DNA of 38,173 nt from Anaerovorax odorimutans (GTDB lineage: Bacteria > Bacillota > Clostridia > Peptostreptococcales > JAAYPU01): contig JAENZQ010000018.1 of the NCBI GenBank assembly GCA_016841185.1, positions 26,475-64,647 of the forward strand, written 5' to 3'. Within the stretch, counting starts at the first letter, position 1. Each line of letters opens with the position of its first letter. Positions 1-38,173 of this stretch are shown here, piece by piece. The position numbers and the translations under genes are program-made. The notes beneath the pieces were generated by a model that worked only from the letters and a program-made list of their open reading frames with translations, ran no database searches and was not told the origin of the DNA.

Positions 1-171
1 GAGTTGCCATTCGCAACGAAACAGAAATTAATTTTAATTTCGTCTTTGAGACTGTGAGTGGAACTCTCTAATCTATGATTAGCAAGAGCTGCCATTCGCA
101 ACGAAACATAAATTAATTTTAATTTCGTCTTTGAGACTGTGCGAAGCCCTAACACAGAATCTGTGATTCTG
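1..171. repeat. Two tandem copies of a structured 56-bp repeat
   Basis: Copies at 1-56 and 86-141 differ at only two positions (t/c at base 4, g/t at base 24 of the unit). Each contains a near-palindrome centred on AAATTAATTT; in copy 1 the arms are GAAATTAA/TTAATTTC. Each copy is followed 11-14 nt later by a short hairpin: CTAATC-TAT-GATTAG at 68-82 and AGAATC-TGT-GATTCT at 156-170. The two outer pairs of the hairpin have changed together (CT/AG to AG/CT), which keeps the stem. The array may continue to the left of the window. The function is unknown. A 56-bp repeat is too long for a CRISPR repeat. Confidence 0.75.
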
Positions 172-198
172 ATGTAGGTCTTTTGCAAGGCGATAAAC

Positions 199-219
199 GG
201 ACACCCGCAAGGGCTGTCC
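199..219. repeat. GC-richer short palindrome, REP-like
   Basis: GGACACCC and GGGCTGTCC flank a GCAA loop, with one bulged C, and CTAC follows. The element is GC-rich against its AT-rich surroundings, so it may be a fragment of a dispersed palindromic repeat. It lies upstream of the endonuclease promoter and no gene depends on it. Confidence 0.4.
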
Positions 220-273
220 CTACTATTCTCTTTTTTCTTACTCCATACCATTTACCAATTATACTGACTGCTC

Positions 274-301
274 TTGACCTTTGCATAAAATATTATAAAA
301 T
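274..301 (+). promoter_or_regulatory. Sigma-A-type promoter of the restriction endonuclease
   Basis: TTGACC (274-279), a 16-bp spacer and TAAAAT (296-301) put transcription start near 308, about 30 nt before the ATG at 339. This rules out the longer reading frame that opens with TTG at 183. No CTAG lies in this promoter, unlike the methyltransferase promoter. Confidence 0.6.
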
Positions 302-338
302 GTACAATGTAAAAGCTTTTGAATATGGAGGCGGCTTA

Positions 339-947
339 ATGGTAATGGAAGATTTTAAAATAACCAAATCAAAGATCAAATCAATAAAAAGTTCAACACT
401 GAAAGATTTTCCGCTTTATACGACTTATTTAATTAATAAAATATCTGAAACTGCACAGGCGACAAGAGAGAACGTAGTAGGACAGCTGTCTGAAGAGTTC
501 CCCATATTTATAAAGAAATGCAAAGAGAATCAATGTGATGTTTCTTTAGATGAATGGAAATCCTATCATAAGCAAAAATACCCCAATGCAATAAAAGATG
601 CTAAAGCTAAGATCAAAGCGATGCTTGAAAACTTCAAGTCTGCAATTAATAAAATTGATGATGATTTAATCGAGAGATGGGTAGAAGATCTTGTATATGA
701 CAAAACCTTTATTGGAATGAATATTGAACAGCTTATTCGTGAATATCTCTTTTCCAAAGGTTATGAAATCAGAAAAGCAACGCCTCAGGAAGAAAGTCAG
801 AATATAGATGTATTTATTGATGGGGAACCGTATCAAATTAAACCGGAAGGATATAACAGAACCGTAATAAAATCACGAATACAAGTGCCTGTTTTGATTT
901 ACTCGAAAGATAATAATGATAATATAATTGTGAAAGTCAAGAGATAG
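339..947 (+). CDS. MjaI-family type II restriction endonuclease
   Basis: A 202-residue protein that resembles the MjaI family of type II endonucleases, known for the site CTAG. The family pattern is seen as FPLYTTYLIN, then VVGQLSEEF, KYPNAIKDAKAKI, WVEDLVYDKTFIGM, and a C-terminal block ATPQEESQNIDVFIDGEPYQIKPE. In that block D157 and Q166-x-K168 look like a PD-(D/E)xK-type catalytic core (inference). I chose ATG 339 because GGAGG at 327-331 sits 7 nt upstream and a promoter lies at 274-301; the frame itself is open back to a TTG at 183. The gene is convergent with a SPPY-type methyltransferase 88 bp away, which completes the system. CTAG as the actual site is inferred from family membership and from the near-absence of CTAG in this window. 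Confidence 0.88.
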   Translation: MVMEDFKITKSKIKSIKSSTLKDFPLYTTYLINKISETAQATRENVVGQLSEEFPIFIKKCKENQCDVSLDEWKSYHKQKYPNAIKDAKAKIKAMLENFKSAINKIDDDLIERWVEDLVYDKTFIGMNIEQLIREYLFSKGYEIRKATPQEESQNIDVFIDGEPYQIKPEGYNRTVIKSRIQVPVLIYSKDNNDNIIVKVKR

Positions 948-1035
948 AATCTTTTATTCTATCCCTCGACTGAAGACAAAGTAACTTATAAATTGAATAC
1001 TGTTGTATAAATATGAATGACTTTAGCTATTTGAA

Positions 1036-2079
1036 TTAAAAAATTGAGGCTTTATGTGTTCCTATTATTTTTTCACCCTCAATTATAATATCATCAAGGA
1101 TGTCCAATTTTATTTTTGTTTCTTGTTTCGTTATGACTTTACTTTTTATAAAATCATTGTAATACTTCGGTTCTTTTTTACTTTTATATTCATCAATAAA
1201 CCGGGAATGATCTTCCAATCTTTTAAAGACATAATGATTTAATCTGTCTTTTGAACCTTCTATATTATTATAAATAAGAGGTATAAGATCTTTGTTTATT
1301 TCTATACCAATGCTGTTTCTGTTAGAAGTCAGTGCGGCCAATGTCGTTGTGCCTATTCCTAAAAAAGGATCTAAAACAGTATCTCCTTTTACAGAATACA
1401 TATTGATAAGTCTATAAGGAATTTCAAAAGGAAAAGCAGCACTTCTTTCTCTTGATTTTGAATTTATTATTTTTTGAGTTGCTCCTTTTATATCCCAAAT
1501 ATCTGAGAACCATTTATTTCTTTCTTCCCAAAAAAAAGCACTGTTCATTCTTAATTCTTTCTCTTGGGGCGATTTGAATTCTCTTTTCCCGCCTTTTCTG
1601 AATATCAGTATAAATTCATTTTCCAGTGTTACATAAGCACCGGCAGGCAGCATACCGGACCCCATAAATTTGTTTGGTGCATTTGTTTGCTTTCTCCAGT
1701 AAATAGTTGGCAGGGGCTGAAATCCTATACTTAGCATTTTATTAATTATTCGTGAATGATTGAAATAGATCGTAAAATTTTTATTAATCGTTCTTGTTGC
1801 ATCTCCGATATTTATGCATATAAATCCATTGCTTTTAACAACTCTATACACTTCTTCCCAAATAATATCAAGTTCCTGATGCATTAATTCAAAAGCATAT
1901 TGACCATTTCCGCTTTCAATAAAATCACCAATTTGAGTGTTTAACTGATTATATAATTCATCCCACATTTCAATCATTGGATAAGGAGGTGAAGTTACAA
2001 CTAAGTCAATGGAGTTGTCATCAATATGATGCATATTCTGAGCATTGGAATTATAGATTTGATGTATTGTTTGATTCAT
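1036..2079 (-). CDS. Type II DNA methyltransferase, beta class, probable N4-cytosine, CTAG
   Basis: A 347-residue modification methylase partner of the MjaI-like endonuclease. Catalytic motif IV (TSPPYP, residues 29-34) comes first, and the AdoMet-binding motif I (DPFLGIGTTTLAA) lies near the C-terminus, which is the beta-class order. SPPY rather than DPPY favours N4-cytosine methylation, as in M.MjaI and M.MthZI, which modify CTAG. The ATG at 2079 has AAGGAG 8 nt upstream and a consensus promoter just behind it, so the leader is only about 15 nt. The opposite-strand frame at 1054-1242 is a shadow. Specificity is inferred from family and from base statistics and has not been measured. Confidence 0.9.
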   Translation of the reverse strand: MNQTIHQIYNSNAQNMHHIDDNSIDLVVTSPPYPMIEMWDELYNQLNTQIGDFIESGNGQYAFELMHQELDIIWEEVYRVVKSNGFICINIGDATRTINKNFTIYFNHSRIINKMLSIGFQPLPTIYWRKQTNAPNKFMGSGMLPAGAYVTLENEFILIFRKGGKREFKSPQEKELRMNSAFFWEERNKWFSDIWDIKGATQKIINSKSRERSAAFPFEIPYRLINMYSVKGDTVLDPFLGIGTTTLAALTSNRNSIGIEINKDLIPLIYNNIEGSKDRLNHYVFKRLEDHSRFIDEYKSKKEPKYYNDFIKSKVITKQETKIKLDILDDIIIEGEKIIGTHKASIF

Positions 2080-2100
2080 TCAACCAACTCCTTCATTAAA

Positions 2101-2130
2101 ATTATAACTTATAATATACAATTTGTCTAG
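2101..2130 (-). promoter_or_regulatory. Methyltransferase promoter with a CTAG site over the -35
   Basis: Read on the minus strand: TAGACA (2124-2129), a 17-bp spacer and a perfect TATAAT (2101-2106). CTAG at 2127-2130 covers half of the -35 hexamer. If CTAG is the enzyme's own target, methylation or enzyme binding here could repress the methylase gene. This is the only CTAG I found in the window. Confidence 0.75.
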
Positions 2131-2147
2131 TAATATAGAAATAATTA

Positions 2148-5100
2148 TTAAGCTGATTTATCATTTCTGATATTATCCAACGATACATAGATTACCGGTA
2201 TCACGATCATGGTCAGGAAAGTAGATACCAATAAACCGCTCATTAAGGCTATGGCCATGGGACTGAACAATTCACTGCCGGAAAAGGCCAGTGGCGCAAG
2301 ACCCATAAGAGTAGTAACAGTTGTAAGTATGATCGGCCTGAAACGCATGGATACTGCATTCAGACAAGCCTCTTCGCTGATATATCCTTGTCTTTTAGCC
2401 CCTTTGATATAATCAATCAGCAGAATGGCATTGTTTACGACGAGTCCCATTAAGCTTACGATGCCTAAAAGAGCCGTAAAAGACAAGGGCTTACCGAAAA
2501 GCAACAGGCCCAGCATGGATCCGATCAACGATAAAGGCACTGAAGTGAGAATAATAAACGGTTCCATAAATGACCGGAATTCAATAAGCAGAATTATATA
2601 TAGTAAAAGCAGAATAAACACACTCAGTATGCCCAGATTGGAAAAATTTTCGTCTATTTGTTCACGCTCGCCTTCAAAAACTACGTTTACGCCATCAAGG
2701 TCGATTTTACTTAATTGTTCCATTTCAATGGTGTTTTCGATGTCTACAGTGCTGTATCCGGGCTTCACATCACAGGAAACAAGGATACTCCTTTTCTTTT
2801 TATATCTTTTAATATTATCAATTTGAGGTTTAAGTTCAATAACGGCAAATTGTTTTAAGAGCGCCTTTTTGCCTGTTAAGCTTGATTTTATCGCCAGGTT
2901 TTCAAGTTCATGTATATTTTTTATATCACTTGTTACTTCTATGTCGTACTCCCGATTTCCTTTTCTGTAGACAGTGATTTTACTGCCTAATAAAGCAGTT
3001 TGAATTTCCGTTTGTACATCGATATTCGATATCCCCAGCAAAGCTGCTTTATTGTCATCTGTCTGCACCACATATTCGTAGCTGCTTTGACTGTTATTGT
3101 TTTTTACATTAAGTGTCCCGGGGCAATTCTGCAGGGCTTTTTCTATTTGTACAGAAACCTCTCTAAGCCGATTCAGGTCTTCTCCATATAGCCTTATTCC
3201 TACCGCAGCATTCTCCGGATCAGCCAGTTCCATCATTTTAAGGCTTGCCGTAGCTCCGCTTATTTGTGAGTCAAGTTTTTCCTGAAGATAAACAGCAAGC
3301 TCATTTTTGGTTTTGAAACGATCAGTTTCTTGTAGGTTTATTCTTAAAACAGCCCGGCTGGCATTTTCCTGATCAGAAAAAGGATCCATAGTAAGAAAGG
3401 CTCTGGGCAAAGAAGTTCCTATTCCGGATGTTATGCTGAGTACTTCAGGTTCCTGCAGCATGAGTGTGCTGATTTCATCGGCAATTTTCTCAGTGTATTT
3501 GAGATCTCCTGCTTTTTCGGTAAAAGTGTCTATATACATTAAATCTCTGTCTGCTTTAGGAAAAAAGGCTACCTTTAGCTGCGGAATGATAAACATTAAA
3601 GTTAAAGCCAGTAAAGCTGCAGATATTCCCAGTGTGGCTGCCTTGTTTCTCAAAGCCGCTTTCAGCAAACCTATGAAAGGTTCTCTTATCTTTGTAAGGC
3701 TGTCTTTTTTTATTCTGTTTTTGCTCTTTTGTTTCATTACTAAAGAAAGAAAGGACGGAAACACAAAAATAGCAGATAGAAACGAAGCTGTTAAAGCGTA
3801 AATGACTGTTTTTGGAAGACTGTTTATAAACCGGCCCACATCACCCGGAATAAACAATAGAGGAATGAAAGCGGCAACCGTTGTCAGAGTGGAAGTCAAA
3901 ACAGGTGCTGCAACTGCACTTGTAGCATTTACAGCTGCATCTTCTTTACTTTCGCCGGCAGCATATCGTACCTCGATGGCATCATTGATTACAACGGCAT
4001 TATCCACGATCATTCCCAAGGCAATGATCAGTCCTGCAAGGGAAACGATTTCAATTCTTACGCCTGTGCTATTCATCAGAATAAAGGTTATCGCAATGAT
4101 AAAAGGAATGCCGCAGGATACAACCAGTGCATTTCGTAAGCCCATTCCTATTAATATCACAACAACAACTAAAATGATGCCTAAAATGAGATTTCCGATA
4201 AAATCTCCGGTGCTTTTTTTAACATCATCAGGCTGAAAGTTTACTTCAGTTATTATTAGGTCCTGAGGAAGATTTTTTTTAACAGTATCCAAAGCCTTCC
4301 TGACTTTTGTTCCTATAGGAATAATGTTCTCATCGTTTTTAAAATATGCTGCAACGACTACAGCATCCTGATCTCCCTCTTTGCATTTTATATGATTTTT
4401 TTCTAATTCCATTTCAACAAAGGCGACATCCCTTAGTCTGACTATTCCACCGGTTTCATTTGATACATGAACGATGAGGTTTCGGATGTCTTCAAGAGAT
4501 TTATACAATGCTTCTGTTTTGACAAATATCTTTCCAATGCTATTTTCAAGTGCTCCGTTGGGAATCTCGAGATTTTGTGAATATATGATCTTATTTAATT
4601 CAGCAAGAGAAAGTCCATACTGATTCAACCGGTCTGCGTCAACTTCTACCGTTATCTGTTTTTTGACCTCTCCTACAAGCTTTGCCTTATAAATACCCTT
4701 TACTTCTGCGATCGCCTCTCGGATCCTATCGGCATATGAAGATAGTTGTTCATAACTGTAATTCTCGCCGGATAAGCTTATCAACACCCCGGCCACTTCT
4801 GCCACATTCGTGTTGATTTCAGGTTCATAACAGTCATCCGGAAGCTGGTTTTTAATTTCGTTAATCTTTTCACGAAGTTCTCTATTTGCCTTATCGATAT
4901 CTGCATCGTTGTTGTAGACGACAATAACGATGGAAACGTTTTTACCTGATTCTGAGGACACATAATCAAAATCTGTTATTTCCGAAGCGGCATCCTCGAT
5001 TTTTTTTGTTACAAGCTGTTCCATATCATAAGGAGAAGCACCGGGGTAGACGGTTGTAATGAGAGCGGCTGTTACATTTATATCAGGGGTTTCCTGCTTC

Positions 5101-5201
5101 GGGATCAAATAATAGTTATAAAGGCCAAAGACTGCTATGATCAAAGCGATAAAAAGTACAATCCTTCTTTCGCCAACAAAGACACTAATAATCTTTTTCA
5201 T
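2148..5201 (-). CDS. RND-family efflux transporter (HAE1/SwrC type)
   Basis: A 1017-residue proton-driven inner-membrane pump of the AcrB/HAE1 superfamily. It has an N-terminal membrane helix, two large extracytoplasmic porter regions and two helix bundles of the RND repeat. TM4 carries ALGMIVDNAVVINDAIE: the first proton-relay Asp is kept and the second position is Asn, as is common in Gram-positive SwrC-like pumps. The start overlaps the stop of the fusion-protein gene (TAATG), so translation is coupled. With a TetR gene upstream, the trio parallels the Bacillus yerO-swrC arrangement. No TolC-type gene is nearby, which fits a monoderm cell. Substrates are unknown; lipopeptides, bile salts or antimicrobials are plausible. 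Confidence 0.93.
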   Translation of the reverse strand: MKKIISVFVGERRIVLFIALIIAVFGLYNYYLIPKQETPDINVTAALITTVYPGASPYDMEQLVTKKIEDAASEITDFDYVSSESGKNVSIVIVVYNNDADIDKANRELREKINEIKNQLPDDCYEPEINTNVAEVAGVLISLSGENYSYEQLSSYADRIREAIAEVKGIYKAKLVGEVKKQITVEVDADRLNQYGLSLAELNKIIYSQNLEIPNGALENSIGKIFVKTEALYKSLEDIRNLIVHVSNETGGIVRLRDVAFVEMELEKNHIKCKEGDQDAVVVAAYFKNDENIIPIGTKVRKALDTVKKNLPQDLIITEVNFQPDDVKKSTGDFIGNLILGIILVVVVILIGMGLRNALVVSCGIPFIIAITFILMNSTGVRIEIVSLAGLIIALGMIVDNAVVINDAIEVRYAAGESKEDAAVNATSAVAAPVLTSTLTTVAAFIPLLFIPGDVGRFINSLPKTVIYALTASFLSAIFVFPSFLSLVMKQKSKNRIKKDSLTKIREPFIGLLKAALRNKAATLGISAALLALTLMFIIPQLKVAFFPKADRDLMYIDTFTEKAGDLKYTEKIADEISTLMLQEPEVLSITSGIGTSLPRAFLTMDPFSDQENASRAVLRINLQETDRFKTKNELAVYLQEKLDSQISGATASLKMMELADPENAAVGIRLYGEDLNRLREVSVQIEKALQNCPGTLNVKNNNSQSSYEYVVQTDDNKAALLGISNIDVQTEIQTALLGSKITVYRKGNREYDIEVTSDIKNIHELENLAIKSSLTGKKALLKQFAVIELKPQIDNIKRYKKKRSILVSCDVKPGYSTVDIENTIEMEQLSKIDLDGVNVVFEGEREQIDENFSNLGILSVFILLLLYIILLIEFRSFMEPFIILTSVPLSLIGSMLGLLLFGKPLSFTALLGIVSLMGLVVNNAILLIDYIKGAKRQGYISEEACLNAVSMRFRPIILTTVTTLMGLAPLAFSGSELFSPMAIALMSGLLVSTFLTMIVIPVIYVSLDNIRNDKSA

Positions 5202-6250
5202 TATTCCGTCCCCCGGATACCATCGTTTATTTTAATCTCATATCCGTCTTTAACACTTTTAAAACCTTCTGTTATCAATAAGTCTCCTTCTTCGACCCCT
5301 TTAACACAGACCCTATCTTCCAAAATGCTGCCTAATTGAACACATTTACGTTTAGCCCTGTTGTTTTCCACTACATAGACATAGTCCTCTCCATCATTCA
5401 AGATGTTTTCGATTGGAATCCAAAACCCTTTTTCCTCACCTGCGGAGATGGTTACATGGATAACCGCACCTGCCAGTATCTCATAAGTATTATCCAGCTC
5501 TATGTCGGCCGGATAGGTCATGCTTGTTTCATCAGGAATTCTGTCTATAGTAGTTATTTTGCCTTTTATTTTTGTGTCATCAATGAAAACAGACACCTGA
5601 TCTCCTGTTTTAATTTTTGCTGTGTCTTCCCGGGTCAAACCGATCTGGCCTGTGCATGCCCTGCTTCCTACAATTATTACAGGACTGCCGGCCGAGACAA
5701 TTTCATTTTCTCTGCAGAGTACATGTAACACGTAACCATTAACGTCAGCTGTCAGCAAAGTACTTTTTTCACTTATTTCAATTATTTTTTTTGTCTGTTC
5801 CAAGTTGTGTTCAGCTTGCTCCAGCTTCAATGCAATTTCTTGTAATTCCTGCTGTGAAAGAGCGCTCGTTTCATGTAAATTATATGCTTTCTCATAATAA
5901 TCTTTAACATAATCATAATTGGCCTGTGCTTTCTCCATATCAAGTTCGGTTAGTCTGATTTCATCCTGTTCCAACAGTGCCAGATAAGTTCCTTTTTCAA
6001 CAGGCTGGCCTTCTTTTACAAAAACCTCAGATATTTTACCTGCGCATTTAAAAGAATATTTTTTAGTTTCTTTCGGTGTGGCAGTCCCTGTATAATGGAG
6101 CAAAATCGGCAGGGATTCTTCTTTTATTTCCATAACGGCAACTGTTTTTACTATCTTACCTTCTGCACTCTGCACCTTGCTTTTTTCACAACCCGCATTC
6201 GTTAATAATATTACAATTATTGCAATACCGAATACCCAAAATCTTTTCAA
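5201..6250 (-). CDS. RND membrane-fusion protein, probable lipoprotein (HlyD/AcrA family)
   Basis: A 349-residue periplasmic-adaptor-type subunit. Residues 1-21 form a signal peptide ending LTNAGC, a lipobox-like site with an unusual Asn at -3, so Cys21 could be lipidated and tether the protein to the outer face of the membrane. There follow a biotinyl-lipoyl-like hairpin domain (KISEVFVKEGQPVEKGTYLA), a central coiled coil (about residues 95-160, rich in Glu, Leu and Gln) and a beta-barrel segment ending before VVENNRAKRKCVQLG. The start is TTG with AGGAGG 9 nt upstream. The stop overlaps the ATG of the RND pump. It would link the pump to the cell envelope; there is no outer-membrane channel gene here. 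Confidence 0.88.
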   Translation of the reverse strand: MKRFWVFGIAIIVILLTNAGCEKSKVQSAEGKIVKTVAVMEIKEESLPILLHYTGTATPKETKKYSFKCAGKISEVFVKEGQPVEKGTYLALLEQDEIRLTELDMEKAQANYDYVKDYYEKAYNLHETSALSQQELQEIALKLEQAEHNLEQTKKIIEISEKSTLLTADVNGYVLHVLCRENEIVSAGSPVIIVGSRACTGQIGLTREDTAKIKTGDQVSVFIDDTKIKGKITTIDRIPDETSMTYPADIELDNTYEILAGAVIHVTISAGEEKGFWIPIENILNDGEDYVYVVENNRAKRKCVQLGSILEDRVCVKGVEEGDLLITEGFKSVKDGYEIKINDGIRGTE

Positions 6251-6306
6251 CCTTTTTACCTCCTGATTTAATAGATACCATTTGGTCGTTATTAATATAA
6301 AAATTT

Positions 6307-6909
6307 TTATTTTAAATACCTTTCAATGAAATGGGAATGTCCGCTGATATAATACTCTACAAATAATTGAATATTATTTTTTATCCAGGAATCACTTTTA
6401 TTGTGCCTGACGATTTCCAGCAAACCTTCTACCAGGCTGACAGCAATGTAATGTATAAAAAAACAATCTTTCTTATGATCGTTCAAGATATTGAGTTTTG
6501 TCAATTCCATCATAAAATGCTCCTGTATACGATCAATAACCGCTTCTTTATAGCTTTCGTGTCTGGTTCCTGATGAGCAATCCGTAATCAATAATATTTC
6601 ATTTCTGTACTTTGTCAAAAGCATGCACAAAACTTTAGAAGATAAAGCGGTATATTCTTCTAAATTAATGTTATCGGGATCATGGTCAAACAAACTGTTA
6701 AGAACGTCCTCTATCGCAGTATAAGCGCTTTTGGTCAGATAGTCATATATACTTTCCTTAGAAGAAAAATAATTATATAAATTACTTTTGCTTATACCTG
6801 CTTTCCTGGCAATCATACTCATGGAGGCTGCTTTAAATCCTTTTTCAAGGAACAGTTCCTTTGCTGTTTGTAGTATATTTAATTTAATTTCCTCTTTTAA
6901 AACCTGCAT
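6307..6909 (-). CDS. TetR-family transcriptional regulator
   Basis: A 200-residue repressor-type protein. The N-terminal TetR helix-turn-helix (about residues 10-56) reads ILQTAKELFLEKGFKAASMS, then IARKAGISKSNLYNYFSSKE, a textbook pattern. The C-terminal two-thirds is the variable ligand and dimer domain. It is the first gene of the efflux operon, 56 bp before the fusion protein, as with YerO beside SwrC in Bacillus. It probably represses its own promoter at 6938-6966 and is released by a pump substrate (inference). The ATG at 6909 has a GGTGG-type ribosome binding site. Confidence 0.92.
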   Translation of the reverse strand: MQVLKEEIKLNILQTAKELFLEKGFKAASMSMIARKAGISKSNLYNYFSSKESIYDYLTKSAYTAIEDVLNSLFDHDPDNINLEEYTALSSKVLCMLLTKYRNEILLITDCSSGTRHESYKEAVIDRIQEHFMMELTKLNILNDHKKDCFFIHYIAVSLVEGLLEIVRHNKSDSWIKNNIQLFVEYYISGHSHFIERYLK

Positions 6910-6937
6910 AAAAGACCACCAATTCTTTTTTAAATTA

Positions 6938-6966
6938 ATTTTACATCTTTTTCCTGTATTTGTAAA
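6938..6966 (-). promoter_or_regulatory. Promoter of the tetR-efflux operon with repeated TTTACA boxes
   Basis: On the minus strand TTTACA (6961-6966), 17 bp and TAAAAT (6938-6943). A second TTTACAAA copy lies just upstream, and the downstream TGTAAA makes an inverted repeat with the -35. These are candidate TetR operator half-sites, inferred from position only. Confidence 0.6.
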
Positions 6967-7237
6967 TCATTTTTGTAAAGCAATTTTTTATTTTTTAACC
7001 GAATACTTAAAGGAATCAGTTATATAACAATATATTTTAAAACTACTGTTAATAATTGGTTCCTGTTATGGATGGAGGAAAATTGCTTCTTTATATTCTG
7101 GAGTTTTCAATCCAAAATCCCAAAAATTGCATTATCCCTTAGCCCTGGCAGGATGGGCACTCATGTTAGGACTTGTGATATATACGGTTTATATGGATAT
7201 TTATCATATATTTTTTAAAATTTCCTGAGCATAAAAT
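6967..7237. other. Intergenic; possible relic membrane reading frame on the plus strand
   Basis: There is no convincing gene. A plus-strand frame stays open from about 7027 to a TGA at 7226-7228 and would encode a hydrophobic stretch (LALAGWALMLGLVIYTVY). It has no good start codon placed behind a ribosome binding site; the GGAGG at about 7074 serves no in-frame ATG. It may be a decayed fragment or chance. Confidence 0.25.
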
Positions 7238-7279
7238 TAGATAGTCACGAGCACCCTGAAAAGTAATCATGACTATCTA
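7238..7279 (-). terminator. Stem-loop downstream of the TRAP operon
   Basis: TAGATAGTCA (7238-7247) and TGACTATCTA (7270-7279) form perfect 10-bp arms around a 22-nt loop, 34 bp past the dctM stop. A short T-rich stretch follows on the minus strand. It is probably the end of the aco-TRAP transcript, with a weaker U-tract than a classical terminator. Confidence 0.6.
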
Positions 7280-7313
7280 TTTTAATATATATTAAGAGAG
7301 AGAGGATCGGCTC

Positions 7314-8591
7314 TTATAATCCCATCAAGTCCGGGAGCCAGAGGGAAATTTGAGGAATGAAAGTAATCATCAGCAATGCCACAAGCATAGCAAATATAAA
7401 TGGCAGTACCTTATAGGCAATTTCTTTTAACGGAACTTTCGAGATATTACAAGCAACATACAGGTCAATTCCCACCGGAGGTGTTGCCAATCCTATAGCT
7501 AAATTCACTGTCATAAATACACCAAATAAAACAGGATCAATACCGATGCTCAGAACTACGGGCAGCAATACAGGAACAAGAATATAATATGCAGAGATTG
7601 CATCAATAAAGCATCCGGCTATAAGGAAAATCAGGTTCATTAATAATAATAGCCCGATCTTACTGGTTGTCAGGCTCATAAGTGTGGAAGCCATGGAAGA
7701 AGCTATTTGCCCCGTTGTCAGGACCCATGCAAAAACACTGGCATTTGCAATAATAAACATAACGGTTGCTGACGAAACTGAAGCATCTATCAATAATTTA
7801 TAAAGATCTTTTATTTTTATTTCCCGGTAAATGAAAACCCCTACAAATAATCCATAAACAACAGCAATGCCTGCTGCTTCGGTTGGTGTAACAAAACCGC
7901 CATAAATACCGCCAAGAATAATGACAGGCGTTAATAATCCCCAGGCGGCATCTACAAAAGCTCTGCCCTTTTCCTTCCATGATGCGCGTTCTCTCTTTTT
8001 TATATTAGGATTATTTCTGATAAAAAACAAACTGGCTATTATGAGTGATACTCCCATTAAAATTCCAGGTATTATTCCTGCAATGAATAATCTCCCAATA
8101 GAGACTTCAGCCAAAACACCATATACAACAAAAGCAATACTTGGAGGGATAACGATACCAATTCCTCCTGAAGAAGCCATCAATGCTGATGCCATTCCTT
8201 TATCATATCCTTCATGTATCATGGCAGGAATTAGTATTGCGCCTAAAGCTGCTACAGTTGCAGGGCCTGATCCGGAAATAGCTGCAAAGAAACAAGCAAC
8301 GATTACCGTTACAAGTGCAAGCCCTCCTTTTAAATGTCCCACACATACATTGGCAAATTGAATCAGTCGTTTTGAAATACCCGCTTTTTCCATAATTACC
8401 CCGGCAAGAATAAAAAATGGTATAGCCAGCAAGCTGAATTTTCCAATGGCAGCATACATCATGGTGGGGAAGATGACTAATGGAAAATCAAATAATATTA
8501 TGGTAATAATTGCCGATAATCCTAATGAAATAGATATGGGAATATTGAGAAAAATAAAAACTGCAAATAATCCGAATAAAATGAATCCCAT
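7314..8591 (-). CDS. dctM: TRAP transporter large permease DctM
   Basis: A 425-residue polytopic membrane protein with about 11-12 hydrophobic segments, the sodium-coupled translocation subunit of a tripartite ATP-independent periplasmic transporter. Family hallmarks are GLSAIITI near the start, ISGSGPATVAALGAILIPAM, the GGIGIVIPPSIAFVVYG block, and NLAIGLATPPVGIDLYVACN near the end. It is the last gene of the operon; its ATG overlaps the dctQ stop (TAATG) with GGAGG just upstream, so the subunits are translationally coupled. The substrate is set by DctP. Because the same transcript encodes a 2-oxoacid/acetoin-dehydrogenase-type complex, it most likely imports the substrate of that pathway. 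Confidence 0.95.
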   Translation of the reverse strand: MGFILFGLFAVFIFLNIPISISLGLSAIITIILFDFPLVIFPTMMYAAIGKFSLLAIPFFILAGVIMEKAGISKRLIQFANVCVGHLKGGLALVTVIVACFFAAISGSGPATVAALGAILIPAMIHEGYDKGMASALMASSGGIGIVIPPSIAFVVYGVLAEVSIGRLFIAGIIPGILMGVSLIIASLFFIRNNPNIKKRERASWKEKGRAFVDAAWGLLTPVIILGGIYGGFVTPTEAAGIAVVYGLFVGVFIYREIKIKDLYKLLIDASVSSATVMFIIANASVFAWVLTTGQIASSMASTLMSLTTSKIGLLLLMNLIFLIAGCFIDAISAYYILVPVLLPVVLSIGIDPVLFGVFMTVNLAIGLATPPVGIDLYVACNISKVPLKEIAYKVLPFIFAMLVALLMITFIPQISLWLPDLMGL

Positions 8592-9064
8592 TATTTTTCC
8601 TCCTTCTTTAATTGAATAATTTCCTTATATCCGGCTTCTATGACTCTGATGATGATCAATAAAGCGCCGCATGGGATGGCGAGGCTCAAAATGGGTTCAG
8701 GTATTTCCAGAACAGCAGTTTTTACATTGAATTTAATTTGATTTTGAATCATATCCATTCCAAATTTCGTTAATCCTGCCATTAATATAATGGTAGTACC
8801 TGTAGTTAATATCACAACATACTTTTGGAATTTCTGAGGGAATAAATCTGTAAGCGCACTTAACCCAAGATGTGCTTTCAATTTAAATGCCAGTGCGGAG
8901 GCCAACATTGTATTCCATATAAAAAGCAGCATTAATAATTCTTCAGTAAAAGATATGGATGCATGGATAAAATACCTTGAAATAACATTAAGGAAGTTTA
9001 TTATAACCATTACAAACAAAGAAATTGCCAGTAAGAGTTCTTCTAATTTGTTGTAAAATATCAT
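8591..9064 (-). CDS. dctQ: TRAP transporter small permease DctQ
   Basis: A 157-residue protein with four predicted membrane helices, the small membrane subunit that pairs with DctM. The DctQ pattern is seen in NVISRYFIHASISFTEELLM, then LLFIWNTMLASALAFKLKAH. The frame is open to 9094, but the ATG at 9064 has GGAGG 8-9 nt upstream, so I placed the start there and dropped ten residues. It lies between dctP and dctM; a perfect 11-bp stem-loop (9090-9120) separates it from dctP. Confidence 0.92.
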   Translation of the reverse strand: MIFYNKLEELLLAISLFVMVIINFLNVISRYFIHASISFTEELLMLLFIWNTMLASALAFKLKAHLGLSALTDLFPQKFQKYVVILTTGTTIILMAGLTKFGMDMIQNQIKFNVKTAVLEIPEPILSLAIPCGALLIIIRVIEAGYKEIIQLKKEEK

Positions 9065-9089
9065 CGTTTCGTACCTCCTTTTAAAGAGC

Positions 9090-9120
9090 AGCACTACAAA
9101 GCTGAACGATTTGTAGTGCT
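9090..9120 (-). promoter_or_regulatory. Intercistronic stem-loop between dctP and dctQ
   Basis: AGCACTACAAA (9090-9100) and TTTGTAGTGCT (9110-9120) form perfect 11-bp arms around a 9-nt loop. No strong U-tract follows. Hairpins at this place often protect the binding-protein message or cause partial termination, giving more binding protein than permease; that role is inferred here. Confidence 0.65.
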
Positions 9121-9169
9121 TGAACAGGATAAAATCGAGTGACTTACTTAAGGATTTAAAGATTTATGC

Positions 9170-10201
9170 TTATTTTTTTTGGTATCCGAATGCTTCCATA
9201 AGTTCCAATCCTAAGATTTCTTCCCATTGCTCATATAATGGTATCATTGCTTCCTGGAATACGTCTATTTGTTCAGGTGTTAATTCATTGACCTGCATGG
9301 TTTTTTCCAGCTCTGCTATTTTTTCTTCATTGCTGACTCTGGCCACTTCTTTCTGGTATGCCATAGCTTCTTTTGCAGCTTCTTCGAAGATAACTTTGTC
9401 CTCGTCACTTAAGGTATCCCATAAATTTGTGCTGACGCTTAACAAAAGAGCATCATATACATAATTTGTCAGTGTCATATACTCCTGAACTTCATCCAGT
9501 TTGGATGACGAGATGATATCCACCGGATTTTCCTGACCGTCTATTGTACCTTGCTGCAGTGCGGTAAACACTTCTGCAAAATTCATGGCTGTAGGATCTG
9601 CTCCCAATAAATCAAACAGATCAAGGAACATTTTTATTCCGGGAACGCGTATTTTCAGGTGTTCAAGATCAGACGGCTTTTCAATCGGTCTTACATTATT
9701 GGTTATTTGTCTGTAGCCGGATTCTCCCAATGCCAAAGGTATTACGCCATTTTCTTTTGCTATTTCAAAAATTAACTCACCACCACGCCCTTCTATAGCG
9801 GCATCGGCTTCTTCATATGTAGGAATCATCCATGGCATATTAACTGCTGTAAACCTTTCATCAACTACTGTATATATAATCGTGGAATGAATATCTACAT
9901 CCGTAACGCCGGTTTGTACATTTTCTATACCTTTTGTCTGATTCCCGCCTGAAAGCTGTTCATTAGGATAAATGTCGATTAAATATCTGCCGTTGGTCCT
10001 TTCTTCAATCAGATCTTTATATTTCTTTGCACCCTGATACCAGCTTGAAGTTTCGCTTATGGTAATATTCATCTTCAAGACTTTAGGATCAACTGCCTCC
10101 GACTCTTCACCTTCACCTGCAGCCGGTTCATTTCCTCCGCAGGCTGCCAGCGATAATACTAAAGCTAAAATCAAAATAATTGTCAGTGTTTTTTTCAACA
10201 T
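9170..10201 (-). CDS. dctP: TRAP transporter solute-binding lipoprotein DctP
   Basis: A 343-residue extracytoplasmic receptor of the DctP family. Residues 1-21 are a lipoprotein signal peptide ending LSLAAC, so Cys21 is the lipidation site and the protein is anchored outside the membrane. The family signature RQITNNVRPI then HLKIRVPG includes the conserved Arg that binds a substrate carboxylate, and MNFAEVFTALQQGTIDGQEN follows. This suggests that the ligand carries a carboxylate, which matters because neutral acetoin would not need it. The start is ATG 10201 behind GAGGAGG; the frame is open 63 bp further but only from a weaker start. It is first of the three TRAP genes and follows the dehydrogenase gene after a 339-bp gap. 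Confidence 0.94.
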   Translation of the reverse strand: MLKKTLTIILILALVLSLAACGGNEPAAGEGEESEAVDPKVLKMNITISETSSWYQGAKKYKDLIEERTNGRYLIDIYPNEQLSGGNQTKGIENVQTGVTDVDIHSTIIYTVVDERFTAVNMPWMIPTYEEADAAIEGRGGELIFEIAKENGVIPLALGESGYRQITNNVRPIEKPSDLEHLKIRVPGIKMFLDLFDLLGADPTAMNFAEVFTALQQGTIDGQENPVDIISSSKLDEVQEYMTLTNYVYDALLLSVSTNLWDTLSDEDKVIFEEAAKEAMAYQKEVARVSNEEKIAELEKTMQVNELTPEQIDVFQEAMIPLYEQWEEILGLELMEAFGYQKK

Positions 10202-10540
10202 AAAATTTTCCTCCTCGTTAAGGTTAATAATCATTATATTTGAGCCATTCCTATTAACAGACACAATTCTGTACTGCTTTTATGTCAGCCTGAATATTCC
10301 CTCCCTCCTTTAAAAATAAGTACTTTATTCTAAAACAAAGATGGATTACTTATAATGTAATGAATACCTTTTCAATGTGCCCATATAATTAGTTACAATC
10401 TAAATATATTTTACATTTACTACAAATTCAACCACAAATCTTCAAATTACTACCATTATTTCATTTTAATCCATGGATTTATGTGGAAAATCTATAATGC
10501 AATATAAAATAGTTCGATTCATCCGGTTTACGACCCATTT
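10202..10540. other. 339-bp gap within the aco-TRAP locus
   Basis: No gene is seen. The gap holds a 12-bp perfect palindrome AATCCATGGATT (10468-10479), a strong unused Shine-Dalgarno-like AAAGGAGGGAGGG (about 10303-10316, minus sense) with no ATG behind it, and weak promoter-like matches. A GGGCAC near 10379 resembles a -24 box but has no TTGC at the required spacing. The gap leaves room for separate control of the TRAP genes. Confidence 0.4.
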
Positions 10541-11290
10541 TCAATCCAGCAGGGCCCCTCCGTCCACATCTGTAATTTCACCGGAGATGTGACTTGCCAG
10601 ATCGGATGTCAGAAACAGTATGGCATTTGCAATATCTCTTGGTTTAGCAAATTTTCTTAATGGAATATTATTGATCAGTGTTTTTCTTGCGCTTTCATTT
10701 AAATCTTTGATCATTCCGGTATCCGTAGGGCCTGGACAAATGGCGTTTACATGGATGCCATAAGGGCCTCCTTCTCTTGCTAAACCTTTTGTAAGTCCTA
10801 TAACGCCTGCCTTTGAAGCTCCGTAAACAGTATTGCCGAAAAAACCACCGCCTTTTTTACCTGCTATAGATGCAATGTTTAATATTTTTCCGTATTTCTG
10901 ACGAACCATTATTGGAAAAATTTCATGGCATGTATAAAATACACCCCTGAGATTCACATTCATAACCTGATCCCAATCATTTTCCGTTACGTCCGTAAAA
11001 GGCTTTGTATTTACGATACCTGCGCTGTTGACCAATATATCAATCCTGCCGTAATGGCTGAAAACATCTTTTATTGCTTTACTGATACTTGATCTGTTGG
11101 TAACATCTACTTGATATGCATGACTTTCAGCCCCATGAGAACATATTTCTTTACTAATTTTGTCTGCTTCTTTGAGATTGATATCAAAAATATTTACGTT
11201 CCCTTTTAAACGCCCGAATTCCAGAGCTGTTTCTTTCCCGATTCCCTGACATCCGCCGGTAATCACTATGACTTTGTTGGTGAAGTCCAT
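10541..11290 (-). CDS. Short-chain dehydrogenase/reductase (SDR, FabG-like)
   Basis: A 249-residue classical SDR. It has the nucleotide-binding TGGCQGIG (residues 11-18), LVNSAGIV in place of the common NNAG, and a catalytic Ser (NIASIAG) and YGASK (Tyr-x3-Lys); the C-terminus carries the usual SGEITDVDGGALLD. The frame is open to 11395, but that part overlaps the preceding gene. ATG 11290 has AGAGGTGA upstream and gives a typical family length. It follows the DUF296 gene by 10 bp. In this operon it could oxidise a hydroxy substrate to the keto compound cleaved by the AcoABC complex, or interconvert acetoin, diacetyl and butanediol; which of these is open. Confidence 0.92.
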   Translation of the reverse strand: MDFTNKVIVITGGCQGIGKETALEFGRLKGNVNIFDINLKEADKISKEICSHGAESHAYQVDVTNRSSISKAIKDVFSHYGRIDILVNSAGIVNTKPFTDVTENDWDQVMNVNLRGVFYTCHEIFPIMVRQKYGKILNIASIAGKKGGGFFGNTVYGASKAGVIGLTKGLAREGGPYGIHVNAICPGPTDTGMIKDLNESARKTLINNIPLRKFAKPRDIANAILFLTSDLASHISGEITDVDGGALLD

Positions 11291-11300
11291 CCAATCACCT

Positions 11301-11768
11301 CTATTCAGCTGTATATCTGAACAAGATAAATCCTGTTTCGTCATCAAATGCTCTGACAATAACAGGTGATGTACATCCCATGATGAGAAATTCAACTGTT
11401 GCTAAAACCGTATTTCCATTTTCAGAAAAATGGCCTCCGCAAATATTTCTTTTTTTATCGCCCAGTGTGCCATGTAAATGAATGCTGATCTCGCCGTTTT
11501 CCTGTCCGATGGTTCCCTGTGAATTGATCAATTCTATAGGTCCGTCTACAATGACTGGCTGAGAGTAACGGACGATATTTGTATCATCAATTTCATTGGT
11601 TGCATAGACATATGATGCTTTTTTCAGACTGCCGATACAACTGATGATTTGTCCGTACTGGATATTATTTTGTTTGCATGCTTCTTTGATTCCTTGGATC
11701 AAATCAGTGTTTGGCAGCAGCCTGCCGGCTATCATAATATTGTCGGATACTTTTTCGATTTCGTACAT
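11301..11768 (-). CDS. DUF296/PPC-domain protein
   Basis: A 155-residue single-domain protein of the PPC (plant and prokaryote conserved, DUF296) family. Support comes from the opening pattern IMIAGRLLPNTDLIQGIKEA, the IGSLKKASYVYA strand, IHLHGTLGD, and GGHF with conserved histidines. Such proteins form small trimers; the biochemical role in bacteria is unknown. Here it is in the same transcript as the acetoin-dehydrogenase-type complex and an SDR, which suggests a metabolic rather than a DNA-binding role (it has no AT-hook). The ATG at 11768 has a GGGGGT ribosome-binding-like site unusually far upstream (about 19 nt), so expression may be weak or the start may differ. Confidence 0.82.
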   Translation of the reverse strand: MYEIEKVSDNIMIAGRLLPNTDLIQGIKEACKQNNIQYGQIISCIGSLKKASYVYATNEIDDTNIVRYSQPVIVDGPIELINSQGTIGQENGEISIHLHGTLGDKKRNICGGHFSENGNTVLATVEFLIMGCTSPVIVRAFDDETGFILFRYTAE

Positions 11769-11849
11769 TTTGTTATCGATTTTTATTACCCCCTCTCGGA
11801 TACTTTATAAATTCCTAATAAATATATAAGAATGAATTAAAATAAAAAG

Positions 11850-13235
11850 TCATTTTTTGTTTGCCTGATGAATGGCGATGCCATTAAGGCTTAAGGCAGC
11901 TTCTGCAATACTTTCACTGACGGTGGGATGCGCATGTATGGTGGATATAAGCTCATCTTCTGTTGCTTCCAACCGTATGGCAAGAGCAGCCTCGGAAATG
12001 AGATCTGTTGCTCTGGGTCCAAAGATATGAACACCTATTATTTCACCATATTTTTGTCCGGCAATTATTTTTACCATTCCGTTACCGTTATTTTCGATGA
12101 TTGCCTTCCCGTTACCCGACAACATAAATCGTCCTACCTTGTACTTCAATCCTTTTTCTTTAGCCTGCTCTTCCGTCAGGCCGACTCCTGCAACTTCAGG
12201 ATTGGTATAAATGCAGGATGGAATCGTCTGTGGGTAATAGGCTGTATGATGACCTAAAACGTGTTCTACAGCCGATACTCCTTGAGCTGAAGCGGCATGT
12301 GCCAGCATGATCTGGCCATTGCAGTCACCGATTGCATAAATGCCGGGAATATTAGTCTCAAAATCATGGTTTACCATAATATTATTATGATTTGTCAATA
12401 CTCCGATTCTGTCAAGTCCGATGTTTGAAGTGTTTGGTTTTCTTCCAACTGCAACCATAACATATTCACTTGTTATGGTATTATTTTTTCCGTGGCTTGT
12501 AACACAGGCCGCCAATTGGCCATCTTTTTTTATAACTTTTGTCAGCTCAGTTTCTGTCATAAAGGTTATTCCCAATGCTTCAAGCTGCCGTCTGATATGA
12601 CTCTTGATTTCTCCATCGACTGTAGGCAGTATTTCGGAAAGCATTTCTATCACTGTTACTTTGCAGCCGAATGAGGCAAACAAACTGGCAAATTCAATTC
12701 CAATGACACCACCGCCGACAATAACCATAGATGAAGGAAGGTTGGGTAAGCTAAGGGCCTCAGTACTGTTGATCACTCCAGGAAGATCTGCCCCGGGAAA
12801 GTTCAAATCAACCGGAACAGAACCCACTGCCAGTATTATTGCATCACCGTGTAAATCTTCCTGCCCATCAATTTTTACCGTCCGGGTATCCGACAAAACA
12901 CCTTTGCCTTTATGAAACACCACATGATTTGAACGGAGAAGGCTTTTAACTCCGCCAACTAATTGACCAACGACTTCCTCTTTTCTTTTGATTAATGTTT
13001 TCCAGTCTATTTCGATTTTTTTTGGTTGTAATCCGATCAAACCGCTGTGTAATATGGATTGATACAATTCAGATGTATGGATTAATACTTTTGTAGGAAT
13101 GCACCCTACATTGAGACAGGTTCCACCTAATTCTGCATTTTCTATCAGATGTACTTCAGCATTCAGTTGTGCTGCACGAATTGCGGCAACATAACCTCCG
13201 GGCCCGCCTCCAATAATTATTATTTTTTTAGGCAT
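11850..13235 (-). CDS. acoL: Dihydrolipoyl dehydrogenase (E3)
   Basis: A 461-residue FAD-dependent enzyme that re-oxidises the dihydrolipoyl arm of E2 and passes electrons to NAD. The FAD fold GGGPGGYVAAI is at residues 9-19, the redox disulfide CLNVGC at 40-45, the NAD-binding GGGVIGIEFAS in the middle, YAIGDCNG before the dimer domain, and the catalytic HAHPTVSE His-Glu pair near the C-terminus. Length is normal. AAGGAGG lies just before ATG 13235 and the acoC stop is 16 bp upstream. As the fourth gene of the complex it probably serves this E1-E2 rather than a general pyruvate dehydrogenase, but a shared E3 cannot be excluded. Confidence 0.95.
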   Translation of the reverse strand: MPKKIIIIGGGPGGYVAAIRAAQLNAEVHLIENAELGGTCLNVGCIPTKVLIHTSELYQSILHSGLIGLQPKKIEIDWKTLIKRKEEVVGQLVGGVKSLLRSNHVVFHKGKGVLSDTRTVKIDGQEDLHGDAIILAVGSVPVDLNFPGADLPGVINSTEALSLPNLPSSMVIVGGGVIGIEFASLFASFGCKVTVIEMLSEILPTVDGEIKSHIRRQLEALGITFMTETELTKVIKKDGQLAACVTSHGKNNTITSEYVMVAVGRKPNTSNIGLDRIGVLTNHNNIMVNHDFETNIPGIYAIGDCNGQIMLAHAASAQGVSAVEHVLGHHTAYYPQTIPSCIYTNPEVAGVGLTEEQAKEKGLKYKVGRFMLSGNGKAIIENNGNGMVKIIAGQKYGEIIGVHIFGPRATDLISEAALAIRLEATEDELISTIHAHPTVSESIAEAALSLNGIAIHQANKK

Positions 13236-13251
13236 TCAAAGTCCTCCTTGA

Positions 13252-14571
13252 TCATAGAATCAGCAGATAAGGCTGTTCAAGAAGATATTTTATTTTTTTC
13301 ATGAATACGGCTGCTACAGCACCGTCAATCAAACGATGGTCAAAGGAAAGGCAAAGATTCAACATGGGCCGAATCTGAATTTCATTCTCTGCTACTACGG
13401 GTTCGCTGATGATACGGCATACTCCGAGAATGGCACTTTCCGGGGGATTGATTATTGGTGTGAAATGATGGACACCATACATTCCGAGGTTTGAAACAGT
13501 AAAGGTGCCCCCGCTTATTTCTTCAGGTGTAAGTTCCCCTTTCCGAGCTTTTTCACTCAATATACTTATTTCATCCCTCAGGATACTTATGGATTTATTT
13601 TGTGCATTTTTAACCACCGGTACGGTCAGTCCATTGTTCAGTGCTACGGCAATACCGATATTTACAGTATTGTGTTGATAAATCTGTTGATTAATCAAGC
13701 TTCGGTTTATTTCCGTGTGCTCTTCCAAAGCCATTGCAACGGCTTTAACGATTATTTCAGTAAATGAATATCCGGTATCAGATGCATTGGTCATTTTATT
13801 TTTTAATTCTAATGCTTCGGTCATATCCACTTTATAAGTCATATTGACATGTGGGGAGGCTTTCCAGCTTGCACTCATGCGTTCTGCAATTACCTTACGC
13901 ATACCGGTAAGTTCTGATCCATTCGAATCCGACAAATCCGAAACAGGGCTTACGGCAGGTTTTTGCGAAGCTGCAAGCAATACGTCCGACTGCATGATAC
14001 GGGAATCACTTTTTATGCTCTGAAGGTCTATGCCTTCCTCAAGCGCTGTTTTTTCAGCCATCGGAGAAACTCTGACTTTGGGAGCATTTTCGTTATGGTT
14101 TAATATATCTCTTTCAATGATACGTCCGCCCGGGCCCGTACCTTTTACAGATGACAGGTCAATATTCATTTCTTTTGCCAGTTTTTTAGCTGCAGGTGAA
14201 GCTTTTATCCAATTATCCTCAGAATCTTTTTTTACTGCATTGCTGTTATCGTCTGCAACAGCCTCTGAAAAACCGTCTTTAGGAACAGTTTCTTTATCCT
14301 CCTGTACTGATACAGCTCGATCTGTTTTTTCTCCAGGTTTTCCTATAACGGCCATAAGGCCTGCAACTTCTACCGTGCTTCCTTCATCGGCAAATATCTC
14401 AAGCAATACGCCATCAACAGGCGCTTCTATAGCATTTGTTATTTTATCTGTCTCAATTTCTACAAGTTGTTCTCCGGTATTAACTGTATCACCCACAGAT
14501 TTAAGCCATTTGGAAACAAATCCTTCAGTCATGGTAAGTCCCAGCTTAGGCATATAGATGTTTGTAGCCAT
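13252..14571 (-). CDS. acoC: Dihydrolipoamide acyltransferase (E2) with two subunit-binding domains
   Basis: A 439-residue E2 core subunit. The N-terminal lipoyl domain has the lipoylated Lys at 43 in ETDKITNAIEAP. After a charged linker come two peripheral-subunit-binding domains: a normal one (ASPAAKKLAKEMNIDLSSVK, then GTGPGGRI) and a degenerate one (VSPMAEKTALEEGIDLQSIK) that has lost the GTGPGGRI loop. The C-terminal catalytic domain ends in SFDHRLIDGA with the active-site His. The tandem binding domains are uncommon and may carry E1 and E3 separately. ATG 14571 follows AAGGAGG. The family covers acetoin, branched-chain and pyruvate complexes; context favours the acetoin type. Confidence 0.93.
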   Translation of the reverse strand: MATNIYMPKLGLTMTEGFVSKWLKSVGDTVNTGEQLVEIETDKITNAIEAPVDGVLLEIFADEGSTVEVAGLMAVIGKPGEKTDRAVSVQEDKETVPKDGFSEAVADDNSNAVKKDSEDNWIKASPAAKKLAKEMNIDLSSVKGTGPGGRIIERDILNHNENAPKVRVSPMAEKTALEEGIDLQSIKSDSRIMQSDVLLAASQKPAVSPVSDLSDSNGSELTGMRKVIAERMSASWKASPHVNMTYKVDMTEALELKNKMTNASDTGYSFTEIIVKAVAMALEEHTEINRSLINQQIYQHNTVNIGIAVALNNGLTVPVVKNAQNKSISILRDEISILSEKARKGELTPEEISGGTFTVSNLGMYGVHHFTPIINPPESAILGVCRIISEPVVAENEIQIRPMLNLCLSFDHRLIDGAVAAVFMKKIKYLLEQPYLLIL

Positions 14572-14604
14572 GTATTTTCCTCCTTATATTAAATTGATAT
14601 TAAA

Positions 14605-15579
14605 TCAATCTACGATTTCCATAACTGCTTTGAAGATATCCTGAGGATTTGGATATATGTGATCTTCCAATGCCGGACTGAAGGGAGGGATCACATTTAG
14701 TCCGGCGACACGTTTAACTGGTGCATCCAGGTAATCAAAAAGTTCGTCAATGATTTGAGAAGCAATTTCTCCCATATAACCGTTGCGTTTTACCCCTTCC
14801 TGAACCAATACAACCCGATGTGTCTTTTTTATAGACTGCTGGATGGTGTCCCAATCAAGAGGTACCAAAGTTCTTAAATCAATTACTTCTGCTTCGATTC
14901 CTTGTTTTTTCAATTCTTTTGCAGCTTCTAATGCAAAGAGGATCTGTCTGGAATAAGCAATGATTGTGACATCTTTTCCGCTTCGTTTAACATCTGCCTT
15001 TCCTAATGGTATGAGATATTCTTCTTCGGGAACTTCTCCTTTTTTTGCATACAGGATTTTATGCTCTACACAGATTACAGGATCGTCGTCGCGTATGGCG
15101 GATTTCAGAAGACCTTTCGCATCATAAGGTGTTCCCGGCGCTATGACTTTTAAGCCGGGGAAATGTGTAAATAATGCTTCCAGACTTTGTGAGTGCTGGC
15201 CTGCATTCCTTCGCCCCGCCCCGCCAGGAGTTCTTATTACCAATGGAATTGAAACCTGACCCCCGGTCATATAACGTAGTTTGGCAGCTTGATTGACGAT
15301 AGGATCTAATGATATAGGCGTAAAGTCAATATACATGATTTCAACGATAGGCCGAAGCCCTCTCATTGCTGCCCCTACGGCCATACCAGTAAAGCCGTTC
15401 TCCGATATGGGTGTATCGATTACCCGGTTAGGGCCGAATTCTTCTAAAAACCCTTTGGTCAAACCAAAGACACTTCCCATGACACCCATATCTTCTCCTA
15501 TAATAAAGACAGAACTGTTTCGGATCATTTCTTCATGCATTGCTTCCCGTATGGCCTGGCCATAAGTAATATTTCTCAT
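14605..15579 (-). CDS. acoB: TPP-dependent dehydrogenase E1 beta subunit
   Basis: A 324-residue transketolase-like beta subunit of a 2-oxoacid or acetoin dehydrogenase. Motifs include IGEDMGVMGSVFGLTKG, PISENGFTGMAVGAAM, the PGGAGRRNAGQHSQSLEA loop and VVLVQEGVKRNGYMGEIASQ. It forms the alpha2-beta2 E1 with the upstream gene; the ATG overlaps the alpha stop (ATGA), so the subunits are made together. Length is normal. The sequence is of the acetoin-dehydrogenase/PDH E1-beta group and does not by itself settle the substrate. Confidence 0.94.
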   Translation of the reverse strand: MRNITYGQAIREAMHEEMIRNSSVFIIGEDMGVMGSVFGLTKGFLEEFGPNRVIDTPISENGFTGMAVGAAMRGLRPIVEIMYIDFTPISLDPIVNQAAKLRYMTGGQVSIPLVIRTPGGAGRRNAGQHSQSLEALFTHFPGLKVIAPGTPYDAKGLLKSAIRDDDPVICVEHKILYAKKGEVPEEEYLIPLGKADVKRSGKDVTIIAYSRQILFALEAAKELKKQGIEAEVIDLRTLVPLDWDTIQQSIKKTHRVVLVQEGVKRNGYMGEIASQIIDELFDYLDAPVKRVAGLNVIPPFSPALEDHIYPNPQDIFKAVMEIVD

Positions 15580-16565
15580 CTTACAACCCCTCTTTCATTA
15601 TCCGTGGTATATACATCATCAGTAACTTCCCGAACATCCGGATAAGGTGAATCTTTAGCGAATGCTACGGCTTCTTCGATTTCTGCCTTGTTCTTTTCTT
15701 CAATTATTTTCAGTTCTTCTTCTGATGCAAAACCTTTACTTAAAATTTCTTTCTTTATATTTTCTATGGCATCATGGTTTAGCCACTTTTCTATTTCTGT
15801 TTTTGATTTATAAACTTGGGGATCACCTTCATAATGCCCGTGGTATCGATATGTTTTTGCTTCTATTAAAGATGGGCCTTTTCCCTGACGGGCGTGTTCT
15901 GCTGCTTTTTGTACCGCATTATATATTTCAAAAACATTATTTCCGTCTACAATCATCCCTGGGATATTATAAGCTTTGGCGCGTTCCGCAATGTCTTCTA
16001 CATTACATACTCTGTCGATACACACAGATACACCGTATTTATTATTTTCGCAAAGGTATACAACAGGCAGTTTCCAGGCAGAAGCCATATTGATGGATTC
16101 GTGAAAATATCCTTCATTTGAAGCGCCGTCACCAAAGAATACAAGGGTCACTTCATTTTTTTCAGTAATTTTTGAGGCTAATCCCGATCCGGTTCCAATA
16201 GCAAGACCGGCACCGACTATGCCATTGGCCCCTAAGATACCACGGTTCAAATCGGCAATATGCATGGATCCTCCTTTTCCTTTGCAGTAACCTGTTTGTT
16301 TTCCAAAGAGCTCTGCCATCATCAGATTGGGTTTACAGCCTCTTGCAATACATTGTCCATGTCCTCGATGTGTACATACAATATAGTCACTTTCCTTTAA
16401 AGCATTACAAGCGCCTACTGCAACAGCTTCCTGCCCAATATAAGTGTGAATATTTCCTGCGAGCATTGCCTGAGTAAATAACTCTGATGCTTTAAGTTCA
16501 AAGGAACGCAATCGCTGCATTTCCTGATAAAATTTAATATATAATTCCTTGTCTTTTTTCTTCAT
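15576..16565 (-). CDS. acoA: TPP-dependent dehydrogenase E1 alpha subunit (acetoin dehydrogenase type)
   Basis: A 329-residue thiamine-diphosphate-binding alpha subunit, the first gene of the operon. The TPP motif runs from GDGASNEG (residues 145-152) to NN at 174-175. The blocks THRGHGQCIARG, GKGGSMHIADLNRGILGANG and TYRYHGHYEGDPQVY match acetoin-dehydrogenase-type E1 alpha, a group that also contains uncharacterised relatives. It would cleave a C-C bond next to a keto or hydroxy-keto group and pass the acyl unit to E2-lipoate. ATG 16565 has AAGGAG 8 nt upstream. Expression should be driven by the sigma-54 promoter at 16628-16643. Confidence 0.93.
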   Translation of the reverse strand: MKKKDKELYIKFYQEMQRLRSFELKASELFTQAMLAGNIHTYIGQEAVAVGACNALKESDYIVCTHRGHGQCIARGCKPNLMMAELFGKQTGYCKGKGGSMHIADLNRGILGANGIVGAGLAIGTGSGLASKITEKNEVTLVFFGDGASNEGYFHESINMASAWKLPVVYLCENNKYGVSVCIDRVCNVEDIAERAKAYNIPGMIVDGNNVFEIYNAVQKAAEHARQGKGPSLIEAKTYRYHGHYEGDPQVYKSKTEIEKWLNHDAIENIKKEILSKGFASEEELKIIEEKNKAEIEEAVAFAKDSPYPDVREVTDDVYTTDNERGVVR

Positions 16566-16627
16566 GTAGCATCTCCTTTCTCAGTAATTGATTCCATTAT
16601 CTTTACTTAAATTCATTTTTATAAATC

Positions 16628-16643
16628 GCAATCTTCGTGCCAA
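16628..16643 (-). promoter_or_regulatory. Sigma-54 (-24/-12) promoter of the aco operon
   Basis: On the minus strand the sequence is TTGGCACGAAGATTGC, an essentially perfect match to TTGGCACG-N4-TTGC. It lies 63 bp upstream of the acoA start and directly downstream of the gene for an AAA+ sigma-54 activator. That makes RpoN-dependent, activator-dependent expression very likely. Confidence 0.92.
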
Positions 16644-16685
16644 CTTGAAAATCCTTTAATATCAATGCTTGTGCTCTTCAAAAAA

Positions 16686-16728
16686 ATAAAGTGATCATAT
16701 TGAATTGCTCAAAATATGATCACTTTAT
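16686..16728 (-). terminator. Intrinsic terminator of acoR
   Basis: Perfect 15-bp arms (16686-16700 and 16714-16728, core AAGTGATCATAT) surround a 13-nt loop. On the minus strand a T-rich tract (TTTATTTTTTT) follows at once. It would end acoR transcription before the aco promoter. Because it lies about 45-85 bp upstream of the -24 box, it could also serve as an activator site; I prefer terminator because of the T-tract. Confidence 0.8.
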
Positions 16729-16780
16729 GATAAATGCAAATAATAACAGTCATTTACATTATTGTTCAATTTTTGATTAG

Positions 16781-16797
16781 TGTTAGATAATCTAACA
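16781..16797. promoter_or_regulatory. Candidate enhancer (UAS) for the AcoR-type activator
   Basis: TGTTAGATAATCTAACA is a perfect 8-bp inverted repeat around one base. It lies about 140-150 bp upstream of the -24 box, a normal distance for a sigma-54 enhancer, and overlaps the acoR stop codon. Assignment rests on symmetry and position only. Confidence 0.5.
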
Positions 16798-18759
16798 TTC
16801 TATTTCATATTTTTTCATTTTAGTGTAAAGTGTATTTCGTGCGATGCCCAGAATTTTTGCTGCCCAAGTGATATTACCTTTGCAATATTCCACAGCATCG
16901 ACAATAGCTTTGTATTCAGCTTCTTCCAGTGATATTATCTGGTCATGTTTATTAAAATGCCTGTTGTTTTTCAATATGTTTTTAGGTAAATGGCTTGGTA
17001 AAATATGATCTTTTTCAGCAAAATTAACTGATCTTTCAAGTATATTTTCTAATTCTCTTACATTGCCTGGCCAGGAGTAATTATTGAGAATTTCCATTGC
17101 TTCGGAACATAATGTATAATTTTTTTGATGTTCTTTTGACAATATATTGAGAAAATACTCGATCAATAAGGGAATATCGCCGTTTCTGCAGGATAATGGC
17201 GGTATATTTATGGTTAGAACATTCAACCGCCAAAAAAGATCATTACGGAAAGTACCGTCCTGAATTTCTTTATTGAGGTTTTTATTGGTAGCAGCGATTA
17301 TTCGTACATCTACGGGAAAAGTTTTATTTCCGCCGATCCTGGTTACTTCCTTTTCCTGAAGGACTCGAAGCAGTCTAACCTGCATATCCATGGTCATTTC
17401 ACCGATTTCATCAAGAAATAGTGTACCACCTGCAGCCATTTCAAATTTTCCGGGACGGCCCCCTCTTTGTGCCCCTGTGAAGGCTCCTTCCTCATAACCA
17501 AAAAATTCGCTTTCAATCAATTCACGCGGTATTGCGCCGCAATTTACAGCAACAAATGGCTCCTGTGCACGAGGACTGGCATTATGGATAGCCTGAGCAA
17601 AAAGTTCTTTGCCGGTGCCGCTTTCTCCCATTATCAATACACTTGATGTACATTTTGCTGCAGATGCAGCAAGGCGTTTTGCTTCAAGGAGCTCTGTACT
17701 GTTTCCTATAATATCATTAAATGTAAAGCGGGCATGGGCACCAACCATTTGGTTGACCAGTCTTTTTACCTGTTTTATTTCTCTGAAAATATCTACGATT
17801 CCTGTAATTTCTCCATTTTTCCCTACAATTGGAATAGCACTTTTTACAAAATGAATCCTTCCTCTTTTGGAATTGATGATGAATTCCCTGTCGATATAAC
17901 CTTTGCCTGTTTTGAGGACTTTTAGTATGACTGCCTCATAATCCAAAACTTCATTTATGTGTTTTCCAACGGCATTTTTATAGTCGCAAAAAAGGATCTT
18001 CCCGGCACTTTCATTCATAAACGTGACGATTCCATATTTATCGATAGACAGTATTCCTTCAGAAACCGATTCAACTACGGCTTTATGGTGCTGAGTCGTA
18101 AACAGGAGTTTTTCGGTGGTTTCTATGATTTTAAGCTGGTTTTCAATGGCCATTTCTGTGGCAACCAACATTCCCAAAGTGTGGCTATGTGCGTTTTCTG
18201 ATCTGCCGGCCATGCTGATGGCTGCAATTATTTTGCTTTCCGGGTCACGGATAGGTATTCCTGAACATGTCCATTTCTGCTGCTCAAGGCAATAGTGTTC
18301 CTCTCCAATGATTTGAATAGGATTTCCTTCAATCAGGACCATCCCGATAGAACTTGTACCGACACATTTTTCACTCCAATTGGCACCCAATTTAAAATTA
18401 CATCCTGTACTATAATCGTTGAGGATGTCCTGATCACCCAGAACGTGTAAAACATTGGCTTCATCATCCGTTAAAAAAACGATAAAGCCTGAGCCTTCAA
18501 CTATTTTATAAAGATTTTCCATGTATGGCCGGATTACTTTTATGAGCTTTTCTTTTTCATGTAGTTTCTGTATTAATTTTTCCTGTGTAAGCACAGAAAC
18601 ATTGTCGCTTTCATAAGGATTCACGCCTAATGCTTTACATCTTTTCCAAGAGTCGACAATGTTTTTTCTTACTTTTCGGGGCTCTATTTCTTCAGTAATA
18701 AATTTATACCATTCGTAATTTACCAATTCTGTTTTCAAATTTGTTTTTGAAACAGACAT
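16792..18759 (-). CDS. acoR: AcoR-type sigma-54-dependent activator (GAF-PAS-AAA+-Fis HTH)
   Basis: A 655-residue enhancer-binding protein. It has an N-terminal sensory GAF region (about 85-205), a PAS domain (about 225-330), and an AAA+ domain with Walker A GESGTGKE (378-385), the sigma-54 contact loop GAFTGA (425-430) and Walker B GGTLFLDE; a Fis-type HTH lies at the end ([20 protein letters not shown]). The order matches AcoR, the activator of acetoin dehydrogenase operons. The frame is open to 18810, but ATG 18759 has AAAGGGGG about 11 nt upstream, while the outer ATG has none. It has its own sigma-A promoter (18829-18857) and should activate the promoter at 16628-16643. The GAF or PAS domain probably senses the pathway substrate. 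Confidence 0.92.
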
Positions 18760-18828
18760 TAAATCTTCTACCCCCTTTGAAATATTACCAGCGTAAAATA
18801 ATATTCCCATAATATATATATTTGTTTA

Positions 18829-18857
18829 ATTATAACAATTAGAGCTAATAATTACAA
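18829..18857 (-). promoter_or_regulatory. Sigma-A-type promoter of acoR
   Basis: On the minus strand TTGTAA (18852-18857), a 17-bp spacer and a perfect TATAAT (18829-18834), about 70 bp before the chosen acoR start. The rest of 18860-18970 shows no gene. Confidence 0.6.
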
Positions 18858-18970
18858 GCCGTCGCGTCAATGGTGTTTTAAAATACTGGCTGATTGTTGT
18901 TTTCTAAATTTTGGTTTTATTAAATATGCAAAATCCCTGCCAAAATCACTCTTTATCTTTTTATTATCTT

Positions 18971-20278
18971 TTATCTTTGATGTTTCTTCCCCATTTCCTC
19001 AAGTATTTTATACAATTCGGTTTTGCTGCCCCTGTTCCATGAAGTATATATTTTTTCGGACAATTTCGGAGGGAGCGGAAGAGAAGTTAAATGGTTTTCC
19101 TTATATATTCTTTCGACTTCTCTGGAATATTCTTCACACAGGCTGCAATCTCCGGCCCATTCAAAACAATCTCTCATTTTAACGTATATTTTTTCAAAGT
19201 TTTCTTCTGAAATATTGCCAAAGGATATGTTCAAAAATTCACAAGGTTGTACGTCTCCTTTTGCATTGATATAGAACCGGTCTATGCCGCCTGCCGTACA
19301 ACCGAACACATCTTTATCCTCCTCTATGATTTGAGCAAATACAGCGGGATAATTTTTGAATTCTATTTTGGAATTATATTGGTTTACTTTGCTCTTTATA
19401 AGATTTATGTCCTCCGGGGCAAATTTTAAATTTTCTCTGCCCAGCCATCCTCCCGAGGGTTTTGGTTTGATTAGTTGAATAAGAGAGACCTTAAGATCTT
19501 TTGCTTTTTCCATAATTATTTCAAATTGGTTATTGTAAAAATCTTCTTTTAAAAGGCAGGTGTTCAGGGCAACTGCCATGTCTGCTTCATGACACATATG
19601 AACCGCGGACTCAAAGGTATCCCAAGCTGAATCGCTGCCCATAAATTCATTAAAAAAGCATGGATCCGGGTTGTGTAGAGAAAACATAATAGCTGTTACA
19701 TTCATTTTCTTCAATTCTGTAAGCCTTTCTCTGGTGATACCGGCACCGGTTGAATTAACCCATATTTCGGATCTTTCATCAATGGAAGCGCAAACTCTTT
19801 TTAATCGCTCATAGGTTAAAAAAGGCTCTCCGCCTTCAATATTAAAGAAGGCAATTCCCATGTCCTGCAGTTTCCTAACAACATCTGTCAATTTGTCGAT
19901 TTGAACATCTTTTCCTTTATCATGCTTCTGGTAACAGTGGCTGCAATGATACATACAGGCAGATGTAACTGAAATCAGTACCGTTGTACATGGCATTTTA
20001 TTTTCAAACTGAATAAATTTTTTGCATGCCGTAAGAAAGGCTTTTGACGGATAGCCGGGAACATACAGATCGATTCTTGTTTTACCTCCTATTCTTACGA
20101 ATTTATTATGCTGTAATCTGGAAAGAAAGAACAGCAGCCTTTTTAAAAATAGAAGAAACCTTCTTAATGTGATTTTTCCCATGAAAAGCTCCGGGAGAAA
20201 AAATAAAAAAATATGGATCTTTAATTTCAGAATAAAGATATATCTGTTGAATCCAGTAATATTATCAACCTTTTGCAT
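18971..20278 (-). CDS. Radical SAM protein with SPASM-like C-terminal cysteines
   Basis: A 435-residue protein and the last gene of the lipid-like cluster. About 60 N-terminal residues are hydrophobic and basic (FILKLKIHIFLFFLPELF, then FLLFLKRLLFFLSRL), which suggests membrane association. The radical SAM cluster motif is CMYHCSHC (C-x3-C-x2-C), followed by the GGEP motif in FFNIEGGEPF. The C-terminal CTAGGIDRFYINAKGDVQPC and CSLCEEY look like auxiliary Fe-S ligands of the SPASM/twitch kind. The ATG at 20278 has AGGGGG 7 nt upstream. It lies 52 bp after the epimerase gene. The substrate is unknown; a modification of the lipid or prenyl product of the cluster is inferred from context. Confidence 0.88.
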   Translation of the reverse strand: MQKVDNITGFNRYIFILKLKIHIFLFFLPELFMGKITLRRFLLFLKRLLFFLSRLQHNKFVRIGGKTRIDLYVPGYPSKAFLTACKKFIQFENKMPCTTVLISVTSACMYHCSHCYQKHDKGKDVQIDKLTDVVRKLQDMGIAFFNIEGGEPFLTYERLKRVCASIDERSEIWVNSTGAGITRERLTELKKMNVTAIMFSLHNPDPCFFNEFMGSDSAWDTFESAVHMCHEADMAVALNTCLLKEDFYNNQFEIIMEKAKDLKVSLIQLIKPKPSGGWLGRENLKFAPEDINLIKSKVNQYNSKIEFKNYPAVFAQIIEEDKDVFGCTAGGIDRFYINAKGDVQPCEFLNISFGNISEENFEKIYVKMRDCFEWAGDCSLCEEYSREVERIYKENHLTSLPLPPKLSEKIYTSWNRGSKTELYKILEEMGKKHQR

Positions 20279-20330
20279 ACACAACCCCCTGCTTTCGGCT
20301 TGATTTCTGTTATCCTTTATCTTACAAGGC

Positions 20331-21362
20331 TTAAATAAGCCCTCTTTCTTTGTACCATGCCACAGTTTTCTTTATGCCCTCTTCCAGACTATAGGAATTT
20401 TTAAAATCTAAAAGCTTTTCTGCTTTCTTTACAGAATACTCGATATTATCATAAAACATATTGACTCTGCCCCTTGTCAGCAAAGGAGGCTTATTCGAGC
20501 GAAACAACGTGTAAGCAAGTTCCATCATAAAGGCAACAGGATATATAAATGTTTTAGGGATATTTGCCGGTTTTTTGATTCCTGCCTCTGAACAAAACAG
20601 TTCATAAACCCTGTTCATATATTCAGCTTTCTGATTTCCGATAATAAAGCAGTTGATACCTTTCAGCTGTTTCTTATAAGCTGCGAGGTAAGCATTTGCA
20701 AGATCTCCTGCATAGATAACGTGAAATTTATTTTTATTTGATCCCGGCAAAAAAGGAATGCCGGAACTTGCTGTTTTAATGTATTCATAAAATCCGGTAT
20801 TGAATTCCCTCTCTCCGTAAACCCAAACAGGTTCTAAAATAGTAAGATTCAGTTTGTTTTTTTCGGCAAATTTTATTGCTTCTTGTTTTGCCAAAGCCTT
20901 TGTATCACGATAATAGTTCAGTTTGCTGGGGAAAATACCATCTGCAAAATATTTGTAATGTGAATGGCATGGTGCATTCTCATTTTTTACAATAGGACTG
21001 TTTTCTTCCCCGTATACTGAATTTGAAGATGCCAGTATGACATTGTCAATGCCTGAGTTTAAACAGGCACGCAGGACATTTATTGTTCCTGTAACATTAG
21101 TATGATAGAATTCGTGATAACTACCCCAGTCAGATGCTTTTGCTGCATTATGAATAACACAATCATATCCCTTGAAAGCTATTGTTAAGTCAGTTTCATT
21201 TCTTATATCACCTGTCCGTATTTCTACCGGCAGCCCTTGAATATTGGATATATCACTGTTTTTTCTTGTCAGGCCGCCCACCGCTATTTGATTAGAACAA
21301 AAAGTTCTTGTGATATGGCTTCCTATAAAACCGGATGCACCTGTTATCATAACATTATTCAT
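20331..21362 (-). CDS. NAD-dependent epimerase/3-beta-HSD-like reductase
   Basis: A 343-residue extended short-chain dehydrogenase. The Rossmann motif GASGFIG is at residues 8-14; the catalytic triad is seen as Ser in ASSNSVYG and YRDTK (Tyr151, Lys155). The family includes sugar epimerases, 3-beta-hydroxysteroid dehydrogenases and CerR, the ceramide/ketosphinganine reductase of bacterial sphingolipid synthesis. Its place in a cluster with an oxoamine synthase and an ACP favours reduction of a 3-keto amino lipid (inference). The ATG at 21362 overlaps the ketosynthase stop by 8 bp, with AGAGG 10 nt upstream. An in-frame TTG at 21371 is too close to that site. Confidence 0.86.
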   Translation of the reverse strand: MNNVMITGASGFIGSHITRTFCSNQIAVGGLTRKNSDISNIQGLPVEIRTGDIRNETDLTIAFKGYDCVIHNAAKASDWGSYHEFYHTNVTGTINVLRACLNSGIDNVILASSNSVYGEENSPIVKNENAPCHSHYKYFADGIFPSKLNYYRDTKALAKQEAIKFAEKNKLNLTILEPVWVYGEREFNTGFYEYIKTASSGIPFLPGSNKNKFHVIYAGDLANAYLAAYKKQLKGINCFIIGNQKAEYMNRVYELFCSEAGIKKPANIPKTFIYPVAFMMELAYTLFRSNKPPLLTRGRVNMFYDNIEYSVKKAEKLLDFKNSYSLEEGIKKTVAWYKERGLI

Positions 21363-22617
21363 TTTCGTCAAACCTCTTTAAAAGCAGTAAAGCATTATGC
21401 CCCCCGAAACCATAAGAAGCCGATAGGCCGTATTTTATATGAGCTTCCATTGATGTCATTGGCAGATTTAGATTCTCTATGGGGTTCATAGTCAGGTTGC
21501 CGTGTAAAACAGATTCTTTTATGGACAAAGCTGTCACAGCTGCTTCAATGGCCCCGCTTGCGCCGATACTGTGCCCCAACAGGCCTTTTGTAGAGTTGAT
21601 GTAAGGTTGATGCTTTTTATCACCAAAAATATCCTGTATAATTTCTGCTTCTATCTTATCATTGGAAACTGTTGCTGTTCCGTGGGCATTCAGGTAATCT
21701 ATTTTAATATCTTTAATGAGTTTCTTTATAATTGCTGTTATATTTTTACCGGTGGGGTCCATTTGGACAATATGGTATGCATCGCTGGAGTATTCATATC
21801 CGGATAATTCTGCATATATTCTTGAGCCTCTTTCTTTTGCTTTTTGAAGTTCTTCAAGAACCAGAAGACAGCCGGCTCCCTGATTGAGTAAAAAACCGCT
21901 TCTGTCTCTGGAGAAAGGAAGCGGCATTCCGTCTTTGGACCTGGTCAGGACAGACAGCATGTCAAAGCCTCTCATAACAGAACCGCTTTCCTCTGACAGA
22001 GCTTCGACTCCTCCTGTTATGACAGTATCACATCTGCCAAGCATGATATTTTTATAAGCTTCCCCTATTGCCAGACTTCCTGACGCACATGAAGCATTCA
22101 CAGTGTAATTCAAACCGTTGAGGCCAAATAGTATGGAGACCCATGAAGAGGCTGAGTTTGGCATCAACATGGGAATAACCATACGATTGTATCGGTATTT
22201 GTTCGAATCATTGCATTGGGAAATATGGGCAGTGTAGGAATGCATTGCTGTTTGGAGACTGCTCATGCCTACGCCGATTATCGTCATACAGTCCTCCGGG
22301 CAGTTGGATTCAAAATATTTATCTTTGCGTTTAATTGAAAAACCTGCATCTTCCAAAGCAAGCTTTGCGCATAAAACAGATAGCCTTGATATTTCTTCCA
22401 TTATACTTTCGCAGTATTGTGGGATACCATGTTCTTGTAACGAAAATACGGGACCGGGGACAAAAAAGCGGGATTTATAGTGATAGTTTCTTTCATAATG
22501 GACCGGTATCCGGGATATACAGGTTTTCATGTCCATTATATTTCTGAACATTGCATCTTTCCCGATTCCCATTGCCGTGACCGGTCCTATACCTGTAATG
22601 ACGACTCTTTTTTTCAT
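21355..22617 (-). CDS. Beta-ketoacyl-ACP synthase (FabF/KAS II type)
   Basis: A 420-residue condensing enzyme with a full catalytic set: Cys177 in NASCASGS, His312 in NAHGTATVSND, Lys344 and His349 in STKGLLGHSIGASG. The PFSRDRSGFLLNQGAG block is FabF-like. It should extend acyl-ACP with a malonyl unit. A lone ketosynthase beside a dedicated ACP and no other fatty-acid synthase gene points to a specialised chain, not bulk fatty acid synthesis. It starts at ATG 22617 with AGGAG, 5 bp after the ThiL-like stop, and its 3' end overlaps the epimerase start. It could make the keto-acyl or chain-length-specific acyl-ACP used by the oxoamine synthase. Confidence 0.93.
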   Translation of the reverse strand: MKKRVVITGIGPVTAMGIGKDAMFRNIMDMKTCISRIPVHYERNYHYKSRFFVPGPVFSLQEHGIPQYCESIMEEISRLSVLCAKLALEDAGFSIKRKDKYFESNCPEDCMTIIGVGMSSLQTAMHSYTAHISQCNDSNKYRYNRMVIPMLMPNSASSWVSILFGLNGLNYTVNASCASGSLAIGEAYKNIMLGRCDTVITGGVEALSEESGSVMRGFDMLSVLTRSKDGMPLPFSRDRSGFLLNQGAGCLLVLEELQKAKERGSRIYAELSGYEYSSDAYHIVQMDPTGKNITAIIKKLIKDIKIDYLNAHGTATVSNDKIEAEIIQDIFGDKKHQPYINSTKGLLGHSIGASGAIEAAVTALSIKESVLHGNLTMNPIENLNLPMTSMEAHIKYGLSASYGFGGHNALLLLKRFDENE

Positions 22618-22622
22618 GATAT

Positions 22623-23627
22623 TTACTCCTGTCTACAAGCTTTTAAAAATTCAAAGATATCCATTAAGAATGATTTTTTGTCATGATAGTCTCTCGCATT
22701 CAGATGGTATGCCCTTAAGTCAATTACTTGATTATCTGTAAAAAGCCTTTTAATACCGCTTTCTTTTACTTCTCCTATTTTAAAAAAATTCAAGTTTTCT
22801 TCTGAAGCTTTTTTAAAAAAATCTTCACTGTTTCCTTTTTTCATGGTGAAAAGCAGCTCATATTCACCACATTCTCCGAGAAACAGCATTTCTATGGGTA
22901 AGTTAAGTGATTTTCCAAGGAGAATGCCCTCTGTCTTATAAGGTAAATGGCGAAGTTCATATCCTGTCTTATTGATTTCTGATATCGCTGAAAGGGCACG
23001 GTATACACCATCGCTGGTATCAATGCAGCAATTGCAGTATTGGCGAATCAAACCGGCTTCTTTATTTCTCAGTACAAACATATTTTTGATTTGTTGAGCT
23101 ATTCTATCATGAGAATATAATTTTAATGCAGCATCTATATTACCTGTACCTATTTTCCCGGTTATAAATATTTCGTCGCCGACCTCTGCTCCTTTTCTAA
23201 TAATAGGAGTATCCGTGAGCTGACCTATTGCTGAACCGGTATAACGCCATGAATCTGCATAACTGAAATCGCCTCCTATAAAAAACATACCCGTTCTTTT
23301 CAAAACATCTGAAATACCCATTGAAAGTTTTTCAACATACTCAGATGTCCAGGATGGGTTAACTGCAATGCTATGGGCATAATACTCCGGACGCCCTCCG
23401 CATGCAAAAATATCACTGATGGTTCCGGCTGTCATGTTCCATCCCAGAACATAGGGATCTTCGTCCCTGAACATATCTTCTTCAGAAAACTCGTCAATAG
23501 TATAAACAAGCTTATTTCCGTGAAAGTCGATAATTTCAGCATCTGACTGAAACGGTTTATTTAACTGCATGGAGCTTTTCGGCATATGTTTTTGTATCAT
23601 TTCGATCATTTCTTTTTCTTTACTCAT
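22623..23627 (-). CDS. ThiL/PurM-like (AIR synthase-related) ATP-binding protein
   Basis: A 334-residue protein of the AIRS/ThiL superfamily, with an N-terminal ATP-binding half and a C-terminal AIRS_C half. Similar features are WNMTAGTISDIFACGGRPEY, GGDFSYADSW, a TGSAIGQL strand, IRKGAEVGDEIFITGKIG and CIDTSDGVYRAL; the last resembles the SDG motif of thiamine-monophosphate kinase. No thi genes are nearby, and the gene is embedded in a lipid-like operon between the lipid kinase and the ketosynthase (5-bp and 3-bp gaps). It may phosphorylate or activate an unusual intermediate. It should not be called thiL. ATG 23627 has GGAG 8 nt upstream. Confidence 0.8.
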   Translation of the reverse strand: MSKEKEMIEMIQKHMPKSSMQLNKPFQSDAEIIDFHGNKLVYTIDEFSEEDMFRDEDPYVLGWNMTAGTISDIFACGGRPEYYAHSIAVNPSWTSEYVEKLSMGISDVLKRTGMFFIGGDFSYADSWRYTGSAIGQLTDTPIIRKGAEVGDEIFITGKIGTGNIDAALKLYSHDRIAQQIKNMFVLRNKEAGLIRQYCNCCIDTSDGVYRALSAISEINKTGYELRHLPYKTEGILLGKSLNLPIEMLFLGECGEYELLFTMKKGNSEDFFKKASEENLNFFKIGEVKESGIKRLFTDNQVIDLRAYHLNARDYHDKKSFLMDIFEFLKACRQE

Positions 23628-23630
23628 TTT

Positions 23631-24602
23631 CTAAACTCCAATCAATACTTCCAACGGATCATGGGCTGTTTCGACTTCACAAGGCAGGAAACCGTTGGGA
23701 TCACCATCGAATTCCAACTCAGGGTTTTTACTGCATCCGTATACCCTTATACATTTGGCGTATTTTAATGTTATATGATGATCATCTATTATTTTTTTAC
23801 CGCTGTAAATTTTTTTGAATATTCCGGGCCAATTAAAAAATCGTATATTTTTGATTGCCAGATTATAAAATCGTCTGTCAGGGCAGCATAAATCGTTTTT
23901 GACTTTTATACCTGAGGCAATAAAAGGTGTTATTCCTATTGAAATATTATTGACACTCTTTATAATCTCTTCTTTATCATCGAGAAGAATGGTAAATTTT
24001 GACGGATTATAGTTCAATAATGCTTTAATAAGAGATATAAAGGTCCCGGCTTTATCCCCTACCGCTTTTCTGATTCCTTGGTTTGCATTTCTTGCCAGAG
24101 CCGGACCGATTCCGATATTTGCACAACAGGCAAAAAAACTGACTTTGATAGGACCGTTATAATCGGACAGCGATCGGCCATCCAAATCTTCATTAAAATG
24201 GGGACAATGTGTTATTTTACCGATTTGAATCATTTTACTCTTGCCTGAAAGCAAAGCATTGACTGCCTTTTCGGTTTTCAATGGTATATGATAGCTTTTG
24301 CAGAAATCCGGACTTGTACCCGTATAGATAACACCAAATCTGGCATTGGAGATCCTTCTGCCGGAATCATCGTAGAAACCGTTGATGACCCTGTTGATTG
24401 TTCCGTCCCCTCCTACGGAGACAATAACGTCATATTTATTTTTGTTGGCTTCAATAGAAAATTCGTAAGCATCGTCCGGATTAGAGGTTGCTTTGTAGTC
24501 ATAAGAGATATTTTTCTCATCAAGAATCTTAAATATTTCTTTGAATTTCTTTTCGCTTTTGCCCCCATTGGATGCGGGGTTCATAATCAGAAAATATTTC
24601 AT
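23631..24602 (-). CDS. DAG/sphingosine kinase-family lipid kinase
   Basis: A 323-residue member of the DAGK_cat/YegS/sphingosine-kinase family. The opening strand and glycine loop are NPASNGGKS, the nucleotide motif is GGDGT (64-68), and the usual GTGNDFA loop is changed to GTSPDFC; the C-terminal half ends in ELEFDGDPNGFLPCEVE. It phosphorylates a lipid alcohol. In the Caulobacter sphingolipid locus a kinase of this family acts on ceramide; next to an oxoamine synthase and an epimerase-type reductase, a long-chain amino-alcohol is a reasonable substrate (inference). The ATG overlaps the oxoamine synthase stop (ATGA). Diacylglycerol or undecaprenol remain alternatives. Confidence 0.88.
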   Translation of the reverse strand: MKYFLIMNPASNGGKSEKKFKEIFKILDEKNISYDYKATSNPDDAYEFSIEANKNKYDVIVSVGGDGTINRVINGFYDDSGRRISNARFGVIYTGTSPDFCKSYHIPLKTEKAVNALLSGKSKMIQIGKITHCPHFNEDLDGRSLSDYNGPIKVSFFACCANIGIGPALARNANQGIRKAVGDKAGTFISLIKALLNYNPSKFTILLDDKEEIIKSVNNISIGITPFIASGIKVKNDLCCPDRRFYNLAIKNIRFFNWPGIFKKIYSGKKIIDDHHITLKYAKCIRVYGCSKNPELEFDGDPNGFLPCEVETAHDPLEVLIGV

Positions 24603-25774
24603 GTTTGATTTATCCTTTTTATTATTTCTGAACCTTGCTCAATAGCTGTCTCAGAAAGGTTGATACCGGCAATGAACCTTATGCGTCCTTCATTTATTGG
24701 AACAGAAGGCTCGATAAAAGGAGTCGAAAGGATTCCCTTTTCATATAGTTTTTTTGCTGTGGCTATGGTATTTTCCCGGCTTCCGGTCCTGATACTGTTG
24801 ATTGGGGCAGGGCTGGATACGGTATCGAATCCCGCTTCAACAAGACTGTCATAGAGAATATTTTTATATAAATACAATTTGTTCTTCAGTACTCCAGAAT
24901 CGTTTCTGATAATTTTCAGAACAGCTTTTATTCCGGCTAAAACTGAGGGTGTAACAGAAGTAGAATAAACCAGATGCGGGCAATAATATCTTAGATACTT
25001 TATTATCTCTTTTTTTCCGCATATGACACCGCCGGAATTGGCAAAAGCTTTGCCCAGTGAAGCCGTGTAGATTCCATTGAAATCATGTATATTCTGCGCA
25101 TCAAGAATCCCCTTCCCTTCATTACCTAATACTCCGATACCATGAGAGTCATCTATTATCGGCAGAGCATTGTAATGCCGGCATAGCTCGTTGATTTCCC
25201 GCAGGGGTGCAATGGTACCATCCGTTGAGAAAACCGATTCCGTAACGACGAATACCTGTATATAATCATGTGAGCGTTTGAGTAGTCTTTCAAGGTATTC
25301 CATATCGTTATGCAAAAATGGACGGATTTTGCAACCCACAGCCTTTGCACCCTGGATCAATGAGGAATGAGCAAAACGATCCACTATGACCAGGTCATTC
25401 TTTCGAGCGATAGATACAAACAGACCAATATTGGCCTGGTAACAGGACGGGAGTATAACTGTGTCCTCAAGTCCGATAAAATCTGATAATTCTTTTTCAA
25501 GGGTTTTAAAGAGGTCAATATATCCGGTTGATACAGGTGTACCGCATAAAGACGCACCATATTTTTCAACTGCAGTGATAATGGCGTTTTTCAACCGGAT
25601 ATCTGCTGCCAGCCCAAGATAATTGTTGGATGCCAGATCGATAATATCACGGCCCTCCATCCGAATCCATTCATCCAGGCCGGACTCTACTTCTATATAA
25701 TACGGATTAAATCCGATCTTTTCTGCTGCCTGTTCATCAACATAAAACCTCTTGTAAAAATCGTTACAAAACAT
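24599..25774 (-). CDS. Alpha-oxoamine synthase (PLP-dependent, BioF/KBL/SPT family)
   Basis: A 391-residue PLP enzyme that condenses an acyl thioester with an amino acid, with decarboxylation, to an alpha-amino ketone. Seen: SNNYLGL at the start of the fold, His136 (stacks on PLP), Asp208 and His211 in DDSHGIGVLG, and the Schiff-base Lys242 in TASLGKAF. The family includes 8-amino-7-oxononanoate synthase, serine palmitoyltransferase, CqsA and 5-aminolevulinate synthase. There are no bioA, bioB, bioD or hem genes here; instead a stand-alone ACP gene is 17 bp upstream and a lipid kinase overlaps downstream. An ACP-bound acyl donor and a sphingoid-base-like product are therefore inferred. The amino acid used is not readable from the sequence. 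AAGGAG precedes ATG 25774. Confidence 0.9.
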   Translation of the reverse strand: MFCNDFYKRFYVDEQAAEKIGFNPYYIEVESGLDEWIRMEGRDIIDLASNNYLGLAADIRLKNAIITAVEKYGASLCGTPVSTGYIDLFKTLEKELSDFIGLEDTVILPSCYQANIGLFVSIARKNDLVIVDRFAHSSLIQGAKAVGCKIRPFLHNDMEYLERLLKRSHDYIQVFVVTESVFSTDGTIAPLREINELCRHYNALPIIDDSHGIGVLGNEGKGILDAQNIHDFNGIYTASLGKAFANSGGVICGKKEIIKYLRYYCPHLVYSTSVTPSVLAGIKAVLKIIRNDSGVLKNKLYLYKNILYDSLVEAGFDTVSSPAPINSIRTGSRENTIATAKKLYEKGILSTPFIEPSVPINEGRIRFIAGINLSETAIEQGSEIIKRINQT

Positions 25775-25791
25775 TAGTTTCTCCTTATTCT

Positions 25792-26022
25792 CTAATCTAT
25801 AGCTGACCTTAGCTTATGAACAATATCTTTTACTGTAATTATATCTGAAAAATTTCCTTCATCGATTTCAATAGAAAACTCGTCTTCCAGAGCGGATATG
25901 ATCATCAACGTATCAAAAGAGTCACATAAAAGGTCTTCTTTCAAACGACTTTCAAGCTTTATTTCAGTTTTTCTTCCTAAACTTTTGTTAAGGGCGGCTA
26001 TAATCCTATCTTCAAAATCCAT
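25792..26022 (-). CDS. Acyl carrier protein, dedicated
   Basis: A 76-residue acidic helical protein. The phosphopantetheine site is Ser35 in LCDSFDTLMI, a slight variant of DSLD. The frame is open further (to 26094) across the end of the reductase gene, but ATG 26022 has AGGAGGTAA 5-6 nt upstream and gives the standard ACP length. It lies 4 bp after the reductase stop and 17 bp before the oxoamine synthase. Sphingolipid-making bacteria carry a similar special ACP beside serine palmitoyltransferase. It is probably loaded by the housekeeping holo-ACP synthase, since no PPTase gene is in the cluster. Confidence 0.93.
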   Translation of the reverse strand: MDFEDRIIAALNKSLGRKTEIKLESRLKEDLLCDSFDTLMIISALEDEFSIEIDEGNFSDIITVKDIVHKLRSAID

Positions 26023-26026
26023 TTGA

Positions 26027-27223
26027 TTACCTCCTGTAGCATCGGGTTGGGTGATTAGTATCGCACATAACTGCACAAATGTTGCAATTTGCACATCCGG
26101 ATATATATTTCGGATTATGCATCAATTTATCTATGAAATCTGGCTCGCAGATAAACGGTCTGCATAAGCTTATGAAATCAGTGAATTTATTTTCAAGACA
26201 CCATATCATTTCCTCACCTTTTCTGAATCCGCCTACGCTTATAATGGGGATATCGGTGATTTTCTTTGCAATTTCTGCAAATCTTATATTGTAAGCAGGT
26301 GAAAAAGGCTTAATTTTACAACGCATAAAAGGATAAACAAATGACCGGAAAATAAATTTTTTAAGCAAATTATCGGTTTTATACACCGGATTGAAGCTCA
26401 AAATGGTTTTTAACGGAATTGCACCTCTGAAAATACTCATTGAATAATCCATGGTACCATAGCTGATTTCAATAGCATCCACTTTTTTTTCATCTAAAAA
26501 ACCAATCAAATTTTTAAATTGTTCCATGGTAAATCTATTGAAGTAATCATCGCTGCCGCTGATTTTTACAAGTAAGGGGAATCCATTTCCGCATTTTTTT
26601 CTGACTGCATCAATAACCGAATCAAGAAAGTTTATACCGATTTTTAATTTTATGTGGATACCAAATTCATCTTTTCGATTATTGATAGCCGGAAGGATAA
26701 ACTGATGAATCAAGTATCCATGAGCAGCATGTAATTGTATGCCGTCAAATCCGGCCATTTTGGCATAAAATGCCGAATCGGCAAATTTCTCTATGATGGT
26801 ATGGATCTGAGGAACAGATAATACATTGGGTTTTTCCTTAAAATATAGGGATTTTTTTCCGGATGCTCCCCATACATTCTGATGTGTTTCCTTTTTTCTC
26901 GTTTGCCTGCCGGTATGGGCCAATTGCATAAATATTCTGCTGCCGTTTTTATGAACAATATCTGTTATGGGCCGAAAATTTTGAATTTTATCCGGGCTGT
27001 CAATTCCTGCCTGACCCGGATGCATAGCTTTACCTTCCTGAGAAATGTAGGCGAAACCCGTAATAATGCCTCCAACACCGCCTGCAGACAGATTTTCATA
27101 TAAATCATAGTATTCGTTTAATGGAATGCCGTTGGCATCACACATGCCTTCAAAAGTTGCAGATCGTATTATTCTGTTTTTTAATTGAAACGGGCCTATT
27201 TTCGCAGGCATAAATAATTTCAA
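26027..27223 (-). CDS. Old Yellow Enzyme-family NADH:flavin oxidoreductase with Fe-S cysteines
   Basis: A 398-residue FMN barrel enzyme. The start [20 protein letters not shown] is the OYE N-terminus, and [11 protein letters not shown] holds the substrate-binding His and surrounding residues. The C-terminus has CANCNIC followed after 11 residues by another Cys, the [4Fe-4S] pattern of 2,4-dienoyl-CoA reductase relatives, but the C-terminal NAD(P)H-binding half of those enzymes is absent. It would reduce an activated C=C bond, for example in an enone or prenyl-derived product. The start is TTG with GGAG 9 nt upstream; the first ATG, four codons later, is too far from that site. The UbiA stop lies 54 bp upstream. 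Confidence 0.9.
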
Positions 27224-27277
27224 TATTATTCGCTCCAGTCTTGTTGGTCTGTTTTTCTAAGCTTTTATTTTAAGGTT

Positions 27278-28258
27278 TTATGATTTTGGATTTGAATGTA
27301 AATCAAATAACATTCCAACAAATATATAGGATACTAAAAATAAAAGCATTGCAAGTTCTGTGTTAAACAAAGCTATGAGTGTAGCTTGACCGCAGGTACA
27401 TGCTCTAAAGTTTACTGCAAGGGAGTAATATGTTTTTTTACCTATGGGATTTTTATAATAAAGATACCCGGTCCATATTTCTAAAAATAACGTCAATGCG
27501 CCCAGAATAAGAAACATGTTGTTTACCCTGGCCATAATGAATCCACCGGTATACAGTACGATAAAAGCGGCAGCAGGAATAAAAGCAGAGAAAAAAGCAA
27601 TCCACCTTGATTTATTGATCCCGTATTTTACTACGATGGTTTTCTTTGAAGCCGCCTTATCACCTTCATAGTCTTTAAAATAAGTATAAAAGGTCATTAG
27701 ACCATTGAGTAAGATCACTAATATGAGAACTGAAATACGGCTGACAGTAAAATAGGGGGATTGAGTGGGGCCTGCCGCAAGAAATCCAAATGCGGTACAT
27801 GTTGAGATCATAAGCCCGAAAACAATATTTCCCAGTATACCATAGCCCTTTGCATGCTCATAGGCAATATTCAGAAAAATACCTAATATTGCAGGAATTA
27901 AGGCCATGGGTTCAAGCAGGGTAAGGATGATGATAAATGTGATCCCTGACAATCCGAAAGAGAAGACCAATGCTTTTTTTGCGTTTAATTCACCTGTCAC
28001 CATGGGACGTTTAGGTGCATTTATTCTGTCTTCCTTAAGACCCAAATAATCGTTGATGATTTGGTTGATGCCCCAGCTTAAAAAGAGCAGAACCAGAATA
28101 AGTGTCTTTTTTTCAGTAGATGGAACTATTTCTACGGTGCGGAAAGATGATTTGGCAATGTACTCGTAAAATGCGATGCCAATCCAACCGGAAATACCTG
28201 TAATGAAAGAATAATAAAGCCTCATTGATTTGATATATGCTTTTAAAAATGTTAACAT
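27278..28258 (-). CDS. UbiA-family prenyltransferase
   Basis: A 326-residue membrane protein with about eight or nine helices. The first Mg-diphosphate motif is NDYLGLKED, where Gly replaces the middle Asp of NDxxDxxxD, followed by APKRPMVTGEL. The second motif is DYEGDKAASKKT, which is intact. It should move a prenyl chain from a prenyl diphosphate to an acceptor; the group includes makers of quinones, haem O and archaeal-type ether lipids. No quinone genes are nearby. The frame allows ATG 28276, but ATG 28258 has GGAG 8 nt upstream and is preferred. The acceptor could be the product of the oxoamine synthase and lipid kinase, which is inference. Confidence 0.9.
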   Translation of the reverse strand: MLTFLKAYIKSMRLYYSFITGISGWIGIAFYEYIAKSSFRTVEIVPSTEKKTLILVLLFLSWGINQIINDYLGLKEDRINAPKRPMVTGELNAKKALVFSFGLSGITFIIILTLLEPMALIPAILGIFLNIAYEHAKGYGILGNIVFGLMISTCTAFGFLAAGPTQSPYFTVSRISVLILVILLNGLMTFYTYFKDYEGDKAASKKTIVVKYGINKSRWIAFFSAFIPAAAFIVLYTGGFIMARVNNMFLILGALTLFLEIWTGYLYYKNPIGKKTYYSLAVNFRACTCGQATLIALFNTELAMLLFLVSYIFVGMLFDLHSNPKS

Positions 28259-28277
28259 GGATATTTCTCCATTCATC

Positions 28278-28724
28278 CTATTCTATTTCTTGCAACCTCT
28301 TTTTTATATATTCGTAATCAAAAGATGAGCAGATTCTTCGCTCTTCATGATCCAAAATTCGATAGTGCTGAGATATGATATTCTGCTGGATTTTATACGG
28401 TCCGTTTGTCTCTATATCCTTCCACCATATTTTACCGCCCATTGTTTTTTCATAATGATTTTCATGATCATTAAAAGCCAATAAAAGAATAATGTCCAAA
28501 GGCTGGCCGCCATAGGCCATTGCAAGGACTTCACTGTCTCTGAAAATTGTGCATAAAGTAACGGCACCTGACCATCCTAAGGAAGCCCTGCCCTTTTCTA
28601 TCTGTATCAGCGTTTTTTTGGATATTCCAAGGGCATCAGCCATTTTATCCTGTGTGAAATCATTCTCGATTCTTATCATTTTCAGCTTTTCATCGGCTTT
28701 TTTAATAAATGCATCACGATTCAT
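28278..28724 (-). CDS. XRE-family regulator, first gene of the lipid-like cluster
   Basis: A 148-residue protein with an N-terminal Cro/CI helix-turn-helix (about residues 12-65: RIENDFTQDKMADALGISKK, then TLIQIEKGRASL) and a C-terminal region I do not recognise. The ATG at 28724 is chosen over two earlier in-frame starts because GGAG is 8 nt upstream. The UbiA start lies within 20 bp of the stop, so regulator and enzymes share a transcript. It probably acts on its own promoter at 28745-28773, where an inverted repeat covers both boxes. Confidence 0.88.
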   Translation of the reverse strand: MNRDAFIKKADEKLKMIRIENDFTQDKMADALGISKKTLIQIEKGRASLGWSGAVTLCTIFRDSEVLAMAYGGQPLDIILLLAFNDHENHYEKTMGGKIWWKDIETNGPYKIQQNIISQHYRILDHEERRICSSFDYEYIKKRLQEIE

Positions 28725-28744
28725 AATCATCACTCCATAGTGTA

Positions 28745-28773
28745 ATTTTACAACATTTATGTCATTTTGTAAA
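28745..28773 (-). promoter_or_regulatory. Promoter of the lipid-like cluster with operator-like dyad
   Basis: On the minus strand TTTACA (28768-28773), 17 bp and TAAAAT (28745-28750). Arms TTTACAA (28767-28773) and TTGTAAA (28747-28753) form a perfect inverted repeat that overlaps the -35 and -10 boxes, a good place for autoregulation by the XRE protein (inference). Confidence 0.65.
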
Positions 28774-28790
28774 TATATTATTTATTTATA

Positions 28791-28824
28791 AAAAAAGATT
28801 TTGCCATTAGTCCTTGCAAAATCT
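28791..28824 (-). terminator. Intrinsic terminator of the AlbA_2 gene
   Basis: AGATTTTGC (28796-28804) and GCAAAATCT (28816-28824) form perfect 9-bp arms around an 11-nt loop. On the minus strand a run of T follows (complement of the A-run 28791-28796). It separates the upstream AlbA_2 gene from the biosynthetic operon. Confidence 0.82.
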
Positions 28825-28949
28825 ACATTTCTTGTTTATCCGTAATCTATTAACTGTTTATCTGTTATGAGCCGTTCTTCCGTATATTTAACTTCACATA
28901 CGTGTACCATTATTAGTATATTTTCTTTATTAAAGATTTAGATAATATT

Positions 28950-30242
28950 TCAATCATCCAATTTTTTTATAACTTGGTTCAACTTATTTTCTATGCTGTA
29001 GAGAAGCGTTACCGGAGAAATGTTCTCGATCAGATAATAGTAATCCCAATTTTCCTGTATGGTTATGTTCAGCAATTCAATAAAATCATTGATTTTATTG
29101 AATTCATATCTTTGATGTTCCAAAAATAAAAACTCTGATTCTGTTGTTACCAAAAACTGATATGTTTCATAATTCTGGTTTTGTTTCAAAACATCACTTC
29201 GCATATTGCAATTCATCATAGATTTTAAAACAGTTCTGTAGATAGGACCGTCCAGTGCAGCTGAATAAGCATCTATCTCAGAAGTGATTTTGTAAATAAA
29301 TTGAGGATTCTTAAGCTGAATAACGCTATTAAAACTGTTCCCTATTCTATTATGATCGATAATCACTTCCGTATCCACCGGTACGGCTATCTTCTCAAGA
29401 CCGGGAATACCATTGAGACGGATTTCCCGTATCATTTTATGTCTATCATTTTCGTACGACAATTCAATATTTTTTTTCAGCATAGAATCGATATCCACTT
29501 CAATGGAATCTTCTTTGAAAGATGTGGTGCTTCCTGACATATCGGTATTGTTGTTGACGATATGCCAGGCATGAGACATTTTTTCATTTAATGATAATAA
29601 AATCAAATAAGGAAAAAGAAATGAAACAATCTCCTGTTGGTCTGAATTTTCAAAATCTAATTCTTTATACAAAGAAAACAGTACCCGGTTGGAAAGATCC
29701 ATTCCAGGTAAAAGAAAAATACAGCTGTTCTGATAATCCGAAAGGGGAACGATTTTATTTCTATTGAAATGGATTAATGAATAAAATTCTTTGTTTAAAT
29801 AGAAATTCCCTTTATTGTACAGCCATGAAATGAGCGTATCATCCGTAACAGGATCTGTTCCGTGGCTGTTCTTGATATAATATGTTCTGCGTATTTGATC
29901 CCTGTAGGCATATGGGAGTTCTTTTCTTCTGGGAATATTGATGATCAATAGTTCACCGTCTTTTTCAATTTGATGGTCCAAATCACATAAAATGGACGGT
30001 GTGATTCTGTCTTTACAGAAGGCTTCAATTTTTTCTTTAAGTTTGTCTATGCCGCTTTTACCTTCTTCGGAAAATTTATCGAAAATATGAAAACCTTCAT
30101 TGGTACCATCATCTTTTTTTCCGACATAAATCTTTCCGCCGTAACGATTAGCCATACCGATGATGACCTTTCCCCATTCAACCGGATCTTCATTTAGAAA
30201 TTTTTCTGACTCCTTAAACTCAATAAAAAGATTCTCTTCCAT
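28950..30242 (-). CDS. AlbA_2 (Schlafen-type) domain protein of unknown role
   Basis: A 430-residue protein. Its first ~140 residues match the AlbA_2 nucleic-acid-binding domain found in bacterial Schlafen-like and ATP-binding regulators: EFKESEKFLN, VIIGMANRYGGKIYVGKKDDG, then RRTYYIKNSHGTDPVTDD. The remaining 290 residues are not recognised and show no helicase or GHKL motif by eye. Proteins with this domain occur as stand-alone regulators and in defence systems; nothing adjacent makes a defence module. ATG 30242 follows TTGAGGT. It is a single-gene unit with its own terminator. Confidence 0.75.
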   Translation of the reverse strand: MEENLFIEFKESEKFLNEDPVEWGKVIIGMANRYGGKIYVGKKDDGTNEGFHIFDKFSEEGKSGIDKLKEKIEAFCKDRITPSILCDLDHQIEKDGELLIINIPRRKELPYAYRDQIRRTYYIKNSHGTDPVTDDTLISWLYNKGNFYLNKEFYSLIHFNRNKIVPLSDYQNSCIFLLPGMDLSNRVLFSLYKELDFENSDQQEIVSFLFPYLILLSLNEKMSHAWHIVNNNTDMSGSTTSFKEDSIEVDIDSMLKKNIELSYENDRHKMIREIRLNGIPGLEKIAVPVDTEVIIDHNRIGNSFNSVIQLKNPQFIYKITSEIDAYSAALDGPIYRTVLKSMMNCNMRSDVLKQNQNYETYQFLVTTESEFLFLEHQRYEFNKINDFIELLNITIQENWDYYYLIENISPVTLLYSIENKLNQVIKKLDD

Positions 30243-30325
30243 CCTTACCTCAAGCCATTATTTTTTTAATATAAATTTATTCTACTTAATTATAACTGTT
30301 TTGGTTGCATTATTCCAGTTTACGT

Positions 30326-30522
30326 TTAACTGAAATGCTTCCAAAACATAGTGAGCATATTTTTTAGTTTGTCCGCTTTCTCTATTCCTATAAGTGTACC
30401 GTCTTCAGCCAGTATCAAAAAATTTTCTGCACCTCATTTTTATCTCAATCAACAACTGATAAAGCAGCCGATCTGCTTTTAAATTGTTATATCCGGTATA
30501 TATTACAATATTATTGCAAAAA
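30326..30522 (-). pseudogene. Decayed gene fragment with a frameshift
   Basis: On the minus strand two frames join into coding-like sequence. The first is IVIYTGYNNLKADRLLYQLL, then IEIKM; after a one-base shift near 30435 it continues GAENFLILAEDGTLIGIEKA, then DKLKNMLTMFWKHFS and a TAA at 30326-30328. Hydrophobic strands alternate with charged helices, as in a real fold, and a stop near 30525 closes the upstream frame. I do not recognise the family. The rest of 30243-30657 holds no other gene. Confidence 0.4.
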
Positions 30523-30581
30523 TCTTACAATTTAAAATACTGCTATAAATTGGTTCTATAATATAATAGAATATAATTAAA

Positions 30582-30620
30582 GCTTGCTGGATAGCTCAAA
30601 AATGAGTTGTTCAGCAAGGC
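30582..30620 (+). promoter_or_regulatory. Leader hairpin upstream of the UPF0316 gene
   Basis: CTTGCTG (30583-30589) pairs with CAGCAAG (30612-30618), and inside it AGCTC pairs with GAGTT around an AAAAAT loop. No U-tract follows, so it is not a normal terminator. It ends 37 nt before the ATG and may be an mRNA stabiliser or protein-binding leader. Confidence 0.45.
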
Positions 30621-30657
30621 CTAATTTAACTGATAGTACAGTAAATAAGGAGAAAAA

Positions 30658-31218
30658 ATGGATTTTTTTATTGATAATGATATTTTCACATGGGTGATCC
30701 TTCCGATTCTGATATTTTGTTCAAGGATACTGGACGTCTCTCTGGGTACTTTAAGAATTATTTTTGTATCTCGGGGCAAAAAGTATATTGCACCTTTATT
30801 GGGATTTTTTGAAGTTTTAATCTGGTTGGTCGTAATAAGCAATATCATGCAAAATGCCAATAATTTTCTATGCTATATTGCATATGCCGGAGGTTTTGCC
30901 ACAGGCAATCTGGTGGGTATGCTCATAGAAGAAAAACTGGCGTTGGGTACTTTAGCCGCCCGTGTATTCGTTATGGCTGCAAAAACAGATAATTTAAAGA
31001 AAAAGCTTTGTGAAGAAGGCTTTGGCGTTACTCTGGTCAAAGGCATGGGAAAAATGGGTGAAACAAACATTTTATTTTGTATTTTCAGAAGAAAAGAGCT
31101 GGATAGAGTGGTAGATATTATTGAAAATACGGATGCAAACATGTTCTATTCCATAGAAGAAATGAAATATGTTAATCGCGGCATTTTTCTTCCGAGAATA
31201 ACAACGAAAAAACTATAA
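30658..31218 (+). CDS. UPF0316 (DUF2179-type) membrane protein
   Basis: A 186-residue protein. Three membrane helices fill the first ~95 residues (FTWVILPILIFCSRILDVSL, then GTLRIIFVSRGKK, GFFEVLIWLVVIS, YIAYAGGFATGNLVGMLIEE), followed by a cytoplasmic DUF2179 domain (VTLVKGMGKMG, ending in FYSIEEMKYVNRG). The family is widespread in Firmicutes and its function is unknown; the soluble domain resembles small nucleotide- or ligand-binding folds. ATG 30658 has AAGGAG about 5 nt upstream. It is a single gene between a leader hairpin and a strong terminator. Confidence 0.93.
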   Translation: MDFFIDNDIFTWVILPILIFCSRILDVSLGTLRIIFVSRGKKYIAPLLGFFEVLIWLVVISNIMQNANNFLCYIAYAGGFATGNLVGMLIEEKLALGTLAARVFVMAAKTDNLKKKLCEEGFGVTLVKGMGKMGETNILFCIFRRKELDRVVDIIENTDANMFYSIEEMKYVNRGIFLPRITTKKL

Positions 31219-31264
31219 CTTTTTACACTTGAAAATTGTTGTTGAAATATATTAAAGAACGTTT

Positions 31265-31290
31265 AAGAGAGGAAAAGCCCTCTCTTTTTT
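31265..31290 (+). terminator. Intrinsic terminator of the UPF0316 gene
   Basis: AGAGAGG (31266-31272) and CCTCTCT (31279-31285) surround a six-base loop, followed by a T run to 31290. It lies 47 bp after the stop codon. Confidence 0.92.
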
Positions 31291-31327
31291 AAATAAATGA
31301 TAAAAATATGTCGAAATATGTTATGGA

Positions 31328-31362
31328 TTGACTTAACACGATGTAAATGATATACTTAACAC
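31328..31362 (+). promoter_or_regulatory. Promoter of the XRE-S24 regulator with 9-bp direct repeats
   Basis: TTGACT (31328-31333), a 17-bp spacer and TATACT (31351-31356). ACTTAACAC occurs twice (31331-31339 and 31354-31362), 23 bp apart, overlapping the -35 and the -10. Equal-phase repeats on both boxes look like an autoregulatory operator (inference). Confidence 0.75.
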
Positions 31363-31398
31363 ATAATATGTAAGTTTTTTCTTAAAGGAGGGGTTTAA

Positions 31399-32157
31399 GT
31401 GGTCTATGCCAGAATGCTTGATGAAATGATTCGAAAAAGCGGATTATCATTGAGGCAAATAACCAAAAGATGCGGTGATTTGAATTATGAAATAACACCT
31501 TCCTATATAAGCCAATTAAAAAATGGTAAACTGCCGCCTCCTTCTGAAGAAATATCCAAAGCATTGGCCTCTGTCTGCGGGGATAAAAATCCAATGCGAT
31601 TGGTTTTTCAAGGTTACCTTGAAAAAGCACCTGAAGTCATTAAGAATTATATCCTGATGTCTGCTGCTGTTAATAAGCAACTTTTGAAGTCCATTCCTCA
31701 AGATGAAGAGACCAAATCAAAATTGGCTGATTATATTGACGAGTTAGAAGTGCTATCGGCATTAGACTTATCCTCTAAACTTATTGAAAGTATGAATGAC
31801 TCCGATGTAAACACTTTTATTTCTGAATTAAAATCCATGTCCGGTGCCGTATACAAAGATGAAAAAGAAAATTCTGAAAATACGTATTTCTTTCTGAGAG
31901 ATTCATCCATGGAGCCGTTGGTTCCAATGAATGCTCATGTTAAAATTACGCCTACTAAGAAAGAGTTCTTAAAAAACAGAGATGTAATTGCTTTTTACCC
32001 CAGAGACTCCAGAACACCTTCTATACGCAGATACTTTGAAGAAAAAGGCAATTTCATTCTGGTTCCTGAAAACAAAGATCATGATATTTTTTGTTATGAT
32101 GATATAAATGACTTTAATTACATTGGGAAAGTTATTTCCTTTAAAATCAATTTTTAA
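31399..32157 (+). CDS. XRE-HTH regulator with LexA/CI-type S24 domain, catalytic Lys replaced
   Basis: A 252-residue protein. The N-terminal helix-turn-helix runs from LRQITKRCGDLNYEITPSYI to SQLKNGKLPPPS, a helical middle region follows, and the C-terminal domain is like LexA/phage CI peptidase. The serine motif is present (RDSSMEPLVP), but the motif that normally reads VKR reads IRR (SIRRYF), so the catalytic Lys is Arg and self-cleavage is unlikely. It could be a non-cleavable repressor released by another signal. The GTG start at 31399 has AAAGGAGG upstream; no ATG fits. It is convergent with obgE, 7 bp apart. No phage genes are nearby. Confidence 0.85.
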   Translation: MVYARMLDEMIRKSGLSLRQITKRCGDLNYEITPSYISQLKNGKLPPPSEEISKALASVCGDKNPMRLVFQGYLEKAPEVIKNYILMSAAVNKQLLKSIPQDEETKSKLADYIDELEVLSALDLSSKLIESMNDSDVNTFISELKSMSGAVYKDEKENSENTYFFLRDSSMEPLVPMNAHVKITPTKKEFLKNRDVIAFYPRDSRTPSIRRYFEEKGNFILVPENKDHDIFCYDDINDFNYIGKVISFKINF

Positions 32158-32164
32158 TTTTTAT

Positions 32165-33442
32165 TTATTCATAAAATTCAAATTCATAATCTTTGATCTT
32201 GACGGTATCTCCCTCCTGAATTCCTAATTCAAGCAATTTTTCGATAGCACCTCTGGATTTTAAATAATTATATAAATATCTTAAAGATTCTAAATCATTA
32301 AAATTTGTAGAATTAAAGATTTTTTCCAATTGCTTCCCTTCTAAAACATATATATCATTTTCCTTACGAACAGATACTTTTCTGTATTCGTCTTTTTGTC
32401 CGTGTATATCCATATCAAAAATATCTTCAAGTTGAGGTTCCTCTTCTTTTATGTTATCCAGTTCCCATGCGATATGCTTGATTAAATCATTTATTCCCTG
32501 CTTTGATGCTGCGGAAATCGGAAATACTTTATAACCTTTATTTTCGATATAATGTTTGAATGCCTCGTATTTTTCCTGAGACTGCAAAAGATCTGTTTTA
32601 TTGGCTGCAACGATCTGAGGTTTTCGGCTTAGTTTTTTTGTATGGCGGTCAAGTTCTTGATTTATTTGTTCAAAGTCATAAACAGGATCCCTGCCTTCAG
32701 ATCCGGATATATCCACCACATGCAGCAGAATTTTTGTTCTTTCAATATGCTTCAAAAAACTCAGACCCAATCCCAACCCTTTATGTGCACCTTCGATCAA
32801 CCCTGGTATATCTGCAATAACAAAGCTTTTATCAAAAATTTCTACAACACCCAGATTTGGATGAATGGTGGTGAAATGATAATTACCAATTTTCGGCTTT
32901 GCACTTGTTACGATGGAAAGTAAAGTAGACTTACCTACATTTGGAAATCCAATAATTCCAACATCAGCAATCAATTTTAACTCTAATATCACCCATCGTT
33001 CTTCGGCAAATCCTCCTGCCTCTGCAAAATTAGGTGCCTGCCGGGTAGATGATTTATAATGAACGTTGCCTTTTCCTCCCTTTCCCCCTTTTGCTGCTAT
33101 GTAAGTGTCTCCGTCATGAATCAGGTCTGCCATTGTAAGACCGGTTTCTTCATCAATGATCAGAGTTCCCGGTGGTACTTTAAGTATTAAATCTCCGGCA
33201 TTTTTACCGAATTGCTTTTTCTTTTTCCCGTTCTCTCCATCTTGGGCAAAATATTTTGTTTTATACCTGAAATCCATAAGGGTTCTTAAATTAGCATTGG
33301 CCTGGAATATAATGTCTCCGCCTTTTCCACCATCTCCGCCGTCCGGACCACCGTCCGGAACATACTTTTCTGTTCTAAATGATACAGAACCATTTCCGCC
33401 CTTTCCGGAGCGAATAAAAATTCTTGCTCTGTCTACAAACAT
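32165..33442 (-). CDS. obgE: Obg/CgtA GTPase
   Basis: A 425-residue essential GTPase linked to 50S ribosome assembly, stress response and, in spore formers, sporulation. It has a glycine-rich Obg fold (residues 1-158: SGKGGNGSVSFRTEKYVPDG), G1 GFPNVGKSTL, G3 ADIPGLIEGAHKG, G4 NKTDL, G5 SAASKQG, and a C-terminal OCT domain (from about 345 to the end). ATG 33442 has AGGTGA upstream; an earlier in-frame GTG overlaps that site. It follows rpmA after a 156-bp gap that contains a terminator-like hairpin. The rplU-rpmA-obgE order is standard. Confidence 0.98.
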   Translation of the reverse strand: MFVDRARIFIRSGKGGNGSVSFRTEKYVPDGGPDGGDGGKGGDIIFQANANLRTLMDFRYKTKYFAQDGENGKKKKQFGKNAGDLILKVPPGTLIIDEETGLTMADLIHDGDTYIAAKGGKGGKGNVHYKSSTRQAPNFAEAGGFAEERWVILELKLIADVGIIGFPNVGKSTLLSIVTSAKPKIGNYHFTTIHPNLGVVEIFDKSFVIADIPGLIEGAHKGLGLGLSFLKHIERTKILLHVVDISGSEGRDPVYDFEQINQELDRHTKKLSRKPQIVAANKTDLLQSQEKYEAFKHYIENKGYKVFPISAASKQGINDLIKHIAWELDNIKEEEPQLEDIFDMDIHGQKDEYRKVSVRKENDIYVLEGKQLEKIFNSTNFNDLESLRYLYNYLKSRGAIEKLLELGIQEGDTVKIKDYEFEFYE

Positions 33443-33524
33443 CCATATCACCTGCTTTTATACTTGGTCTTTGATATTATCATAACCAAATAAAGATTTA
33501 TGATTATCATATATGAATTAAATT

Positions 33525-33550
33525 AACCCTCTATGTAAATATAGAGGGTT
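33525..33550 (-). terminator. Stem-loop between rpmA and obgE
   Basis: AACCCTCTAT (33525-33534) and ATAGAGGGTT (33541-33550) form perfect 10-bp arms around a 6-nt loop. The following minus-strand sequence is T-rich but broken (AATTTAATT). It is a probable partial terminator that lowers obgE output relative to the ribosomal protein genes. Confidence 0.65.
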
Positions 33551-33598
33551 CAATTGTTGAATCTTCGCAATTCTCAGTTTTTTCCGAGAAATATTTGA

Positions 33599-33859
33599 TT
33601 ATGCTTCTCTTGTATAGACACTTACCTGTTTGTTTTCTTTCCCTTTTCGTTCAAATTTCACAATACCGTCTATTTTAGCGAAAAGTGTATCATCGCCGCC
33701 TCTTCCGACATTATTGCCGGGATGTACTTTGGTGCCTCTTTGTCTAACAAGAATACTGCCTGCGCTTACATACTGTCCATCCGCTCTTTTGACACCTAAA
33801 CGTTTGGACTCACTATCTCTGCCGTTTTTTGAGCTACCTACTCCTTTTTTACTTGCCAT
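33599..33859 (-). CDS. rpmA: 50S ribosomal protein L27, without Firmicute N-terminal extension
   Basis: An 86-residue L27 that contacts the peptidyl-transferase centre through its N-terminus. The sequence [20 protein letters not shown] is typical. ATG 33859, with AAGGAGG 8 nt upstream, directly precedes ASKKG. Most Firmicutes begin L27 with a short LNLQFFA-like leader that the protease Prp removes; here it is missing, and the 60 bp between rplU and rpmA has no prp gene. L27 would therefore be made in mature form. An upstream in-frame GTG adds only three residues and overlaps the ribosome binding site. Confidence 0.97.
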
Positions 33860-33919
33860 AGACCACACCTCCTTATGAACCTAATATTATGATCTAATAT
33901 TTCTATTATCTACATTCAA

Positions 33920-34231
33920 CTAACATTCAATTTTCTCAATTTTAACTTTGGAAAAAGGCTGTCTGTGTCCGCGTTTTTTTCTGAAATCTTTTTTTGCTTT
34001 GTATTTGAAAATAATGACCTTATCACTTTTTCCATTTTCAATAACGTTTCCGGTAACTTTAGCATTTTCCAATACAGGAGTTCCAAATTGAACATTACTG
34101 CCGTCTGAATAAACAAGCACTTTGTCAAATTCTACTGCTTTGCCTTCATCCAGTCCTAACTTTTCAACTGAAATAACATCGCCTTCCTGTACCTTGTATT
34201 GCTTTCCGCCGGTCTCTATGACTGCATACAT
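33920..34231 (-). CDS. rplU: 50S ribosomal protein L21
   Basis: A 103-residue L21: MYAVIETGGKQYKVQEGD at the start, VIIFKYKAKKDFRKKRGHRQ and FSKVKIEKI at the end. It is the first gene of the rplU-rpmA-obgE unit and is preceded by a consensus promoter and an 84-nt leader. AGGAGG lies about 11 nt before the ATG, within a short stem that could block it (34236-34263). Confidence 0.98.
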   Translation of the reverse strand: MYAVIETGGKQYKVQEGDVISVEKLGLDEGKAVEFDKVLVYSDGSNVQFGTPVLENAKVTGNVIENGKSDKVIIFKYKAKKDFRKKRGHRQPFSKVKIEKIEC

Positions 34232-34351
34232 TAACCGAGTGCACCTCCTCTGCCCGATACTCGCCGAATGAAGGCAAACAATTATGTTTTTTAAACCTTA
34301 TTCGTGCGGCTTACGAAAATATATATTATCATAAACCTTCATAGATGTCAA
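34232..34351 (-). promoter_or_regulatory. rplU promoter and L21-type leader
   Basis: On the minus strand TTGACA (34346-34351), 17 bp and TAATAT (34323-34328) form a near-perfect promoter that gives an 84-nt leader. In the leader CGAGT (34259-34263) can pair with ACTCG (34236-34240), enclosing the AGGAGG. This fits translational autoregulation as in known L21 leaders; the match to that RNA family is from memory and not aligned. Confidence 0.65.
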
Positions 34352-34390
34352 TTATTAGAATCAAAATTACTCAAGTGAAAATTATATTAT

Positions 34391-34425
34391 GCATCTGACT
34401 CTGATGCCGATAGCAGCAAATGCTG
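34391..34425 (-). other. Two small hairpins after the radical SAM-linked gene
   Basis: GCATC (34391-34395)/GATGC (34403-34407) and CAGCA (34414-34418)/TGCTG (34421-34425) form adjacent short stems just past the stop at 34435. A weak T-rich stretch follows. They are possible transcript-end structures ahead of the rplU promoter. Confidence 0.4.
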
Positions 34426-34434
34426 TCTCTGCAC

Positions 34435-35145
34435 TTACACTTTATACAACTGATTTAACGGCACCTGTTTATGATCTTTCAGAAAGTAAAGTTCTATCCG
34501 GATTATTTTTATACTGTTCTGTTTTATTTCAAGTTTTGATTCCTTAATAAAGCTTTGTATCAGCAATTCCGGATTCAAATTTCCATTACTGCCGGTTTTA
34601 ACGGTAGCCATTATTTTAAAAGCTTCATTATCAGAGTGGATCATTTTAAATTCATCTATCAAAGGCCGGATATCGATTTCTTTAACAGAACTGCTCTTTA
34701 CCTGCTTTTTTGTGACAATGATTCTATCTTTGGATAAAAAATCACTGATACGGTTGATTAATTGATGCTCCTGAATACCATTCCGGTTAAAAGAAACTTC
34801 ATAACTTCCGTATGCGACAAGAGCAGGCAATGACTTTTTCTTTTCCAGTATTTTATGGCATTCCATGATCCGAATCCCCAAAGGCAGTACTTCATTAAGC
34901 CTCGATATAATTTCTTTTTCGGGAATCCCTTCTTCCATGTCTATTTCCATATACTCCGAAATACTGGATATGCCCACAGACAGAGGGTGGGCCATGCTTA
35001 ATTTAGGGTGTGGAGAAAAACCCTGAGAATAAGCGATTTTGACCGCAGCCCTTCTAAAGGCCCTTTGAAAGACGCTCATTAAATCCAAATGGGATATATA
35101 CTTCATATAATGAGTTTTCGTAAATTTTATTAAATATTTATACAT
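34435..35145 (-). CDS. Radical SAM-linked protein (DUF2344/TIGR03936 family)
   Basis: A 236-residue protein of the family always found with the B12-type radical SAM enzyme encoded upstream. The start YLIKFTKTHYMKYISHLDLM, then SVFQRAFRRAAVKIAYSQGF and SPHPKLSMAHPLSVGISS is characteristic. The biochemical role is unsettled; a tRNA- or ribosome-linked modification has been suspected because of linkage to rplU, rpmA and RNase G genes, but no rng gene is present here. ATG 35145 follows GGTGAT and lies inside the end of the upstream gene (8-bp overlap). Confidence 0.93.
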   Translation of the reverse strand: MYKYLIKFTKTHYMKYISHLDLMSVFQRAFRRAAVKIAYSQGFSPHPKLSMAHPLSVGISSISEYMEIDMEEGIPEKEIISRLNEVLPLGIRIMECHKILEKKKSLPALVAYGSYEVSFNRNGIQEHQLINRISDFLSKDRIIVTKKQVKSSSVKEIDIRPLIDEFKMIHSDNEAFKIMATVKTGSNGNLNPELLIQSFIKESKLEIKQNSIKIIRIELYFLKDHKQVPLNQLYKV

Positions 35146-36991
35146 TTTTATCACCATACACTTTGCAATTGAATGATTGATTTATTCCGCAGTTTGTACA
35201 GCCTTTTCTACAATCTGCAGTGACTTTTTCTTTAAAAGCTTTTTCATTTTCTGAAATCAAGAATTCTTTAGAAACACCTGCGTCAATATGATCCCATGGT
35301 AGAAGCTCTTTATAATCTCTTTTCCGGTTTGAATAAAAATATGGATCTATTCCAGTTTCATTGAAGGCATCTTGCCATTTATCAAAATCAAAAAATTCAC
35401 GCCAGCCGTCAAATTTACTGCCATTTTCCCATGCTTTTATGAGTGTTTTCCCGATACGCCTGTCTCCTCTTGCCAGAACAGCTTCTAAAAAACTTGTTTG
35501 CACATCATGATAGTTAAAGGAAACATGCTTGATTTTTTTGAGTCTTTCGGATAAATACTTCTGTTTTTCAGATAAGACATTCATATCATCCATGGGAAAC
35601 CACTGAAAGGCTGTGTGAGGCTTAGGGACAAAATTAGAGGTACTAATGTTAATGCTCAGTTTTCTCCTGTTCTTTTTATCACGAACCTGATAATAAATAT
35701 GGATGATTTTTTCTGCTATGTCAATAATGCCATCCAGATCTTCATAGGTTTCAGTCGGTAACCCGATCATAAAATAAAACTTGATATTGCTCCATCCTAA
35801 CTTAAAAGCATTTTCTACTGCAAAGAAAATATCGTCTTCAGTAATATTCTTATTGATGACATCTCTCAATCTCTGTGTTCCTGCTTCAGGGGCAAAAGTA
35901 AGTCCGGATTTTTTAACACTTTGAATTTCATCCAGCACTTTAAAAGAAAAAGAATCTAACCTGAGAGAAGGCAATGATAAGGATATACTTTCTTCTTTGC
36001 ATTTTTTCATCAGGGATGAAACCAAAGGTTCGATTCCTGAATGGTCGCTGGTGCTTAAGGACAGCAGAGACATTTCTTCATATCCTGTGTTTCTAATCAA
36101 TTGATCCGTAATCTCTTTTATTTTTTCTACAGAACGCTCCCGAACAGGGCGGTAGATCATACCTGCCTGACAGAATCTGCAGCCCCTTGTACAACCCCTC
36201 AGAACTTCCACCATAGCACGGTTATGCACGATATCGATAAACGGGACAATAAATTTATCGGGATAGAAAGCAGCATCCAAATCGGGTTCAATTTGCTTTG
36301 TTACTTTATCAGGGGCACACGCATACAACTTGTCCATGTTTCTTAAAGTCATATCTAAATTGTATTGTTCATTGTAAAAAGAAGGGATATAAACACCCTT
36401 AATCTCAGATATCAGTTCTAAAAATTCAAATTTTGTTTTCCCGCTGTTTTTCCATTGAATATACTTTCTCATAATTTCTATGTTAACGGATTCTCCTTCT
36501 CCTATAATAAAGAAATCGATGATATCAGATAGGGGTTCAGGGTTATAAGCGCACGGCCCTCCTGCACAAATTAAAGGATCTCTTTCCCTTCTCTCATCTT
36601 TCAGAACGGGGATACCCGATAAATCCAGCATATTGATTACATTAGAGTAACTCAGTTCATATTGTAAAGTGAACCCGATGATGTCTGCTTCTTTTAGCGG
36701 TGTTTTGGTTTCCAATGAAAATAAAGGTATATTGTTTTTTCTCATGATAGCTTCCATGTCATGTGCCGGAGCAAAAACACGTTCACAAAAGATGCCTTCC
36801 TCATGATTAAGCGCATGGTACAAAATCTGCATACCCAGATGGGACATTCCTATTTCATAAATATCAGGAAAGGCAAAAATAAATCTTCCCTGAAATTCCT
36901 TTTTAACGATTGAATTGATTTCTCCTCCGATATATCTGGCCGGTTTTTCCACTTGAGGCAAATACTTTTCTAAATAATCTAATTCTACCAT
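35138..36991 (-). CDS. B12-binding-type radical SAM protein (TIGR03960 family)
   Basis: A 617-residue enzyme. The N-terminal half has a cobalamin-binding-like fold (FAFPDIYEIGMSHLGMQILY, DIIGFTLQYELSYSNVINML, ICAGGPCAYNPEPLSDIIDF). The radical SAM motif is CTRGCRFC (C-x3-C-x2-C) in VLRGCTRGCRFCQAG, and the C-terminus has CRKGCTNCG cysteines for a further cluster. Length is normal. It pairs with the TIGR03936 protein through an overlap and begins directly after the spoIVFB stop, with GGAG about 14 nt upstream. The substrate is unknown in all bacteria I can recall. Confidence 0.93.
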   Translation of the reverse strand: MVELDYLEKYLPQVEKPARYIGGEINSIVKKEFQGRFIFAFPDIYEIGMSHLGMQILYHALNHEEGIFCERVFAPAHDMEAIMRKNNIPLFSLETKTPLKEADIIGFTLQYELSYSNVINMLDLSGIPVLKDERRERDPLICAGGPCAYNPEPLSDIIDFFIIGEGESVNIEIMRKYIQWKNSGKTKFEFLELISEIKGVYIPSFYNEQYNLDMTLRNMDKLYACAPDKVTKQIEPDLDAAFYPDKFIVPFIDIVHNRAMVEVLRGCTRGCRFCQAGMIYRPVRERSVEKIKEITDQLIRNTGYEEMSLLSLSTSDHSGIEPLVSSLMKKCKEESISLSLPSLRLDSFSFKVLDEIQSVKKSGLTFAPEAGTQRLRDVINKNITEDDIFFAVENAFKLGWSNIKFYFMIGLPTETYEDLDGIIDIAEKIIHIYYQVRDKKNRRKLSINISTSNFVPKPHTAFQWFPMDDMNVLSEKQKYLSERLKKIKHVSFNYHDVQTSFLEAVLARGDRRIGKTLIKAWENGSKFDGWREFFDFDKWQDAFNETGIDPYFYSNRKRDYKELLPWDHIDAGVSKEFLISENEKAFKEKVTADCRKGCTNCGINQSFNCKVYGDKNV

Positions 36992-37870
36992 TTATAGCTT
37001 AGTCTCCTTTTTATTCTTCTTCAATTCAAGTATTTTTTGAAAATCAGAATAAATACCATGTTCAAAAATTCCTTTAATGACATCAGATTCGGATAATTGC
37101 CCTTTATATTTACCCTTATCATTTACAATGGTAAAGATTCTTTTTTTCGCAGGTGTCAATGTATCTACAGCATATTTGATTTTTTTATTCATTTTACAGA
37201 CAACGATCTTTTCCGCAGATCTTTGTCTGTCGATGATATCCATATACCGGATAATCTTGTAAAGGACAAATTGGCTTTCTTTTTTTGATGATATATATAT
37301 ATTTACTGCGACAAAACATATGACCATATTTAATATATCATATTGTATCAAGTAAATACCTGTAATAAAAAGAAATAAAGAAAATAATTTAGAAAAAAAC
37401 AAAGCAATCTTAATAGATTTTCCATAGCCCCAAAAATAAGTCAGATAAAGCCTTATAATTTTTCCTCCGTCCAACGGTGCAACGGGAAGAAGGTTAAATA
37501 TTCCGAGGGTCGCATTTACCACAATGATTTCTTTAATAAAATTATTGTGTGTATATTCCGGTAATATATTTAATATTAAAGCAATTGATATATTGAGCAA
37601 AGGCCCGGAAATGAGAATCAGCATTTCATGTGAAGGCTTGATGACATAATTTCTTAATTGTAAAACGCCGCCCCACATATTGAGCTCCATTTTTTCGATT
37701 TCATATTTTAAAATTACCGATACAAAATAATGGGCTGATTCATGTAAGAAAACAAATACAAAACAAACGAAAAAAGTACCCGCCTTTCCATAAATAATGA
37801 AAAAGAAGAGTACAAAAACCAAAATGTAATTTATATCAATTCTGGTTCCGGGTATTCTATAAGTAAACAT
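36992..37870 (-). CDS. spoIVFB: SpoIVFB-type intramembrane metalloprotease (M50)
   Basis: A 292-residue site-2 protease. The zinc motif HESAH is at residues 43-47, the same place as in Bacillus SpoIVFB, and NLLPVAPLDGG (from residue 126) supplies the third ligand Asp134. Several membrane helices precede a C-terminal CBS-like domain (from about 200), the part that senses ATP in SpoIVFB. In spore formers it cuts pro-sigma-K in the mother cell. Its upstream partner is SpoIVFA-like, 3 bp away. A general M50 protease is the alternative, but the neighbour and length favour SpoIVFB. Confidence 0.9.
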   Translation of the reverse strand: MFTYRIPGTRIDINYILVFVLFFFIIYGKAGTFFVCFVFVFLHESAHYFVSVILKYEIEKMELNMWGGVLQLRNYVIKPSHEMLILISGPLLNISIALILNILPEYTHNNFIKEIIVVNATLGIFNLLPVAPLDGGKIIRLYLTYFWGYGKSIKIALFFSKLFSLFLFITGIYLIQYDILNMVICFVAVNIYISSKKESQFVLYKIIRYMDIIDRQRSAEKIVVCKMNKKIKYAVDTLTPAKKRIFTIVNDKGKYKGQLSESDVIKGIFEHGIYSDFQKILELKKNKKETKL

Positions 37871-37873
37871 TCT

Positions 37874-38173
37874 TTAATTCAAATCCATATATTCCTCTGG
37901 GTTCACAATTTCACCATTGACCCATAATTCAAAATGAAAATAATTAGGATCGCCACTGGAGGATTCCACTGAGGCTAAGATATCTCCTTTTTTTATGTTC
38001 TGAGCACTGCTTACATAGATTGAAGAACAGCCTCCATAAATGGAAAAGACCTGTTGTCCATGGTGCACTTTGATATAATTTCCATAAACATTACTGTGCC
38101 CTGTTTCGGTTATAACACCGTCTCCTATAGAGTAGATATCCATAGTTTTAGGAGAATAATAATCGATTCCCCG
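37874..38173 (-). CDS. spoIVFA: SpoIVFA-like M23/LytM protein, 5' end outside window
   Basis: The visible 99 C-terminal residues run on in frame to the window edge (GIDYYSPKTMDIYSIGDGVI then TETGHSNVYGNYIKVHHG), so the ATG at 38143 is internal and the gene is partial. It is a LytM/M23 fold. The usual C-terminal HxH of active M23 peptidases reads YFHF here (NYFHFELW), so the first His is lost and enzyme activity is doubtful. SpoIVFA is also a catalytically dead LytM protein that holds and inhibits SpoIVFB. The 3-bp spacing to spoIVFB supports this pairing. Confidence 0.82.
   Translation of the reverse strand, partial: RGIDYYSPKTMDIYSIGDGVITETGHSNVYGNYIKVHHGQQVFSIYGGCSSIYVSSAQNIKKGDILASVESSSGDPNYFHFELWVNGEIVNPEEYMDLN

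Follow-up and report, generated by a model that had tools for sequence, protein, structure and literature searches.

What might an anaerobic bacterium make with an acyl carrier protein, an alpha-oxoamine synthase, a lipid kinase and a prenyltransferase that are encoded side by side? The question is raised by a stretch of Anaerovorax odorimutans DNA (38,173 nucleotides, analysed whole and here called the window), in which ten minus-strand ORFs were called between 28733 and 18971, running in the order of transcription from an XRE-type regulator to a radical SAM protein.

A conserved cassette of nine genes

An earlier note on this DNA had described a ten-gene operon with tight spacing, recognisable families and intact catalytic residues. 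ORF calls and Pfam bear out the shared strand, the families and the spacing. All ten proteins have at least one Pfam match over the gathering score, the widest intergenic gaps are 54 bases (UbiA to OYE) and 46 bases (SDR to radical SAM), and two gene pairs overlap, namely alpha-oxoamine synthase with lipid kinase and ketosynthase with SDR. The catalytic residues of the PLP enzyme, the ketosynthase, the carrier protein and the reductase are all present and invariant in the aligned homologues. Promoter-like sites (44 found, 41.0 expected, sd 6.9) and terminator-like sites (10 found, 8.1 expected, sd 2.7) occur at background, and it is therefore the spacing only that points to a single transcript.

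The further proposal that the genes form a conserved unit holds for nine of them. Eight cassette loci in anaerobic bacteria were compared, the window and seven others; Desulfosporosinus sp. Tol-M is among the strains that carry the cassette. The regulator (28733-28278, minus strand, HTH_19/HTH_3 in Pfam) is an optional first gene with homologues of 66-78% identity in four of the seven other loci; because it thus occurs in five of the eight, we take the core to be the nine genes for UbiA, OYE, ACP, alpha-oxoamine synthase, lipid kinase, ThiL-like protein, ketosynthase, SDR and radical SAM protein. Their order is complete and contiguous in five other loci (L031, L036, L037, L041 and L044), L042 has the cassette with UbiA displaced, and L032 keeps the order as far as the end of its contig, which falls inside the SDR gene. 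The neighbourhood is conserved, and the nine-gene order is not the product of chance. From UbiA to radical SAM the cassette spans about 9.3 kb; it is rare among genomes, and one more genome carries what appears to be a decayed remnant. The flanks offered no clue to function, as ten chosen flanking ORFs at five other loci belonged to unrelated families or to none.

The oxoamine synthase and its proposed acyl supply

The alpha-oxoamine synthase (AOS; 25774-24599, minus strand) retains Lys242 in all seven aligned homologues and falls below the curated NCBIfam cut-offs for SPT, BioF and KBL: it scores 255.8, 214.6 and 155.8 bits with the SPT models, which require 640, 500 and 670, 301.6 bits with the BioF equivalog model (cut-off 426.45), and 266.2 and 234.2 bits with the KBL models (cut-offs 460 and 493). 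SPT chains top the list in a sequence search of the PDB. In three trees the cassette enzymes form a clade of their own on a long stem (support 100/100). This clade groups with the SPT references in tree 1 (94/94), and tree 2, the drawing of which is midpoint-rooted, splits off the same 11 rows (93/95); both trees include a long-branched Bacteroides plasmid protein, and the grouping depends on that single row. In tree 3, which omits it, kinship with SPT (p 0.477), KBL (p 0.568) or ALAS (p 0.266) is acceptable in each case; in tree 2 the SPT placement has p 0.067 when the group is tested minus the Bacteroides row, and a clade of AOS with KBL is not rejected (p 0.243). Placement with BioF has p 0.0088 in tree 2 and a borderline 0.0497 in tree 3, where the BioF set (seven rows, comprising two references and five clostridial rows) is itself not one clade. 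Judged by these trees, SPT, KBL and ALAS would each be acceptable as nearest kin, with BioF apparently disfavoured. A sphingoid-like kinship of the enzyme, as the lipid pathway proposed in the earlier note would suggest, is unproven: the grouping with SPT appears in two trees, but only with the Bacteroides row, and the SPT models stay below their cut-offs. On the wider matter of placement there is no firm grouping with BioF or KBL, while kinship with KBL is acceptable.

No second AOS was found in the window genome, and BioB above its curated cut-off is absent there and in three more of the seven cassette genomes searched (7 of 14 control genomes exceed the cut-off). Because of the sole AOS and the lack of an above-threshold BioB, a role in biotin synthesis is unlikely; the score below the BioF cut-off and the tree tests also told against BioF when it was considered as a candidate.

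The gene directly upstream of the AOS gene, in 8/8 loci, encodes a dedicated acyl carrier protein with a PP-binding Pfam match. Its long ORF runs from 26094 to 25792 on the minus strand, with a likely ATG at 26022, so that the invariant serine (8/8) is Ser59 of the long ORF and Ser35 from the likely start; the best ACP model gives 49.7 bits against a cut-off of 71. The FabF-type ketosynthase (22617-21355, minus strand) has Cys177, His312 and His349 invariant in 8/8 and scores 300 bits with TIGR03150, below the cut-off of 493.75. A separate FabF above the cut-off is present in 7/7 cassette genomes searched, and the cassette enzyme was accordingly rejected as the housekeeping FabF.

Putative kinases, redox enzymes and the prenyltransferase

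The lipid kinase and ThiL-like genes are adjacent in all eight loci. The former (24602-23631, minus strand; DAGK_cat, 90 bits) shows the motifs GGDGTIN, GTSPD and EFDGD in a seven-row alignment, and its nearest solved structures are of the DgkB and YegS types; it reads EFDGD where the aligned DgkB chain reads DGE, which leaves its activity unproven. The ThiL-like AIRS-family protein (23627-22623, minus strand) scores 138.6 bits with TIGR01379, under the cut-off of 184.15, and its C-terminal AIRS half lies just under the Pfam gathering score (22.4 against 23.1). Its fold matches ThiL 5cm7 (Z 30.6, rmsd 2.8, 291 aligned), and because SelD and HypE folds follow just behind (Z 24-29) the fold does not fix the reaction. 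When 17 E. coli ThiL positions were compared, nine were retained in 7/7 rows and the remainder included changed positions; among those kept are five acidic residues, D30, D75, D122, D212 and D215, which we take to be the metal and ATP residues. The protein is probably a kinase. ThiL itself converts a monophosphate to a diphosphate. None of the seven cassette genomes has a ThiL above the TIGR01379 cut-off, against 9 of 14 control genomes.

The extended SDR of epimerase/3beta-HSD type (21371-20331, minus strand; Pfam Epimerase, 113.5 bits) has as its best solved relative 3wj7, a 'Putative oxidoreductase' (E=1.4e-24). Its Tyr154 and Lys158 in the long ORF, numbered 151 and 155 from the ATG, are invariant in 7/7 rows, and it is likely to be a ketoreductase. 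The OYE-family flavoenzyme (27223-26027, minus strand) has Oxidored_FMN (175.1 bits) as its sole Pfam match, and the search of this protein found no FAD/NAD domain; its C-terminal cysteines 377, 380, 383 and 395 are invariant (8/8) and probably bind a 4Fe-4S cluster. Isoprene reductase was dropped as a lead for this enzyme, since the excerpt of PMC10134865 describes another type of oxidoreductase. The radical SAM protein (20284-18971, minus strand; Radical_SAM 57.6 and SPASM 28.5 bits) combines a CxxxCxxC motif at 110/114/117 with SPASM-type C-terminal cysteines, all invariant in 7/7, and has no PDB relative by sequence at 1e-5.

The UbiA-family membrane prenyltransferase (28276-27278, minus strand; Pfam UbiA, 94.8 bits) has as its nearest solved sequence relative 6m31, the archaeal digeranylgeranylglyceryl phosphate (DGGGP) synthase (E=5.1e-11, 24% identity). 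The structure predicted for it has a modest pLDDT of 70.6 and matches 6m31 (Z 20.4, rmsd 4.8, 275 aligned) in a tie with 4od5, a UbiA protein that is not a DGGGP synthase (Z 20.1, rmsd 3.4, 266 aligned). UbiA prenyltransferases carry two Asp-rich motifs. Here the second, DxxxD (202/206), is kept and the first is altered to NDYLGLKED (NDxxGxxED), with Gly79, invariant in 7/7, in place of the middle Asp of NDxxDxxxD; given this alteration the enzyme may take another donor or be inactive. A search for relatives in other contexts gave a match at E <= 1e-25 in one of 398 genomes of the phylum, and that one was its own.

Candidate products and known systems

We consider it possible, with a probability of roughly 40%, that the nine genes encode an ACP-dependent pathway, transferable or repeatedly lost, for an undescribed nitrogen-bearing lipid. 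What the analysis establishes is the gene content, order, conservation, catalytic residues and fold classes of the cassette; each reaction, the sequence of steps and the product we infer. A long-chain acyl-ACP, possibly with a beta-keto group, would come from the dedicated ketosynthase and ACP; the PLP enzyme would join its chain to an amino acid with loss of CO2, giving an alpha-amino ketone. The SDR would reduce the ketone to an amino-alcohol lipid, the DAGK-type kinase would place a phosphate on a hydroxyl, and the ThiL-like protein may convert the monophosphate to a diphosphate. DGGGP synthase prenylates a lipid phosphate, and the UbiA protein that resembles it would add a prenyl chain in the position of ceramide's N-acylation. 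Double-bond reduction and a radical step, by the OYE protein (which lacks an NADH domain of its own) and the radical SAM protein, would come last. The reading is weakened in that the sequences fix the substrate of none of these enzymes and point to no definite step for OYE and radical SAM.

The cassette can be read in other ways. Ketosynthase, ACP, AOS and SDR together would suit a RedL/RedK-like route, in which the ketosynthase makes a beta-ketoacyl chain, the AOS joins it to glycine, ring closure gives a keto-pyrroline, and the SDR reduces this to an alkylpyrrole for prenylation by UbiA; aromatics are common acceptors of UbiA enzymes. This route we find doubtful, as it gives the lipid kinase and the ThiL-like protein no clear role, RedL is a type I synthase, and the likeness to RedL/RedK is drawn from a paper's description only. 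Unlikely, too, is a scheme in which the lipid kinase and then the ThiL-like kinase take a non-isoprenoid lipid alcohol to phosphate and diphosphate and so make the UbiA donor, much as phytol kinase and phytyl-phosphate kinase supply prenyltransferases in tocopherol synthesis. The constant adjacency of the two genes, the diphosphate chemistry of ThiL with its retained residues, and Gly79, which could suit an unusual donor, speak for this scheme; against it, UbiA donors require an allylic or similarly ionisable carbon, to which nothing here points, and the EFDGD motif leaves the first kinase in question.

A Caulobacter-type sphingolipid pathway in a Firmicute would explain why AOS, ACP, epimerase-type reductase and DAGK-type kinase lie side by side, and is consistent with the SPT grouping in two trees, the acceptable SPT placements and the PDB list. 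It is nevertheless very unlikely: the SPT models score far under their cut-offs, the grouping hinges on one long-branched row, and such a pathway would leave ketosynthase, UbiA, ThiL-like protein, OYE and radical SAM without a role. In none of the ten proteins did Pfam find the domain of an N-acyltransferase (bCerS) or of an acyl-ACP ligase; because of this and the SPT scores ordinary ceramide is unsupported, as the earlier note had foreseen, and plain ceramide synthesis was rejected. A chance assembly of housekeeping genes for biotin, fatty acids and thiamine is scarcely credible. The best NCBIfam matches of AOS, ketosynthase and ThiL-like protein are indeed bioF, fabF and thiL, and no other ThiL exceeds the cut-off in the cassette genomes, but all three proteins stay under their curated cut-offs, the genomes have a separate FabF and in 4/7 lack an above-threshold BioB, BioF kinship appears disfavoured, and the order is conserved across loci.

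Returning to the nitrogen-bearing lipid, a more specific structure can be sketched with considerable reserve: an amino-alcohol backbone built by the AOS, a prenyl chain, attached by the DGGGP-synthase-like UbiA, replacing the amide-linked acyl chain, and a diphosphate made by the lipid kinase and a ThiL-derived kinase acting in series, in a new class of membrane lipid or lipid cofactor. It is equally tentative that sphingolipid and archaeal ether-lipid logic are thereby combined in anaerobic bacteria. If the proposed pathway holds, some Firmicutes would produce a prenylated compound that bears nitrogen, a lipid or cofactor of a kind for which we know of no counterpart. A lipid class would then exist beyond glycerolipids and ceramides, a ThiL-type kinase would act on lipids, and a UbiA enzyme would have an altered metal site. 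That the pathway is undescribed, as first proposed, agrees with the open-licence PMC papers listed in literature searches, none of which, judged by title and abstract opening, reports such a set of genes. The compact cassette could be moved to a laboratory host for direct test.

Among known systems, the alkylpyrrole branch of undecylprodiginine synthesis (RedP/Q/R/L/K) shares the logic of ketosynthase, ACP, oxoamine synthase and reductase; in the excerpt of PMC12654105, RedL converts a dodecanoyl chain to 4-keto-2-undecylpyrroline, which RedK reduces and dehydrates to the pyrrole, whereas the cassette has a stand-alone AOS together with kinases, UbiA, OYE and radical SAM. The Caulobacter-type genes, given as SPT, AcpR, AasR, bCerS and CerR in the source excerpts, likewise pair an oxoamine synthase with a dedicated ACP and a reductase, but the cassette has no bCerS or acyl-ACP ligase, adds ketosynthase, UbiA, ThiL-like protein, OYE and radical SAM, and has an AOS below the SPT cut-offs; CerR is reported as periplasmic in the excerpt of PMC11087976, whereas the cassette SDR starts directly at its nucleotide-binding fold. 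A Roseomonas plasmid locus has genes for an ACP, an AOS and a diacylglycerol-kinase-family protein close together. The ThiL-like protein resembles ThiL in fold and acidic residues and differs in its score below the equivalog cut-off, in some of the compared positions and in its lipid-type cassette. Finally, the archaeal 6m31 is the nearest UbiA by sequence and joint nearest by fold, and the cassette enzyme departs from it in overall identity, in its first Asp motif and in belonging to a bacterial cassette.

Layout, conservation and spread of the cassette

ORF calling in the window returned ten ORFs on the minus strand, running from 28733 down to 18971, with a largest intergenic gap of 54 bases and two overlapping pairs. 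Pfam assigns them to an XRE regulator (HTH), UbiA (UbiA), the flavoenzyme OYE (Oxidored_FMN), ACP (PP-binding), an alpha-oxoamine synthase (AOS; Aminotran_1_2), a lipid kinase (DAGK_cat), a ThiL-like protein (AIRS), a ketosynthase (KS; ketoacyl-synt), SDR (Epimerase/3Beta_HSD) and a radical SAM protein (rSAM; Radical_SAM and SPASM). All the catalytic residues named in the earlier note were found and are invariant across the aligned homologues. Among the matches listed (the best 25 for rSAM and KS), none of the ten proteins reached an NCBIfam curated cut-off: AOS scored 301.6 bits against bioF (cut-off 426.45), KS 300 against fabF (493.75), the ThiL-like protein 138.6 against thiL (184.15) and ACP 49.7 (71).

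The nine genes from UbiA to rSAM form a cassette whose order and strand are identical to the window at L036 (genome G001), L037 (G085), L041 (G269), L044 (G472) and L031, the last from Desulfosporosinus sp. Tol-M. At L042 (genome G412) the last eight genes are ordered, and other genes separate them from UbiA, about 5.6 kb upstream; at L032 (Desulfosporosinus sp. UBA4726) the order is kept to the contig end, inside SDR. The AOS match of L032 (7679-9067) is split into three pieces, either a broken gene or an assembly fault. Identity to the window ranges from 38% (ThiL-like protein, L037) to 80% (UbiA, L036), and the XRE gene stands upstream of UbiA only in the window, L036, L041, L031 and L032. 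The cassette ends look sharp, because ten flanking ORFs, picked from five loci, either fall into unrelated families or have no family. An AlbA/Schlafen-like ORF upstream of the cassette (28950-30242, by eye) has no match at E <= 1e-6 among the ORFs of the seven other cassette loci. Beside the cassette, translations judged by eye point to an acetoin-dehydrogenase-like operon (11850-18810; E1 alpha/beta, E2, E3) accompanied by a sigma-54 activator of the AcoR type. Further away, a DNA methyltransferase-like ORF with a TSPPYP motif (1036-2079) adjoins a small ORF (183-947), perhaps a restriction pair, again by eye. Cassette-bearing G412 also has a region of very long open reading frames rich in ketosynthase matches (G412:C1:123591-171890), probably a modular polyketide locus.

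The cassette was sought in overlapping genome samples, which include the window's own genome unless stated. At E <= 1e-40 the ThiL-like protein occurs in 3/391 genomes of the class, 1/398 of the phylum and 2/14 of the family of G412 (a sample without the window genome, in which G412 was already known). AOS at E <= 0.001 has matches in 71 of 98 relatives, with identities of 100, 71 and 48% in the cassette holders (G000, the window genome; G001; G085), followed by a drop to 35%. UbiA at E <= 1e-40 is present in four of 393 genomes of the order. The fourth, G974, has an intact UbiA and then OYE residues 1-55 abutting rSAM residues 357-415 (L060 13544-14878), which looks like a cassette decayed by internal deletion; an assembly fault is also possible. 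Among named genomes, scanned for AOS with short peptide patterns that detect close relatives only, two of the five relatives found have the cassette, both Desulfosporosinus.

A joined tree of nine proteins from seven loci (L032 omitted) separates the window, G001, G269 and Desulfosporosinus Tol-M from G085, G412 and G472 at 100/100. G269, which shares only its class with the window, sides with it, whereas G085, from the window's order, falls in the other group. Such a distribution would be expected from horizontal transfer or from repeated loss. Trees of single genes are mostly concordant: the window and L036 are sisters in seven of nine (not ACP or SDR), in some of them with weak support, and L044 and L042 in all eight that contain both.

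The oxoamine synthase and primary metabolism

In three trees the AOS of seven cassette loci group together at 100/100, on a long stem; they are a distinct subfamily. Outside the cassettes, the AOS that comes nearest in two trees, at modest support, is encoded on the conjugative Bacteroides plasmid NZ_CP041231.1, and its presence sways the placement. With this row included, the cassette AOS join it at 90/77 and 92/78, and join the serine palmitoyltransferase (SPT) references at 94/94, the same eleven rows receiving 93/95 in a second tree; at these joins neither support reaches the tree tool's star, and its output flags a meeting of long branches at this point. When that row is left out, the nearest sequence is L033, at 29/77, and topology tests accept a grouping with SPT (p 0.477), KBL (0.568) or ALAS (0.266), the tree constrained to KBL scoring even better than the free tree. 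BioF is then borderline (p 0.0497), its set holding five clostridial rows of unsure BioF kinship. With the Bacteroides row in the set, the values are 0.067 for SPT (tested group minus that row), 0.243 for KBL and 0.0088 for BioF. BioF kinship is disfavoured, and the case for a sphingoid pathway leans on the neighbouring genes more than on AOS itself. On the plasmid, the AOS gene (L047 5935-7170) adjoins a TetR regulator, and a MAC/perforin-domain gene is close by.

That the cassette merely gathers housekeeping genes for biotin, fatty acid and thiamine by chance strikes us as very improbable, even though the BioF tree test is weaker than it first appears. The window genome has a single AOS. Of the seven cassette genomes, three carry a BioB above cut-off and four (the window's own, G001, G085 and G269) do not; as only 7/14 control genomes exceed that cut-off, its absence is supporting, not final, evidence. 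An additional FabF above cut-off is found in all seven, and the cassette UbiA is an extra copy in six, being the sole one in G085. No cassette genome has a ThiL above cut-off, which says little because 5/14 controls likewise have none.

A putative route and its enzymes

We rate the cassette as a putative ACP-dependent lipid or specialised-metabolite cluster; among the papers listed in literature searches, none describes the nine-gene set. Going by family chemistry, KS and ACP would supply a chain from which AOS would form an alpha-amino ketone; SDR would reduce this ketone, the lipid kinase would phosphorylate the product, UbiA would prenylate it, a second phosphate may come from the ThiL-like protein, and OYE and rSAM would act last. 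If the second chain is indeed prenyl, the missing N-acyltransferase makes sense. Two other schemes are live: an alkylpyrrole route following the RedL/RedK logic (PMC12654105), and one in which the two kinases make a diphosphate donor for UbiA.

Among solved sequences UbiA comes nearest to an archaeal DGGGP synthase, at E = 5.1e-11, with chlorophyll synthase at 8e-5. By fold, a predicted model with pLDDT 70.6 matches DGGGP synthase (Z 20.4, rmsd 4.8, 275 aligned) in a tie with Aeropyrum UbiA (Z 20.1, rmsd 3.4, 266 aligned). In the window its first Asp motif is NDYLGLKED; where the usual motif has its central Asp, 7/7 rows have Gly.

The ThiL-like model (pLDDT 82.5) matches ThiL 5cm7 with Z 30.6, rmsd 2.8 and 291 aligned, and because SelD and HypE folds score Z 24-29, fold alone cannot fix its reaction. 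Among 17 chosen E. coli ThiL positions, nine (30, 75, 121, 122, 146, 212, 214, 215, 263) are kept in 7/7 rows and eight (31, 44, 45, 46, 53, 105, 213, 319) are altered. The outcome is mixed for the thiamine-side positions, 53 and 319 being changed and 263 kept. The lipid kinase retains GGDGTIN and has GTSPD and EFDGD in 7/7 rows, the residue after GTSPD being F in six and L in L031; we read the latter two motifs as suggesting a changed substrate.

Turning to the redox enzymes, SDR is an extended SDR with 3wj7, a 'Putative oxidoreductase', as its best solved relative. The radical SAM protein combines CxxxCxxC with four more invariant C-terminal cysteines (329, 348, 380, 383), and a sequence search gave no PDB relative at 1e-5. 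OYE resembles the FadH/BaiCD type in its four C-terminal cysteines, conserved in 8/8 rows, but has no FAD/NAD half.
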